DNA from: an uncultured Opitutia bacterium
GTDB lineage: Bacteria > Verrucomicrobiota > Verrucomicrobiia > Opitutales > Coraliomargaritaceae
Direction of reading: 5' to 3'
NCBI GenBank assembly: GCA_937136395.1
Contig: CAKZOI010000073.1
Coordinates: forward strand, 1 to 64,000
DNA: 64,000 nucleotides
Position 1 is the first letter of the stretch, and each line of letters starts with the position of its first letter. The notes under the pieces are model-generated. The model had not been told where the DNA came from and did no database searches. It saw nothing but the letters and a program-made list of their open reading frames with translations. Both the position numbers and the translations under genes were made by a program. Shown in pieces: positions 1-64,000 of the stretch.

Positions 1-39
1 GACCAAAGCCTCGCACAATCGTAAATCAGAATTAGAACT

Positions 40-3000
40 TTGCTAAATAAAACTTTTTTATCTCTACTGACTTTTTCTTTAATTCCCTTAGCAAGTCAGG
101 CCACATTAAAAGATCAATTCAAGTCGCCCCCCCAAGAAGCTGCCCCTGAAACGTGGTTTCACTTAATCAGTGGTAACGTCAGCAAGCCTGCATTAACCAA
201 GGACTTGGAAGCGATTTCGGGAGCTGGAATACAGGGCATTCAGCTTTTTCATGGTAGAGGTCGCCCTTGGCCAGGTGTCAGCCCTCAGATCACTACGCTC
301 AGCGAAAACTGGGACGACATGATCGAACATGTAGCCGACGAAACCCAACGCCTCGACCTGCAATTTACGATGCAAAACTGCCCAGGGTGGGCAATGTCTG
401 GGGGTCCATGGATCACGCCAGATAAAGCAATGCGACATCTCATCTGGAGCCGTCAAGATATCAATGGAGGCGCACCGATCTCAATCAGCCTAGCCCAACC
501 ACAACCAAGCAAGGAAGATTGGCGCGATTATCGCGATATCACTGTGCTCGCATTTCCCACACCTGCGGATGATAATGGCAAACACCTCAAACCAATCCAG
601 ATCCAGAGTAATCGCCCCGATTTGGCTTGGCAGGATTTACTCGACGAGAAGCCCAAAACAAATCTCAACATCAACGCCGCTGGCCCGTACGCTTGGCTTG
701 AACTCACCTTTGCCCAAGCGACACACCTACGTTCGATAGAGCTGCAACCAATCGAACTATTGATGAAACGTCGAAATTTCGATCCGGATGCAAAGGTCCT
801 TCTAGAAGCCTTTGTTGATGGCCATTGGATAGCGGTTGGCACACGCACGATACCACGCGGCACATGGCAGGACAGGCAACCCGAGTATCCTCTCGTTCTC
901 GCCTTCCCTGACACCGTGTCACAAAAATTTCGATTAACCTTTCAGTCGAAACATGAGATGGCGCTCACCTATTTGCGCTTATCCTCGGCCGCACGAGTCC
1001 ATGACTGGCGGGGACAAGCTGGCTACGCACTTCGCAGCTTAGAACGTGGTAACATACCGTCACAAGATCCCGCAACTTGGGTAAAGGCAGAACACATTCT
1101 AGATCTTACAAATAAAGTCGATGCCAGTGGCAAGCTCACTTGGAACGCTCCTGAGGGCAACTGGACTGTATTACGTTTCGGTCATGTGAATACCGGGGTG
1201 AAAAACAAGCCAGCCCCCCCCGAGGCGACTGGCTTCGAGTGCGATAAGCTTTCCCCCGCGGGGGCTGAACAGCATTTCGCAGGCTATATTGGTCGCCTCA
1301 CAGAAAACGGCGGACCTGCCGACAAAGGGCGACTTCAAGGCATGCTCATCGATAGCTGGGAGTGCTACACGCAAACGTGGACTCCTGCGATGGAAGGCGA
1401 GTTCGCCGAACGGCGTGGCTACGCATTACGCAACTGGCTACCAGCACTGGCTGGCTATGTTATCAACGACCATGACACCAGTGAACGTTTCCTACGCGAC
1501 TGGCGTAAAACAATTAGCGACATGCTGGTGCACAACTATTTTGGCCGACTCGGCGAGCTGGCTCGTGAACGTGGCATGCAGCTCTATTTCGAAACTGCCA
1601 TCGGTGACGTTTCTCCTGGCGACATCCTGCAATACTTCGGCAAAGCCGATATCCCGATGTGCGAATTTTGGCAACCCAACGACCCCCACTGGGGTGGGTT
1701 TGAAGCCAAGCCAATTCACCCGACCGCATCCGCTGCACATATCTACGGTAAGCCCAAAGTCGCTGCCGAGGCGTTCACCAACATCGATCATCGCTGGAAT
1801 GATCACCCCTTCTCCTTTAAGCATCTAGCTGATTTTCACTTCGCACTCGGTGTCAATCACCTCGTCTTCCACACCTACACGCACAACCCCTTGGATCACG
1901 TCCCGGGCACTTCATTTGGAAACCGAATTGGCTCACCATTCGTCCGCGGGCAAACTTGGTGGCTACACATGCCACTCTTCACGGATTACATCGCGCGATG
2001 CCAAACCATGTTGCAGGAAGGGCATCCCGTAGCCGATGTGCTCTGGTATCTCGGCGACGACCTCAATCATAAACCGCCCCAATCACGTCCCTTCCCTAAC
2101 GGCTATGCGTTCGACTACTTAAATCATGATGTGCTGATAAACCGAATCGAAGTCGTTGATGGAGCGTTGCAAACTCCGGAAGGAGTCCGCTGGAAAGTTC
2201 TCTGGCTCCCAGAGGAAGATTGCGCACGACTCACCCTGGCAACCCTGAGACGCTTACAACAACTGATCCAAACAGGCGCGACTGTGATCGGCTCCGCTCC
2301 TAAGCAAAACCCAAGTCTCCATAACCTCGCAGAGTCCGACAGTGAATTCCATTCCTTAGTCGATGCACTCTGGGGAACCGACCCTGAAAGCCACGGCGAT
2401 CGTCAAATCGGTAAAGGTCGACTACTCTGGGGCGCAGACCTCGCAAGCACGCTTAAAAAGCTCAACATCTTACCGGATGTAATCGGCACACAAGCATCTG
2501 CCTGGTGCCACCGAAGAAGCGGTGACACCGACATATACTTCATCGCAGGCGACCGCCAAGTTCCATTAAGCGCGAACCTTCGCTTCCGTGCAAAAGGCAT
2601 ACCAGAACTTTGGGACCCTCTGACGGGCACCGCGACAAACATCGCAACCTACACAACCGATGAGACTCACACCACAGTCCCCATAAATCTACCGGCGGGG
2701 GGATCCACCTTCGTAGTGTTCCGCCCTGGTGAAGCCACACCGAAATTCACCCGTATCGATAAAGGCGATACAACGCTGATTGATGCCTACGATTACAGCC
2801 GTGTTGAACAAACCCCACGCGGATCGACCACTGGCCTCACACCTGGCGAGCCATTGCAACCATGGGTCGATAATCCTCGCCCACAGTTTAAACTACTCGA
2901 CGATGGCACACACTTGCTCGCATTCGAAAATGGCAACTACCGGCTCACCCGCAGCAATGGCACCAGCACCCATATTGAAGTCACTGGAAGCAAACAACTG

Positions 3001-3489
3001 CCAATCAATCGGGATTGGACCCTCTCCTTCCCTAAAGGGTGGGATACGCCTGAAATGCTCAAACTCCCAAGCATAATACCCTGGTCTGAATTGAAGGAAC
3101 CCGCAGCCCAAGCATTTTCTGGCACCGCAAGCTATCGCAGCTCTATTGAATTCACAGCAATCCAGCAAAACCAACGTATCGTCCTCGACCTAGGTCGTGT
3201 AGGCGACATTGCCGACATACGCATCAACGATCAAAAAGTCACCACACTCTGGGCTCCACCCTTCCGAGCGGACATTACGCAATATTTGCAGGTCGGCGAG
3301 AATCAGATCGAGATTCGAGTCACCAATACTTGGCACAATCGACTGAGCTATGACGCTTCACTACCCAAGGCAAAACGTAAAACATGGACGTTCGCTGGCC
3401 CGAAGCCCAATATGCCCATGGAACCTGCAGGTCTTCTCGGCCCAGTTGTTCTTGATATCGGCACTATCGTTAAAATCCCCCAACCATAA
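40..3489 (+). CDS. GH106 family alpha-L-rhamnosidase, secreted
   Basis: The 1149-residue protein starts at a TTG codon and opens with a typical signal peptide (hydrophobic stretch at residues 5-20, cleavage near SQA). The mature start, running into the TWFHLISGNV and QLFHGRGRPWPG segments, matches GH106 enzymes, and the length is normal for that family (about 1000-1150). The C-terminal 130 residues form the jelly-roll sandwich seen at the end of GH106 proteins (IVLDLGRVGDIADIRIN, then VTNTWHNRLSYD). GH106 members remove alpha-L-rhamnose from complex glycans in the periplasm or outside the cell. The stop codon overlaps the start of the following sulfatase (TAATG), so the two are probably co-translated. 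The start is uncertain because no Shine-Dalgarno sequence is visible and only 39 bases precede it here. Confidence 0.87.
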   Translation: MLNKTFLSLLTFSLIPLASQATLKDQFKSPPQEAAPETWFHLISGNVSKPALTKDLEAISGAGIQGIQLFHGRGRPWPGVSPQITTLSENWDDMIEHVADETQRLDLQFTMQNCPGWAMSGGPWITPDKAMRHLIWSRQDINGGAPISISLAQPQPSKEDWRDYRDITVLAFPTPADDNGKHLKPIQIQSNRPDLAWQDLLDEKPKTNLNINAAGPYAWLELTFAQATHLRSIELQPIELLMKRRNFDPDAKVLLEAFVDGHWIAVGTRTIPRGTWQDRQPEYPLVLAFPDTVSQKFRLTFQSKHEMALTYLRLSSAARVHDWRGQAGYALRSLERGNIPSQDPATWVKAEHILDLTNKVDASGKLTWNAPEGNWTVLRFGHVNTGVKNKPAPPEATGFECDKLSPAGAEQHFAGYIGRLTENGGPADKGRLQGMLIDSWECYTQTWTPAMEGEFAERRGYALRNWLPALAGYVINDHDTSERFLRDWRKTISDMLVHNYFGRLGELARERGMQLYFETAIGDVSPGDILQYFGKADIPMCEFWQPNDPHWGGFEAKPIHPTASAAHIYGKPKVAAEAFTNIDHRWNDHPFSFKHLADFHFALGVNHLVFHTYTHNPLDHVPGTSFGNRIGSPFVRGQTWWLHMPLFTDYIARCQTMLQEGHPVADVLWYLGDDLNHKPPQSRPFPNGYAFDYLNHDVLINRIEVVDGALQTPEGVRWKVLWLPEEDCARLTLATLRRLQQLIQTGATVIGSAPKQNPSLHNLAESDSEFHSLVDALWGTDPESHGDRQIGKGRLLWGADLASTLKKLNILPDVIGTQASAWCHRRSGDTDIYFIAGDRQVPLSANLRFRAKGIPELWDPLTGTATNIATYTTDETHTTVPINLPAGGSTFVVFRPGEATPKFTRIDKGDTTLIDAYDYSRVEQTPRGSTTGLTPGEPLQPWVDNPRPQFKLLDDGTHLLAFENGNYRLTRSNGTSTHIEVTGSKQLPINRDWTLSFPKGWDTPEMLKLPSIIPWSELKEPAAQAFSGTASYRSSIEFTAIQQNQRIVLDLGRVGDIADIRINDQKVTTLWAPPFRADITQYLQVGENQIEIRVTNTWHNRLSYDASLPKAKRKTWTFAGPKPNMPMEPAGLLGPVVLDIGTIVKIPQP

Positions 3490-4925
3490 TGAACAAATCA
3501 CATAGTCCAATCCACTCCATCTACAAGCTAGCCCTTACAGCCATCCTCAGTTTGGTCGCAGCCGCCCCGATCTATGCAGACACAGCCGAAACACGACCAA
3601 ACATTATATTCATCCTCACCGATGACTTAGGCTTCAACCAAATTGGCGCTTATGGGGACACTCCGATTCAGACACCGCACCTCGACAAACTTGCAAGCCA
3701 GGGCATCCGCTTCACCCAAGCGTATTCGGGCAACACCGTCTGCTCTCCATCTCGTGTATCGCTTTTCACCGGTCGCGATGGTCGCTTGATGGAGAACAAC
3801 TCAAATACCGTGCAATTACGTGACATTGACGTAACCATCGCCCACGTCCTCAAGTATGGTGGATACGATACGGCACTCTTTGGTAAATATTCAATTGGCT
3901 CTGAAATGGGTGTCACCGATCCCCTAGCCATGGGCTTTGATACTTGGTATGGTATGTATTCCATTTTAGAAGGTCACCGTCAGTATCCGCACATCATGTG
4001 GCGCGATGGTCAAAAAATTCGCATCCCTGAAAACGAAGGTGGACAAAAAGGCGCCTATGCACAAGAGCTCTTTACCAACGAAACGCTCGATTATATACGT
4101 GAAGAACGTGAGAACCCGTTTTTCGTCATGCTCGCATATTCCTCACCACACGCGGAATTAGCCGCTCCGCATAAATACATTCAACCATACGAAAACGTAT
4201 TCCCGAAAAAAGCCTACACTGGCATGTCTACCGGCGAGCCTAGTGACAAATATGCTTGGTATTACCCAGAAGCCGTCGCCCACCCACACGCGACATTAGC
4301 TGGCATGATTTCTGCCTTGGACGACTATGTAGGGCAGATTGTCGCCGCTCTCGAAGCCCAAGGTATTGCTGACAATACACTGATCTTCTTTACCTCCGAC
4401 AACGGTCCACACGACGAAGGCGGAGCGAGCCCTGAATTTTTCAATGCCTCCGCGCCCTACAAAGGAATGAAACGCGATCTCTACGATGGCGGCATTCATG
4501 TTCCGATGATCCTTTCATGGCCCAAAGCCATACAAACAGGTCGCGTTGATGATACCCCATGGGCATTTGCCGATGTATTACCGACCTTTGCAGAGCTTGC
4601 TGGCGTTTCGTTAAACAATGTCCCACGCGTCAAGACAAACGGCACATCCATCGTCCCTCGACTAAGCGATGAACCGCAGACCATACCCGAACGCATCCTC
4701 TATTGGGAATTTGGCAAGCAAGCAGGCGATCCAAACTCAGGCATCATTGGAGAAGTATTTCAAGCTGCTCGACGCGGACAGTGGAAGGCAGTCCGCTATG
4801 GCATGGATGCAAAGGTAGAACTCTACAATCTAGAAACCGATCCAGGTGAAGATGTAGAACTTTCGAAAGAGGAACCGCTTATTTACAAGGAGTTCGTTGA
4901 ACTCTTCGAAAAATATAAGGGATAA
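3489..4925 (+). CDS. Family S1 sulfatase, secreted
   Basis: A 478-residue formylglycine-dependent sulfatase. A signal peptide (residues 1-30) precedes the core, which starts PNIIFILTDDLG with the paired metal-binding aspartates. The maturation motif is C85-S-P-S-R, the classical CxPxR in which Cys is oxidised to formylglycine. A second metal-site segment, FFTSDNGPHDEGG, lies near residue 305. The start overlaps the GH106 stop by one base, so it probably removes sulfate esters that block the rhamnosidase. The exact sugar and sulfate position cannot be read from the sequence. Confidence 0.92.
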   Translation: MNKSHSPIHSIYKLALTAILSLVAAAPIYADTAETRPNIIFILTDDLGFNQIGAYGDTPIQTPHLDKLASQGIRFTQAYSGNTVCSPSRVSLFTGRDGRLMENNSNTVQLRDIDVTIAHVLKYGGYDTALFGKYSIGSEMGVTDPLAMGFDTWYGMYSILEGHRQYPHIMWRDGQKIRIPENEGGQKGAYAQELFTNETLDYIREERENPFFVMLAYSSPHAELAAPHKYIQPYENVFPKKAYTGMSTGEPSDKYAWYYPEAVAHPHATLAGMISALDDYVGQIVAALEAQGIADNTLIFFTSDNGPHDEGGASPEFFNASAPYKGMKRDLYDGGIHVPMILSWPKAIQTGRVDDTPWAFADVLPTFAELAGVSLNNVPRVKTNGTSIVPRLSDEPQTIPERILYWEFGKQAGDPNSGIIGEVFQAARRGQWKAVRYGMDAKVELYNLETDPGEDVELSKEEPLIYKEFVELFEKYKG

Positions 4926-4989
4926 GTTAAATTACTTAGCGCGCCTCTCAAGAGGTTCGCCGAGCAAACTCCCGATATCTGAATGCGGC

Positions 4990-5655
4990 TCAGTCTAAAA
5001 CAAGCACACTGATGTCTCGAAAAAATACTTTGCTCATCGGATCGTGTGCTTGAAGAGCAAATGTGCCGCGCCCTACGCGAATATGAGGCGACTCATCAGA
5101 TAGCTTCTGCAGCTGGGGTTCTTCATACCGATTTACCACGACACCGTCCACAAATACAGTCACCGTATTAGCTTCCACTCGAATAACATACTCGAACCAT
5201 TCGCCATCGATATTGGGCGATGGACTCAACACATCTTTAATCGCATAAATGCTTCCCGTCTTTCGAGCATCTTTATGTGTAGAGTTAATCTGCGCTTCCA
5301 AGCCCCATTGCGGCCAACCATTTTGTTGAAACTTTGTGTGAAAGAATATCCCTGAATTGGCACCAGGCATTGTTTTGATCTCTGCACGAAATACAAAATT
5401 ACCAAATTCAGCGGGAACACCTTCTTTTCCAATCCAGAACAAATGGGCACGGCCGCCCTTCACTTGCAGTGTCCCATCTTTAAGAATTTTAAAGACCCCC
5501 AAGGTCTCGTCATTCGATTGCCAACCATCTAGACCAGTGCCATCAAATAAAACATGCGGATTAGCCGAATCCTCTGCAGAGACACTGCCAAGCACTGCAT
5601 GCGCCAACGCAAAGATAACGAATACGGCAGAACCAAATGTTGTGGATGGAATCAA
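4990..5655 (-). CDS. DUF1080 (3-keto-disaccharide hydrolase-like) secreted protein
   Basis: This 221-residue protein has a signal peptide (cleavage near VSA at residue 26) followed by the typical DUF1080 start HVLFDGTGLDGWQS. The segment GANSGIFFHTKFQQ and the end VRVGRGTFALQAHDP are also characteristic. The fold is a concanavalin-like jelly roll of about 200 residues, so this is essentially one complete domain. Some family members hydrolyse 3-keto-glycosides; others are only annotated. It lies 64 bases downstream of the GH106-like gene on the same strand and is probably co-transcribed. It converges on the sulfatase at 3489-4925, with no clear terminator between them. Confidence 0.85.
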   Translation of the reverse strand: MIPSTTFGSAVFVIFALAHAVLGSVSAEDSANPHVLFDGTGLDGWQSNDETLGVFKILKDGTLQVKGGRAHLFWIGKEGVPAEFGNFVFRAEIKTMPGANSGIFFHTKFQQNGWPQWGLEAQINSTHKDARKTGSIYAIKDVLSPSPNIDGEWFEYVIRVEANTVTVFVDGVVVNRYEEPQLQKLSDESPHIRVGRGTFALQAHDPMSKVFFRDISVLVLD

Positions 5656-5719
5656 AACAGATAAAACTGACGACTAAACTCAAAAGTGCAGAACCACTAT
5701 AGATACAAATACCGAGGCC

Positions 5720-8700
5720 CTAATAGCGAATAATTGGGGCTTCTAGCAGACCTGCAGGGAAAAACTCATATCCTTCAGTATAATTCGACCCCGTGGTTCG
5801 AAAACTCACGGGCGCAGTAATAATACTCTCTTTGGGCACACGGTGAAATGGTCCAAATAAGTTTTGGCGAGTCAGTGTCAGTTCGATGCGCAGTAAAGGA
5901 CGATCCGTAGTTGCTTTCGATTGTGTTTGATAAGGCGGAAACGCGAGCATCTCCTCGAATTCGCCATGCCTCACTGACGCGCATGCTCCAGCAAACTTAG
6001 GTAATTCGCACATAAAACTGGCCCCTTCATCGATCTCCTGAAGCTGCTTTAAATAGCAGACGCGACCTGAATAAAATGGTAAACCTTGATCGACAAGGTC
6101 GCCGACATAAATATATTCTGGAAGCTCATCCAAGGTAAAGCGTCCCGCTTTTTTGGTAACTCCGAAAGCGCCAAATAAATAGATCGCTTCGATATCCGAA
6201 TCAGAACGAATTCGCGACTTAATGTTTAAAACATTTTTGCCATGACGCAAAGCGTCGATAGGCAGTGGTAGACACTTCAGTGCCACATCAATCCTCCACT
6301 TCGGGTCGCAAGGAATCACCACCGATTGCCCATTAAGGGAAATGTCCCAGCGATCAGGTTGCTCCATCACAAGCTCGAGTTCTGGAGGCAAAACGTTTAC
6401 ATCAAATTCAAACTCTAATTCCAAATCTGGCCCTATATCGGGTTTACCTTGATCACACCAAGGCTGCACCATAGTTCCGGTGCGCAGCGGCCAACCAAGC
6501 GACTCTCGTATTGCATCGTCAATTCGCAATACATCCTCTTGGTCGTGCCATGGACCACCATCTAACTTATAACGAGCACGATCCATCACGAGCGCATTTG
6601 ACTCGTCTAGTTCATAATCAAATGGTCCCTGAAGCTCTTGAGACGTATCGAAAGTCCGCTCCTTAGTTCGCTTGCTTGACACAGCAGACAAGGCATTCAC
6701 GCGAACACGGAAAACATGCTCTTGAAGTGGTTCAAAGTTTAGTGACCATTGTAAGCCTTCACTACTTGAGCGTGCATCTAAAGGATCAACGATACCAACA
6801 CGGCAATTCAACCGTTCGACAGAACCTGCTGCTGCGAGATTTACATACACGTTCTTGATTTCACTCTCCGTCGTATTGACTAAGGCGACGATCACATCGC
6901 CATTTTCTAGACGACGCACATGGCTAAGTATACCTGCGACCCCAACTCCTCGATTCAACTGCAAGAGTTGCTCACTGGAGCTACGAAGGGCAGCAATGAT
7001 CGATGTTTGATTCCAGCCCGAGCTGCCAATTTCATCCACAAAAGCTCTTGGCTCATTACTGAGTTCAGCATCAAGATATTCTGGACAAGGCCCCGCGAAG
7101 ACAACAGATCCTCCTGCAGCACTGAAGGCTTTCAAAATCTTCAAAGTCGTGCCGCGCAAAGTGTCCATTCCTCCTAAGACAATTGAACGGTAACGCATAT
7201 GACCTAGTCGGAAAAAGACTTCATCATCGACTAGCTCAACACTACCAAGACGATCCATTTGCTCTTCATCGCCATAATCAAAATCGATTTGAGCATCGAC
7301 CAGCCAATGATACATTGATGCAAATTTCTCCTCAATCGAATCGATTTGAGCCGAATCAGAGCCCAACCATTTAGACCAGCCTAAGTAGAACTGCGCCCAC
7401 AATGATTCGCCTGGATGAACGACTAGAACATCACAGTCAGGCTCCCCTTGTTGGAGCAACAGGTTGATTCTCGAAAAGTAATCTTCAACGTATTTGTATT
7501 CAGGATACCAAGCTGACTGATGTGAAATACTCGATGGGTAATCACGCTTGGATTCACCAGCCATCGAATACCAAGATAAATGATGACAGCGAAGATTAAT
7601 CCCCTGAAACGCCTGCCAATCGCCTATACGTTTATGACCATCGAAGCCCATATCCCAACCGGTGCAGCCATACAGCTCTGAAAGCGCGTAGGCTTTGCCC
7701 AGTTGGCGGGTTGATGAAACAACTTGTTTCGCCACCCAAAAAGATTCACAACGCTTAGACAAGACATCAATGCCAGGATAACTCATCGTTTCGTAATAAC
7801 GAAATAACGAACCAACTGGAACTGCTTGTGCAGCCAAAGAATCTTCGTGCAAGACATGGCCAGTAAGCTGCAAATTATTACTCTCACACCAGTTGGCACA
7901 TGGCTGTGCCCAATTTGCTATAAACAAGCGTTGTAACAGCTCCGCATACTGCCATTTCAACTTAGAAAGTTTCTGCCCTTTGTATTGAAAAAACAGCTCA
8001 GGCAAACGCCCTCGCAAGGACTCACCAAAATGCGATTCGAACGTATCGAATAACTTTTCAGTGTAAGGAATAGAATGTGAAGGTCGACTAGCGCCAGGCT
8101 GCTCTACAGCATCGCATAAGATAAAGCCACGGTGCGGTTCGTCTGTAAATATTCCCTTGATGGATTTACCGAAATATTCACCGCAATGCTGGCGATACTT
8201 CTCGTGCGTGGATTCGATAAACGCATCAGTCGCGTCGCGGTTCAATGTATCTAAGTAAGAACCACCATTGTAGAAACTATGGGAGGGGTGAATTTCTCGA
8301 TAGAAAACGAGCAACTGCTTCCCCTTTGGACAGCATTCAAACGAATGACTCTCAACAGATTCATAAGCCGCCAAATGTAGGTCCTCCAAGTCCACTAGAT
8401 GCGCTTCTATAAAATCATCTCTCGTAGGCCAATCGATAGCTTCTTCCGAAGAATACTGCTGGAGCACAATTGAACGCATTCGATATTCCTGCCCGGTAGT
8501 TACCATGCCCCCGGCAGTGCCACTCGGCCAACGGTCTTCATCGTATAACCACCCTTCGAGTCCCTGCTTGGAGCATTCTTCTGCACAAGAATTAATAAGA
8601 TCAAACCACTCTTCACCCAAATATTCATTCTTTAGGCCCGTGCGCGAATGCATAAATGCACCGCCCATACCCATCGTTTTCATGACGTCTATCTGGCGGA

Positions 8701-8857
8701 GCAGCTCGTCTTCCTTCAAATCTCCATTCCAAGACCAGAATGGCTTACCACGTAATTCAGCAGGCGGATTCAAAAACGACTCCATAAAGTCCCCCGCAGT
8801 GCCTCCTATAGTGCCCACGGCGTCGCTATCTTCGCTAGTATTACTGAATAATTCCAT
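5720..8857 (-). CDS. GH106-like glycoside hydrolase without signal peptide
   Basis: A 1045-residue protein starting with about 25 polar residues, then the segments FLNPPAELRGKPFWSWNGDL, MGMGGAFMHSRTGL and GWLYDEDRWPSG. These match large glycosidase-like proteins related to GH106: a TIM barrel, then beta sandwiches. A galactose-binding-like sandwich lies near the C-terminus (around residues 830-930). No signal peptide or lipobox is visible, so it may act in the cytoplasm on imported rhamnosides, unlike the secreted GH106 at the window start. DUF1080 follows 64 bases downstream. The overall family is fairly secure; the substrate is inferred from the neighbours. Confidence 0.72.
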   Translation of the reverse strand: MELFSNTSEDSDAVGTIGGTAGDFMESFLNPPAELRGKPFWSWNGDLKEDELLRQIDVMKTMGMGGAFMHSRTGLKNEYLGEEWFDLINSCAEECSKQGLEGWLYDEDRWPSGTAGGMVTTGQEYRMRSIVLQQYSSEEAIDWPTRDDFIEAHLVDLEDLHLAAYESVESHSFECCPKGKQLLVFYREIHPSHSFYNGGSYLDTLNRDATDAFIESTHEKYRQHCGEYFGKSIKGIFTDEPHRGFILCDAVEQPGASRPSHSIPYTEKLFDTFESHFGESLRGRLPELFFQYKGQKLSKLKWQYAELLQRLFIANWAQPCANWCESNNLQLTGHVLHEDSLAAQAVPVGSLFRYYETMSYPGIDVLSKRCESFWVAKQVVSSTRQLGKAYALSELYGCTGWDMGFDGHKRIGDWQAFQGINLRCHHLSWYSMAGESKRDYPSSISHQSAWYPEYKYVEDYFSRINLLLQQGEPDCDVLVVHPGESLWAQFYLGWSKWLGSDSAQIDSIEEKFASMYHWLVDAQIDFDYGDEEQMDRLGSVELVDDEVFFRLGHMRYRSIVLGGMDTLRGTTLKILKAFSAAGGSVVFAGPCPEYLDAELSNEPRAFVDEIGSSGWNQTSIIAALRSSSEQLLQLNRGVGVAGILSHVRRLENGDVIVALVNTTESEIKNVYVNLAAAGSVERLNCRVGIVDPLDARSSSEGLQWSLNFEPLQEHVFRVRVNALSAVSSKRTKERTFDTSQELQGPFDYELDESNALVMDRARYKLDGGPWHDQEDVLRIDDAIRESLGWPLRTGTMVQPWCDQGKPDIGPDLELEFEFDVNVLPPELELVMEQPDRWDISLNGQSVVIPCDPKWRIDVALKCLPLPIDALRHGKNVLNIKSRIRSDSDIEAIYLFGAFGVTKKAGRFTLDELPEYIYVGDLVDQGLPFYSGRVCYLKQLQEIDEGASFMCELPKFAGACASVRHGEFEEMLAFPPYQTQSKATTDRPLLRIELTLTRQNLFGPFHRVPKESIITAPVSFRTTGSNYTEGYEFFPAGLLEAPIIRY

Positions 8858-8973
8858 CTAAATGAAGTTTTTTATTGCCCACAATAGAGTCAAGGCAATT
8901 GAAAGAAACTATTCTTATAAATTGTATGACAGCATGTAAACCACCCTAGTAGCCAATCTATACGACTCAAATA

Positions 8974-11016
8974 CTAGTTAAATGTATAGCGTATGCGTAT
9001 GCCAGAATAGATGTTTCGGCCTGGAGCGGGCTCATGATACCGACCTCCAAATGCATTGATCCGCAGATTTGCATAATAGGTCTGATCAAAGACATTATTG
9101 ATGCCTACAAATGGCTCTACCGTCCAAGCACCGACTTCATGTTGATAACCTAGACGAAGATCACTCACCGTATAGGCATTCGCCCTATCACTATTCGCAT
9201 CGTTTAAATATACCTTGCCGTTTAAGCGTGTATTCCAACGTATAAAAAAGCCATTTTCATGCCGATAATTTACCTGTATATTTGCATAATGCTGCGGAAT
9301 GCCAGGAAGGCGGTTATCGCCAAAATCGCCATCTGAACTGCTGAATTCTGTATATCGAAAATCCGACCATGTATAGCTGAAATCGACTAGCAAATTCTCG
9401 ATTGGTTCAAATTGAATAGCTGCTTCGATGCCCGTGCGATCGCTTTCACCTGCATTCATATAAAAATCACGCCCTGGTGAGTCAGCCAATTCAAAAGGAA
9501 CCAAGGCATCTTCAATTTGTAGATGGAACGCAGTTAGTTCATAGCGAATACGACGCTCATTAAAGAATTGAGCTCCCTTGATTCCAAGCTCAAAGCCAGT
9601 TGACGCTTGCGGCTCTAAGCCACGATTAAAACCACCTCCCGTAGGATTCGCTAGCTCGGTGCTTGTTGGTGTTTCAAAGGAAGTGGTCGCATTGATAAAT
9701 ACAGCCAAGCCGTTCGAAACTTCCCAAGACAAACCAATCATAGGGCTGAGCTCGTCGAAACGTCGGCTCCCAGTATCATCACCATCACTCAAAAAGTAAT
9801 CATCTACAGTAAACTCAATCCAGTCTTGGCGTAAGGCAGCTGAAGCAACCAGCCAACGGTTTAATGCCCATCGCGCACTCGCATAGACACCAAAACTCTC
9901 AACCTGTTCGTTCTGCTGAAGACTCAGTGGGCCACGAATACCGCTCAAATTATCATAGTTTTCCCTAGCATCATCTTGAAAATCATAATCCACCCCCACT
10001 ACGAACTTTAAACTATCTCCACTGAAGCGATAAAGCCCGCCGCCTCCGAAAAAATCACGTTGAAACACTACTTGCCCACCCCCAATAAAGGGCAATTTAT
10101 TGCCAAAATCGCGCTGCGTGTAATAAGTCTTCAGTTCAATCGCATGGACATCATTAAAAGCATGACGATAGTTCAAGCCCAACTGCTCCTGTTGAATAGA
10201 CTCTCCACCATCAAAATCGATATTACGCTGACGGGCCTGTTTTCGATCTGCACGAACCTCAGCTAAGGTCAATCCTCCTGAATCGTTCTGCAGCGGAGAA
10301 TCAACGACATTGACCACTACGCTCAAGCTTGAATCGGGATTAAAATCATACCCAAACTTTGCATTAACTCGACGGCTCTCCGTTTCACTTCGATCACGGT
10401 AACCATCAAACTCTAGATCCGTAGCACTCACAAGATAGTTAAAGTGACCACTTCTCCCACCTGCCTTAAACTGAGACTGACGCAGCCCATCTTCGCCAAA
10501 AGTCCAGCGCGTCTCCATAAAAGGCGCCGATGGTCCGACCTCGGTCTCTAAAAGAATCACGCCACCAGAGGCGGCACCGTAAAGTGCCGATGCGGGACCG
10601 CGTAAAATTTGCATCGTTTGCGCCGAAGCAAGGTCGATCGCATCAACACTACCCTGACCATCTGGGGTCGTTGCTGGTATGCCATCAACGACTAAACGCA
10701 CACCTCTAATGCCAAAGTTAGCCCTCGCGCCAAAACCACGAATCGCAATCCTTGAGTCCTGAGCAAAATTGTATGGATTTAAGACATAAACACCTGGCAC
10801 TGTTTGCAACGACTCGTCGAGCGATAGCTGTGTCGAAGCGGTTTGCAAACGATCCTGATCAATTTGGCTCACCGCATACGGAACTTCCAAGTCAGACTGC
10901 TGTATTCGCGCCGTATTCACCGTATACGAAGGCAGCACAACAACCTCCTCTGTCGCTGGAAGTATGCAACAGATCATATAAACGAAAATATATATATAAG
11001 CCCGCCAACAATTCAT
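8974..11016 (-). CDS. TonB-dependent outer-membrane receptor
   Basis: The 680-residue form from the ATG at 11016 has a signal-like start (hydrophobic run ending CCILPAT) and then a TonB-box-like EEVVVLPSYTV. The open frame extends to 11100, but its first 28 residues look unlike a leader. Next comes a plug domain (DESLQTVPGV, RIAIRGFGARANFGIRG, LRGPASALYGAASGGV), then a long beta-barrel ending YSGIRIRYTFN. Plug and barrel resemble siderophore/FecA-type receptors. No SusD gene is adjacent. The ligand may be iron chelate or an oligosaccharide; the location favours the latter only weakly. Confidence 0.87.
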   Translation of the reverse strand: MNCWRAYIYIFVYMICCILPATEEVVVLPSYTVNTARIQQSDLEVPYAVSQIDQDRLQTASTQLSLDESLQTVPGVYVLNPYNFAQDSRIAIRGFGARANFGIRGVRLVVDGIPATTPDGQGSVDAIDLASAQTMQILRGPASALYGAASGGVILLETEVGPSAPFMETRWTFGEDGLRQSQFKAGGRSGHFNYLVSATDLEFDGYRDRSETESRRVNAKFGYDFNPDSSLSVVVNVVDSPLQNDSGGLTLAEVRADRKQARQRNIDFDGGESIQQEQLGLNYRHAFNDVHAIELKTYYTQRDFGNKLPFIGGGQVVFQRDFFGGGGLYRFSGDSLKFVVGVDYDFQDDARENYDNLSGIRGPLSLQQNEQVESFGVYASARWALNRWLVASAALRQDWIEFTVDDYFLSDGDDTGSRRFDELSPMIGLSWEVSNGLAVFINATTSFETPTSTELANPTGGGFNRGLEPQASTGFELGIKGAQFFNERRIRYELTAFHLQIEDALVPFELADSPGRDFYMNAGESDRTGIEAAIQFEPIENLLVDFSYTWSDFRYTEFSSSDGDFGDNRLPGIPQHYANIQVNYRHENGFFIRWNTRLNGKVYLNDANSDRANAYTVSDLRLGYQHEVGAWTVEPFVGINNVFDQTYYANLRINAFGGRYHEPAPGRNIYSGIRIRYTFN

Positions 11017-11144
11017 CGGCGCAGCATGCAAACTAATACAAAATAACCAATAATAATTTGAGTCATTGAAGTATAGGAATACAGCATATCCATCGCCCAT
11101 TCAACCATATCCCTTCAAAGCTGCAAAACGGCTATTAGAGAAAA

Positions 11145-11176
11145 TAAAAAAGCCTCCCGAAAGCACGGAAGGCTTA
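11145..11176 (-). terminator. Rho-independent terminator after tRNA-Met
   Basis: Read on the minus strand, a 9-bp stem (AGCCTTCCG with CGGGAGGCT, one G-U pair) closes a six-base loop and is followed by a T-rich run. It lies just downstream of tRNA-Met and before the TonB receptor gene, so it should end the tRNA transcript. Confidence 0.85.
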
Positions 11177-11186
11177 ATTAAAAGGA

Positions 11187-11434
<248 letters not shown>

Positions 11435-11621
11435 TACTGACCGGCTCCATTAAACCACGTTTCAGCATGATCATTGCGATATGCATAACAGACATCGTGT
11501 AACCTCATGCGACTTGGCCTATCACTCCAGCTACACGTAAGGTGCCGACTCCATTTTGCAGAAAAAGCTTCGTGAGAATAAGCGTTTAACGCATGCATAC
11601 TTCCAGACCAATTTTTATCAA

Positions 11622-11938
11622 TCAACTGACTGTCGATCTCGGGGTTGGTCTACCACGGTCCCGATACGTATTCAAAAATAATACGTATTGCCAGTCTTGA
11701 TACATCTGCAGCGCATCACTGCCAAAGTTTCACTCAGCACCCAGTTCAAGGGCATTTCAAGGCACCCCTTTATCATCAACGATTGACACCGTATATTTCA
11801 TTTCTGACTGGTCATGCCAATACTCCTGCCCACTGCCCACCTGAGCCTTCGCTGGCATCGGAAGCACTGCTAATAAAAAAGACACACTGGCCAACCATGC
11901 TACGGACCAGCGACTCAGAATGGAATATCTCGAATCAT
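11622..11938 (-). pseudogene. Remnant of a small secreted protein with two in-frame TGA codons
   Basis: Immediately after the GH105 gene, an ATG overlaps its stop (TAATG). One base out of that frame runs a clear signal peptide (SVAWLASVSFLLAVLPMPAKA) and then a mature start QVGSGQEYWHDQSEMKY. The same frame continues for about 99 codons to 11622. It is broken only by TGA at 11757-11759 and at 11730-11732, and keeps protein-like sequence afterwards (SDALQMYQDWQYVLFLNTYR). Both TGA codons sit where Trp would be plausible. No ATG, GTG or TTG opens the frame before the leader. I read it as a translationally coupled gene inactivated by a start-proximal indel and two nonsense changes. The family is unknown. 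Confidence 0.5.
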
Positions 11939-13086
11939 TAATGCTCGGATGCCATTAGCCATTTATAGACTTCAGAGCCAGCAGCCAGAAAGGCCCCAGT
12001 GCCATAAACCTCAGTTCGATCTGACCAAGCAGCACCGGGCTCTGCCCCAATCGGCTGCACGTAGCCAAGCATGCCCTCTTCGTTGATGCAGCTTACCAGT
12101 GCATCCCACGCTTTCAGCACTGATGGCTCATAAGTTTCAGCATCCAACAGTTGATTGTTCAATCCCCATGCGAGCCCGAAACAGTAGAAGCCAGTGCCAC
12201 TGGTTTCTGGCGTCGGATACCTGTCGGCTTCGAGCAAACTCATTGCCCAAAAACCCTCATCCGTCTGTAACTGAATTAAGCGCTCTGCCATTTGCAGATA
12301 CAAAGCTTTGAAGAAATCGTAATGAGGCGAGGTCTCTGGTAGCTCATTGAGAATCAATGCCAAGCCTCCAAATACCCAACCATTACCGCGAGACCAAAAG
12401 ATTTTACTACCGTGACTCCTCTGAATAAAAAAACGTGAATCTCGAAAAAACAACTGTTCTTCTTCATCAAACAAAAACTCCGTCGAGGCGCGGTATTCAG
12501 CTGCCATCCAATCCAAATACTTAGGATCTTCTGTGAGTGCAGACAATTTCGCCCAGACCGGTGGCGCCATGAAGAGCGCATCACACCAATTCCAACGCTC
12601 CTCAGATCCTCTACCACCATATATCAATGGCAAGGAAGATGGCTCCGCCATGATTTGATCAAATTGCGCACGTGTAGGTGCGATCATCTCAACATTTGCG
12701 TATTTCTCATATAAACCCAGATACAATTGACCAATACAATGATCATCCGCGTGATAAAAGCGCTCCTCTCGTAACTTCCACCGACGCTCCGCGCCGACCT
12801 CCTTGAGCCATTCATAATACGTATCATCGTCGGCAATCGCTGCCCACTTCAACATCCCAACAAAAAGAGCCGCTGTAGGCCATTCATCACTCACGTAGGG
12901 ACGTTTGCGATGTTTTGTATCAAACACGTCGTCAATATGCGCAATCTGCCAATCCGCGACACGTGCCATCACAGTCGTAACTGAGCCGGCTATCGGTCGA
13001 TCCAAGCCATATACAGCGATACTTAGAAGTAAACAGACAGTGACCAGTAACGCCTTCTTTATAAAGAATTGGTGAGAAAAAAACAT
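11938..13086 (-). CDS. GH105 unsaturated uronyl hydrolase, secreted
   Basis: A GH105 enzyme of about 382 residues from the ATG at 13086, which gives a good signal peptide (FFIKKALLVTVCLLLSIAVYG). The frame is open to 13137, but the extra 17 residues spoil the leader. The (alpha/alpha)6-barrel motifs are present: YHADDH and RWNWCDALFMAPPVWA carry the two conserved aspartates, and FWSRGNGWVFGGL follows. The family hydrates the 4,5-unsaturated uronic acid left at chain ends by polysaccharide lyases, releasing it as a keto acid. A second GH105 lies divergently at 13313, and they are clearly paralogous. The broken small gene follows directly. Confidence 0.9.
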   Translation of the reverse strand: MFFSHQFFIKKALLVTVCLLLSIAVYGLDRPIAGSVTTVMARVADWQIAHIDDVFDTKHRKRPYVSDEWPTAALFVGMLKWAAIADDDTYYEWLKEVGAERRWKLREERFYHADDHCIGQLYLGLYEKYANVEMIAPTRAQFDQIMAEPSSLPLIYGGRGSEERWNWCDALFMAPPVWAKLSALTEDPKYLDWMAAEYRASTEFLFDEEEQLFFRDSRFFIQRSHGSKIFWSRGNGWVFGGLALILNELPETSPHYDFFKALYLQMAERLIQLQTDEGFWAMSLLEADRYPTPETSGTGFYCFGLAWGLNNQLLDAETYEPSVLKAWDALVSCINEEGMLGYVQPIGAEPGAAWSDRTEVYGTGAFLAAGSEVYKWLMASEH

Positions 13087-13312
13087 AGCTATAAATGTAT
13101 TTTGATAAAATGATTTTCTAGGACTTGCCATATACATGAATCGTTACCTATACATAGCATTTCAACTAAATAATTTATAATGATAAGTCTTACTTTTACA
13201 CAGATCGTCTCACATGCCCTAGCAAGGCCGCCCAGTGATTAAATGCATGCAGAAAGCAACAAGAACTCCAGCATACTGAACTTTACGAAATCACCAATCC
13301 CCTAAGCAATCA
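13087..13312. promoter_or_regulatory. Divergent promoter region between two GH105 genes
   Basis: About 200 AT-rich bases separate the divergent GH105 genes, so promoters for both must lie here. AT-rich stretches near 13165-13200 could supply -10 boxes, but I cannot assign -35/-10 pairs or an operator with confidence. Confidence 0.3.
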
Positions 13313-14428
13313 ATGAAAGACCTCAAAGCAATCCTAGCGTTCAGCGCGTCGCTATTCGTATCAGCCACCACGGCACAAGCAGACGTATTTTCACAAAACG
13401 AGATCATCAATCGTATGAAGAAAGCGGCTGATTGGCAAATAGCCAATCCAGCCCCCTATCATCCACTTGAGTGGCATGGTGCACCCTTCTACATGGGGCT
13501 TTCTGACTTATCCGAAGTCACAGGAGATCCAAGCTATTTCGATACTGTAAAGGCAATGGGCGATGCACATGATTGGAAAATTCGAGATCGCCCCTATCAT
13601 GCTGATGACCACGCTGTCGGACTCTCTTACCTCAAACTTTACGAGATCCACAAAGATCCAGAAATGATCGCGTCGGTTAAGAAAGAATTTGATTGGATCT
13701 TAGCCAACCCACCTGAAAAAACCATCGTTGGCAAAAATGGAGTCGTCCGCGAACGCTATAATCGAGAACGATGGAATTGGTGCGATGCACTTTACATGGC
13801 TCCTCCAGTGTGGGCAGGGCTGTCCGCGATAACTGGCGATGAAAAATACAACGACTACATGGTGCAAGAGTGGAAAAAAGCCCACGAATGGTATTTCGAT
13901 GAAGAAGAAGATCTCTATTTCCACGACAAGCGTGACATCGTCAAAGTCTCTCCAGGCGGCAAAAAAGTCTTCTGGGCGCGTGGCGATGGCTGGGTCATCG
14001 CTGGTCTTGTTGAAGTGCTACAATACCTACCACAAGATCATCCCGATCGCCCCTATTTTGAGTCGATCTTCAAGCGTATGTCCGCGAAGCTACTCACGAT
14101 TCAAAAAGAAAACGGCACCTGGGCACCCAGTCTACTTGATCCACTACACCCACCGCAGGACGACACCAGCGGCACCGCATTTTACGTCTATGGCTTCGCG
14201 TGGGGCATCAATAACGGCCTACTAGATGCAGCCACTTATGAAACAGCGACCCGTAAGGGATGGCAAGCGCTCTGCGAACGACAAAAACCAAGCGGTCGCC
14301 TGATCAACACACAACCTGTAGGCGGCTACCCTGTAGCTTTTGATCCAGATACAACAGCTATATTTGGCATGGGTGGTTTCATCAGCGCAGGCAGCGAAAT
14401 GTATAAATTGGTGCAGTTAAAAAGGTAA
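13313..14428 (+). CDS. GH105 unsaturated uronyl hydrolase, secreted
   Basis: 371 residues with a signal peptide (cleavage near AQA at residue 23). Conserved GH105 segments are ADWQIANP, PYHADDH (D98/D99), RWNWCDALYMAPPVWAGL, FWARGDGWVIAGL and GFAWGINNGLLD. The two conserved aspartates in the HADD and WCDA motifs are intact. It should remove unsaturated glucuronyl or galacturonyl residues from lyase-generated oligosaccharides. With the sulfatases and rhamnosidases this suggests ulvan-like or rhamnogalacturonan-like oligosaccharides. It is divergent from its paralogue at 11938-13086. No clear terminator follows; a small hairpin lies at 14485-14504. Confidence 0.92.
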   Translation: MKDLKAILAFSASLFVSATTAQADVFSQNEIINRMKKAADWQIANPAPYHPLEWHGAPFYMGLSDLSEVTGDPSYFDTVKAMGDAHDWKIRDRPYHADDHAVGLSYLKLYEIHKDPEMIASVKKEFDWILANPPEKTIVGKNGVVRERYNRERWNWCDALYMAPPVWAGLSAITGDEKYNDYMVQEWKKAHEWYFDEEEDLYFHDKRDIVKVSPGGKKVFWARGDGWVIAGLVEVLQYLPQDHPDRPYFESIFKRMSAKLLTIQKENGTWAPSLLDPLHPPQDDTSGTAFYVYGFAWGINNGLLDAATYETATRKGWQALCERQKPSGRLINTQPVGGYPVAFDPDTTAIFGMGGFISAGSEMYKLVQLKR

Positions 14429-14484
14429 CAGAGTATTGAACTAAATGAAGCTAATTTAAGGCTGTATTCGGTAAAAAGCTGGAG

Positions 14485-14504
14485 GGTTGCGCTCCGTCAC
14501 AACC
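14485..14504. repeat. Small hairpin between convergent genes
   Basis: A 7-bp stem (GGTTGCG with CACAACC, one G-U pair on one strand) around a six-base loop, without a T tract. It lies in the 177-bp gap between the convergent GH105 and sulfatase genes. It may be a REP-type repeat or a bidirectional processing site; nothing else stands out in the gap. Confidence 0.35.
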
Positions 14505-14605
14505 ACCGATAGTTTGTAGCATTTAGTTGTTTCGTGGCAATGCTCCATCATCGCCGTGCCGATATGGAAACCCAAAGCTTTTAAACAATCTAACCCCGCA
14601 ACTAA

Positions 14606-16051
14606 TTAAAACTTAGACTGTGATGGATCATTGAACTTTTTCGGACGCTGATCTTCTGGATAGTCATCCAGATACTTTGCTAAGCGCTTTTTCATCTGAG
14701 ATAATAGAGATGCATATTCTGGATTTTTAGCGAGATTGGTCAACTCATCGGGGTCCTTTTGGAGGTCATACAAACAATAGTAAGGTGCATCTTCTACCGT
14801 GTAATAACTCGCAAGTTTATAGCGCTCACTGCGCACACCATACCAATTGTCGTAGGCGTAGAACGCATGCTCAGTGAAGATACTGTCGCGCCAATTCGTC
14901 ACCGCTTGCCCATTGAACCATGGTAAGAGCGACTGCCCTTGATAGGATCTTGGGATTCTCGCACCAGCTAACTCTAAAAAGGTGGGTGCAATATCGAGAT
15001 TCGTCACTAAGCCATCGACTTTAGTGCCACGCACTGACTCTGGAAGACGCGGATCATAAATAACCAGAGGCACACGCAATGATTGCTCATAATGATTCCA
15101 CTTTCCAGCCGTGCCTCGATCTCCTAGTAACAGTCCATTGTCGGCTGTGTAAACAATGATCGTATTGTCGGTCAATCCTTCAGCTTCAAGAGCTTCGACA
15201 ATACGGGCGATCGCAAAATCAATGCCGGTAATCATACGATAATACGCACGCATATTGGTCTGATACTTTTCAGGTGTGTCCCAACGCCAAAAATAACGAG
15301 TTCGACTCAACCCAACTTCCTCTTGGAGAAATTCTGGCATCGCTTTGAAATGCTTCCTATCACCGAGGCGCGGACCGGACGTCAGGTCGAGGTCTTCATA
15401 CATGCCATCTGTAGACTCTGGCCACTGAAAGTGAAAGCCTGGACGATGATCTTTATCTTCAGCGTGCGATGCGTTAAAACTAACCGACATGCAGAATGGT
15501 TGCCCCGCCTTGTTACTTTTAATGAACTCAATCGCAGCATCAGCGCACAAGTCCGTCTCATGACGTAAGCTCCCGTCTGGCATTTTCTTCAAATACGGAT
15601 CACGACCGATCGTCTTAAAGAAATCGAATAGCTTCTGCGGTTTCGGCCCAGCGTGCTTGAAGCCATACTTACCCGCAAATCCAACACGATAGCCGGCCTG
15701 TTTCAGCAAAGCAGGATAACTATTAGACATCTGTTGCTCAACCACAGGTTTCTCGCCAAAATTATAACCATGTGTGCGCTGCGAGAGCCCCGTCACTAAG
15801 CTCGCGCGCGTCGCAGCACAGATCGGCACTTCGCAAAATGAATTGTTAAAGAGTAACCCTTTTTCGGCCAATCGATCAATTGTCGGCGTTTGAATGTCCT
15901 CGTTTCCATAGCATCCGAGGACGTCGCTCCGCTGGTCGTCGGCAAGTAGGAAAACGATATTGGGCTGCTTCGCAGCTTGCACGTTGAGCTGCAAAAGAAG
16001 TAGCAACCCGAGCACAAGACCGCGGCGTAAAGGGGTAAAGACTTGTATCAT
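14606..16051 (-). CDS. Family S1 sulfatase with CAATR motif, secreted
   Basis: 481 residues with a strongly hydrophobic leader (GLVLGLLLLLQLNVQA). The core starts PNIVFLLADDQRSDVLGCYG. The formylglycine motif is C78-A-A-T-R, a CxAxR variant in place of CxPxR, in the context CEVPICAATRASLVTGLSQR. It is closely similar to the sulfatase at 27759-29168, which carries CAASR. Each is next to a GH78 gene, so the two modules look duplicated. The start is 8 bases after the GH78 stop, indicating one transcript. The specificity is unknown. Confidence 0.9.
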   Translation of the reverse strand: MIQVFTPLRRGLVLGLLLLLQLNVQAAKQPNIVFLLADDQRSDVLGCYGNEDIQTPTIDRLAEKGLLFNNSFCEVPICAATRASLVTGLSQRTHGYNFGEKPVVEQQMSNSYPALLKQAGYRVGFAGKYGFKHAGPKPQKLFDFFKTIGRDPYLKKMPDGSLRHETDLCADAAIEFIKSNKAGQPFCMSVSFNASHAEDKDHRPGFHFQWPESTDGMYEDLDLTSGPRLGDRKHFKAMPEFLQEEVGLSRTRYFWRWDTPEKYQTNMRAYYRMITGIDFAIARIVEALEAEGLTDNTIIVYTADNGLLLGDRGTAGKWNHYEQSLRVPLVIYDPRLPESVRGTKVDGLVTNLDIAPTFLELAGARIPRSYQGQSLLPWFNGQAVTNWRDSIFTEHAFYAYDNWYGVRSERYKLASYYTVEDAPYYCLYDLQKDPDELTNLAKNPEYASLLSQMKKRLAKYLDDYPEDQRPKKFNDPSQSKF

Positions 16052-16059
16052 AATTATAA

Positions 16060-18843
16060 CTATTCTTTCCAGTGAGACTTAAAGTTGTAATGGCCAGACT
16101 GTAATTTGTAAATAGCTCGATCCTTTTCACAATCAAGAAACTCAACACCTTGCGCTGTCTCGGCCATTTCACCTCCCTCAAGCACTGGTTGACCTTGTGC
16201 CGTCGGCACATGCACAGTCGCAGTGGTATTAGGCGGTATCGATAGCTCCCAATAGAATACTCCAGATTCACTGCGCCAGTGACTTTTAATCAAACCATAA
16301 GGTGAAGTGTGGTCGACCTTCGCCCACGCTAATTCGGCATACCCATGGGGTTTCAAATGCATCATCTTAAAGGCCGGTGAGGACGGCGTCATACCCCCGA
16401 TCGATTCATGGAACCACGCAGCAAAGCCACTTTGCATCGGGTGATTGAGTGATCGACCAGAGAGTGTCTCTACGTGCAATGTATCGCGAAACAGTTCTGG
16501 CCATGTCGTGAGACCTAAATCCAAAGCATGCGAATAACTCGGAAACTCCGATCGTGTCATTGCCGAAATCGCGACATCCGTGTAGCCATATTGGCTCAAC
16601 TTCGTGTAAAGCGGACGCGCACCATGAATGCCGACTCTGGCATGCCCATCGTGACGCTCCACAACTTGACTGCGTAAGGCATCGCCAACACGCTCGGCGG
16701 CCCCTTTCGGTGCCAAGCCGAAACGAAGTGCCACAGCATTTGCTGTTTGCGAACCGTAACAACCTTCATCCGCATCATAAAATTTACGATTGAAGGCGGC
16801 TTTCGTTTGATCCGCCAGTTGACGATATTGCGCGGCGTCTTCTGGCAATTCCAACTCATCAGCAAAAGTCGCCATAATCTCCAAAGTGGCAAAGTAGAAG
16901 GCTGTCGATGTCAGAGGAACTGGGCTTTCCATATACTTATTTCCATTGGGTGGACACCAGTCGCCGTAGCCTTGATGAACGATCCCATCCTCACTTAAAT
17001 CAGCCACATACGCCATCCAATCTTTCAAATGATCGTAGTGACGCGTAAACAAATCCGTATCACCGTAGTATTGATACAAATACCAAGGTAGCAAAACATA
17101 GGCGGAACCCCAGTCTGGTCGTGCTTCTTGGCATAGCCGCTTACCCACAGCAATGTTACAGGGTATCCCGGGCGTGGCTGGACGTTTCCAATAGGTAATG
17201 CCTCCCCGCCCAAGTGTCGTTTCAATATCGTCGACAAATTTCGTCCAAAATTGAGCCGTTCCATAATTTAAAATCACTGTTTCGCCAACAGCATGCGCAT
17301 CCCCCAGCCAAGCACATTTCTCGCGATGCGGGCAATCCTCTAAGATGCTGTGCATGTTATCCTCAATCGTCCAAATAGAGGTTCGGTAAATCTGATTTAA
17401 TAATTCATTCGAACACTCAAAATTGCCACGCGATGGGACATCAGTGCGCACAAAAACCGCCTGGATAAAATCTTTCGAGGGCGGTTCGAGTAAGCCTGTT
17501 ACCTCGATGTATCGAAAACCGTGATACGTAAAGCGAGGCTCCCACACTTCAACCCCCTCTCCCTTACAAATGTAAATATTTGTTTGCTTTAAACCAGTTG
17601 CATGAGTCCCAGTCGTCGACATATCGATACCTGTTCCATCTTTATTCAAAATTTCAGAACTGTTCATCGACAATTGTGTGCCGCGTGGTGCTTTGATTTT
17701 AATACGTGGCCAGCCTGAAATATTTTGCCCGAAATCAAAGATCCATTGACCGTCTGCCCCCTGAATGATTTCCGCTACGGGCAATGTCTTTACAGCTCGG
17801 ATCGGTGGTATTTGCTGCGCTTCGATCCGAACTGTCGGTCCCTGCACCTGCTTGGCGACTTGCCAGCCGCTATCGTCATACCCGACACGATTCCAACCTA
17901 TACGCTCTAAACGAGCATCATAGGTTTCGCCCGCATACACATTGTCATACACGATTGGCCCCGTATTCGCTTTCCATAAATCATCAGTCACCAGCGTCTC
18001 AGTGCTACCATCGACGTAATCGATAACCAACATGGCCATGACTAGCGGTTCACCATAGCCCAGCCCTGGTGCATTGAACGCCTGATTTTGCCCATAAAAG
18101 CCATTACCTAGCGTGACTCCTGCGGCATTTGCTCCTGTTTCAAGTTTCTGTGTAATGTCATGCACCACGTAGAAAGCACGTACATCGTAGGAAGTTTGGC
18201 CGGGCTCCAGCACAGCATCACCGCATTTTTCCCCATTAATATACAACTCATTATAGCCTAGCCCGCATACGTATGCGCGGGCACGTAAAACATCAGGACC
18301 TACGGTAAATTCGCGACGCAAGAGCGGCGACGGATGCGCGAGTGCCATTCTCGGCTTGTCCATTTGGAATGTGTGCACCGAGCGTGCCTTGAGAACTGAC
18401 TCGCGTGTATCTTTAGCCAGTTGAATCCAGTTCGCACCGCCCCAATCGTCACTCGAAAGAAGTCCCATTTCCCAACTTGCGGGTTCGCTAATTGATCGTC
18501 TGCCTTGCGGTCCCCATACCTCAACTATCCAGAAGCAAATCTGACGTGACTGCAGCACTGCCCCCGCATACGGCACATGTAAACTTTGGGATGATTGAAT
18601 TTTACCAGAATCCCACAAATCAGCCTTCCCCTCCATCAAGAGAGTCTCTGAACTGGCCACACGTATGCGGTAAGCTGCTTGTTGATAGCCGCGCTCGTCG
18701 CTAACACTTTGCCAACTTAAGCGCGGTGCCTCAGCTTCGATACCTATCGGATCGGTGCGGTATTCGCAAAGCAGATTTGTCACTGCAGCATTAGCCGAAA
18801 CGAGACACGTGCAGACGATTAAAAAGAGGCGAATAATTAGCAT
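16060..18843 (-). CDS. GH78 alpha-L-rhamnosidase, secreted
   Basis: 927 residues with a signal peptide (MLIIRLFLIVCTCLVSANA). The domain order is the GH78 one: an N-terminal Fn3-like domain (PRLSWQSV), a lectin-like domain (YVCGLGYNELYINGEKCGD), a sandwich ending IFDFGQNISGWPRI, the (alpha/alpha)6 barrel and a C-terminal sandwich. The catalytic-acid motif is DCPHREKCAWLGD. The Glu in LGLTTWPELF is the likely base. It would release rhamnose from rhamnosides after desulfation. It lies between two sulfatase genes (gaps of 12 and 8 bases). Unlike most genes here it has a strong Shine-Dalgarno sequence. Confidence 0.93.
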   Translation of the reverse strand: MLIIRLFLIVCTCLVSANAAVTNLLCEYRTDPIGIEAEAPRLSWQSVSDERGYQQAAYRIRVASSETLLMEGKADLWDSGKIQSSQSLHVPYAGAVLQSRQICFWIVEVWGPQGRRSISEPASWEMGLLSSDDWGGANWIQLAKDTRESVLKARSVHTFQMDKPRMALAHPSPLLRREFTVGPDVLRARAYVCGLGYNELYINGEKCGDAVLEPGQTSYDVRAFYVVHDITQKLETGANAAGVTLGNGFYGQNQAFNAPGLGYGEPLVMAMLVIDYVDGSTETLVTDDLWKANTGPIVYDNVYAGETYDARLERIGWNRVGYDDSGWQVAKQVQGPTVRIEAQQIPPIRAVKTLPVAEIIQGADGQWIFDFGQNISGWPRIKIKAPRGTQLSMNSSEILNKDGTGIDMSTTGTHATGLKQTNIYICKGEGVEVWEPRFTYHGFRYIEVTGLLEPPSKDFIQAVFVRTDVPSRGNFECSNELLNQIYRTSIWTIEDNMHSILEDCPHREKCAWLGDAHAVGETVILNYGTAQFWTKFVDDIETTLGRGGITYWKRPATPGIPCNIAVGKRLCQEARPDWGSAYVLLPWYLYQYYGDTDLFTRHYDHLKDWMAYVADLSEDGIVHQGYGDWCPPNGNKYMESPVPLTSTAFYFATLEIMATFADELELPEDAAQYRQLADQTKAAFNRKFYDADEGCYGSQTANAVALRFGLAPKGAAERVGDALRSQVVERHDGHARVGIHGARPLYTKLSQYGYTDVAISAMTRSEFPSYSHALDLGLTTWPELFRDTLHVETLSGRSLNHPMQSGFAAWFHESIGGMTPSSPAFKMMHLKPHGYAELAWAKVDHTSPYGLIKSHWRSESGVFYWELSIPPNTTATVHVPTAQGQPVLEGGEMAETAQGVEFLDCEKDRAIYKLQSGHYNFKSHWKE

Positions 18844-18851
18844 GAGTCGGA

Positions 18852-18857
18852 CTCCTT
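18852..18857 (-). promoter_or_regulatory. Strong ribosome binding site for the GH78 gene
   Basis: AAGGAG overlaps the TAA stop of the upstream sulfatase and lies eight bases before the ATG at 18843. It fixes that start and suggests termination-coupled reinitiation. Confidence 0.75.
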
Positions 18858-20412
18858 ACTGCCGAAGCTTGGTCGGTTTAAGTTTCGCCTTGCCGATCAA
18901 TTCTGCCTTATACTTTGCAGGATCAAAATTTGGATTTGGTAACGGCACAACAGTCTTCGCATCTTGAAGGTGCGCCTCGATCATACGATCCATATCTTGC
19001 ACGCGCTCAGGATACATACTAGCGAGATTGGTCGTCTCCCCGACATCGTCCTTGAGATTGTATAGGAGGTAGTCATGCGCGTCGTTTTCACCACCGTAAA
19101 ACAAGCGAATCAGTTTCCAGTCGCCACTATGCACCGCGATCGACTCTGGCAACCAATCTGGAATGGGTGGTGAGTGCGGAAAATACGTGATGATTGATTG
19201 ACGATCCAGATCGCCCCCTTTTAGAGCGGGAGCGATATCAACGCCATCGACGTGATGATCGGCAGGAATTTCAATCCCCATTCCATTGAGTAAAGTCGTA
19301 TAAAAGTCCGAAGTTTGAATCATGGCATCGCTGCGAGTGTTGGCTTCAGCAACACCTGGCCAAACAACGACACATGGCACGCGAATACCACCTTCATAGA
19401 TATTGGCTTTACCGCCACGCAAAGGCGCATTGCTCGTCGCAGTAGTTCCTTCGACTTGATTATACATATTACCACCATTGTCGGAGACAAAAACGATAAC
19501 TGTATTATCCGCTCGACCAGTCGCATCTAAGGCATCCAACAAGGTGCCAACCGCGTCATCCAACGAATGCACCATCGCCGCATAAATCGCGCAGCGTTGT
19601 GGGCTATCTGGGTCGACCTTGCCACGGTAGTATTCTACCAACTCCTCTTTCGCATCGAATGGAGCATGCACTGAGAACTGCCAAAAGTTTAAGAAAAATG
19701 GCTGATCACTCGGTAATGCTTTAAGCCATGTGACCGCCTCTTGGGCCATACGGTCTTCGATATGCTCTTTGGGGTAGTTTTCCTTGAAGTTTTTATATCT
19801 CCATGGCGCAACGAAATACCCAGCAGGTGCAGGGCCCGGATGATGTGGGATATCTATATCAAAGCCGTGTTCAAGCGGACTGTAAGGCTCTGGGCCGAGG
19901 TGCCACTTGCCAAAGTGAGCGGTCGCATAGCCAGCGCCTTTAAACAATTTACCCAAAGTCGGCAGTGCAGTATCCAAACGTGTAGCCGTCTTGACCCCCG
20001 TGGCTTTTTTATTCGCCGCGGCCTTTGGCATCGTAGATGCCGTCAAGCGCACCGGCTTGAGGTGATGCTGAGGGGCGGTTGAGCCATGTCTCGCCACTGT
20101 TTGCCCCGTCAGAATACTGGCGCGCGTGGGCGAGCATAACGGACTGTTCGAATATGCTCGACTAAACAGCATACCGCGCTGACTCAAGCGTTCGAGATTT
20201 GGTGTTTCATACAGTTCTGTATGCCCATAAAGTGTCGTATCAGCCCAGCCAAGATCGTCCGCTAGAATAAAGACGACATTCATCTTCTTGGCGTCTTCGG
20301 CATTTGAAAGCGAAGGAACTCCTAAAGCGACCGCTACGCATACTAATTGAATAAAGGCAGACCGTAATGATCTGATCGATTTTGAAAAATTTAAGCTCAT
20401 CGTCATATACAT
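18856..20412 (-). CDS. Family S1 sulfatase, secreted
   Basis: About 518 residues from the ATG at 20412; further ATGs lie at 20406 and 20400. The frame opens at 20463, but the extra 17 residues are not leader-like. The signal peptide spans the hydrophobic run ending VPSLSNA. The core has VVFILADDLGWAD and the maturation motif C-S-P-T-R, then HFGKWHLG, a conserved active-site Lys/His segment, and FVSDNGGNMYNQVEG. The PHHPGPAPAGYFVAPW segment is like that in the two sulfatases at 41550 and 43491, so these three belong to one subfamily. It is central in the tolB-unknown-sulfatase-GH78-sulfatase run. Confidence 0.92.
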   Translation of the reverse strand: MYMTMSLNFSKSIRSLRSAFIQLVCVAVALGVPSLSNAEDAKKMNVVFILADDLGWADTTLYGHTELYETPNLERLSQRGMLFSRAYSNSPLCSPTRASILTGQTVARHGSTAPQHHLKPVRLTASTMPKAAANKKATGVKTATRLDTALPTLGKLFKGAGYATAHFGKWHLGPEPYSPLEHGFDIDIPHHPGPAPAGYFVAPWRYKNFKENYPKEHIEDRMAQEAVTWLKALPSDQPFFLNFWQFSVHAPFDAKEELVEYYRGKVDPDSPQRCAIYAAMVHSLDDAVGTLLDALDATGRADNTVIVFVSDNGGNMYNQVEGTTATSNAPLRGGKANIYEGGIRVPCVVVWPGVAEANTRSDAMIQTSDFYTTLLNGMGIEIPADHHVDGVDIAPALKGGDLDRQSIITYFPHSPPIPDWLPESIAVHSGDWKLIRLFYGGENDAHDYLLYNLKDDVGETTNLASMYPERVQDMDRMIEAHLQDAKTVVPLPNPNFDPAKYKAELIGKAKLKPTKLRQ

Positions 20413-20475
20413 TTGTGCGCTTGATCCTGATAGGGTTCCCAAATGTAACAACCGTATTATCAAGCAAAGATACCC

Positions 20476-21456
20476 CTATGGATTAATGAGGTCGTATGAA
20501 TCGTCTGCATATAGCTGGATCAGGCGATCCAAGCCCTGCACGATTTCAGATTGATTACCAACGAGTAGCCAATAGCGGTATCGAAAAGTCGACTTAGGGC
20601 GCAGATCAATTCGCACAACGGGTGCGACATGCATGCAAGGGCCACCATATGGGTCATCGCTCGTCGCATCCACATGCGGGCCAAAATTCCACAGCTCCGA
20701 AGACGATGGACTATATACGGCAACGCCCTGTCCAGACTTCTCAAAAAAGGCCATGGCTCGATACGGCGTTTTCGCTCGCCCCCATGGAGGACCAGGAGGC
20801 TGGTCCTCTACACGCCATTGCCCCTGACCCAAGTAAGTTTTTACAGATTCGAAATTACGGGTAAAATAACACGCTGGCACCTCTTGGGGGCTGAGTCCTG
20901 TCACACCCCAAGCATCATGGTCCTCACGCTGGCAAACCAACTCACATGTCACTCTGATCGCATCGGGCATGCCTGCTTCGAAGTCAGTCCATTGACGCAT
21001 TACGGCATTGGCCTCTTCGTTGGGCATATCCCATAATTTCGGCACCGTTTCCGCATGCAAAGTGCCATCTTCAAGTCGTTCAAACACAGTGACTCGCGAC
21101 CAAGTAGTCAGCCCACCTCCTTGTATTGGATTCCACGACCATGGAGACCAGTGCTCACCCTGCCCTTCAGCTAAACGATCCCGGCGATTGCCTGCGTAGT
21201 AAGACTGCTGTATCAGACGCCCAGGATCATAAAGGTTGACCATATTCCGCGGATATTCGGTCCACGACAACCATGTGATCGCCCCACCCTTGGACCGATC
21301 AATTCCGAGCGTCACACGCTCGTTCCGCATCAAAAGTAAATCCGCATTTTCCGCTTGAATCGCTGCTGTCGCTAACAGGCAAACAGCTGCCGCCACTCGA
21401 GCAAGGTGCTTTAGCACTAATCTATTTCGAGTAATCAAGGCCACACGATGGATCAA
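20476..21456 (-). CDS. Unrecognised secreted beta-rich protein, candidate carbohydrate-active enzyme
   Basis: 326 residues from a TTG start overlapping the upstream stop (TTGA). A later GTG (V14) gives a neater leader, LKHLARVAAAVCLLATAAIQA. The mature protein starts LLLMRNERVTLGIDRSKGGA and is rich in Trp, Tyr and aromatic-Gly turns (HWSPWSWNPIQGG; WNFGPHVDATSDD). This resembles galactose-mutarotase or beta-supersandwich proteins, folds used by many lyases and hydrolases. I do not recognise a named family. Its place in a transcript with two sulfatases and a GH78 suggests a role in the same polysaccharide. It could be an epimerase-like, binding or cutting protein. Confidence 0.75.
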   Translation of the reverse strand: MIHRVALITRNRLVLKHLARVAAAVCLLATAAIQAENADLLLMRNERVTLGIDRSKGGAITWLSWTEYPRNMVNLYDPGRLIQQSYYAGNRRDRLAEGQGEHWSPWSWNPIQGGGLTTWSRVTVFERLEDGTLHAETVPKLWDMPNEEANAVMRQWTDFEAGMPDAIRVTCELVCQREDHDAWGVTGLSPQEVPACYFTRNFESVKTYLGQGQWRVEDQPPGPPWGRAKTPYRAMAFFEKSGQGVAVYSPSSSELWNFGPHVDATSDDPYGGPCMHVAPVVRIDLRPKSTFRYRYWLLVGNQSEIVQGLDRLIQLYADDSYDLINP

Positions 21457-22652
21457 TAAACAAAGCTAGCTGACGAGGCATCACCAAAGTTCGGATTGTG
21501 CAGTGGGCTAACTTTGCCAGTCTCCGAATCAAGTAACATAAGACGAGTCTTCCCGCTGGTGCGTTGGGTGAAGACCAAATGGCGACCATCATTCGTCCAT
21601 GAAGGTTCAACCGCAGAGTTAGTTACAGATGTCAAAATCTTGCTACTGCGCTTATTCGAATCATACAAAGCGATTTGAAAGCCGCCACTGACTGCCGCAG
21701 TAAACGCAATCAGGTTTTCATGCACAGGATTCCACACAGGCTCTGAACAGTAACTGCTCACATTAGTCGGTATACGACGCATCGGCCCACCATTTGCAGA
21801 AATCTCATACAATTGAGGTTTACCAGGAGCATCCGAGCTAAACACCAACCGACGACCGTCCGGCGACCAACTAGGACTCGTATCTAAATTCTTATTATTC
21901 GTTAAGCGCTTAGGTCTCTTGCCTTGCGAGTTTGCAACGTAGATCTCGGAATTACCAGTGCCGGAAAGAGCCATCGCGATGCGACTACCGTCTGGACTAA
22001 AGGTGCCGCCCGTGTTCGCTCCTTTAAAGGTCGCAATGGGCTGCTTACTGCCCGTCGCAAGGTTGACCATATAAATGTCCGGAAAGCCTGTTTTGTGATA
22101 TGTGGTATACAGAATACGTCGACCGTCCTTTGACCATTTGGGTCCAGTCAATAGAGAGCGATCACGTGTGAGCGGACGCACCTGATTGAACAACAGGTCG
22201 CTAATATACAATTCGGACACGCCACGCTGTTTACCGACAAATGCGAGTTTACCCGCAAAGAACCCCTTGGTGCGTAAGGTCGCCTCAACTGCAAGATCAC
22301 AGGCACGCAGCACTGCATTTTGCTGGTCACGACCACGAACCGTGCGCCTGAGTTGCTCTTGCAATGGCTTTCCTGAACTAATCACGATCTCAGCAGAATC
22401 ACTGCCAGCAGGCTCTACCTTGAAAACAAAGCCTGCGTTCGCCGGTGTTGTTACAGAATAACCTCCATGTATACTAAACGCACGACTCACCAATTTTGCG
22501 ACTGCGGGATCCGAACTTTCTACTGCGATGGCAAGTTGCCCCTCACCTATTGTTCCATACACAGGACCTCCATCAATTATCTGTGCTAGCACAGCGCTGG
22601 AGAACATCGAAAGTGAGGCTACAGCTATAAATAGAAATGTAAACAATCGCAT
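21453..22652 (-). CDS. TolB-like beta-propeller protein, exported
   Basis: About 399 residues from the ATG at 22652 (the frame opens at 22688), giving the leader RLFTFLFIAVASLSMFSSAVLA. A TolB-type N-terminal domain is followed by WD40-like/PD40 repeats with the hallmark phrases GPKWSKDGRRILY, GGTFSPDGSRIAM, SPSWSPDGRRLVF and EPSWTNDGRHLVF. Classical TolB works with Pal at the outer membrane. No pal or tolA is adjacent, so this could be true TolB displaced from its cluster or a propeller protein serving the polysaccharide genes. Its end overlaps the next gene by four bases. Confidence 0.82.
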   Translation of the reverse strand: MRLFTFLFIAVASLSMFSSAVLAQIIDGGPVYGTIGEGQLAIAVESSDPAVAKLVSRAFSIHGGYSVTTPANAGFVFKVEPAGSDSAEIVISSGKPLQEQLRRTVRGRDQQNAVLRACDLAVEATLRTKGFFAGKLAFVGKQRGVSELYISDLLFNQVRPLTRDRSLLTGPKWSKDGRRILYTTYHKTGFPDIYMVNLATGSKQPIATFKGANTGGTFSPDGSRIAMALSGTGNSEIYVANSQGKRPKRLTNNKNLDTSPSWSPDGRRLVFSSDAPGKPQLYEISANGGPMRRIPTNVSSYCSEPVWNPVHENLIAFTAAVSGGFQIALYDSNKRSSKILTSVTNSAVEPSWTNDGRHLVFTQRTSGKTRLMLLDSETGKVSPLHNPNFGDASSASFVY

Positions 22653-22725
22653 GGCTATCAAGTAGTCCGATGCAATCAACAATCGCAAACGAAAATCGCT
22701 ATTGTGAATAAATTGATTCGCGCGA

Positions 22726-23793
22726 TTAGCGCCCCTTCAAGTCACGAAAACGAATCAGCTTCTTATTCTCTTCATCCCAAAGTCGCAAATGGAGCGATTT
22801 CAAACTCTCACGCAGAGTGAGTTCTGGCACTTGTTGAAAATAGCTTTCGGCCTCGTGACAGGCCTTCAAATTATAGTTGGCGATTCGCGAACTCAGATGG
22901 TGAATATGGTGGTAACCGATATTTCCAGAAAACCAATTCAGCGCCGCAGGCAATTTATAAAAGGAGCTCCCCTGCATCGCCGATAAGGTATAATCCCAAG
23001 TGCCACCTTCACTCCAGTAGGTGTCTTCAAATTGATGCTGCACATAGAAAAGCCATACGCCAAGACCACCACAAGTCGCACTCACCGCGAGTTGTATCCA
23101 AAAGAAATTCCAAAAGCCAAAAATCAAGCTCATCACCACCACATAGATCGCGATAGCTAAGTTCATCTGATATACTGAACGTTTATCAGCCTTACTTGCT
23201 TTTTTATACGTAAAGCGCTGATACACCCAAAAAAGCCCAAGAGGAATCAAACCAAACAGCACAAGCGGATTTCGCATAAAACGATATTGCAATCGGATAT
23301 ACCACGGAGCGGCGAGATACTCAGCAACGGTCATCGTCCACACATCGCCAATTCCGCGTTCATCGAGATTCCCCGAACAACCATGATGCACCGCATGCTG
23401 CCAGCGCCAGTGACGATACGGTGTAAGTGTGCACAGCCCTGTGATGAATCCGAGTATGTCATTTGCCTTTTTAGAGGCAAAAAACGACCCATGCCCACAG
23501 TCATGAAAGATAATAAAAATACGAACTAAGAACAACGAAGCGAACATCGCCAAAGCAATAGTCAAAGGCCACGAAATCGTCATGGTAAAAAACATCACCA
23601 CCCAGAGCACCACATAAGGAATAAGTGTGTTACACAGCTGCCCAATCGCTTTCGCGCGATTGGGTTTCGTATATTGTTTCACGATCTTGCGCCAATCCGC
23701 AGTTTTGTAGTCCACGCCCGCATCAACAGTCGCTTCGGCGGTCTGTTCGGTTAAATCGGGCGCAATAAAGAGTTGTGGTAAAGGTTGAGGCAT
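22726..23793 (-). CDS. Fatty acid desaturase (omega-6/delta-12 type)
   Basis: 355 residues, an integral membrane di-iron desaturase. The three histidine boxes are intact: H97-DCGH, H133-AVHH and H295-HIHH. Hydrophobic segments lie at about 52-95, 115-125, 172-190 and 211-250. The length and box spacing fit plant-type delta-12/omega-6 desaturases acting on membrane lipid acyl chains. It is a housekeeping gene amid the polysaccharide genes, next to tRNA-Ser on the opposite strand. A role in cold adaptation is plausible but not shown. Confidence 0.9.
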   Translation of the reverse strand: MPQPLPQLFIAPDLTEQTAEATVDAGVDYKTADWRKIVKQYTKPNRAKAIGQLCNTLIPYVVLWVVMFFTMTISWPLTIALAMFASLFLVRIFIIFHDCGHGSFFASKKANDILGFITGLCTLTPYRHWRWQHAVHHGCSGNLDERGIGDVWTMTVAEYLAAPWYIRLQYRFMRNPLVLFGLIPLGLFWVYQRFTYKKASKADKRSVYQMNLAIAIYVVVMSLIFGFWNFFWIQLAVSATCGGLGVWLFYVQHQFEDTYWSEGGTWDYTLSAMQGSSFYKLPAALNWFSGNIGYHHIHHLSSRIANYNLKACHEAESYFQQVPELTLRESLKSLHLRLWDEENKKLIRFRDLKGR

Positions 23794-24009
23794 AGATATT
23801 AAGAGTTTTATACGTAATCTGAGAGCTAGAGCGACCTTTTTTGTAGAAATCTGCCACTGGGTGCATTAAAGCTCGGCTCAGAGTAGTCATCAGTATGCCC
23901 CCTCAACAATGCCCACAATTTTAGGGCTCGACCAAATCATTATTTCAAAGTTTTGAGTCCATGCTTGCCAATTACATCAGATCGCACTTTTTTCCTCAAC
24001 TTTTGGTAT

Positions 24010-24247
<238 letters not shown>

Positions 24248-24422
24248 TGTTGATTGGAGGTATCGAACTAAAGGATGGCCATAAAAAACCTGGTATGAAC
24301 GATAAATGCTTGCTTGTTTTCGTATCTGTTTGACGGATACATAGCATCATACTACCCGAACAACTCGCAGCCGAAGTCGACACTGTGCGTCTAAATCTAC
24401 TTTTGTTACTTTATAAACACTT

Positions 24423-25045
24423 CTAGTTAGTCGCTTCAATTTGGAACTCCAACTCAGCTGTTGATGGGTTTGAATCTGGCGGACAACCGTATGCAAAATA
24501 AACAGTATCCCCCACCTTCAAGCGACCAAGCGGAACATTAAATGCAAAACTTCGTAGCCTTTAACTGCATCCGAGCCAATGAGGCGTTCATTGACATAAA
24601 TACTGATTGGTGATGGCGGCCTTTCGACTCCTCGCAATACACGCTTGATCTGGCTATTAACAATTCGAGCTTCACCTGATTCACCTTGTTGAACTGTATA
24701 AGCAATGATGACATAATGAGAAATCTGATCTGTAGATTTTTCCGCTGGCCTTCCTGGAAGGATTGATTTTTTGGACAACTTGATCCATTCTTCATTCCAA
24801 TCAACAGGAGCATCACCTTTAGGCTCCACTGAGTAGTAATATACATCTTGAGCACTAAAGAGATCCTCATAGGCTGCCGAATTTCCCAAAGACACACCTG
24901 TGGGATTCCACTGATAGGACCAACCTGACTTCGCAATTGGGGAATAGTCTGCCACAAAGTCGGCGATGACTTTCGCTTGCATATTAACTGTTAACAAAAA
25001 AGTAGCGATTACCACTGTCGCTTTAAGTAGTCGAGTCGTCTTCAT
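24423..25045 (-). pseudogene. Secreted beta-sandwich protein disrupted by a frameshift
   Basis: The first 175 codons give a leader (residues 1-24, ending NMQA) and a mature protein starting KVIADFVADYSPIAKSGWSY, then SHYVIIAYTVQQGESGE and ISIYVNERLIGSDAVKG. After KG, near 24560, the frame ends as junk (YEVLHLMFRLVA). A neighbouring frame continues as FAFNVPLGRLKVGDTVYFAY and EFQIEATN to a TAG at 24423-24425. Joined, the product is about 206 residues and ends as such secreted domains normally do. The likely event is one indel in GTTAAAGG. It is a real lesion or a sequencing error. The function is unknown, perhaps glycan binding; it follows a GH78 gene. Confidence 0.62.
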
Positions 25046-25130
25046 TTTGATTTGGGGCTAAGGTTACTTAAGTGTAGTGATTGCGCATCTCATTTTTAGT
25101 AGAATACGCAACCTGTAACAATGATTAAGT

Positions 25131-27746
25131 CTAAAACTCTAATTCATAGCGAAAGTTACCAGCTGCGACGGTTTCGCTTTCGCGACCATTGGGAAATATA
25201 ATCGTCGCCGTCGTGTTAGGCGGCACAACACCTTCCAAGATTACAGTCCTATCAGCCGACTTCTTCCACCCACATGAAATGACTCCATAGGCACTATCCA
25301 ATTCTGCGCGAACCCATTGCAACTCTCTGATGACAAGAGGACGAACGTAATAGTGCTTGTAGCCAGGTTGCTCAGGGTCCGGTGTCAATCCCGCAAGGCG
25401 CTCATACATCCATTCACCAATAGCACCATAGGCGTAGTGATTAAATGAATTCATTCCCTGAGGATGGAAAGCATCCTTCTTTGTATAACTGTCCCAACGC
25501 TCCCACATGGTCGTCGCACCTTGGTTGATCGAATAGAACCAAGAGGGATAGCTTTCCTTAAACAGGAGTGACGACGCAACATGGGCGCTCCCTGTCTCAT
25601 CCAGAACTTGCGCAAGGTAGGGTGTGCCTAAAAAGCCCGTGCGTAGGTGCCCATCGGCTTCATCGATCAAACGAAGAAGATGCTTTCCTGCACCCACCTT
25701 TTGTTCATCGGAAATCAGATCAAACTCTAGTGCTAAGACATAGGCTGTTTGCGTCTCAGGAGCATTTTTGAGCTTTCCAGCGCGATTGAAATAATGCTTC
25801 TGGAAAGCAGCTTTCACTGCATCCGCTTCGGCTTGATAGTTCACCGCAGCCTTCGATTTGCCTAAAATCTGCGCAGAGTCTGCCAATATCTGAGCGCTCT
25901 TCGCATAAAAGGCAGTTCCTAAATATTCGAACGGCGTGTCTCCCTTGTTATTTTCAGCATATGGCTGTAGCCAGTCACCGAAAGCACTGATTTTTGGAAT
26001 AAGGTTTTTCTTAGATTTACTTCGATAAAAGCCAACCAGCCCTTCCATCATTTCAAAGTTATTTGAAAGCACTTCCACATCGCCTGTGCGGAGATAAACT
26101 TCCCAAGGCACAATGGTAGCAGCGTCCATCCAACCGGGGCTGTCGGGACCAGTAAAGACATCAGGTATCACACAAGGGATCTTACCGGTGTCTAGTTGGT
26201 CGTGGCGCATCGAGCGCAGCCAGCTTTTCCAAAAAGCGAGGGAATCAAGGTTGAACATCGCCGTTGAGCAAAATGCCTGCGCATCACCAGTCCACCCCAT
26301 GCGTTCATCGCGTTGCGGGCAATCGGTCGGAATATCTAGGAAATTGCCGCGCTGACCCCAAACGATGTTGGACTGCAACTGGTTCAGTTTTTCATGAGAA
26401 GATTCGAATGTCCCGATTTGATCTAAATCGCTGTGCAACACCAAGCCAGTGACCCAATGCTTTTCTGGTTTCACGCCCTCTGAAAAGCCGGACAGCTCAA
26501 CATAGCGGAAGCCATGAAAGGTGAACGTCGGCTTCCAAGTAATCGTGCCAGTTTCAGCCGCTGTGTAGGTATTCGTCGACTTTGCCTTACGATAGTTGTC
26601 GGTATACATTGAACCGTCGGTATTGAGCATCTCGGCGAAGCGCATCGTAATGGTCTGCCCTTTCTCTACTGGAATCCTCACTTCAGGATAGCCAACCATA
26701 TTTTGCCCCATGTCGAAGACATAGCGCCCCGCTTCCGGCTCACTGATTGCCTGAGTTGGCATCTCTTTAATCACTCGAACTGGTGCGAAGGGCTTTGGCG
26801 TCAGAGCCGCACTCCCAAGATCTGCTTCTGCGATCACATCAGTCCAAGAACTCTCGTCAAAACCTGGGAGCGTCCAACCTGAAAGCTCTTTGGCAGCATC
26901 ATACACTTCACCATTATAGATACTGGAAGTGACTATTGGGCCCTTAAAACTCGCCTTCCAATTTTCATCTGAAGTGAGTGTGAATGAGCTGCCATCTGCA
27001 TATTCTACCTCAAGCTGCAAGAGCAACTCAGGCGTGACACCATAGCGATTATACTCACCTCTAAAACCGATCTTTCCTGCATACCAACCAGTTCCTAGTA
27101 GCGCTCCGATAGCATTCTGCCCCTCCTGCAATGAAGCGCCGATATCATAGGTCAACGTATCGATCTGGTTCGCATAGGACGTCCACCCTGGCGCGAAGGC
27201 ATCGCGCCCGACTTTTTCTCCATTCAGATGAATTTCGAACAATCCGCGAGCCGTTACATATAGCCTTGCATGCTTCACATCGCCCTTCAGCTCAAAATCA
27301 CGCCGTAGCATCGAAGTGCTTTCGATCTCGGGCAGCTCGGACGCTGGTCGAATCCACTTGGCTTGCCAATCGGCTGCAGACAACAATCCTAATTCAAACT
27401 TCGCTGCTGGGCTCCAACCAGAGGCTTGCCCCGCTTCATCCTTGTAATCAACACGCCAGGTCAGCCGTTGACGGGAATTTAGCGGCTCGCCACCGTAAGG
27501 CACCATTACGGATTGATCCGATTCGACCCATCCACTGTCCCAAACAACTGCATCGTCACGAACTTCGATCCGATAAGCAGTCTGTTTTTTCACCCTCGGG
27601 GGCAACTTCCATGAGAACGTGGGCGTGGCATCGTGAAACCCGATCGGATTCTCAAAGCGCTCCCCGATAGTTAAAATGGGTGATTCCCCGTTTAGAAAAC
27701 TAGCTGATGCCATCGCGAGTAAGGTTATGAATGTTTTTCTGGACAT
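25131..27746 (-). CDS. GH78 alpha-L-rhamnosidase, secreted
   Basis: 871 residues with a signal peptide (cleavage near LNG, residue 20). The usual GH78 order is present: Fn3-like start (TPTFSWKLPP), lectin-like domain (LYVTARGLFEIHLNGEKVG), sandwich ending YVFDMGQNMVGYPEV, then barrel and C-terminal sandwich. The acid motif is DCPQRDERMGWTGD. The base is E749 in TTMWERWDSY, followed by MNSFNHYAYGAIGEW. It belongs to the same subgroup as the GH78 at 45454-47775, differing from those with DCPxRE. It starts 12 bases after the CAASR sulfatase stop and is probably co-transcribed with it. Confidence 0.94.
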   Translation of the reverse strand: MSRKTFITLLAMASASFLNGESPILTIGERFENPIGFHDATPTFSWKLPPRVKKQTAYRIEVRDDAVVWDSGWVESDQSVMVPYGGEPLNSRQRLTWRVDYKDEAGQASGWSPAAKFELGLLSAADWQAKWIRPASELPEIESTSMLRRDFELKGDVKHARLYVTARGLFEIHLNGEKVGRDAFAPGWTSYANQIDTLTYDIGASLQEGQNAIGALLGTGWYAGKIGFRGEYNRYGVTPELLLQLEVEYADGSSFTLTSDENWKASFKGPIVTSSIYNGEVYDAAKELSGWTLPGFDESSWTDVIAEADLGSAALTPKPFAPVRVIKEMPTQAISEPEAGRYVFDMGQNMVGYPEVRIPVEKGQTITMRFAEMLNTDGSMYTDNYRKAKSTNTYTAAETGTITWKPTFTFHGFRYVELSGFSEGVKPEKHWVTGLVLHSDLDQIGTFESSHEKLNQLQSNIVWGQRGNFLDIPTDCPQRDERMGWTGDAQAFCSTAMFNLDSLAFWKSWLRSMRHDQLDTGKIPCVIPDVFTGPDSPGWMDAATIVPWEVYLRTGDVEVLSNNFEMMEGLVGFYRSKSKKNLIPKISAFGDWLQPYAENNKGDTPFEYLGTAFYAKSAQILADSAQILGKSKAAVNYQAEADAVKAAFQKHYFNRAGKLKNAPETQTAYVLALEFDLISDEQKVGAGKHLLRLIDEADGHLRTGFLGTPYLAQVLDETGSAHVASSLLFKESYPSWFYSINQGATTMWERWDSYTKKDAFHPQGMNSFNHYAYGAIGEWMYERLAGLTPDPEQPGYKHYYVRPLVIRELQWVRAELDSAYGVISCGWKKSADRTVILEGVVPPNTTATIIFPNGRESETVAAGNFRYELEF

Positions 27747-27758
27747 GTATCTCGTAGC

Positions 27759-29168
27759 TTACTTCTTTTTAGCATCCACTTTTCTTTGTGACTTAGGGAA
27801 GGCAGTTAGATAGGTATCCAATCGCTTCGCCATTTCGGATCGTATTGAAGCATATTCAGGATTATCCGCGAGATTAACGAGTTCAGTCGGGTCATTTTCC
27901 AAATCATAAAGGCACTCATAATTATCGTCGTAATAGACCACGTATTTAAAGCGCTCACCCCGCACACCATGCCAATCGTTGTAGCGATTAAACATGTGCT
28001 CAACGAAAGTATCTTTACGCCAATCCTTTGCGCACTCCCCATTAATCAAAGGAACTAATGAGCGGCCTTGGTAAATTTCAGGGATCTCCACGCCTGCCAA
28101 ATCCACAAAGGTTGGTGCCATATCCATATTGTTGACTAACTCTGGCACGACTCTGCCACGTTTTGCTTCAGGCAGGCGAGGATCGTAGATAACTAATGGG
28201 ACACGAAGTGACTGCTCATAATGATTCCACTTACCAGCTGTTCCACGATCGCCTTTTAAAAACCCATTGTCGGCAGAATAAACAATAATTGTATTGTCCG
28301 CGAGTCCTTCAGCTTCGAGAGCTTCTAGCAAACGGGCAATCGCATTATCGATACCTGTCACCATTCGGTAGTAGGCACGCATATTAATTTGATATTTTTC
28401 GGGAGTATCCCAACGCCAGAAATAGCGCTTACGACTCAACCCTTCCTCATCTTGTAGAAATGAAGGCATCGCCTTGAAGTAATCCTCATCTGCTAACTTA
28501 GGTGCTGGGATCTCGATGTCTTCATACAAGCCGTTAGTCGACTCGGGCCATTGAAAATGATAGCCTGGACGGTGATCGCCGTCTTCTGCGTGCGAAGCAT
28601 TAAAACTGATCGAAAGACAAAAAGGTGTGCCTTCTGGATTGGTCTGAAGAAATTCAATCCCCGCATCCACGCAGAGGTCTGTTTCATGACGCAAGCTACC
28701 ATCGGGCATTTCCTTCAGGTAAGGGTTGCGATCGATTGGCTTAAAGAAATCAAATTCGCGTTTCATGCCTGGTGCGACATAAGTCATACCGTATTTACCT
28801 GCAAATCCAACACGATAGCCTGCATTCTTCAGCACCAATGGATAGCTGGTCGCCATGTGCTCTGCGGACACTTTGGGCTCGCCAAAATTATACCCGTGTG
28901 TGCGTTGCGACAACCCAGTGAATAAGGTGGAACGACTTGCGGCACAAATTGGAACTTCACAGAACACATTGTCAAAACGCACCCCTTCTGCTGCTAATTT
29001 ATCAATCGTCGGCGTTTGAATTAACGGATTACCGTAGCAACCTAGGACATCTTCCCGCTGATCATCCGCTAGTAGGAAAATTACATTAGGCGCCGTAGAG
29101 GCAGCGCAAACAGACTGAACTAGCTGGGCAAGCAGCAAGCTAAACAGGGGAATGGATTTAATCTTCAT
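27759..29168 (-). CDS. Family S1 sulfatase with CAASR motif, secreted
   Basis: 469 residues with a leader ending SVCA (residue 22). The core is PNVIFLLADDQREDVLGCYG, with formylglycine motif C75-A-A-S-R, an alanine variant of CxPxR. Very similar to the sulfatase at 14606-16051: both share CEVPICAA, SQRTHGYNFGE, VGFAGKYG and YHFQWPEST-like segments. It is the first gene of a run with the GH78 at 25131-27746, and opposite a second GH78. It probably removes sulfate from a rhamnose- or uronate-containing oligosaccharide; the position is not deducible. Confidence 0.91.
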   Translation of the reverse strand: MKIKSIPLFSLLLAQLVQSVCAASTAPNVIFLLADDQREDVLGCYGNPLIQTPTIDKLAAEGVRFDNVFCEVPICAASRSTLFTGLSQRTHGYNFGEPKVSAEHMATSYPLVLKNAGYRVGFAGKYGMTYVAPGMKREFDFFKPIDRNPYLKEMPDGSLRHETDLCVDAGIEFLQTNPEGTPFCLSISFNASHAEDGDHRPGYHFQWPESTNGLYEDIEIPAPKLADEDYFKAMPSFLQDEEGLSRKRYFWRWDTPEKYQINMRAYYRMVTGIDNAIARLLEALEAEGLADNTIIVYSADNGFLKGDRGTAGKWNHYEQSLRVPLVIYDPRLPEAKRGRVVPELVNNMDMAPTFVDLAGVEIPEIYQGRSLVPLINGECAKDWRKDTFVEHMFNRYNDWHGVRGERFKYVVYYDDNYECLYDLENDPTELVNLADNPEYASIRSEMAKRLDTYLTAFPKSQRKVDAKKK

Positions 29169-29451
29169 ATCTAATACTTTGCAGACACATTATTTTAAGA
29201 GGGGTTCCTAACCAAAAATATAGCTAAAGAAGCTGAACACTATAAATGAAACGATAAGAAACAAGCAAGACAGACCAATAATTAACGTTATCTAATCTAA
29301 CATTGTTGAAAACCTCCCATATCTCGTCCCGACAATCGATTGAAACGCCTCCTTTGACGCAGATAAGCGCTCATTCATGCCAGTAAAGCTACAATTGACT
29401 CTCATCATTGTAGTCCGCACATTTTAATGACTCAAAAATACACGTCATACG
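29169..29451. promoter_or_regulatory. Divergent promoter region, sulfatase and GH78
   Basis: 283 AT-rich bases between divergent starts. A TTGACT at 29395-29400 upstream of the GH78 gene could be a -35 box, but the -10 is poor. No operator-like palindrome is obvious. Confidence 0.3.
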
Positions 29452-32307
29452 ATGAAGCTAATACGTCTCATACCCCTTTTTAAAACAACATTTAGCTGCA
29501 TTTTATTGAGCTCATGCTCTCTGTTGCCTGTAAAAGCGACCAAGCCGATCGAGCTACAGTGCGACTATCGCAACACCCCGATAGGCGTCGACAAGCTGGC
29601 ACCTAGCCTATCATGGAAATTAGACAAAGCCGCGATTGGTAAGCTCCAGAAAGCCTATCAAATCCAGGTAGCAACCAGCCGTGTAGCCCTCGAAAATGAC
29701 AGCCCTGACCTCTGGGATAGCCAACGAGTCGAGTCCGCCAATGCCCAGAATGTTTCATACCAGGGCGAACCATTACTTTCTAGGCAAGTTTGCTACTGGA
29801 GAGTTCGAGTCAAATGCCAAGGCGATACGGATTTTGGTGCTTGGAGTTCGATCGCCCATTGGGAAATGGCGCTCCTGAAGCCGACTGATTGGACAGCTCA
29901 TTGGATTCGAGGCAAAGCAGTGCCGCCAGTAAAAGCAAATGACGCACTCAATGCTTGGATGTATGCAGCAGCCCACGTCGATGATGTCACTTTCCAAAAT
30001 AGACCCAGTGACTGGAAACCGGAAACGATCCTTCCGAAAGAGGCGGAACGCCTTCAAGCAATGGAAACAGCCACTTGGCTACGTAAAGATTTCACTATTC
30101 AAAAGAAGGTGGTAAAAGCTCGACTGTATAGCACGGCAGCAGGCTATGGAGATTTCTACTTAAATGGAAATAAACTCGGAAAACGCATTTTTAATCCGGC
30201 ACAAACCGATTTCGAAAAACGCATCCTCTACGACATCGATGTGCTCGACGATGCACTCCAGCCTGGCGACCACACCCTAGCCGCACACTTAGGCCAAGGC
30301 TTTTACGGGCAAAACGCAGGTTTTGTTACGGACCGCTTCTTCTATGGACGCCCTACAATCATCGCTCAACTAGAGCTAACTTACGCCGATGGTTCTTCTG
30401 AGACGATCGTTACCGATGCGTCATGGCACACACATCCCAGTGCCGTCATCAAGAATAACATCTACGCGGGTGAAGTCTTCGATGCACGTAAATACCAGAG
30501 TGACTGGAATCGCCCTACAGACAACTCAGCAGCCAGAAAAAAAGGAAATGCAGAAATCGTGGATCCAAGTCCGACCAAACTTTTGGTCATGCAAACACAG
30601 GCACCAATTCAAATTGATCGACGCATCGACGCCGTCGAGATTCTGAATCCAGCCCCTGGAGTGTGGGTGTTTGATTTTGGACAAAACTTCACTGGTTTCG
30701 TTGAGCTCAATACAGATCTGCTAGAGTCCGGTCCAGGTGATGCCGTCTGGTTACGCTATGCTGAATGGGCAAATAGTGATGGACGAATCGGCATGGCTAG
30801 CGGCGGCGGTTTCGCAACGAGAGTCAATCAAGTGGATACCTATATACGAGGCGACGGGTTTCAAGGCATCTGGAATCCCGCCTTTAGCTGGCATGGCTTT
30901 CGATATGTAGAAGTGACTGGACTCAAGAAAAAGCCAGAACTCGACCTACTTGTGGGTTGCCTCGTGCGCAGTGCAGTTGAGCGCGTGGGCACTTTTAAAT
31001 CTTCGGACGAGCACTTGAACAGAATACACGAAACCGCGCTTTGGACGTATGAGTCGAATTTGATCGGCATACCATCTGACTGCCCGATCCGTGAACGCTG
31101 TGGTTGGACAGGAGACGCACATGCGGCATTGACCCTTTCAAATTATAATTACGACATGGCATTATTTTGGGAGAAATACTTGGGCGACTTCCGCACCAAT
31201 TCGAGTATCTCACCGAGCATTGTGCCTGGCAAACGAGCTGGAGGGAAAAATCCTGATTGGCCCGTAGCGCAAGTCTTGATCGCCACGGAGCACTACCTCT
31301 TTCATAACGACCTATCTATCATCAGGGACTATTATCCACGACTTTGCGAATTCATGGATTACTTCAAAGGGCTGCAGAACAAAAATGGCATTATAGCAAA
31401 AGGTTATGGAGATTGGTGCGACCCCGTGCGTAAACCAGGTGATGAGCGTGTGGGCGGCGCAGGCAAACCTCAACAAACCACGCCTGCGATCACTACAAGT
31501 GCGCTATTCATCAAAGCTTGTCAGGACATGCAGTTGCTTGCAAATGCACTCGGGGAATCAGACAAAGCCAATCAATACAGCCAATGGGAACATGAGGCGA
31601 TTAAAGCTTTCAATCAGACATTTTATAAGGACCAGGAAGCTAGCTACGGCAGCCAAACGGCTGATTCTATGGCGCTTTGTTTCGAGATAGTTCCTGGCCC
31701 TAAACGCGCTAGCGTCGCTGCCGCACTCAATCGCAATGTGAGAGAAGAATGGAATGGCCATGCATCCGTAGGTGCACTTGGGCATCGCTGGCTCTATCCT
31801 GCACTTGCTGATAACGGCTACGTAGATACTGCCTACGAAATTTTCCACGCAAAGGGACATCCAGGCTACCACTATTTGTTCGACGAACTCAACGGAACGT
31901 CACTTTGGGAACGAAAAGGTGCCTTTAATCCTAAGGCAATGGAGCAGCCACTACGCTCGCTTAGCCATCCGTTCCAAGGCGGCTATGACGCTTGGTTCTA
32001 CATGGGACTTGGCGGTATCCGGCCTGACAGTCAACACCCTGGGTTCAAGCGTATCGTGCTGAACCCATCCTTTCCCAAAGGACTCGATTGGGTCGATGTG
32101 AGCTATCGCTCAACTTATGGAAACATTCACAGTCGGTGGGAGCGAAAAGCAGACCTTGTGATTTGGGATATCCAATTACCGCCAAACACATCAGGGCGCC
32201 TGCAGCTACCAAAAGATCTCGCTACTCGATTAATCAAAACGCCAACAAGTAACGACAACGACAATATACTTCTAAGCGGAAAGCACCGCCTACAATTTAA
32301 GCAGTAG
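29452..32307 (+). CDS. GH78 alpha-L-rhamnosidase, probable lipoprotein
   Basis: 951 residues. The leader ends in a lipobox LLSSC with the lipidated Cys at 22, so the enzyme is probably membrane anchored. GH78 domains follow: Fn3-like (APSLSWKLDK), lectin-like (YSTAAGYGDFYLNGNKLGK), sandwich (VWVFDFGQNFTGFVEL), barrel and C-terminal sandwich (LPPNTSGRLQLP). The acid motif is DCPIRERCGWTGD and the base Glu lies in NGTSLWERKG. By motif it groups with the GH78 at 16060-18843. It is divergent from the sulfatase-GH78 run and convergent with the TRAP transporter genes. Confidence 0.93.
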   Translation: MKLIRLIPLFKTTFSCILLSSCSLLPVKATKPIELQCDYRNTPIGVDKLAPSLSWKLDKAAIGKLQKAYQIQVATSRVALENDSPDLWDSQRVESANAQNVSYQGEPLLSRQVCYWRVRVKCQGDTDFGAWSSIAHWEMALLKPTDWTAHWIRGKAVPPVKANDALNAWMYAAAHVDDVTFQNRPSDWKPETILPKEAERLQAMETATWLRKDFTIQKKVVKARLYSTAAGYGDFYLNGNKLGKRIFNPAQTDFEKRILYDIDVLDDALQPGDHTLAAHLGQGFYGQNAGFVTDRFFYGRPTIIAQLELTYADGSSETIVTDASWHTHPSAVIKNNIYAGEVFDARKYQSDWNRPTDNSAARKKGNAEIVDPSPTKLLVMQTQAPIQIDRRIDAVEILNPAPGVWVFDFGQNFTGFVELNTDLLESGPGDAVWLRYAEWANSDGRIGMASGGGFATRVNQVDTYIRGDGFQGIWNPAFSWHGFRYVEVTGLKKKPELDLLVGCLVRSAVERVGTFKSSDEHLNRIHETALWTYESNLIGIPSDCPIRERCGWTGDAHAALTLSNYNYDMALFWEKYLGDFRTNSSISPSIVPGKRAGGKNPDWPVAQVLIATEHYLFHNDLSIIRDYYPRLCEFMDYFKGLQNKNGIIAKGYGDWCDPVRKPGDERVGGAGKPQQTTPAITTSALFIKACQDMQLLANALGESDKANQYSQWEHEAIKAFNQTFYKDQEASYGSQTADSMALCFEIVPGPKRASVAAALNRNVREEWNGHASVGALGHRWLYPALADNGYVDTAYEIFHAKGHPGYHYLFDELNGTSLWERKGAFNPKAMEQPLRSLSHPFQGGYDAWFYMGLGGIRPDSQHPGFKRIVLNPSFPKGLDWVDVSYRSTYGNIHSRWERKADLVIWDIQLPPNTSGRLQLPKDLATRLIKTPTSNDNDNILLSGKHRLQFKQ

Positions 32308-32349
32308 ATATTCGCTTCGTTTCAAACGCTTGAGCGCGAAAGAAATCCG

Positions 32350-33648
32350 TTATTTCAAGAGGCTCGGCAAAGTCATACTTAGAGGAGACCAATAAGTAAT
32401 CAGTAAGAGCGCACCTAGCATAACGATATAAAACGGCAGCATCGCACGCGAGACACGGACGATATCACTACCGCCCACCCCAGCCCCAACAAAGAGACAG
32501 GTGCCTACAGGCGGTGTGAGCAGGCCAATACTCAAGTTAGCGATCATAATGATACCAAAGTGAACTGGCTCAATACCTAGCGAAATGGCAATAGGCAAAA
32601 AGATCGGGGTGAAGATCAACACCGCAGGCGTCATGTCCATAAACACGCCAACTGCGAGTAAAGTCAGGTTGATGATCAATAATATAACAATCGGATTCTG
32701 AGAGAGTTCAAGTAGCCCAGCGCTCACCTGCTGTGGGACTTGCTCCTGAGTCAAAAGACGGCTCATCGCATAACTACTCGCAACAAGAAACAATACAATC
32801 GCGGTCGTGCGCGCGGCCCGCAGCGTGATGCCGAGCAATTCAGAAGGCTTAATTTCTCGGTAGAAAACGACGCCAAGGAGAAAGGACCAAAGCACAGCAA
32901 TCGCGGATGCTTCCGTGGCGGTAAAGATACCCCCTAAAATACCACCGAGAACGATAATGATTAAGAGTAAGCTCGGAAAGGCTCCAAAAACTGCCTTACC
33001 GAGATCCACATTCTCCGTAATGCTTGATGTGTCTATCTTTCCATAGCCGCGTGCTTTACAAATAATAAACGCAACAGTCATGATGCCCAGACCAATCACG
33101 ACCCCAGGCAGAATTCCACCGAGGAAGAGTGCAGCCACTGATACATTTCCCGCCACCAATGCGTAAACAATCATGATATTACTTGGCGGAATGAGTAGCC
33201 CAGTCGTCGCCGCCGAGGCGGTCACAGCAATATTGAAATCTCGATCATAGCCTTTGCGGTTCATTTCGGGAATCAACGTCCCACCGACACTTGAAACCGC
33301 AGCCACAGCCGAGCCGCTAATTGCGCCAAAGAGCATACAGGTCAATGTGTTCACCAAAGCAAGTCCGCCCGGTAAGCGCCCAACGATCACGGTCGCCATC
33401 TCTATCAATCGACGGGCGAGACCTCCGCTGCCCATTAACTCGCCAGCTAGTATAAAAAACGGGATGGCTAGCAGTGCAAAACTGTCGATACCATTCGCCA
33501 AATCACTCGCAATGGTCAAAGGAATACTCTCATAATCGAGCGCAAAAGCTGTCACCACCGTGACGAGACCGAGCACAAAAGCGATCGGCACGCGTAAGCA
33601 TAAAAGCGCGAGAAAACAGACGAGCATAATACATAGTTCCTGGCTCAT
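32350..33648 (-). CDS. dctM: TRAP transporter large permease (DctM type)
   Basis: 432 residues with about twelve hydrophobic segments. DctM-type phrases are PFFILAGELMGSGGLARRL, MLFGAISGSAVAAVSSVG and SIGLLTPPVGTCLFVGAGVG. It is the ion-coupled membrane channel of a tripartite ATP-independent periplasmic transporter. The start overlaps the small-permease stop (ATGA). With the GH105 enzymes nearby, the substrate may be unsaturated uronate-derived keto acids or uronates; TRAP systems favour carboxylates. Confidence 0.94.
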   Translation of the reverse strand: MSQELCIMLVCFLALLCLRVPIAFVLGLVTVVTAFALDYESIPLTIASDLANGIDSFALLAIPFFILAGELMGSGGLARRLIEMATVIVGRLPGGLALVNTLTCMLFGAISGSAVAAVSSVGGTLIPEMNRKGYDRDFNIAVTASAATTGLLIPPSNIMIVYALVAGNVSVAALFLGGILPGVVIGLGIMTVAFIICKARGYGKIDTSSITENVDLGKAVFGAFPSLLLIIIVLGGILGGIFTATEASAIAVLWSFLLGVVFYREIKPSELLGITLRAARTTAIVLFLVASSYAMSRLLTQEQVPQQVSAGLLELSQNPIVILLIINLTLLAVGVFMDMTPAVLIFTPIFLPIAISLGIEPVHFGIIMIANLSIGLLTPPVGTCLFVGAGVGGSDIVRVSRAMLPFYIVMLGALLLITYWSPLSMTLPSLLK

Positions 33649-34163
33649 TGTGCGTCCTCCTCTACTTCTGCGGTGTCTTCAGTCAGAGTCGCCCATAAGG
33701 ACTCGACCATAAATAAAGTTGTCAGCACACCGCTCACCGGCAATGCGAGATAAAACCAAGCCTTTGCGATGCCAAGTGCAGGGAGCGTTTGGCCTGAAGC
33801 AAAACGATCACTCACCAGTTGAAAACCTCCCCATGCCATAATACCAGCAGCGAAGGCCAAAATTCCAAGATTCACAACTAGGCGCCCCAATCGTTGCACA
33901 TCTGCAGGCCAAGAACGCACAATCACATCCAGACCGAGGTGCTTATCTTCACGGCACACAAGCGCCGCTCCAAGCAAAGCCAACCAAACCATCATCAAAC
34001 GTGCCAATTCTTCAGACCAAGATGCTTGATTACCTAAAATATAGCGACTTGCGACGCCCCATATGACGTCGACGACTAAGATCGCAAATACCACGACTAG
34101 TATAACTTGTAAAAAAGCAACTAGCGCGTTGTTCAGTTTTCGAAATGTATGCAATGCGTTCAT
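33645..34163 (-). CDS. dctQ: TRAP transporter small permease (DctQ type)
   Basis: 172 residues with four hydrophobic segments (about 16-33, 51-68, 92-113, 134-151). The SWSEELARLMMVWLALLGAA segment is typical of DctQ. It bridges the binding protein and the large permease in the inner membrane. The start overlaps the dctP stop (TAATG) and the end overlaps dctM (ATGA), so the three subunits are tightly coupled. Confidence 0.92.
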   Translation of the reverse strand: MNALHTFRKLNNALVAFLQVILVVVFAILVVDVIWGVASRYILGNQASWSEELARLMMVWLALLGAALVCREDKHLGLDVIVRSWPADVQRLGRLVVNLGILAFAAGIMAWGGFQLVSDRFASGQTLPALGIAKAWFYLALPVSGVLTTLFMVESLWATLTEDTAEVEEDAQ

Positions 34164-35185
34164 TACTTAGATACCGCTTGGATTTGCTCCATGAGCTCCT
34201 TAACCGCTCCTTCAGCATACTTCGCTCGAACGGACTCTGTGGCATCCATGAAAGGTTGAGGGTCGACTTCATGCACCGTAACACCTTGAGCTTCCATTTG
34301 CTCAAGCGCTTCGGCGACTCCAGCTGCCCACGCATCACGCTGAAAGACCGATGCATCCGCCGCGGCCTGACGCAACCATTCTTGTTCTTCAGCTGATAAC
34401 GAGGCCCATGTCTTCTCAGAGATGATTAGGACGTCTGGTATACGAGAATGGTGATCAAAACTAAACTCCTTACAGATCTCGAAATGTCGTGATGAAACGT
34501 AGCTTGGTGGATTATTTTCCGCACCATCTACCACGCCTTGCTGTAAGGCAGTATAGAGTTCTCCCCAAGAAATCGGTGTCGGTGAAGCGCCCATGGCTTT
34601 CATCGTATCGATCGCCACGGGATCATTCATGACGCGGATCTTGAGCCCGACCAAATCACTCGGCTTGGTAATAGGCTTCTTGGCATAGAAATTACGGCTA
34701 CCCGCATCAAAGTAACTCAAGCCACGAAAGCCACTTGGATTCCCTGCGCCGTTAGTCGCAAGTATGTCTAGCAATTCTTGACCGACCTCGCCATTCAAGA
34801 CCGACCAATAATGCTCTGTATCGCGAAAAAGATATGGCAGACTGAAAACCTTTGCTACAGGAACGAAACTACCAAGCGTTGCACCACCCACTTTGGCAGC
34901 GTCGAGAGTGCCCGATTGCATCTGCTCCAATGTTTGGGTCTCACTGCCCAACTGCCCATTCGGAAAAACATCAAACTTAAGTTGGCCTCCAGAATACACA
35001 GACACACGCTCAGCAAAATGCTCAATTCCGGCGTGCACTGGATGATTGGTCGGCAAGCCATGGGCAATCTTCATGCGCTTCACAGCAGCTCCACCGTCAG
35101 AGCTACTTGGCTTAAATGCCGCGAATAATATAGATGCGACCACGAGGCCGACAAGGAATCCAAGAGTGAGGTAAGCTTTTTTCAT
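34163..35185 (-). CDS. dctP: TRAP transporter substrate-binding protein (DctP type)
   Basis: 340 residues with an N-terminal export segment (AYLTLGFLVGLVVASILFAAF). The mature part has DctP features: KIAHGLPTNHPVHAGIEHFA, the conserved GLKIRVMNDPVAIDTMKAMG strand with the Arg that binds substrate carboxylate, and WGELYTALQQGVVDGAENN. It captures an organic acid in the periplasm for dctQM. First gene of the transporter transcript. The ligand could be a uronate or keto-deoxy acid released by GH105 (inference). Confidence 0.93.
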   Translation of the reverse strand: MKKAYLTLGFLVGLVVASILFAAFKPSSSDGGAAVKRMKIAHGLPTNHPVHAGIEHFAERVSVYSGGQLKFDVFPNGQLGSETQTLEQMQSGTLDAAKVGGATLGSFVPVAKVFSLPYLFRDTEHYWSVLNGEVGQELLDILATNGAGNPSGFRGLSYFDAGSRNFYAKKPITKPSDLVGLKIRVMNDPVAIDTMKAMGASPTPISWGELYTALQQGVVDGAENNPPSYVSSRHFEICKEFSFDHHSRIPDVLIISEKTWASLSAEEQEWLRQAAADASVFQRDAWAAGVAEALEQMEAQGVTVHEVDPQPFMDATESVRAKYAEGAVKELMEQIQAVSK

Positions 35186-35495
35186 CTAACTGTCATTGTT
35201 TGAGTAGAAAGCATATAAAACACAAGCCTATCCTCTACCTGCAACCGAGATTTCAACGACGCTGGCAAGAATCATCTCGTTTCAAGCCTCAGTCTGTCGC
35301 AAAAAAACACGACATCACCCCTGTTGAACTAGATCAGCGTCTGCCACAACGAATACCCATTAGTGGCGCTCCTTCATGTCGAAGAGAGCTAATGACGAAG
35401 CACCATAAACTACAGAATTTGTATGCATTCTATTTGCCATGCAACCAATCCGAGCAATATTAAGAAACTATTCCTATGATTACAGCTTTTTTCCG
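35186..35495. other. Divergent intergenic region, no gene seen
   Basis: About 310 bases between dctP and the plus-strand sulfatase. It must contain both promoters. A weak open frame at 35200-35463 has no recognisable product or leader, and I consider it non-coding. No repeat or operator stands out. Confidence 0.4.
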
Positions 35496-37100
35496 ATGAA
35501 ACATTCAAAATATTTAAACATCCCCGCTAGATTAATCGCTTCAGTTCTAGCGCTCTCCACACTATTATGCTCCGCGCAAGAACGCCCAGATATCATCTAC
35601 ATACTAGCCGACGATCTCGGGTATTCTGACCTCGGATGCTACGGTAGTGAAATCAACACACCAAATCTCGACCGCCTTGCCAAGGAAGGCCTTCGCTTTA
35701 ACCAATTTTACAATGCATCCAAATGTGAGCCCACTCGTGCGAACATCATGTCGGGGCACTACTGGCCCGTCACCGGGCTCGGAATGCAGCGTGGAGCAAC
35801 CCTTGGCGAAGTCATGCGCGCGGCAGATTATGCGACTTTCGCACTGGGGAAATGGCATTTAAACGGTCACCCTAAAGACAGAGGCTTTGATCGTTTCTTT
35901 GGTCACCTTAGCGGCGCCAGCGCCTTCTTCCCACCGTTGGATAAATCAGTCATGCTGGGGCGCCACCCCTATCAGCCAAAAGATCCTAATTTCTATCTCA
36001 CCGATGCCATCACCAACTACGCGGTCAAGTTCATCAAAGATTCCAAAAAAGCGAAACCTGAAAAGCCCTACTTTATGTATTTGGCCTACAACTCGCCGCA
36101 CAATCCCTTACAAGCTCCACGCAAAGACATTGAACGCTATCGTGGTAGTTACAAAGTCGGCTGGGAGGCAATTCGCAAGCAACGCCATGCCCGAATGCAA
36201 GAACTCGGTATCATCGGCAAAGAAGCAAAGCTCTCTGCCCATCCAAACAATCTGCCCGAATGGTCATCACTCAGCAAACAGCAACAAGACCTTGAAGACC
36301 TGCGCATGGCCGTCTATGCAGGCATGGTAGATAACCTCGACCGAAATATTGGCCGGCTTCTACACAAGCTAAACCAAGCGGGGCTCGACAAAAATTTGCT
36401 CGTTATTTTCATGAGTGATAACGGAGGCTCTCCATATGCAAGAACTGACGAAACCATGCTTAAGAATGGTAAACTTCCTGGCGACCCTGGCTCCAACTGG
36501 GAGATTGGTATGGGTTGGGCCAATGTCAGTAACACACCCTTCCGCCTCTACAAACGCAATCAACACGAAGGCGGTATTAGCACTCCGTTTATCGCATGGT
36601 GGCCTAACAAGATTGCTCAGCCGAACAGCATCATCGAGCAACCCGCACACATCATCGACCTCATGCCTACATTCTTGGATCTTGCTGGCAGCACCTATGC
36701 TGCAGCAGGCAAAGGCAAGGCACTCCCTCCACTTCCAGGTAAAAGCCTGCTACCCATTTTCGAAGGTAAGCCACGCGAACCACACGCAAACCTCTACTTC
36801 CAACTCTTCGACCATCGTGCAATCCGCTCGAACGACTGGAAGCTCACGGCCGTCGACGGCAAAGATTGGGAACTTTACAACCTAGCCAACGATCGCAGCG
36901 AAACAACCGACCTCAGCAATTCACACCCCGAGATCGTTCAAAAACTATCAAACAGCTGGGAAAAATGGTGGCTCGAAGCCAAAGGCAGTCCATACGCTGA
37001 ATTCAAAAACCCGACCCCACCACTACACTTACGTGACGACCGTAGTGGTGGTGCCATGTATGTGCCAACGGCAATGCCAGACAATTTTCAAGCGAGATAA
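35496..37100 (+). CDS. Family S1 sulfatase with CEPTR motif, secreted
   Basis: 534 residues from the ATG at 35496. The frame is open from 35439, but the first 19 residues (Tyr- and Phe-rich) are not leader-like, while the later start gives a good one ending LLCSA. The core is DIIYILADDLGYSDLGCYG, and the formylglycine motif is C-E-P-T-R in YNASKCEPTRANIMSGHYWP. Further conserved parts are ALGKWHLNG, YLAYNSPHNPLQAP and FMSDNGGSPYAR. The overall layout resembles the S1_4-type sulfatases and the CSTTR protein at 38132. Monocistronic on the plus strand. Confidence 0.92.
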   Translation: MKHSKYLNIPARLIASVLALSTLLCSAQERPDIIYILADDLGYSDLGCYGSEINTPNLDRLAKEGLRFNQFYNASKCEPTRANIMSGHYWPVTGLGMQRGATLGEVMRAADYATFALGKWHLNGHPKDRGFDRFFGHLSGASAFFPPLDKSVMLGRHPYQPKDPNFYLTDAITNYAVKFIKDSKKAKPEKPYFMYLAYNSPHNPLQAPRKDIERYRGSYKVGWEAIRKQRHARMQELGIIGKEAKLSAHPNNLPEWSSLSKQQQDLEDLRMAVYAGMVDNLDRNIGRLLHKLNQAGLDKNLLVIFMSDNGGSPYARTDETMLKNGKLPGDPGSNWEIGMGWANVSNTPFRLYKRNQHEGGISTPFIAWWPNKIAQPNSIIEQPAHIIDLMPTFLDLAGSTYAAAGKGKALPPLPGKSLLPIFEGKPREPHANLYFQLFDHRAIRSNDWKLTAVDGKDWELYNLANDRSETTDLSNSHPEIVQKLSNSWEKWWLEAKGSPYAEFKNPTPPLHLRDDRSGGAMYVPTAMPDNFQAR

Positions 37101-37145
37101 TGCAAGCACCTAGATGTGTCAGAAGCGGCTCAAGTCGCTACAGAA

Positions 37146-38135
37146 CTAGTTAATTTTCACTGTCTCGTAGAAACGAATATAATCAATTTCGAACGGCGCT
37201 TGACTATTTATGGGGTCCAAACGGAAGTAATTGACTGGACTCACGGTCCAGTCAGAAACGTTACTCATATCTAAAAGATAGGTGTGGAAATAAGAGTCGT
37301 CCTTCAAGATGATATCGACTTTATGCGCATCACCGCTTGAGTTAGCTCCTGTCCGATAAAAAACAGACGCCGTTCCGCCCACAGCACTCGGCACTCGCAT
37401 TCTGATTTCTATATACTTGTAGATGCCGGTATCAATTGACGAGAGTCCAGTATTTTTAGCCAAATATAAAATCATCTTAGGGTCGCTACTAGTTGGATTC
37501 CCATAAAAGAGCCCGTCGGAGACACCACTTACGATCTCCTTTCCCTCTTTCACATCTAAATTAGAACCAACGAAGTAATTATTCACACCACCCCGAGTGG
37601 AGTTGCTTTGATCAAACTCAAACCCTATTGTGCGCCCACGATCCAACATAATATAATCGACAAAATAATTGCCCTCATCGATCTCTCCATCAACGGGATC
37701 GAGGCGTAAGCCTGTCCCAGATTTATGTATACCTGTAAGTGTGACTTGACGCGTCACCATCGAACCATTGATCGCATACTTGAAAGGCCCCACAGTGCTC
37801 ATCGGCAATGGATAGACACTACCATTTCTCAACTTGCCGGCAAATCTATGGCGAATACGCACATTGGGAAAATCTGCAAAATCGAGCCCACCAGCATATC
37901 CATCAAAATACAACTGCGGATCAATAGAATCCGAGATTTCGTAACTACCGACACCTCTCGAACTCGACTTAAACGAAATACCATTCAATGACTGGGAAGA
38001 CGGATCTCCACTACTGAAATTCTCCAAGAACGATGAATTCCTAGATTCAATATCTACATAGGTAGTCGCACCAGATAGTGTTGCGCCAATCGCACTAGCA
38101 ATGGCAAAGGTTGTATATAATTGAGTTCGTTTCAT
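37146..38135 (-). CDS. Secreted two-module jelly-roll protein, likely glycan binding
   Basis: 329 residues with a leader ending LSGA (residue 23). Two similar beta-sandwich modules are visible, about 30-170 and 185-326. The second ends VSPVNYFRLDPINSQAPFEI then DYIRFYE, typical of secreted carbohydrate-binding sandwiches. The C-terminal modules of the sulfatase at 41550 end similarly (VRMDPSRGPGAVELENIRLV). No catalytic motif is seen. Its ATG overlaps the stop of the upstream sulfatase (ATGA), so it is the last gene of the four-sulfatase run. It probably tethers glycan near those enzymes. Confidence 0.72.
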   Translation of the reverse strand: MKRTQLYTTFAIASAIGATLSGATTYVDIESRNSSFLENFSSGDPSSQSLNGISFKSSSRGVGSYEISDSIDPQLYFDGYAGGLDFADFPNVRIRHRFAGKLRNGSVYPLPMSTVGPFKYAINGSMVTRQVTLTGIHKSGTGLRLDPVDGEIDEGNYFVDYIMLDRGRTIGFEFDQSNSTRGGVNNYFVGSNLDVKEGKEIVSGVSDGLFYGNPTSSDPKMILYLAKNTGLSSIDTGIYKYIEIRMRVPSAVGGTASVFYRTGANSSGDAHKVDIILKDDSYFHTYLLDMSNVSDWTVSPVNYFRLDPINSQAPFEIDYIRFYETVKIN

Positions 38136-40063
38136 TTAGTCTCCGTTCTAAAGCGCCACCAATAGGCACCGTCATTAATTACCCCTACTCGTTTACCGCC
38201 GACTTTGAAAGCTCCTGGATCGATCCACACGTAATATTGCGTATCTGGTTCAAGCGGCGGTAAATTCTTAAAAGATAGAGTGCGCTGTCCTTGATTGGGA
38301 TGCGATTCGTCTGGGTCGATCTCCCATACCGGATTCTCTTCATCGCTAACTTTAAATAAACGAATCCGTCCCCCATCCATATCACTCAAATCCACTGGGG
38401 CATCAAAGCGCATTTCTAAGTGGGTAGAACCAGGCGCAGTGAGTTTGGAATTCTCGGGAAATGTAGACAGCAGTTGCGGCGCAAACATTTGCATACGATG
38501 CCAGCCCCAGCCGTATTGAGATTCCATTACAGGACGTCGAAGTTCCGCAGGCATTTCAATCGATTCAGCATAGTCATGCCATTTCTTTATCAGCTGTCCT
38601 ACAAGTTCCTGCTTCGTATGCGCTAGATCTGTTTGCTCAGTGCGATCCTTTTTGAGATCAAACAATTGCCACGGACCACCGTATAAAGAGACCGCTTTCA
38701 TGTCATCTTCAATCCAAGCACGTGACTGGTTAAACCAAAGAAAACGACTCGGCTCATCAAACACTTCATCGCCCTTGACTGAAGCAAGAAAGGATCGACC
38801 TGTCAGTGGCTTTAACTGCTTGCTTTCGAGTGGATAGGAAATACCTGCGAGCTCTAATAATGTGGGATAAATATCTGTAATACTTATCGATGAATGATCA
38901 ATGGAGCCAGAGCGTGCACTCAACCCTTTCGGCCAATGGACGATGAAAGGAACAGATAGCGCACCTTCATGGCAGGCGTGCTTATAGTAGTTAAAGGGAG
39001 TGTTTTTCACCCATGCCCAGCCGTTACTCGACGTTGGGTTGTGACGCGCTTTCCATGGCATTTGATCAGCGTCATATTTAATCGATCCGTTATTATAATC
39101 TCCCCCATTGTCGGACATAAACATTATAACGGTATTTTCGAGCTCATCAACTGATTCCAGGAAATCAATCAAGCGGCCGACGCCCTGATCCATCTCATCA
39201 ACCATCGCGGCATAAGCTGCCATGCGGGCATCTTCAACGACTTTACGATGCTCTGGAAGCTCCTCCCACCGACGCACTTCAACACCATGTTGCGCGGGCA
39301 ACCAATCCGGATCAAGCAAGCCCAGCTCAAGCTGCCGTGTGTAACGTTTTTCACGAATCGCAGCATAGCCTTCCATATAGCGGCCACGGTATTTATCAAC
39401 GGTCTCCTTTTGCGCCTGCAATGGGTGGTGTGGTGCATTGTAAGAGACAAACATGAAGAACGGCTCCTCCTCTTCCAGCGCCTCCTTCATATAATCGATG
39501 CTTCGATCTGTAAATTCCGTCGTCGCATCAAAACCAGGCGTAAAGGCCTTAAAAGGCGCCTGCCCGTCAAACCAATCTGGACCACCAACAAAGCAATCAG
39601 ACATCCCACCTAGAAAACCAAAAAACCGATCAAAAACCTTCGAGGATCGTGGGTCCACATCGCCAGCGTGCCACTTACCGGACATCATTGTGCGATAGCC
39701 ACCAAGTTGCAAAAGGTTGGGTAAAGGGAGTGCCCCCTCATAACTCCCGCTTCCGGCTGCTGGATACGACATGCCTGCAAGCAAAGCAACACGTGTGGTC
39801 GAACACATCGGAGTCACACGAAACTGAGAAAAGCGAACGCCTTTAGTCGCTAAACGATCTATGCTTGGGGTCTCGATTTCGCCGCCATAACTACCGACAT
39901 CCGAATAGCCCAAATCATCCACCATGATTAGAAGCACATTCGGACGCTCTTCTGCAAAGGCAGGCGAGCATAACGATACACATGCCAGAAATGTATAGAT
40001 TGAGTTACGCACAAAACTCTGCATGCGGCCACTCAAACGCCATGCTAAAAGAATTCTGATCAT
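38132..40063 (-). CDS. Family S1 sulfatase with unusual CSTTR motif and C-terminal Ig-like domain
   Basis: 643 residues. The first ATG lies two bases after the upstream stop; a later ATG at 40024 would give a shorter leader (residues 14-37, ending PAFA). The core is PNVLLIMVDDLGYSDVGSYG. The motif position reads C87-S-T-T-R, with Thr where CxPxR has Pro or Ala. Other active-site segments are intact (MMSGKWHAGD, FVSYNAPHHPLQAQ, MFMSDNGGDYNNG). After residue about 530 comes an extra domain that looks Ig-like (LPPLEPDTQYYVWIDPGAFK), rare among plain sulfatases. Probably active if its maturase accepts Thr. Confidence 0.88.
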   Translation of the reverse strand: MIRILLAWRLSGRMQSFVRNSIYTFLACVSLCSPAFAEERPNVLLIMVDDLGYSDVGSYGGEIETPSIDRLATKGVRFSQFRVTPMCSTTRVALLAGMSYPAAGSGSYEGALPLPNLLQLGGYRTMMSGKWHAGDVDPRSSKVFDRFFGFLGGMSDCFVGGPDWFDGQAPFKAFTPGFDATTEFTDRSIDYMKEALEEEEPFFMFVSYNAPHHPLQAQKETVDKYRGRYMEGYAAIREKRYTRQLELGLLDPDWLPAQHGVEVRRWEELPEHRKVVEDARMAAYAAMVDEMDQGVGRLIDFLESVDELENTVIMFMSDNGGDYNNGSIKYDADQMPWKARHNPTSSNGWAWVKNTPFNYYKHACHEGALSVPFIVHWPKGLSARSGSIDHSSISITDIYPTLLELAGISYPLESKQLKPLTGRSFLASVKGDEVFDEPSRFLWFNQSRAWIEDDMKAVSLYGGPWQLFDLKKDRTEQTDLAHTKQELVGQLIKKWHDYAESIEMPAELRRPVMESQYGWGWHRMQMFAPQLLSTFPENSKLTAPGSTHLEMRFDAPVDLSDMDGGRIRLFKVSDEENPVWEIDPDESHPNQGQRTLSFKNLPPLEPDTQYYVWIDPGAFKVGGKRVGVINDGAYWWRFRTETK

Positions 40064-40065
40064 AG

Positions 40066-41523
40066 TTAATCGGGTGAGCCAGTTGTCTCTTGATGGTGCG
40101 GTATCTCCAATGGGCTTTTCTTAATGTCCTTTGTCACTTCGCGCCAATCTGCCATTTGAGAACGCATATGTTTGAGCATTTCCTGGCGCTCGGGGTGGCC
40201 CGCTAAATCATTTAACCCCCACTTATCTTCATCTAGTTTGAAAAGATGCTCAGGCGCTCTCGGCTTATCAAAGAGGGTCAAATAATTATACGCCTCTGGA
40301 TGGCTATCTTTCGCAGCGATAATCGCATCGTAAGCATAGTTCCCCCAGACTTCGACGCCGCGAAGATCATCTGGCAAGCGCTGCTTCTTCTTTGGGTCTA
40401 CGTTTAATATATAATACCAGTTTCCATCCGTAATCACACGTTGTGGGTAAAATTCACGCGGATCTGGACCATGCGAATTATGCTCTGCAAATACATACTG
40501 GCGTCCCTCAATCGTCTCTTCTCCACTGAGAATCGGGCGTAAAGAATCACCTTGCATGACCTCTGGAATCTCGATCCCACAATAGTCCAAAATTGTCGGT
40601 GCATAATCAATTTGCGAAACAGGTGTTCGATTGGTCTGCCCTTTCACCACTCCTGGGCCAACAACAGCAAGTGGTATGCGCATACCAGTCGGGTATGCGG
40701 ATGCTTTTGCATAGTGAATCGGCATACCTTGGTCTGCGGTAAAGAAAATGAGCGTATCATCGCGTAAGCCAGCTTCCTCTAAAGCTTCAAGAATCGCACC
40801 CACACAATCATCCGCAATCTCAACGCAGGCAAAATACTCCTGCATATCACGACGCACGCCAGGTGTGTCTGGCAAAAAACCGGGCACCTCAATACTCTCT
40901 GCTGCTGGCAATTTTTGGTCTGGATTGTTTCTCAAATGAGTTCGATACGGACGGTGCGGAGCTGCCACATTGGCATGTATAAAAAAGGGCTTATCACCGG
41001 CTTCTTTAATGAAATGGCTGATCGCTTGTTTAAACCGCTTCGGTGTCGATTGCACTGGATTACGCCCATCATACGGATAGCGCCATGCCGGGCTTAAATG
41101 TAGCTTCTGAGTAATCGCTGTATAATAACCGTTTGCCTTAAAAAGCTCTGGAAGGGTCGCCACATGTTTACCAATGCCCACTTTATCGACAATGTGCGTC
41201 TGACGGGAGAATGCCTTATCTGGTAAATTTAATGGCGGCGTATGCACATTACGCCAGTTGCCATTACTATGTGGCCACATGCCCGTCAAAATTGCCGTTC
41301 TCGACGGAGAGCAGGATGCGGATGCCGAAAAAGCATTATGAAAATACACTCCTTCTTTAGCGAGGCCATCAATGTGGGGTGTTTCAATCCCGGGCGTGCC
41401 GAGCAATGAGAGATCGGGGCTCATATCATCCGCAAGAATGAAAACGACATTCTGCTTTGCAGATACATTAAACTGTAAAGCCGCTGCAAGTGAGAGAGTA
41501 AGGAGTCGGTGATGTAGTCGCAT
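40066..41523 (-). CDS. Family S1 sulfatase, N-sulfoglucosamine sulfohydrolase-like, secreted
   Basis: 485 residues from the ATG at 41523 (the frame opens at 41559), which gives a clean leader RLHHRLLTLSLAAALQFNVSA. The core is QNVVFILADDMSPDLSLLG. The formylglycine motif is C-S-P-S-R in FSASASCSPSRTAILTGMWP. FIHANVAAPHRPY and FFTADQGMPIHYAKA are also seen. The arrangement resembles the heparan-N-sulfatase/SGSH-like group (S1_8), whose bacterial members act on several glycans. It is followed two bases later by the CSTTR sulfatase. Confidence 0.9.
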   Translation of the reverse strand: MRLHHRLLTLSLAAALQFNVSAKQNVVFILADDMSPDLSLLGTPGIETPHIDGLAKEGVYFHNAFSASASCSPSRTAILTGMWPHSNGNWRNVHTPPLNLPDKAFSRQTHIVDKVGIGKHVATLPELFKANGYYTAITQKLHLSPAWRYPYDGRNPVQSTPKRFKQAISHFIKEAGDKPFFIHANVAAPHRPYRTHLRNNPDQKLPAAESIEVPGFLPDTPGVRRDMQEYFACVEIADDCVGAILEALEEAGLRDDTLIFFTADQGMPIHYAKASAYPTGMRIPLAVVGPGVVKGQTNRTPVSQIDYAPTILDYCGIEIPEVMQGDSLRPILSGEETIEGRQYVFAEHNSHGPDPREFYPQRVITDGNWYYILNVDPKKKQRLPDDLRGVEVWGNYAYDAIIAAKDSHPEAYNYLTLFDKPRAPEHLFKLDEDKWGLNDLAGHPERQEMLKHMRSQMADWREVTKDIKKSPLEIPHHQETTGSPD

Positions 41524-41549
41524 AGAATATATATATTGAATATGAAAAA

Positions 41550-43373
41550 TTAGTTCCAAATGTGTATTGTTTGCCCTGCCGAATTGACTAAGCGTATGTT
41601 TTCTAGTTCAACCGCCCCGGGCCCGCGTGAGGGGTCCATACGCACATTCTTTAATAAGCCATTAAACGGTAGCTCTACGCTATACGTATGCCACTGCCCA
41701 TCATGCTTCACATCAAATTCCGTGGAATGCTCACCCTTGAAGGCCTTCACTTTGTCGGTCGTCCAAAAAACTTGGCCACCGCCAGAGCTATTCGATCGCA
41801 TAGTAAATTGTAATCTTAATGGCCCCGCGTTTTTACCTTTCGGCTTAGTGACCATCCTGGGATCACTACCTGTTGCGACCACTTTCAATACATCACCCTC
41901 ACGTGAGAGATCGAGCTCACCCATAGCACTCCAACCCATCACTGGCTTCGATCCAAAACGTGGATTTTTAATGGGGACGAGCACACCAGCCTCTTTTAAA
42001 TGTGCTTCAATTATCGAGTCTAAGGCTTGAACCTTTTCGGGCATCGAAGCAGCTAGGTTTTTCGATTCGCCAATATCTTCCTTCAAATTATACAACTCAT
42101 AGCGGTGTGCTTGATTTTCGCCGTCGTAGTAGAAACGATAGAGTTTATAATCCCCCACTCGCACACTCGTATTTGGTAGGTTATCGGTCGCAGGAACATA
42201 GTGCGGGAAGTCAGAGATGATCGGTCCGCGATCATGTGCCTCCCCTTTGATTGCTGCGGTGAAATCAACGCCATCAATGTGAAGTTCAGGGCGCTGAGCT
42301 AATCCAGCCATCCTTAGAATCGTAGGATACAGATCGACTGAAGAAATGATCGCATCCGAGACACCTCCTGGCTTGGATACTTCTGGCCAAGAAACGATTA
42401 ACGGCACACGAACCCCACCTTCGTAGTTGTTACCTTTACCACTTCTAAACGGCGCATTGCTAGTCGGTGTTGTGCCATCGACTTGATTATACATATTACC
42501 ACCATTGTCAGATGTGAATATAATGACGGTATCATCGCGTATACCAAGACGATCAAGGGTATCTAGTAGGCGCTCAATATTGGTGTCCATTGTCTCGATC
42601 ATAGCCCCCATTGTGGGTGACTTTTGATCATAATTCGGATCAACCAGCTGCTCGTATTTGTCGATAAGTTCAGGCTTTGCTTGAAACGGTGCATGCACGT
42701 CGTAAAACCAGAGATTCAGCAGAAAAGGGCCTTCTCGATTCTGATCAATAAACTCTAAAGCTTCGTCCGTTATGGCATCCGAAATATGAGTGCCTGGCTT
42801 CACTTTTTTGATAGTATTTATCGGCCATGGTGCGAAAAAACCACCTGGAGGGCCTGGATGATGGCGACCACCTACGACCACATCAAATCCTTGATTCTCT
42901 GGAATGTAATCACCACGCCCTAAATGCCACTTGCCTACAAATGCCGTATGATAGCCTACATCCTTTAAAAGCTCTGCATAGGTGACATACTCGTTTGGCA
43001 ATCGCGACCGAGACTGCGGTATTATCGCGGGCTTATCGGGTGTCGCAGTCGTTCCCTGCTTAGGATTTAAAATTTCCTGAGCAATATGCCCGGATGCAGA
43101 AGTAAATTTCAAGCGGCCTGGATACTGCCCAGTCAAAATACTCGCACGTGTCGGACAGCACAGGGGGTTCGCACTATATGCATCCGTAAAACGCACACCC
43201 TCGCTCGCCAAACGATCAATACCAGGAGTCTTATAAAATTCACTCCCATAGGCCGCACTATCTTTCCAGCCAAGATCATCAGCGACGATGAGGATAATAT
43301 TTGGCGGTTTAGCAGATAGTGATCCGACAAACGCGCCGACAAGGGCTAAAAATAATAGGATTAAATAGTTCAT
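41550..43373 (-). CDS. Family S1 sulfatase with C-terminal jelly-roll module, secreted
   Basis: 607 residues with a leader ending SLSA (residue 21). The core is PNIILIVADDLGWKDSAAYG with motif C72-C-P-T-R in SANPLCCPTRASILTGQYPG. Then FVGKWHLGRGDYIPENQGFD and VVGGRHHPGPPGGFFAPWP, shared with the sulfatases at 18856 and 43491. After residue about 480 a beta-rich module follows (LRLQFTMRSNSSGGGQVFW, KHDGQWHTYSVELPFNG), probably glycan binding, like the free protein at 37146. It lies in the four-sulfatase run, 117 bases after its upstream neighbour. Confidence 0.92.
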   Translation of the reverse strand: MNYLILLFLALVGAFVGSLSAKPPNIILIVADDLGWKDSAAYGSEFYKTPGIDRLASEGVRFTDAYSANPLCCPTRASILTGQYPGRLKFTSASGHIAQEILNPKQGTTATPDKPAIIPQSRSRLPNEYVTYAELLKDVGYHTAFVGKWHLGRGDYIPENQGFDVVVGGRHHPGPPGGFFAPWPINTIKKVKPGTHISDAITDEALEFIDQNREGPFLLNLWFYDVHAPFQAKPELIDKYEQLVDPNYDQKSPTMGAMIETMDTNIERLLDTLDRLGIRDDTVIIFTSDNGGNMYNQVDGTTPTSNAPFRSGKGNNYEGGVRVPLIVSWPEVSKPGGVSDAIISSVDLYPTILRMAGLAQRPELHIDGVDFTAAIKGEAHDRGPIISDFPHYVPATDNLPNTSVRVGDYKLYRFYYDGENQAHRYELYNLKEDIGESKNLAASMPEKVQALDSIIEAHLKEAGVLVPIKNPRFGSKPVMGWSAMGELDLSREGDVLKVVATGSDPRMVTKPKGKNAGPLRLQFTMRSNSSGGGQVFWTTDKVKAFKGEHSTEFDVKHDGQWHTYSVELPFNGLLKNVRMDPSRGPGAVELENIRLVNSAGQTIHIWN

Positions 43374-43490
43374 TTCTGAGGTATATGCGTTGTTTTACCA
43401 GAGCTCATAAGCAATGTTGACCATACAGGAAACCATTCTTGTAAGATGTCAATTAACAATGCAAAACAGTCGCAACATCTTATTAAGCTA

Positions 43491-45281
43491 CTAGCGCGAG
43501 ACAATGCGCACATCTGACAGATGTGTCCGACCCGGTTGTTCCATATCCAAGTTCAAAGTAATCGCTTCACCAGATACAACTCGACCTAGAGGCACACGAA
43601 TCGTTCTAGGACTTAGATCTGGCACAACTTTGACTGGGCGACCGTATATCGGTTCTGCGCCCACTCCAGCTGTCGCACCAACTGCACAATTGGACAAAAT
43701 GCTAAATTCCAAATGCGTCCCAGCACTGTCCTCTTTAGGAGTATATAATAAGGTTACATGCTCCGCATAAGAAGTCATCGCCAAATTATCCTCCGAGCTT
43801 CCACCACTTAAGTAGCCACCAGACTTCATCATGAACCCTGCCTGTATCAATTCTGGATCATAATCTGGATTCTTGCGTGGCAACAATGTTTCGGTCTCCT
43901 CTAAGTTCTTGGCCAGCCAAGCTTTCAATCGTTCAGCAACTTCTGGATATTTGTTTACTAAGTTGTATGCCTCACCGACATCACTTTCTAGGTCATATAA
44001 TTCGAAAAGATCTTCTTGATTCGGCCCTCTGTTGAAAAAACGGAACAGCTTCCAACGCCCATCACGAACCCAGACATTCGAAATATTACCGGTCGCGAGA
44101 ACCGTATGCCCAAACATACTGGTTATTGGGGGACGCTCCATCGTCTCTCCTCCAAACGCAGGAACCAGACTGACTCCGTCGAGCACAGCCTCAGGAGGTG
44201 CCTTCAAATCAGCCACTTCGACCAGTGTCGGGAAATAATCATAACTAATCGCTATGGTATCTGTCCATGCACCAGCAGCGACCTTACCAGGCCATTTAAC
44301 AATTAAAGGCACACGTGAGCCGCCCTCGTAATTATTTCCTTTACCTGCCTTGAGCGGATAGTTGTTCGTCGGGTTCACACCTTCGGGGCGATCATACATA
44401 TTGCCGCCGTTATCCGAGGAAAAGATCACGATGGTATTATCATCCAATCCAAGTCGTTTGAGCGCTTCATTCACCTTACCAACATTTTGGTCCATCGTTT
44501 CAACCATTGCTCCCATGATTGCAGATTTCTGATACTCTGCATCTGCGACAAGCGGTGCGTATTTTTCAACGAGCTCAGGCTTGCCTTGAAATGGTGCGTG
44601 CACGTTAAAAAACCACAGAGCCAGAAAAAAAGGCTCATCTTTTTTTGATTCGATAAAGTCAACCGCCGCATCGCCAATCACATCATCAGCATTTGGATTC
44701 CCTTCGACAACAGGCATGTTTGTGGTCTCTGGATCCCAAGGACCGAAAAAGCCTGGAGGTGGAGGGCCAGGAAAAGCTCGACCTCCGACGACATGATCAA
44801 AGCCATAACTCTCAGGAATATATGGGGCATACCCTAAATGCCATTTTCCCATAAATGCGGTCGCATAGCCACCCTCTTTCAATAGTTTAGAAATTGTGAT
44901 CGAATCCAAGGGCAAACGATTGCCCGTTTGAGGATTAGTCATCGGATACCCGGGAGCGCCTGTAGCATTTTCCTGAGGGTTCAAGTTCACCTGTTGTAAA
45001 TGGCCTTCTGGGGTCGTGATACGTAATCGACCGACTGTTTGACCAGTTAAAATACTGGCACGAGTCGGTGTGCATAGCGGACTCGATGCATACGCATTCG
45101 AGAAGCTCAAGCCCTCTGCAGCAAGGGCATCTACGTGCGGTGTATCATACAATTCACTGCCATAAGCACCGACATCACGCCAACCTAAGTCATCAACGAT
45201 GATCATAACGATATTCGGTCGCGATTTCTCAGCCGATAATACAAAGGGTATAATTAAAAAGAGGAATATGAGGTGACGCAT
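43491..45281 (-). CDS. Family S1 sulfatase with C-terminal extension, secreted
   Basis: 596 residues with a leader at 1-17 (RHLIFLFLIIPFVLSA). The core is PNIVMIIVDDLGWRDVGAYG and the motif is C70-T-P-T-R. MGKWHLGYAPYIPESYGFD and VVGGRAFPGPPPPGFFGPWD place it in the subfamily of the sulfatases at 18856 and 41550. The last 75 residues form a beta-rich tail (VTLLYTPKEDSAGTHLEFSI, THLSDVRIVSR) resembling the end of a jelly roll. It has its own 172-bp upstream gap, which may hold a promoter. Confidence 0.92.
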   Translation of the reverse strand: MRHLIFLFLIIPFVLSAEKSRPNIVMIIVDDLGWRDVGAYGSELYDTPHVDALAAEGLSFSNAYASSPLCTPTRASILTGQTVGRLRITTPEGHLQQVNLNPQENATGAPGYPMTNPQTGNRLPLDSITISKLLKEGGYATAFMGKWHLGYAPYIPESYGFDHVVGGRAFPGPPPPGFFGPWDPETTNMPVVEGNPNADDVIGDAAVDFIESKKDEPFFLALWFFNVHAPFQGKPELVEKYAPLVADAEYQKSAIMGAMVETMDQNVGKVNEALKRLGLDDNTIVIFSSDNGGNMYDRPEGVNPTNNYPLKAGKGNNYEGGSRVPLIVKWPGKVAAGAWTDTIAISYDYFPTLVEVADLKAPPEAVLDGVSLVPAFGGETMERPPITSMFGHTVLATGNISNVWVRDGRWKLFRFFNRGPNQEDLFELYDLESDVGEAYNLVNKYPEVAERLKAWLAKNLEETETLLPRKNPDYDPELIQAGFMMKSGGYLSGGSSEDNLAMTSYAEHVTLLYTPKEDSAGTHLEFSILSNCAVGATAGVGAEPIYGRPVKVVPDLSPRTIRVPLGRVVSGEAITLNLDMEQPGRTHLSDVRIVSR

Positions 45282-45453
45282 TTTTTGATTAGGGTTATAA
45301 ATAATAATAAAATAATAGTGAGAAAAATCGCATAACTGGCAAATGGTTCCGCGTTCAATTCGTCTATGGTGCTTTGACAGTATCTATGACACCGTGTGCC
45401 ATCTAAAATGAACCGAGGAAGAATGGGTATTCGATTGAAAGCAAATAGACAGC

Positions 45454-47775
45454 TTAATTGGCTAAATAGTTTTCAACCTCCAGATTGTATTCCCCCGAAG
45501 GAAGCAGTAGTTCACATTTCCCAAAAAGTGACGTCGACTTTTGCTTATATCGTGCTGGAACAGCCTTACCGCCCAATCGCATCTGTGACCATTTAAGTGC
45601 GGGTAAACGTATGACTGCATCCGCACCTTCTGGAATAGTGAAGTCGAAGGTGAAGACCTTCCCTTTTTGTCGCCATTTAGAAACATATCGCCCGGCATTG
45701 GTTTCAAGTGATCCGCCACCATAGCTCATCCCGCCACCTGGAAGTGGCGCCAAGATAGCTCTTTTATAACCGTTATAGTCCGGATGTGGTGCAATGCCGC
45801 AGACACGTTGATACAACCATTCACCAATTGCACCATACGCATAATGGTTAAATGAATTCATCTCAACTGGTCCGAATCCACTCTCCTTTGTCCAACTGTT
45901 CCAACGCTCCCACATCGTCGAAGCTCCGTTCTTTATCGGATACAGCCAACTAGGATATGTCTCTTGTTTCAACAATCGATAGGCCACATCACAACGACCA
46001 ATCTTTGTCAGCACTGGGTTCAACAGCGGAGTGCCTAAAAAACCTGTAGAAAGATGCCAATTTCGCGATTCAATACAGTGGACTAAATTCCCCGCTGCCG
46101 CTTTAAACAGTTCTTCAGGAACCAAATCAAAACCTAGGGCTAATAAATAGCTCGTCTGCGTGTTTCCCAAAACATGGCCTGTCTTGGTAATAAAACGCTC
46201 TTGGAAAGCCTGCTTGATCGTTTCTGCAAGCTTGGTATAATTCTCCGCCAGCTTCGCCTTCCCCAATGCCGCTGCCATGCTCGCCATTAGCTGAGCATCG
46301 CGCGCAAAATAAGCCGTGCCAATCAAATCCTTAGGAGTCGGCGACCACTCTGGCCGTGTGGCATCCACAGCCAACCAGTCTCCGTAGCGCGTATCAGGCT
46401 GAATGAGGCCCATCGACTGGTTCTTTAAAAATGCGATATACGCTTCCATCGCTTTCCAATTCTCACGCACAATACGCAGGCGTCCAGTGTGCTGCCAAAC
46501 GGCATGCGGAACAATAATTCCCGCATCCCCCCAACCTGCGTTACCATGCCAGCCTAAAATATCAGGTGCCGTGTCTGGGAAGGCACCATCTAAGCGCTGC
46601 CCATCACGCATGGCATCCATCCACTGTCGGTAAAAGCCTTCACATTTATAATTAAAACAAGCGGTATTCACAAATACCTGCACATCCCCCGACCACCCGA
46701 GACGCTCATCACGCTGTGGGCAATCAGTTGGTGCTTCGAAGAAATTACCGCGTTGCCCCCATGTTATCGAACGATGTAATTGATTGATCAATGGGTCTGA
46801 GCAGCTGAACTCACCTCGTTTCTTCAAATCGTTATGCATCACGCAAGCAGTCAAATCTTCCGCAGTGAGTTCATCGCCCGCCCCTGCGATCTCTGCAAAA
46901 CGAAAGCCATGAAAGGTAAAACGAGGCATATAGACCTCTTCGCCAGCTCCTTTGCAGACGTAAACATCCGTCGCCTTCGCATCGCGCAAGTTCTCGACAT
47001 ACAGCGCGCCGTCCGCTTTCAGCATCTCCGCAAAACGCATAACGATTTTTTGACCACGAGTCGTATTGCGCAACCGGATACGCAAGTTGCCGACTAGATT
47101 CTGACCGAAATCTACAATTACTTTTGATTTACGTAAGGTCAGCGACTCAGGTGTTCGCTCTTCTGTGATACGCACAGGTGCACATTTTTTAAGCCGAAGT
47201 TTTATATCTGGAGCCTCTACTGTTTGAGCAGTGCGCCAGCCAGCCCTACTAGAATTCACGGTAGACCAAGCATCCAACTCCTTACGAGCATCATAGGTTT
47301 CACCGTTATAAATTGATTGCTTACGCACGGCACCCATACGACAGGACCAATCGTCATCTGAGACGATATATTCAACCCGACCATCTTCATAAGTCAGCAC
47401 AAGTTCCGCAATGAACATTGTCCTCGGAGCAAACGTGACAGCGTGCCCCTTAGGCCCAAATGGAGCCCCTGCCCAGCCATCTGCTAAAATAAGCCCTAAG
47501 CAGTTTTTTCCTGCCTTTAGATGTTTCTGCACATCATAATGACATACATACGCACGTTTACGATAGTCACTCCACCCCGGTGTAAAATAATCAGCGCTGA
47601 CACGCTCGCCATTTAACCAAGGTTCCACAACACCTAGCCCAGAGAACCGGAGCCGAGCCGAGACTACAGTCGACTTCACCTCAAACTGAGTTCGGAAATA
47701 ATAGGCGGCCTGCAAAGCAGTGACCGTAGAAGCAGTAGATGAGAGCCAAACAGCTCCGTCAGAAAACTGAGTCAT
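45454..47775 (-). CDS. GH78 alpha-L-rhamnosidase, short form without leader
   Basis: 773 residues, shorter than the other three GH78 enzymes. The N-terminal Fn3-like domain and signal peptide are missing. It begins in the lectin-like domain (RLRFSGLGVVEPWLNGERV). Then the sandwich (VIVDFGQNLVGNLRI), the barrel with acid motif DCPQRDERLGWSGD, the base E623 in STMWERWNSW, and the C-terminal sandwich are all intact, so it should be active, probably in the cytoplasm. It lies between the secreted protein at 47812 and the sulfatase run. An unannotated start upstream is unlikely because the next gene ends 36 bases away. Confidence 0.9.
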   Translation of the reverse strand: MTQFSDGAVWLSSTASTVTALQAAYYFRTQFEVKSTVVSARLRFSGLGVVEPWLNGERVSADYFTPGWSDYRKRAYVCHYDVQKHLKAGKNCLGLILADGWAGAPFGPKGHAVTFAPRTMFIAELVLTYEDGRVEYIVSDDDWSCRMGAVRKQSIYNGETYDARKELDAWSTVNSSRAGWRTAQTVEAPDIKLRLKKCAPVRITEERTPESLTLRKSKVIVDFGQNLVGNLRIRLRNTTRGQKIVMRFAEMLKADGALYVENLRDAKATDVYVCKGAGEEVYMPRFTFHGFRFAEIAGAGDELTAEDLTACVMHNDLKKRGEFSCSDPLINQLHRSITWGQRGNFFEAPTDCPQRDERLGWSGDVQVFVNTACFNYKCEGFYRQWMDAMRDGQRLDGAFPDTAPDILGWHGNAGWGDAGIIVPHAVWQHTGRLRIVRENWKAMEAYIAFLKNQSMGLIQPDTRYGDWLAVDATRPEWSPTPKDLIGTAYFARDAQLMASMAAALGKAKLAENYTKLAETIKQAFQERFITKTGHVLGNTQTSYLLALGFDLVPEELFKAAAGNLVHCIESRNWHLSTGFLGTPLLNPVLTKIGRCDVAYRLLKQETYPSWLYPIKNGASTMWERWNSWTKESGFGPVEMNSFNHYAYGAIGEWLYQRVCGIAPHPDYNGYKRAILAPLPGGGMSYGGGSLETNAGRYVSKWRQKGKVFTFDFTIPEGADAVIRLPALKWSQMRLGGKAVPARYKQKSTSLFGKCELLLPSGEYNLEVENYLAN

Positions 47776-47811
47776 ATAAGGACTGTATAGATACTAAATT
47801 CAAAAAATACA

Positions 47812-48636
47812 CTACTCATTATTCAACGAAGGCCTAGAACTTGGTCCCGCATCGAGATGTGAGCAGACACGAAATGGGCCTTCATCTCCCTCCTGAGAAT
47901 TGGTAAGATAGCCGATAAACAATCGCCGAGTTTTCCCGCGAAAAGGATAACGCTTAGTAAAGATCATTTTGGCTTCTTCCTTATATTTAACAGCGATTTT
48001 AAAGTTAAAGAACTTAGTTTTATTGGTATCGAAAGAAGCTTCTATACTTTCACCTGGTGCGATACCTGCTCGTTTTTTGTCCAATAAAACGAATAAGTTA
48101 CCAGTAGATAAATTAACAAATCGGGCCGTGCCAATTTCATGCGCACGCAGGCTCATATCAATACAAAAAAGGCGATACTCTTTACCCTTTTTGTTGATCG
48201 CAATGATGATATCCTTAGTCCCGGACGGAATGTCGCATCTACCTGCCGGCAAATAGATCATTTCTCCTTCTTCATTCACAGTTTCACGATAAAACACAAA
48301 TTGATTACTATTATCATAATAGTGAGATTGTCCCACAGACTGAAAAGACGGCTCTATGCGTTTAAACTCTTTCCCTCTTCGTATGAAGAGCTTTTCACTG
48401 ATTCCGGAGGTAGTAAAGAATTTGACCGCAATATCATCTGGCGATTCGTAATTTGGGAAATCACTATAATCGATTCCTTCGTCGTCATCCCCGAAATCAA
48501 TTTCTTCTTGGCCATCGACGTAATCATCCACTTGGTTTCCATCGTCACCTTGCGCTCCAAGTGACAATGCTCCAAGTGAGAATGAAAAAAGTAATAGGGC
48601 TATCAGCTGATAGATTTTTTTTTGATTAGTATACAT
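47812..48636 (-). CDS. Secreted acidic protein of unknown function
   Basis: 274 residues from the ATG at 48636 (the frame is open to 48660). The leader IYQLIALLLFSFSLGALSLGA precedes a very acidic stretch (DDGNQVDDYVDGQEEIDFGD). The rest is a beta-rich domain with no motif I recognise. It follows the large pilin-like protein directly (stop at 48638), so the two probably work together, perhaps in surface or pilus assembly. Confidence 0.75.
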   Translation of the reverse strand: MYTNQKKIYQLIALLLFSFSLGALSLGAQGDDGNQVDDYVDGQEEIDFGDDDEGIDYSDFPNYESPDDIAVKFFTTSGISEKLFIRRGKEFKRIEPSFQSVGQSHYYDNSNQFVFYRETVNEEGEMIYLPAGRCDIPSGTKDIIIAINKKGKEYRLFCIDMSLRAHEIGTARFVNLSTGNLFVLLDKKRAGIAPGESIEASFDTNKTKFFNFKIAVKYKEEAKMIFTKRYPFRGKTRRLFIGYLTNSQEGDEGPFRVCSHLDAGPSSRPSLNNE

Positions 48637-48637
48637 C

Positions 48638-51600
48638 TTAAAGAACTGATGGATCCTCAATCCATCGTATTGCTACGATTTTGAACATACGCCCGAAAGA
48701 ACCTACTGGCTCCACAACGCCTCCTGAATCTCCAGCGTCGACTGGATCTGCGATTCTCTGAACAACCGCCTCGCACCATGCCTCTGAGGTATCGTTACCG
48801 ATCAAACCAGACTGAGATTGCCCGTAAGTTCTAATCGTAAAAGTGTCCCCTCGAACGGTCAACAGAGGCGCTAATGATGACAGGACATCCGCCTGAGTCA
48901 AAAATGCAGGAGCGCCAAACATTCTAGAGCCAGTCTCAGTCCCTGGCATTCCACGCACATGCTCCTTGTCGAGCGAAGTATTTAACGTAGCAGAATTGAT
49001 GATATTCCTACCTGCTTGATAAAACTCATTGTTGATCAGCGGATTCGTCGGATCGGTAGATACGCGATCAATAGCGGCCTGCAAGGTTCCTTTGAGCCCG
49101 AGATAATCTCCGTCTTGATCTGCAGCGTTTGGCACTAAACGACGGTTCACGAAATCGGCGATTGATAAAAATGGACCACGGCGCTTGATCTCCGCTACAA
49201 TCGATATCGCCAATTGCTCAATTTCTGGTTGGCTCAGTGTCCGCGTGCTGGACCATGCATGCGGCCCGTTTGGACTTATTGCATCATTAGCGTTCAATCG
49301 TTCAGCAAGCAGCGGATACGCCTTCTTAGATAGCGGGCTGCGATCTATATCGTTACTAGGCTGACCATCACCCGCGAGAGCAGATTCTCCGAGCATAGAA
49401 GCCAAGAGCATCTCCCAAGCACTTACAGAGGTTGAATTCACATTGAAACCACCTTCAACGGCGACACTTGCCGCCGCTTCTTCAAACGCGGTTACAGATG
49501 CTCTCAAGTCCGCATCATCTGGAAATACGCCATCACTGTTAGCAACCAGACGGTGACGAGTATTCGTCAACACAGTGTCAGGCTCTAGGTCGACTGCTGT
49601 GCTTTGCGGAATCGTGGAAACAAAAAAGCGGTCGAACATCGATTCATTCAACAAATACGACAAGTCAGAATAATACTGCGGGCCCCTGAAGCCATTTTGT
49701 GACTGATAGACACGATTTCGCTCGATGTGCGTATGCGCTTCTGAATTACCAAAGGGAAAAGATGTTTGATAAAGATCCACCGCGAACGATAGGTTCGAGA
49801 GATAGCCTAGTGATAGAAGTCCCGTCTCCGAACGCACATAATCGTAAATCGGGTAAACTGTTTGGTGAGCCAACGCAGAATGGTGATGATACAAACCAAA
49901 CGAGCCTACACTATCGTATCCTAAAGCAGCATCATATACACCATCTGGAATCGATGCGGGATAGGCACCGTCATACCAATTCGGCGTATGAAATGAATCG
50001 CCATATAATCGACCTTGGCTAACGCTTGTGATCGAAGTGTCATCCAGATGCTTTTCTTGAGCAAGGTAATTGAACCGGTTGAAATTACGGATTTTTGCCG
50101 AATTGCCACCGTTACCCATAGGCTGAGCAAAGTAGCCATAGCCATGTTCATATCCCGGCAGTCCGCTATCCGACATGATGCTATCAAGCCCATCATACTC
50201 AATCGGCCTAGATAAGAAACTTTTGGTTCCGCCGCCATGCGCCGCCCAGTCCATGAGTGTCCCTGAAGTGCTATTAGAACCTTTCAAATCAATAAACTGT
50301 AAAAGCTCAGCATCTGGCGACTGCCCAACTACATAAAGTTTAGTCGATAAACTTGGCTCCACTGAACCACCGCCAGCAGAGGTATCTGATACAAAAAACT
50401 GAGCTCTTAATCTATCACCCGGACTCGTCAGTCCATTCATGGCGGGCGTATAGGTAACAGACGGATCTGCACGCATCGTGTTATTCGAAACGATATAGAA
50501 GAATCCATATTCACCCGTATCTTCATTAATCAATTCATTATGATTTTCAAAATCACTCGATGCGTTGTTACTGGCAAGGTAGTCGAGGCCTTGGCCACTC
50601 ACGTATTCACTCTTATCAGGGTCGTTGGGGTCCGTTATATTGGCCGTGTAGAGCAATGTTTCTCCTGGCGCGAATCCTTCGGTATTATCAATAACAAAGG
50701 TAAGGTATGGATAATTGTCATCTTCAACAAACAGTGCTTGTGGATTCGCGGCATTGGCCCAGTTGAAATGAGTTCGGCCACCGCCCGGCCCTAACGCGCC
50801 GCCACTACTATATCCCTTATAATCAAAACCCTTCGTCTCATTACGCGCAGCAAACGAAGGCGCTCCAACCTTTCTGGTATTGAGCGCCGTATTCGCTCGC
50901 ACCTGAATCACATACTTCGCAGGAGCGATGGGCACATTGTGTGGATTCCACAAGGTAAACTTAGGGTAAATCAGGAACACTGGATTTACTTCAGCACCCG
51001 TTCCAAGAACTTGAAACGATAAACCAAAATAAACCGCAGATTTAAGTATGACAGGTCCTAAGCCATGTTGATCTTGTTCATGAATTCGAGGATTAGACGC
51101 CGTGCCACCGATAAACCCGCTAATGTCCATACCTGTTTCATACCATGACTTAATCATGCCAAACTTCGGGAGCTTGTATTGATCATAATCTACATTGAAA
51201 CTACCTACACCAAGTCGCCCTGTATAGTCTGGATCTGAATTATTGCGCACAATGAAATCGGAATCGTTCAATCCACTCGCATTCGTTTCCAAGTAGACGG
51301 TCAAGTCCTCTTTAAGGCGACCTTGCGTGACATCTACCGGAATCGTTTGTGATACGGTCGTGAAATCGTCATCATTCACGCTCGTCCAAGGCGTCCATGC
51401 ACTATCGATCAACTGTAAGCTTTCATTACTGGAAACACGCGACATCTTGTCTGTCTGCGAAGAGTCTGTAACATCGTAAGTCGACAATTCATCAATGACT
51501 GATGGATTCGACTGGTGCGGAGCCATCAACGACCATCGCGGCTCAAAAGTTTGCCCACTGAGAACGGTTTCGTCTTTGGTAACATTGATGCGAAACTTAG

Positions 51601-52216
51601 CGTTTTCATCTGCGACCCACCAAGCAAATTGACCGCCGACTACGTTGTTCTTGGCGAATATGTCTAACTTCCCTGCCTTCACATCTACAGAAGTGTCCGT
51701 ATTATCTTCAAAGCGAGCAAGTGTCACAACGTTGTTGGCACCTCCATTAATCGCCTCGGCAGTAGTCGTTGCGGGATTTGCACCCGCCGCACTTAATTCA
51801 GTGCGAGCAGAAACCAACCAATCGATACGATCGGCTGCTGTTAAATCCGTCGACCAATCACGCAAATTCTCAAGAGTTTGAGTCTCCTGCCCTGGCTCAA
51901 CAGTCTTAAAAGCAGCGAGCCAGTATGGGTTCTGAACCGTTTCAATTGCTAGCGTATTTGGATTCGAATCGAAAATATCCGCACGAGCCGTCACACGCTG
52001 ATCAGAGCCCATTGATTTCTGTAACTCCCCGACCGCAACATAAACACCCAGTAAGGCATTTTGCTGAGACTTCAGTTTTTCTAAATGAGTCTGCGAAACC
52101 CCAGTTTCAACTCGAACCAGCGTCGTAATAGATAACAACAAAACGAGAACAAAAGCCATCAAAGATAGCGCAATGACCAGCGCAAAGCCTGATTTTGAAG
52201 ATCGATTCCTAAGCAT
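48638..52216 (-). CDS. Large pilin-like protein, Verru_Chthon cassette protein A-like
   Basis: 1192 residues. The N-terminus has a type IV prepilin-like signal: basic residues, SGF, then the hydrophobic helix ALVIALSLMAFVLVLLLSITT. The sequence FAWWVADENAKFRIN and the overall size match proteins labelled Verru_Chthon cassette protein A, related to PilX/PulG-type minor pseudopilins of Verrucomicrobia. The cassette's partners B, C and D are not visible here. It was probably exported and processed by a prepilin peptidase. Long repeats are absent. This assignment rests on pattern memory and would need a profile search. Confidence 0.65.
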   Translation of the reverse strand: MLRNRSSKSGFALVIALSLMAFVLVLLLSITTLVRVETGVSQTHLEKLKSQQNALLGVYVAVGELQKSMGSDQRVTARADIFDSNPNTLAIETVQNPYWLAAFKTVEPGQETQTLENLRDWSTDLTAADRIDWLVSARTELSAAGANPATTTAEAINGGANNVVTLARFEDNTDTSVDVKAGKLDIFAKNNVVGGQFAWWVADENAKFRINVTKDETVLSGQTFEPRWSLMAPHQSNPSVIDELSTYDVTDSSQTDKMSRVSSNESLQLIDSAWTPWTSVNDDDFTTVSQTIPVDVTQGRLKEDLTVYLETNASGLNDSDFIVRNNSDPDYTGRLGVGSFNVDYDQYKLPKFGMIKSWYETGMDISGFIGGTASNPRIHEQDQHGLGPVILKSAVYFGLSFQVLGTGAEVNPVFLIYPKFTLWNPHNVPIAPAKYVIQVRANTALNTRKVGAPSFAARNETKGFDYKGYSSGGALGPGGGRTHFNWANAANPQALFVEDDNYPYLTFVIDNTEGFAPGETLLYTANITDPNDPDKSEYVSGQGLDYLASNNASSDFENHNELINEDTGEYGFFYIVSNNTMRADPSVTYTPAMNGLTSPGDRLRAQFFVSDTSAGGGSVEPSLSTKLYVVGQSPDAELLQFIDLKGSNSTSGTLMDWAAHGGGTKSFLSRPIEYDGLDSIMSDSGLPGYEHGYGYFAQPMGNGGNSAKIRNFNRFNYLAQEKHLDDTSITSVSQGRLYGDSFHTPNWYDGAYPASIPDGVYDAALGYDSVGSFGLYHHHSALAHQTVYPIYDYVRSETGLLSLGYLSNLSFAVDLYQTSFPFGNSEAHTHIERNRVYQSQNGFRGPQYYSDLSYLLNESMFDRFFVSTIPQSTAVDLEPDTVLTNTRHRLVANSDGVFPDDADLRASVTAFEEAAASVAVEGGFNVNSTSVSAWEMLLASMLGESALAGDGQPSNDIDRSPLSKKAYPLLAERLNANDAISPNGPHAWSSTRTLSQPEIEQLAISIVAEIKRRGPFLSIADFVNRRLVPNAADQDGDYLGLKGTLQAAIDRVSTDPTNPLINNEFYQAGRNIINSATLNTSLDKEHVRGMPGTETGSRMFGAPAFLTQADVLSSLAPLLTVRGDTFTIRTYGQSQSGLIGNDTSEAWCEAVVQRIADPVDAGDSGGVVEPVGSFGRMFKIVAIRWIEDPSVL

Positions 52217-52479
52217 GAATTTGTAAACTAATTGGGGTTGAGTAAATATAAGAGTGAATCCTCACAAGCTGCTTTAAGAAACCTTTCCTGTCAAGTTTAG
52301 CCTTAAATACATGTATTATATTATTAGACTATGAATATAGCATATGTTCCAAGCGAGTAAACCCTACTAAAAAATACCCATTAAACACACTACTGTGCAC
52401 ACAATGACAGTTCAGAAATGAAGGAACATGCGAGTGCGCAGCTCAAAAATGGAGCTAATTTAAGCGATAAAAGCTGCCA

Positions 52480-54915
52480 TTAAACCACTTGCCAAAGGCC
52501 GCAACTCAATGGCGGCATGTGTATACCCTCTTCAGTGCTTCGTATGATAGCAGATTTAAGTCCTGCCAGGTCAAAGCGTTCTTGGTCAGCGATTTGCAAC
52601 AGCGATTTATCAGTCACCTCTGGGCACACGATATCTGCATATTCTAAGTGTGGATTCATACCGAAGACCAATTGCCCGCCGGCACGCGAATTATCTGCGT
52701 TAATAAGCATAATAACAGCGCTGGACCCTTCGGTAAAAAAGAACTCGAGATAACCATCAGTCAGACCACCATCGAATCGCAATGGGCGTCCAGCTTCGGA
52801 CAACCTGAATTGAATCCAATCTCTAAAGTAGCCATGGGTGCCGGAAAAAACGTAGCGTCGGTTATAATCAAGCGCATTCACATCGCCCATCAGATAGGTA
52901 TTCGAAATTCCGCGTTTCGAACGCAGGAAGTCCTGCCCTTCCGCCAGCATCGGCACACCTAAAGCGGTAAACAGTATCGCCGCCATTAGATGCGTGCGGC
53001 GGCGATCCAATGATGTTGGGTCCGAAGCATCGTGCCCCTTACGCTCGGTGATTCGATCCAGCCAACAATGGTCATCGTGCGACTCGGTATAGTTGATCGT
53101 TTGCGCAACAAATCGTGTGCTGCTCGGTGAACCCGAGAGGAAATACTTGATCGCCTCCTGGTTGCCTTTGCCACATACATACTCAGCAATGCACTCACGG
53201 AAACCATCATTCCAAGAAGCATAGCCAGTCTCTTTAAGCTCATCTTGTATATGCCCACGGAAGCTCCACGGCTCAGCAATCAAAATCAAAGAAGGCTTCA
53301 CTCGCTTCAATTCTACCTCAATCTCTTGAAGCACTTCGATACCAATCAGCTCAGCCAAATCGAAACGGAAACCATCCACATCATACGTTTCCACCAAGTG
53401 TTTTAAACTTTCAATAATGAGATGGCGCCCCATAGGTGTTTCACACCGTAAATCATTACCGCAACCACTCCAGTTGACGAGTCCATTGGTTTGATCGAGG
53501 TTGAAGTAGTAGTATTTATCGATGAACAGCAAGTGATTGGGCTCTCCGACGTGATTATAAACCACATCCACGATCACTGCCATGCCTTCATCGTGAAAGT
53601 CTTGCACTAGGCTACGAAACTCTTCGATTTGCGACGCCTTTTCCGGCTCACTCGCATAGCTACTCTCAGGCGAGAAATAATTCACCGTCATATACCCCCA
53701 GTGATAGTCTTCCATCTCGCGATTATCAAATTCCTGAATCGGCTGCAGTTCGATTGCATTGACGCCCATTTCCTTCAGGTAAGACCCTTCGGCCTTGAGC
53801 CATTTACTTAAGCCAGCATAACCACGCCTCTCTTGAGCTGTCAGGTCAATCGGTGCATGTGCTGCGAGATCGCGCACATGCCCCTCCATAATCACCAAAT
53901 CTTGCCAAGCTGGCGGCTGAAAAGGTGCCTCCACTTTCTTCAAACGCTCTGGGGCAACAACAATTCCCGGGCCTCGATGCCCAAGGCACGCTTTCGCATA
54001 CGGATCGAGAATCGGAAAGTTCTCATCGAAATGAGCGGTCCCTTCGACGCTACTGCCACCGACCCGGTAGGTATAATACCAGCCATCCAAATTATCTGCG
54101 ATGACTGCCTCCCAAGTAACACCGTCAACGCATTTCATCGCGACAAATTTGGTATCCGAACCATCCGCCTTCTGACCAAAAGCCACTTGAACGCTATCAG
54201 CACGTGGAGCAAACAGGCGAAAGGTTGTGCGATTACCCACAACCATCGAGCCCAACTCTAAATCGGTAGACGCACTCGTTAAATACTGGGTGTGTGGCAG
54301 TTCAGCAACTTGCTCTCCCTGCGCATCTGTCCACACGATACGTTCATTACCGACCGGTTCATAACCTGTCGGTAAATAGAAACGATACATATGCTTGCCC
54401 GTTGAAGTGGGATCAAAGACAAAATTCGACGCACCAGATGGATCGCGCACATAATTAGGAGCAGTGTCGGGCACATCAAGCCAATCTCCGTCTTCGGTAA
54501 CAAACTTGAAGGCTACAGTCCCTTTGCTTGGCAACAATTTAGCCGGAACACGGAGTTCATAAACAGAACCTTTCGTATCCTTTACTGGCTTCAACTGCCA
54601 CTCGGTTTTACCGATGGCATCTTGCCAGCCATTGAAATCGCCCCCCAAATAGACGTTCACTTTTTGATCTAAGAGTTGTGGATAGCGCTCAGAACGGATC
54701 ACAAAAATCCAGCTTTGCTTACTTCTGTAGTAGCGATAAAAGCGCCCCGACTCCTCTGCTGATATGTGTTCGAGCTTACAGAACGAATGATTTACGGGGC
54801 CCAGCGATAGTGGTGGCAAAGTTGTGGTGCTGTTCCAATTTTTCGAAAGAATGACAACTCCGCAGTCTTCCGACTCCCAAAAGGCATGTGCTATGTTTTT
54901 AACCGATGTAGCCAT
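52480..54915 (-). CDS. GH13 debranching-type alpha-glucanase (pullulanase-like)
   Basis: 811 residues without a signal peptide. Two N-terminal sandwiches come first; residues about 85-170 include a glucan-binding-like [14 protein letters not shown], and a CBM48-like domain starts at [18 protein letters not shown] (about 230). The GH13 barrel has the four conserved regions: [19 protein letters not shown] with nucleophile D519, LIAEPW with acid E548, and SHDD with D614. The order resembles type I pullulanases and isoamylases. It probably cleaves alpha-1,6 links in stored glycogen-type polymer in the cytoplasm. 263 bases with no visible feature separate it from the pilin-like gene. Confidence 0.9.
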
Positions 54916-55021
54916 AAATATATATCATTGAGTCCAAGCATGTTTACGCAGAGAGCAATATTCATTCCATGCGCAATGAAATGTCGCTCAAACACACATA
55001 TCCAAGGAAATTGTATGTGAG

Positions 55022-55050
55022 CATAAAAAAAGCCCACCGCGAGGTGGGCC
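55022..55050 (-). terminator. Rho-independent terminator after tRNA-Phe
   Basis: On the minus strand a 7-bp GC-rich stem GCCCACC/GGTGGGC with a TCGC loop precedes seven T residues. It directly follows tRNA-Phe. Confidence 0.92.
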
Positions 55051-55057
55051 TTCTAAG

Positions 55058-55133
<76 letters not shown>

Positions 55134-55213
55134 TCACTTAAGAAAGGCGGAATTAAGTGAACCTCCTTACTACTCGTCAACTGAGTTTTTCATCTTTTTT
55201 CAATTAATTGAAA

Positions 55214-56626
55214 TCAGCTTGAAAACCCGCCTGCACACTTCGCTTGTATACCATCAAATGAACCGTTGCTAAAAAAGACAACGAGCCCTCGATCACTTTT
55301 CTGAATGTTGGACTGTAGTTTATGAAGTAAGGCTTCATTACTATCAAAGGCGTATGCATTACGCTCCGAAGTAATCAGATAGCTGACCATTCTGGCTGTA
55401 TCCAAGCGCTCTTCGACCTGCATTCGATCTGCGCGATGCACCGCACCAAGATAAACCGAGTCGGCACCTGCAAGTGCTGCGGTGAAGTCCTCTTGAAACA
55501 AGGACGTAGCCGCCGTATTGCTGCGCGGTTCAAAACACGCATGAATCGGACGATCCGGATACGCCGAACGCAAGGCCTCCAATGCACCAGCCACTGCCGT
55601 CGGGTGATGGGCAAAATCTTCGATAACCGTCCAGTTATCAGAATCATGTAGCACATCTTGGCGACGCTTCACTCCTTTAAAGGTTTCCAAAGCGGATAGG
55701 TCAAATTGTATCGGGTCCTCATAGCCACTGGCAAACGCAGATGCTAGAGCGGCCATTGCCGCATTGCGAGCATTGAACAAGCCATGCATCTGCCAGCTCA
55801 CCGTAGTCCAAAGCTGCCCCTTCCAGATTAAATCAAATCGCGCACCGTCCGCACTGTCTTTAAATCCTACAATTTGTAGATCATTGCCGCCGCCCTCTCC
55901 CACAGTCACGACTTGGGTCCATGAGACTGGCAATAAAGCCGCAATATTCGTATCATCGCCATTTACTAAGGCATAGCCATTGCTCGGAATGATTCGCAGA
56001 AAGTGGCTAAAGGTGCGTTGCACATCCTGCAAATCGCGAAAGATATCGGCATGGTCAAATTCCAAGTTATTTAGCACCGCGACCTGCGGACGATAATGAA
56101 TGAACTTACTGCGCTTATCAAAGAAGGCCGAGTCATACTCATCACCTTCCATCACAAACGGAGCACCCTTTCCAAGGCGAGCACCGCCGGGCAGATCATG
56201 CGGCACCCCGCCGATCAACCAACCTGGCTGCTGACCGGCCGACTCCAATAGAAAAGCGGTAATCGTCGACGTGGTGGTTTTGCCATGCGTTCCAGTAATC
56301 ACCACAGGCAAGCGCTCAGTCAAAACGGTATCGTGAAACAACTGAGGCAGTGAAATAAACGGCACACTCGATTGATTCAGCAACCATTCCACCTCTTTAT
56401 TGCCACGGCTCATTGCGTTGCCGACCACGACTCGGTCTGGCCGTAGTGCCGCTAAACGCTCCGCGCTAAAGCCGTCATATATCTCAATCTCGGCATCCGC
56501 CAACACATCCGACATCGGCGGATAGATGCCCGCATCCGCACCAAACACGTCATGTCCCTGCTCCTTGAGCAAAAGCGCCGCATTTCCCATGGCCGTGCCA
56601 CAAATTCCCATAAAGTAGATCCGCAT
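55214..56626 (-). CDS. mpl: UDP-MurNAc:L-Ala-gamma-D-Glu-meso-DAP ligase
   Basis: 470 residues. The N-terminal Rossmann domain has GICGTAMGNAALLLKEQGH. The ATP site GTHGKTTTS, the central domain with EGDEYDSAFFDKRSKF and the C-terminal FAHHPTAVAGALEALR match Mpl, which reattaches the recycled murein tripeptide to UDP-MurNAc. DEYDSAFFDKRSKF is diagnostic for Mpl against MurC. Length is normal. The 250-bp gap to purD is divergent and contains one arm of a 27-bp inverted repeat. Confidence 0.94.
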   Translation of the reverse strand: MRIYFMGICGTAMGNAALLLKEQGHDVFGADAGIYPPMSDVLADAEIEIYDGFSAERLAALRPDRVVVGNAMSRGNKEVEWLLNQSSVPFISLPQLFHDTVLTERLPVVITGTHGKTTTSTITAFLLESAGQQPGWLIGGVPHDLPGGARLGKGAPFVMEGDEYDSAFFDKRSKFIHYRPQVAVLNNLEFDHADIFRDLQDVQRTFSHFLRIIPSNGYALVNGDDTNIAALLPVSWTQVVTVGEGGGNDLQIVGFKDSADGARFDLIWKGQLWTTVSWQMHGLFNARNAAMAALASAFASGYEDPIQFDLSALETFKGVKRRQDVLHDSDNWTVIEDFAHHPTAVAGALEALRSAYPDRPIHACFEPRSNTAATSLFQEDFTAALAGADSVYLGAVHRADRMQVEERLDTARMVSYLITSERNAYAFDSNEALLHKLQSNIQKSDRGLVVFFSNGSFDGIQAKCAGGFSS

Positions 56627-56797
56627 GCACCTGTTTTTCGCCGACTCGCCAAAAAACTCAAGACTGCATCGAAAAAGTCTTCATTATACTCCTAATCCTA
56701 ATCTAAACCCTCAGGTCAATGGGCAGCAGTAATCGTTCACACCCTTCATATTATGAGTTTACGTCGAACTGCGGTCTGCGCTCTCTACTTAGATTAC

Positions 56798-56824
56798 GAT
56801 TAAGAGTAGGATTAAGATTAAGAC
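56798..56824 (+). repeat. 27-bp inverted repeat, left arm
   Basis: The 27 bases at 56798-56824 are exactly the reverse complement of 59604-59630. They are built from GATTAAGA-like units. A related phrase, CCTAATCCTAATCT, lies at 56691-56704. The arm ends about 50 bases before purD and may overlap its promoter. See the finding on the bracketed cluster. Confidence 0.85.
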
Positions 56825-56876
56825 TACGGGATTCTTTCTTTACCTCGATGGGCAAATATAGATTCTAGCCCACACT

Positions 56877-58166
56877 ATGTCAGACGCATCGAAACTAAAT
56901 ATTCTTGTTATCGGATCCGGCGGTCGTGAGCACGCGCTGGTTCAAAAGTGCCTCGCCAGCCCAATGGCGGAACGTGTGATCGCCGCACCGGGCAATGGTG
57001 GCATGGCCTCTGAAGTGGAATGCTTCGATTTGGCAGTTGAAAACACCGAAGGCATCATTGCATTGGCACAGGCACAAGGCGTAGGCCTCGTCATCGTAGG
57101 CCCGGAAGTGCCACTCAATCTCGGTCTGGTCGATGCGCTTCAAGCAGTCGGTATTCCTGCATACGGCCCAAAGAAGGAAGGCGCTCAACTCGAATCCAGT
57201 AAAGCATTCTGTAAGGATTTTTTCGCCCGTCACCAAATCCCGACTGCGGAATATGCCAACTTCACCGAAGTCGCACCCGCGCTGGAATATTTGGAAACCC
57301 ACCCCGCTCCGATCGTGATCAAAGCCAGTGGCCTCGCTGCGGGTAAAGGCGTGATCATGGCGGAAACACAAGAGGAGGCCATCGCTGCGGTAAAAGACAT
57401 GCTCGAAGGTGGCGCCTTCGGTGACAGCGGTGCCGAGATAGTGATCGAAGAAACACTCTATGGCGAAGAGGCATCCATCCACGCAATTGTTTCTGGCGAC
57501 TCCTTTGTCTGCCTACCACCAAGCCAGGACCACAAGCGCGCCGGCGAAGGCGATACCGGACTCAACACAGGAGGCATGGGTGCTTACACTCCGACCAGCC
57601 GCGTGACTCCTGAGATGCAGGCAGCTATTGAAGAGGAAGTCCTCAAACCAACTATCGCCGGCTTCAAGGCAGATGGAATCGAATTTAACGGCACACTTTA
57701 TGCGGGTCTTATGCTCACCGACAAGGGCGTGAAAGTCCTCGAATACAACGTGCGCTTCGGCGATCCTGAAACACAGGTGCTCTTACCAATGGTCGCCGAC
57801 GACCTCGTTCCAGTGCTGCTGGCATCCGCTAAAGGCGAACCGCTTCCAGAGAAACTCAATTTCCACGACGGTGCTGCGATTGTCATCGTGCTCGCATCGG
57901 CCGGTTATCCGGGCAGCTACCCGAAGGGCGAAACCATTTCATTCCCAAGTGAACTCCCCGAGCGCTCCGCGATCGTCCATGCCGGAACCAAGCGCGATGA
58001 TGCGGGAACGATCACCACCAACGGCGGCCGCGTGCTCGGTGTCAGTGGGCAGGCACCATCGCTTCAAGAAGCGGCCAACCTCGCTTACAGCGTTTGCGAT
58101 CAAGTAGATTTTCAAAGTAAATATCTCCGCCGTGACATCGGCCACCGTGAACTCAACCGACAGTAA
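56877..58166 (+). CDS. purD: Phosphoribosylamine-glycine ligase
   Basis: 429 residues, the standard PurD length. The N-terminal ILVIGSGGREHALVQK, the ATP-grasp core (PIVIKASGLAAGKGVIMA, VIEETLYGEEAS, LPPSQDHKRAGEGDTGLNTG) and the end YNVRFGDPETQVLLP are all diagnostic. It makes glycinamide ribonucleotide in purine synthesis in the cytoplasm. First gene of a three-gene plus-strand cluster. No Shine-Dalgarno sequence is visible before the ATG. Confidence 0.97.
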   Translation: MSDASKLNILVIGSGGREHALVQKCLASPMAERVIAAPGNGGMASEVECFDLAVENTEGIIALAQAQGVGLVIVGPEVPLNLGLVDALQAVGIPAYGPKKEGAQLESSKAFCKDFFARHQIPTAEYANFTEVAPALEYLETHPAPIVIKASGLAAGKGVIMAETQEEAIAAVKDMLEGGAFGDSGAEIVIEETLYGEEASIHAIVSGDSFVCLPPSQDHKRAGEGDTGLNTGGMGAYTPTSRVTPEMQAAIEEEVLKPTIAGFKADGIEFNGTLYAGLMLTDKGVKVLEYNVRFGDPETQVLLPMVADDLVPVLLASAKGEPLPEKLNFHDGAAIVIVLASAGYPGSYPKGETISFPSELPERSAIVHAGTKRDDAGTITTNGGRVLGVSGQAPSLQEAANLAYSVCDQVDFQSKYLRRDIGHRELNRQ

Positions 58167-59106
58167 ACACGTGTTCAATTCGATCCAGAAGTGCCTTCTC
58201 TTTGGCGGACTGTTTAGCAGTTCTCTAGCGGCTCTGCACGCACAGCTTCCGGCGTTGAATCCAGAGTTTTTTCCAGAACTGGAAAGCCATTCAGACGAAC
58301 TCATTCGCCTCAAAGGGCTCGCTGAATTGTATCCAGGCACGATTCTGTTCGAAGAGCCCAAACTCGCAACACGCAGCCAACGGCAAGAAGCCGCACGTAT
58401 CGAAGAACTTCCTAGGGAGATCACTTACGTCCGAATCTATCGGCTTGATGAAGCCATTACGGCACTCAAGAAAGTGATCAACCACCCTGCCCTCATTTTA
58501 GACATGCGCTATCTACAAACCGATAGTTCAGGGATCGCGCTCGCTAACTTACTTAGCAGCGAAGGCAATGTGGCATCCGTCACTGCAGTTGGTGAAGTCA
58601 CAATCGAAGTCAAAGGTGCAGCAAGCGATGCGAACAAGCCATCTGCACCACGCAGTTACCCAGCAATTGTTCTGTGCAATAGAGAAACCGCTGGCCCTTT
58701 CGAAGCCATCTTGCACAGCTTACAAAGCAACCATTGCATAATTGCCGTCGGAGAAGCGACCGCTGGACGCACAGGATACTATCGCGCAAGTGAACACGGC
58801 ACTTGGGTGATCAGCGGAGAAGTGCGCCCCACCACTGAAACATCAATCCTAGCAACAGGATTTGTGCCCCGCATCGAAATCGACGCTACACCGCATTCAA
58901 ACTATATCAGTTACCACCTATATGAGGCTGGCACTTCGCTCACTCGCTTACTCCGCGACGACACGAAGCAACTCGAACACTCCGCAACCGACAAAAATAA
59001 GCTAGATAAATCCGCTGAGACTTTCGAACCAGACGTTGTTTTACAACGCGGGGTCGACATCGTTGCCGCTTTACAAGTCTTACAACAACTGCCAGAAAAC
59101 CAGTAA
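58132..59106 (+). CDS. Exported S41-like (tail-specific protease fold) protein, probably inactive
   Basis: 324 residues from a GTG at 58132. GTG codons at 58147 and 58171 are alternatives; the last avoids overlapping purD and leaves leader SIQKCLLFGGLFSSSLAALHA. The region PALILDMRYLQTDSSGIALA, then YPAIVLCNRETAGPFEAILH and IIAVGEATAGRTGYY matches the end-half of the C-terminal processing peptidase (S41) domain. The segment that carries the serine nucleophile (SASASE type) reads NRETAGPFE, so catalysis is doubtful. No PDZ domain is seen. Exported or periplasmic role unknown. Confidence 0.68.
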   Translation: MTSATVNSTDSKHVFNSIQKCLLFGGLFSSSLAALHAQLPALNPEFFPELESHSDELIRLKGLAELYPGTILFEEPKLATRSQRQEAARIEELPREITYVRIYRLDEAITALKKVINHPALILDMRYLQTDSSGIALANLLSSEGNVASVTAVGEVTIEVKGAASDANKPSAPRSYPAIVLCNRETAGPFEAILHSLQSNHCIIAVGEATAGRTGYYRASEHGTWVISGEVRPTTETSILATGFVPRIEIDATPHSNYISYHLYEAGTSLTRLLRDDTKQLEHSATDKNKLDKSAETFEPDVVLQRGVDIVAALQVLQQLPENQ

Positions 59107-59120
59107 CTTGCTTTACGACA

Positions 59121-59600
59121 ATGGCTAACGAACGCAACCTCATCCTTACAATTTGCACAGGCAACACCTGTCGAAGTCCTATGGCTGAGAAGCTTTTACA
59201 GCATGCTTTGAACGCTGAGGAAGCGCCACTGAACAACTTAGTCGTCGCCTCAGCAGGTGTCGCAGCCGGTTACAGCGCGCCCGCATCAAGAAACTCAGTC
59301 GCGGTCCTCGATAAAGTCAAAATTGACCTATCCCGCCATAAAAGCCAACCAGTCACTACCGATCTGATAGATCGCGCCTTTGCTATTTTTGGAATGACTG
59401 ATTCACACTTAGATACGTTAAAACACTACTACCCTCAATTACCAGAGCGCGTGCACCTCTACCGCGAATTCATCGAAGGCGGCGATGATCAAATACCCGA
59501 TCCATTCGGCGGCAATTACGACGAATATGTTGCCTGCCGCGACTCCATGATCGAAGCCATTCCATCGCTCGTCGCGTATTTGAAAAAAGAATACAAGTAG
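59121..59600 (+). CDS. Low-molecular-weight phosphatase, YwlE-like (protein-arginine phosphatase type)
   Basis: 159 residues, usual for the family. The P-loop is C12-T-G-N-T-C-R18-S-P-M-A-E, with the general acid D127 in IPDPFGGNYDEY. Thr inside the loop, rather than the Ile of tyrosine phosphatases, matches the arginine phosphatase YwlE. No McsB kinase is visible in the window, so the substrate is unproven. Starts 14 bases after the S41-like gene. The right arm of the 27-bp inverted repeat begins three bases after the stop codon. Confidence 0.85.
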   Translation: MANERNLILTICTGNTCRSPMAEKLLQHALNAEEAPLNNLVVASAGVAAGYSAPASRNSVAVLDKVKIDLSRHKSQPVTTDLIDRAFAIFGMTDSHLDTLKHYYPQLPERVHLYREFIEGGDDQIPDPFGGNYDEYVACRDSMIEAIPSLVAYLKKEYK

Positions 59601-59603
59601 AAG

Positions 59604-59630
59604 GTCTTAATCTTAATCCTACTCTTAATC
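59604..59630 (-). repeat. 27-bp inverted repeat, right arm
   Basis: An exact reverse complement of 56798-56824, lying just after the phosphatase gene. Neighbouring bases on both sides differ between copies, so the identity is confined to these 27 bases. Confidence 0.85.
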
Positions 59631-59654
59631 TTAATCCCCTATAGGGAGAAAATA

Positions 59655-60067
59655 GAACGTTGAACGCCCAACGTTGAATATTGAATGATTATGGGTGGCG
59701 ATTTATCGGCTGAGCCAAGATTTAAATTCAAATTTCGCCCACTAATACCATCTTCAAAAAGGTTTGAGCTTATTATATGCCGATTCTCGGCCTCGAAACT
59801 CAGTTTCGGGGTCGACGTCGCTCGCCCTGTCTCCTAGAGCATTCTGTGATTAAGTTGACGTATCGTAGATGGTAGGGAGCGTTATCCTTAACGCTCCGTT
59901 GGCATGCTGTGGCGGTTCAATAAGGATATCGAACCCTACCTTTTTCCTCTAATTAAACGCAGAATGCTCTAGAACCAAGGTCACGGTTTGCAGCTCTATT
60001 AGGTTTATACCTTTTTCAAATCGGTATAATTCACCATTGGAAGTTCGACGTTCAATGTTCGACGTTC
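59655..60067. repeat. Composite intergenic element with nested inverted repeats
   Basis: The ~450-bp gap holds no gene but several nested inverted pairs. The outer pair is 59655-59687 with 60035-60067 (23 of 33 match, GAACGT-type units). An inner imperfect pair with AAAAAGGT cores is at about 59744-59769 and 60000-60025. The inmost element is at 59834-59972 (separate entry). The outer right arm runs into pyrC and supplies its last codons and stop. Confidence 0.6.
59834..59972. mobile_element. 139-bp MITE-like element with 13-bp terminal inverted repeats
   Basis: Ends are CTAGAGCATTCTG (59834-59846) and its exact complement (59960-59972), extendable to 20 bases with two mismatches. Inside, GGTAGGG (59871) pairs with CCCTACC (59954), and GGAGCGTTA pairs with TAACGCTCC (59876-59897). 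No open frame of note is present. Likely a non-autonomous transposon or REP family; copy number elsewhere is unknown. Confidence 0.5.
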
Positions 60068-61053
60068 ACCACCGCCCACGGTATCGTTTCACCCGCACGA
60101 TACGGCACCAAATCTCCATAGCGTTCGGGAACAGTCATGCCCGTTTTCTCAAGTGTCACGGTAGTCTTAGCCGGAGTGAAGCCATGGATTTGCTGCGCAT
60201 TGCCACTGACGAATGCCTGCAAATTACCTAAGGCGCCGTGCGCCTCAAACAGCTCGACCAGTGTCGGCAAACAAACGGGAGCGGTAAATAGTCCCGCCGC
60301 ACAACCACAGCATTCCTTCTTGGACACGGGGTGTGGAGCTGAATCACTGCCAAACATAAGTTTCGGATGCGCCTTTAACGCAGTCGCCAACAAAGCTTCT
60401 TGATCTTCAGGGCGCTTCGCAATCGGCTTACAAAACAAGTGCGGATTTAACAAACCGCCAGCCACATCATTCAAGGTAATGATCAAGTGATGCAGTGTCA
60501 CCGTCGCATGCAGGTTTTCAAACTGATCGAGTAGATCCACCGCATCCTTAGTGGTGATATGCTCCATGGTTATTTTCAGCTTTGGATATTTCTCGGCAAG
60601 ATACGCATAGCTCGTCAAAAATTCCTTCTCGCGATCCATCACGAAACCGTGTGTCTCACCGTGAATCATCAGCGGAATTCCAAGCTCCTCCATGAGGGCA
60701 AAAGTTTCTTCCGCCGCACTCAATTCTTTTACTCCGGCCTCACTGTTGGTCGTCGCGCCGGCCGGATAGAGCTTAATGCCAAAGATATACTCTTTCGCCG
60801 CTACCAGCTCTTCGCGTGAATAATTACGAAAAAACAGCATCATCAACGGATCAAACGTTGCATCGCCCTTCGCTGCATTGATCTGATCACGATACCACAG
60901 CAAACGCTCTAGGTTATCCACCGGAGGCACCAGATTCGGCATAATGATCGCACCTGCAAAATGATCCGCCGTCAGCGGCGTCACACGTTCCAGCATCGCG
61001 CCTTCGCGCAGGTGCAAATGCATATCAAGTGGTGATTCGAGCGTAAATTTCAT
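60052..61053 (-). CDS. pyrC: Dihydroorotase, PyrC type
   Basis: 333 residues. Metal ligands are in DMHLHLRE near the N-terminus and at the carbamylated Lys in [13 protein letters not shown]. His ligands follow in MIHGETH and TMEHITT, and the catalytic Asp in GSDSAPHP. Length and motif spacing fit class II homodimeric dihydroorotase of pyrimidine synthesis. The final four residues, NVEH, and the stop are contributed by the intergenic repeat described at 59655-60067, so the C-terminus may vary between related strains. Confidence 0.96.
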
Positions 61054-61110
61054 GCGCTGACGCTAGCCCCATCAAGCCGCCTGCAAAGCAAAAAGCTAAG
61101 AAAAGTAAAA

Positions 61111-61223
61111 GGTGGGTCATCTTGCCAAGACGACCGTTCGCCGAGCGACCTCCCACACCCATCTATTAGTTACGGTATTCGATCCCCATTGCCGAACGAT
61201 GCTCTTGGCAAGAGCACCCTACC
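61111..61223. repeat. REP-like inverted pair between pyrC and dabA
   Basis: Two 32-bp arms (61111-61142 and 61192-61223) are imperfect inverted copies sharing TCTTGCCAAGA and CGTTCG. The right arm also contains the self-complementary GCTCTTGGCAAGAGC. They share the GGTAGGG phrase with the element at 59834. The remaining 300-bp gap has no gene. Confidence 0.55.
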
Positions 61224-61310
61224 AGTTTATCGCCCTTTTCTTCATGGGCGCAGGCCGCTTCAAGCTCGGCAAAACGGATTAAAGCACCTATTCGCATACA
61301 GAATAGTCAC

Positions 61311-61345
61311 AAAAAAGGCCCGACATCGATTGTCGGACCTTTTGT
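61311..61345 (-). terminator. Rho-independent terminator after dabA
   Basis: On the minus strand an 11-bp stem (AAGGTCCGACA with TGTCGGGCCTT, one G-U pair) around a five-base loop precedes a T run. It lies 17 bases after the dabA stop and should end that transcript. Confidence 0.9.
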
Positions 61346-61361
61346 AATTGGATTGTAAAAC

Positions 61362-63812
61362 TTAGGCTGCGGCAGTCTGTTGCCCCGCGCCGTGCCACTC
61401 GCCGTTCGGCATACGGCGGAGCCATTGCTTGCCGTCCTTGCCTAGTGCGATGAGGTGCACCCAGCCGTTTTCAACGAGATGGCGGACGTGATCTTGGCGT
61501 GAGAGAATAGCGTCCAGCACATCGGTGTCCGTTGCGATGCAGGCGTGTAACCGGAGCGGCTCATGGATGAGCTGTTCGCCATCGTGAACCGATTGGAACG
61601 GCAATCCGGGGCGTAAGTCATTTTCATTACCCAGTGCGACCCCAACACCGCCAACTACATTGTGAATCGCCTTATGACCACTACCGAAATGTTGGTTATC
61701 CGTAGCAGAACCGTAATATTGTAGATTGATCCAACTGCCCACGACCAGTGGGCCGCCGATCACCGCTTCAAGCACTGCGGCTTCGGGGTCGGAAGACGCA
61801 TTATACTCATGCAAGAAGGCACGACTACCGAGATTCGCAGAACGCGTCCATTCACGTGGAGCCACAATGAAGGCGGCATTACCCGCAAGTCCCCACTCGG
61901 GGCGGACTTGAGACCAATCCATACTTCTGGAACGGACCGCCGAGATGATTTCAGACTTATCTTTGGCGGAGCCAAGTAGAGCGGAACGCTCAATCGCGGT
62001 GATGCCTCCTGCCATTTCAAGGGACGCTTTCAATTCTCCGAGTAAAGTCTCCTCAACGGTGTCGGTCTCAAAAAGGGTCACTTCGTCAGTCGTGGTATTG
62101 TGTAGTCCGCCGATGAATACCGTGTCACTGGGAATCTCAATTCCGCGTGATTTCAGTTCGGCACGCACGTCGGCTTGATTCAGCAAGCTTGCTGCGAGTC
62201 GCGCATTGGCATCTCCCGCATGGCCTCCACATGCACCGCAATCCAGACCGGAGGCGTAAGGGTTGTTTTTGGTCGCGCTGCCGTGACCACAGAAAAGCAC
62301 CACCTTGGCAAAGTTCTCCTTCAAGCCCAGTCCGTTCAAAATACCCATTGCCATATCGGCACGCGCTTCGGTTGGCATGTTTTCTAGAAATGCCGGAACT
62401 GCAGGCGAATCGTCCACCCCCTTTTTGATCCCGAAGGCATCGCATACGATCTTATAGGCATAACTGAGCCCCATGGTCTCAACGAATGTAAAACAGGAGG
62501 CGGCGGCTTCTTTAAAGCGCTTCCAAGAACGTTCATTCTCGCGCTCGGTCACCCGCACAAATCTCAATTCGTCATACTGAACCGACTCCAGACCCGAACG
62601 ACCTTCTGCTGTCCGGACGGACGGTGCCAAAAGCACTGGGCAACGGGCTTGTGAACCGCCAACACCGGGAATCTTATGATCAATCGCTATGCCGAAGAAA
62701 CCTGCAAAACCAATTGTCTGAATATTCATTCGCGTAGACTCCAATGCTCTGCGAAACACCTCCGAACGCACATCAATACAAAACACTGCCTGCGCGTCGG
62801 GACGCTCTTCGGATTTAGCTTCCGACTTGATTTGCGCGCGCAACTTTTGCTCAAAGGCGTTCTCCAAGGCCGACTGCCAAACCAAGCGCTCTGCCAGTTC
62901 CAGCGGAATCGCTTCTCCCGAAACATCTTCAGGGTGATCTGCCAAGTTTCGCTGCCAAGCTTCAATTAGCTCCTTATCTTCCAGATGCATCTCGTAAAGC
63001 GCGACTTCGTAGTTCAGCAAAATCGCGAGCAACTGAACCAGTAAATCACCTTCGCCGTTGCGAATCTCATGCTCACGGTCTTTGTAGCGCAAGTGCCCTG
63101 ACCAACCCGGCAAGGTGAGCAAGATCCGATAGAGAAACTCTTCGACCTTATCTTCGGGCATTTCAAGTTTTGCCACGGCTTCCTCAATCGCAAGTTCGGG
63201 GTCATCGGCAAAGAAGGATACCTTAGAACGAAACCCTTTGAGTCCATTCAACTCGGGATTCTTATCAATGGCAGCAGCTTCCTTCCATGCTGCGTAGAGG
63301 CTTAGATCTTTCCATGGGAACTTCCATGAAGACTGTCCCTCGTCGTCATAGGCCGCACACCATTTTGCTGCTTCTTCGCGAATCATATACTGCCAGTGTG
63401 TGTCTCTGCGCGTATCATGAAAGACACTGAACGAGCAGGTCTGATAGAGCTTGGGCTCTTCCAGATGTGGCGTATTCAAGCGGTCAACCAAATGATCCGC
63501 AGTCAATGACTCTTCAAAATACTTAAAGCTGTTGACTACTTCAGGCGATGCCAGAGCGATGCCCGCACGCAGGTCCTCCAAGTCGATTTTGCCAGCTTCA
63601 TATTGCTCCTTAAACCACTCACGTGGCAACACGGTATCCGCATCTTGAATACGCTTAAAGGCAGCGGCAGACTTCGAAAAACTCTGATCGGCATAGCCGA
63701 GGAACGGATTCACCGCGACGAAGTGAGAGAGTGGCCACAAGGGGGCAATTTTCTCGCACGCTTTGGAAATTGGAAGGTGTAGGTCCATAACTTGTTCTGT
63801 TTGTTGGCTCAT
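61362..63812 (-). CDS. dabA: Inorganic carbon transporter subunit DabA (DUF2309)
   Basis: 816 residues, the usual length. The zinc-binding carbonic-anhydrase-like site is complete: C345 and D347 in VFCIDVRSE, H510 in FCGHGSATKNNP, C525 in GLDCGACGGH. In the DAB system, DabA with membrane partner DabB draws energised bicarbonate into the cell. The upstream minus-strand gene is the tail of dabB, 20 bases away. A GGAAAG box lies about seven bases before the ATG. Terminator at 61311-61345. Role in a heterotrophic marine bacterium may be anaplerotic carboxylation. Confidence 0.95.
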   Translation of the reverse strand: MSQQTEQVMDLHLPISKACEKIAPLWPLSHFVAVNPFLGYADQSFSKSAAAFKRIQDADTVLPREWFKEQYEAGKIDLEDLRAGIALASPEVVNSFKYFEESLTADHLVDRLNTPHLEEPKLYQTCSFSVFHDTRRDTHWQYMIREEAAKWCAAYDDEGQSSWKFPWKDLSLYAAWKEAAAIDKNPELNGLKGFRSKVSFFADDPELAIEEAVAKLEMPEDKVEEFLYRILLTLPGWSGHLRYKDREHEIRNGEGDLLVQLLAILLNYEVALYEMHLEDKELIEAWQRNLADHPEDVSGEAIPLELAERLVWQSALENAFEQKLRAQIKSEAKSEERPDAQAVFCIDVRSEVFRRALESTRMNIQTIGFAGFFGIAIDHKIPGVGGSQARCPVLLAPSVRTAEGRSGLESVQYDELRFVRVTERENERSWKRFKEAAASCFTFVETMGLSYAYKIVCDAFGIKKGVDDSPAVPAFLENMPTEARADMAMGILNGLGLKENFAKVVLFCGHGSATKNNPYASGLDCGACGGHAGDANARLAASLLNQADVRAELKSRGIEIPSDTVFIGGLHNTTTDEVTLFETDTVEETLLGELKASLEMAGGITAIERSALLGSAKDKSEIISAVRSRSMDWSQVRPEWGLAGNAAFIVAPREWTRSANLGSRAFLHEYNASSDPEAAVLEAVIGGPLVVGSWINLQYYGSATDNQHFGSGHKAIHNVVGGVGVALGNENDLRPGLPFQSVHDGEQLIHEPLRLHACIATDTDVLDAILSRQDHVRHLVENGWVHLIALGKDGKQWLRRMPNGEWHGAGQQTAAA

Positions 63813-63832
63813 AATGTGTCTTTCCGTTGGCT

Positions 63833-64000
63833 CTATCGATTTTGAGGAACGAGTCCCACTTTACGGGCGGCTTTATTCACAATAGTATTCATGTAGAAAC
63901 CGTTGAGTGCGTGAACATAGAGGCGGCGTTTATATGCAACCGAAAGGAAGCCGGGGTGTCCGTCCTGAAAACGAATCGATGTTAACAGGAAGGCGAATAC
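63833..64000 (-). CDS. dabB: C-terminal part of DabB (NuoL/MrpA-like), cut by window end
   Basis: The last 55 codons of an upstream gene, ending at TAG. The tail RLYVHALNGFYMNTIVNKAA is typical for the end of DabB, the proton-conducting membrane subunit related to NuoL/NdhF. The rest lies beyond the window. It is 20 bases upstream of dabA, matching the usual dabB-dabA order. Confidence 0.75.
   Translation of the reverse strand, partial: VFAFLLTSIRFQDGHPGFLSVAYKRRLYVHALNGFYMNTIVNKAARKVGLVPQNR

Follow-up and report, generated by a model that had tools for sequence, protein, structure and literature searches.

We found that the gene at 20476-21456 belongs to a widespread family of probably secreted proteins that have the predicted fold of GH174. 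By its predicted activity, the protein most likely hydrolyzes rhamnosidic linkages in sulfated polysaccharides. The gene lies in the window, the whole stretch of 64,000 nucleotides that was analyzed. The predicted fold is that of GH174 but the gene is set among rhamnose- and sulfate-removing enzymes, suggesting that the protein probably cuts sulfated rhamnose-rich polysaccharides. In its specific form, our proposal is a GH174-like glycoside hydrolase that cuts such a polysaccharide and so supplies the sulfatases and rhamnosidases encoded beside it, with predicted activity, substrate and catalytic residues. We consider this form an even call.

The gene and the neighboring features that bear on its role are as follows.

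20476..21456, minus strand: GH174-like secreted-protein gene, 326 aa, TTG start, start uncertain
21352..21456, minus strand: putative Sec signal peptide, residues 1-35, assigned by eye, shorter with a later start
21453..22688, minus strand: TolB-like beta-propeller gene, 4-nt overlap with the 5' end of the GH174-like gene
18856..20463, minus strand: S1 sulfatase, directly downstream of the GH174-like gene
16060..18843, minus strand: GH78 alpha-L-rhamnosidase, in the same run, next after the sulfatase at 18856
14606..16051, minus strand: S1 sulfatase, downstream of the GH78 gene at 16060
40-3489: GH106, from the family scan of the window
5720-8857, minus strand: GH106-like gene, weak GH106 match
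11938-13137 and 13313-14428: GH88/105 genes, from the family scan of the window

The TolB-like gene, the GH174-like gene, the sulfatase, the GH78 gene and the second sulfatase follow each other on the same strand, with gaps of 8-12 nt from the GH174-like gene on. This spacing suggests that the run from the TolB-like gene to the sulfatase at 14606 forms one transcript. A sequence-only reading had described an ORF of ~326 aa that overlaps the TolB-like gene and precedes a sulfatase-GH78-sulfatase series, and this ORF and gene order were confirmed. It had also taken the product to be exported. The N-terminus, read by eye, agrees with this: a hydrophobic segment followed by AIQA/E at ~residue 35 forms a candidate export signal, and the product looks exported. 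The possible starts TTG1, GTG5, TTG7, GTG14 and GTG21 are all located upstream of the hydrophobic segment, and no obvious Shine-Dalgarno sequence was seen at any of these five candidates, both judged by eye.

The wider window is rich in related functions. It contains GH78 genes at 16060, 25131, 29452 and 45454 and at least eight S1 sulfatases. The product of 5720-8857 (1045 aa) matches GH106 weakly (Pfam E 6.8e-10; NCBIfam E 1.9e-13) and is putatively a strongly diverged GH106-like protein. The domain scan of the window covered the products of 30 ORFs, out of 42 that reach 150 aa. In Puniceicoccaceae and Akkermansiaceae genomes, GH78 and GH106 rhamnosidases are surrounded by sulfatases, according to the available text of PMC8857213, and the gene content of the window fits this pattern. 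Three further products in the window were observed. Those of 37146-38135 (minus strand), beside a sulfatase, and 24518-25045 (minus strand), beside a GH78 gene, are exported-looking proteins with no Pfam match. The 1192-aa product of 48638-52216 (minus strand) has no Pfam or PDB match. Its N-terminus resembles a type IV prepilin leader by eye, so it is probably no enzyme of the locus.

Sequence searches with the product of 20476-21456 gave no family assignment. Pfam returned nothing at E≤1, NCBIfam a single meaningless match (E 0.14), and the PDB sequence search nothing meaningful (best E 1.9). Over 68 members of the family, no convincing Pfam match was found; the best stray match had an E value of 0.0099, and the stray weak matches were to non-PL models. 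The GH78 and GH106 family domains (PF17389 and PF17132) matched neither the window protein nor the 68 members. No mutarotase model matched the window protein in NCBIfam, or the window protein and the 68 members in Pfam. PL family models in Pfam and NCBIfam, which cover the PL families that have such models, did not match the window protein. Pfam, NCBIfam, PDB and the fold search gave no clear match to a non-catalytic family. Since the copies searched hold no match, Pfam and NCBIfam would leave the family unannotated. The earlier guess of a new family is upheld in that neither database assigns one. As judged from its sequences, the GH174-like family is real and widespread, and it is new relative to the Pfam and NCBIfam copies searched.

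The predicted structure revealed a close relationship in fold to GH174. AlphaFold modeled the mature protein from residue 36 with confidence (pLDDT 97, pTM 0.94), and the model bears out the aromatic-rich all-beta composition noted earlier. The first two VIA-align rows are the GH174 endo-1,3-fucanases 8jd7_A (Z 25.7; rmsd 3.2 Å over 265 aligned residues) and 9k1g_A (Z 24.2; rmsd 2.8 Å over 256), and the rows after them have Z scores of 17.7 and below. Foldseek likewise ranks the two GH174 chains first, with E values of 9.4e-11 and 1.8e-08. A distant relative, L089 (~25% identity), gave a model with a pLDDT of 84. GH174 is again first in VIA-align (Z 22.8 and 21.7 versus 18.7); in Foldseek its lead is slight (E 1.1e-09 versus 3.6e-09), and 9k1g is outside the first 50 rows. 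The two models are not fully independent, because many alignment rows are common to both. The GH174 catalytic-domain fold was found in both predicted models, and the family appears to use it. The sequence-only reading had suggested a mutarotase-type or supersandwich fold and proposed structure prediction with a fold search. The confident model and its matches to GH174, PL26 and aldose mutarotases support such a fold, with GH174 hydrolases first and PL26 lower. The fold is that of a supersandwich (PL26, Z 17.1), and GH174 is clearly closer.

The likeness to GH174 (Fun174A and Fun174Sb; 8jd7 and 9k1g) extends over nearly the whole domain of the predicted fold. However, the identity is 12%, and the mature window protein has ~291 aa, compared to 449-510 residues in the GH174 chains. 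A phmmer search with the window protein against PDB sequences gave no link to GH174 at E≤10. Profiles of the whole family, the divergent branch and the motif region gave no bridge in hmmsearch at E≤10 either. The chains 8jd7 and 9k1g are present in the PDB structure library and were assumed to be represented among the PDB sequences as well. CAZy families rest on detectable sequence similarity to characterised members. By this usual criterion the family is not a member of GH174, because the sequence profiles give no link at E≤10. We tentatively propose a new GH family, a structural sister of GH174 made up of endo hydrolases of sulfated rhamnans. GH174 acts on sulfated deoxy-hexose polymers in the available text of PMC11943901, and the family described here probably does the same.

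Other proteins share the broad fold. The galactose mutarotase-like 3mwx and 4bze (Z 16.0) are mutarotases by PDB title, whereas the window protein looks exported, is encoded within a polysaccharide locus and has an invariant set of its own. The PBCV-1 capsid chains 8h2i of a chlorovirus are alike in fold (Z 17.7) at ~8-10% identity, and are capsid components. In BFVD, the chlorovirus protein A7K9Q9 is also alike in fold (Foldseek E 9.5e-09), and the top rows M1H8F2 and A7RAY6 are nameless. This chlorovirus likeness mainly shows the wide use of the fold. A non-catalytic sugar-binding or mutarotase-like accessory protein would be compatible with a fold common to aldose mutarotases (Z 16.0) and non-enzymes, the YidC periplasmic domain among them. 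We regard such a role as very improbable. The dense invariant polar set of the family seems to exceed the usual needs of binding, and its likely secretion speaks against an intracellular mutarotase role.

This invariant set was found in an alignment of 68 members, which contains 60 of the 82 loci L009-L090, L002-L008 and the window protein. It omits L057, L084 and L086 (stop in the matched frame), the incomplete L052 and L090, and a further 17 loci removed for thinning. Nineteen columns are invariant. Four motifs stand out in the window gene.

21196..21246, minus strand: motif N71-x2-N74-x2-D77-x-G79-R80-x2-Q83-x-S85-x-Y87, with N74, D77, G79, R80, Q83, S85 and Y87 in 68/68
21115..21150, minus strand: motif W103-x-P-W-x-W-N109-P-x-Q112-x-G114, with N109, Q112 and G114 in 68/68
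21028..21042, minus strand: motif P139-x2-W142-D143, with P139 and W142 in 68/68 and D143 in 62/68
20872..20886, minus strand: motif Q191-E192-x-P194-A195, with all four named residues in 68/68

Only two acids, E192 and D77, are kept in every row; D53 is kept in 64 of 68. The key residues tabulated for Fun174A are D119, E120 and E218 in the available text of PMC11943901. The invariance at G79-R80...Y87 is partly due to selection, because the scan of GTDB genomes was keyed on the pattern GRx[IVL]Q[QM]S[YF]Y. N74, D77, N109, Q112, W142, Q191 and E192 fall outside this pattern. The seven rows L002-L008, found without the pattern, retain both its positions and the invariant residues outside it. 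L109, L111, L113 and L115, found by profile, also retain the positions of the pattern.

Gene neighborhoods in other genomes point to rhamnose. We counted genes within 10 kb of 29 members in 22 of 30 genomes, a non-random sample of those with member coordinates, with distances worked out by hand from the listed coordinates. For the expected values, all matches in each genome were counted, and a split match contributes more than once. GH106 is located within 10 kb of at least 9 of the 29 members, compared to 0.87 expected by random placement. The corresponding numbers are at least 7 versus 0.97 for GH78, and 7 versus 0.12 for orthologues of the sulfatase at 18856 (E≤1e-139). Among the matches listed, a GH29 fucosidase is near none of the 29, versus 1.12 expected. 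These counts are a strong qualitative contrast and not literal probabilities, because random placement ignores the clustering of polysaccharide genes and ancestry. The GH106 pairing is mainly found in Bacteroidota (8 of 9 cases), and these placements are not independent since the Bacteroidota cases share ancestry. Of the eight planctomycete members in the set of 29, none has a listed GH106 match closer than 10 kb; the nearest is 10.6 kb away. Eight genomes are outside the test. In one of them (L019, Pirellulaceae), a GH106 relative is ~3.5 kb from the member; at L011, L030, L034, L049, L071, L078 and L084, none was seen in the comparison of loci. Rhamnosidases are near members and, among the matches listed, fucosidases are not, and this strong qualitative contrast makes the surroundings point to rhamnose.

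These counts also bear on an endo-fucanase like GH174, acting on sulfated fucan. A GH174 endo-1,3-fucanase has the closest fold. Endo-fucanase families are GH107, GH168, GH174 and GH187, plus GH141, in the available text of PMC12786026. However, the family has no sequence relation to GH174, and its genomic partners are rhamnosidases and not GH29 fucosidases. No GH29 is within 10 kb of the 29 members among the matches listed. Six Flavobacteriaceae genomes have a GH106 within 10 kb of the member: G134, G135, G136, G138, G139 and G455. GH29 (E≤1e-20) is absent from three of them, G134, G139 and G455. The other three have 15, 10 and 1 matches, not necessarily in the order given. Fucan specificity was set aside as the first choice on the GH29 scan, and we now regard it as quite unlikely.

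The rhamnose-cleaving hydrolase that we favor is placed in a telling context in Algibacter (L063), where the locus nearly spells out a rhamnose pathway. The run consists of L-rhamnose isomerase-like, FGGY kinase, class II aldolase, L-lactate dehydrogenase-like, aldehyde dehydrogenase, permease-like and sulfatase-like genes, the GH174-like family member and GH106. The isomerase-like gene matches TIGR02629 with an E value of 4.2e-151, under its cut-off. Cut-offs are passed by the aldehyde dehydrogenase (NCBIfam), the kinase and aldolase (Pfam) and GH106, and the other names are best guesses. In a Planctomycetaceae locus cut by the contig end (L052) and a Lentisphaerae locus (L037), the member is fused in frame behind a sulfatase domain with CSPTR. 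The sulfatase part of the former is 59% identical to the window sulfatase at 18856. Members at L073, L074 and L087 carry T9SS sorting tails and the L002 member a ricin-type lectin domain, and extracellular action on a polymer is therefore likely.

Some contexts differ. In gut Alistipes and Rikenellaceae (L078 and L084), single member genes are located beside ruvC-like and other housekeeping genes by eye, and no rhamnosidase or sulfatase match was found near them. Genome G449 contains the family and no GH78, GH106 or GH29 at the thresholds used. These cases and the GH106-free planctomycete neighborhoods suggest that the family may have more than one substrate. Two other observations concern partner proteins. 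In Hyunsoonleella jejuensis and Algibacter pacificus (L076/L101 and L109), the member domain is fused behind an amidohydrolase-like domain, beside GH106 and GH78. This domain was recognized by Pfam Amidohydro_2 in L076 and by its sequence in L109, and is a possible lactone- or ester-cleaving partner. DUF5722 proteins are found near members at L035:3631-7131 and L061:6373-8418; these uncharacterised proteins may belong to the same pathway.

The sequence-only reading had put the protein forward as the lyase partner of GH105, a role that the data do not favor. Such a polysaccharide lyase would cleave a rhamnose-uronate chain by beta-elimination and pass the unsaturated ends to the GH88/105 enzymes encoded at 11938-13137 and 13313-14428. 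The window does contain these two genes, and the scan of 30 window proteins showed no lyase above its Pfam cut-off. In the TolB-like propeller, 27 residues match Pectate_lyase22 below the threshold (E 1.7e-4). A supersandwich-type fold is common to PL26 exo-rhamnogalacturonan lyase and heparinase III-type lyases, and the invariant residues (Tyr, Arg, Asn, Gln and Glu) could be compatible with lyase activity. However, the nearest solved folds are GH174 hydrolases. The shared beta-supersandwich of PL26 (5xqg; Z 17.1, 245 aligned) is a much weaker match, and at 881-896 residues the chains of PL26 are far longer. Uronate-acting lyases normally need a partner of the GH88/105 type. No such pairing was seen for the family: relatives of the two window GH105s are found in none of the 82 loci around members, and none of the 29 members is within 10 kb of a GH88/105 gene. 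The nearest of 33 genome-wide matches is ~10.9 kb away (G134), and at E≤1e-20 no match exists in 9 of the 22 genomes. Given the rarity of GH88/105, finding none nearby is unsurprising by itself. Because a uronate lyase normally needs this partner and none is near members, a lyase is disfavored. It was set aside as the first choice on the loci and whole-genome GH88/105 scans, and we judge it unlikely.

The mode of cleavage was considered separately. The neighborhood data fit equally well an exo-enzyme that removes terminal rhamnose, sulfated or otherwise capped. The core domain is compact (291 aa) and two members are fused to sulfatases, as could be expected of such an enzyme. The GH174 relatives, however, are endo-acting in the available text of PMC11943901, and several rhamnosidases are already present in the loci. 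An exo-enzyme seems improbable to us.

We infer that the favored protein is an exported and catalytically active glycoside hydrolase, of GH174 fold and in a family without assignment. It would target the alpha-L-rhamnosidic (6-deoxy-hexose) linkages of a sulfated rhamnose-rich algal polysaccharide, probably cleaving within the chain (endo). The resulting fragments would be degraded to L-rhamnose by the sulfatases and the GH78/GH106 exo-rhamnosidases of the locus. Carboxylates in a putative conserved cleft would perform the catalysis, with E192 and D77 as candidates.

Verrucomicrobiota have been proposed as specialist consumers of rhamnose-/fucose-rich sulfated polysaccharides (available text of PMC8857213). 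These polysaccharides are hard-to-degrade carbon of algal blooms. Exo-rhamnosidases and sulfatases alone would probably open a long sulfated chain slowly, and an endo-rhamnanase of this kind is not described in the titles and abstract openings of the literature consulted. If our proposal is correct, the family would provide the missing depolymerising step between sulfatases and exo-rhamnosidases in Verrucomicrobiota, Planctomycetota and marine Bacteroidota. It would also serve as a marker of rhamnan breakdown and as a means of producing rhamnan oligosaccharides, and rhamnans would join fucans as targets of the GH174 fold.

The window gene is single-copy in its own genome. A match is present in 8 of 134 related genomes, its own included, and absent from the two same-genus genomes listed, which makes it an accessory gene. 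Across the phylum, 33 of 387 sampled genomes carry the family, again with its own included. GTDB representative genomes contain at least 571 stretches that encode a relative (571 of 582 pattern-matched stretches listed were confirmed by tblastn), and a chance ORF was ruled out on this result. At the Bacteroidota loci L062-L088, a range that includes one Calditrichaceae record (L073), the identity is 31-36%; this conservation and the 19 invariant columns over 68 members also indicate that it is not a chance ORF. By record title, most of the best 80 of the 571 belong to Verrucomicrobiota, Planctomycetota and Bacteroidota, while Lentisphaerae and Calditrichaceae account for one each. Some of the titles look wrong (e.g. 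the Klebsiella title of L024). Weak matches in the Flavobacteriaceae genomes G376, G180, G174 and G337 look like chance on reading. Searches of plasmids and phages by tblastn gave no relatives at E≤0.01.

The distant relative L089 is found in a transposable Mu-like phage segment (L089:4899-5879; IMG/VR UViG_3300010162_000027). It has a lipoprotein-like N-terminus and is flanked by portal/head/neck genes and a DNA-transposition gene. It is a putative glycan-acting cargo gene carried by the phage.
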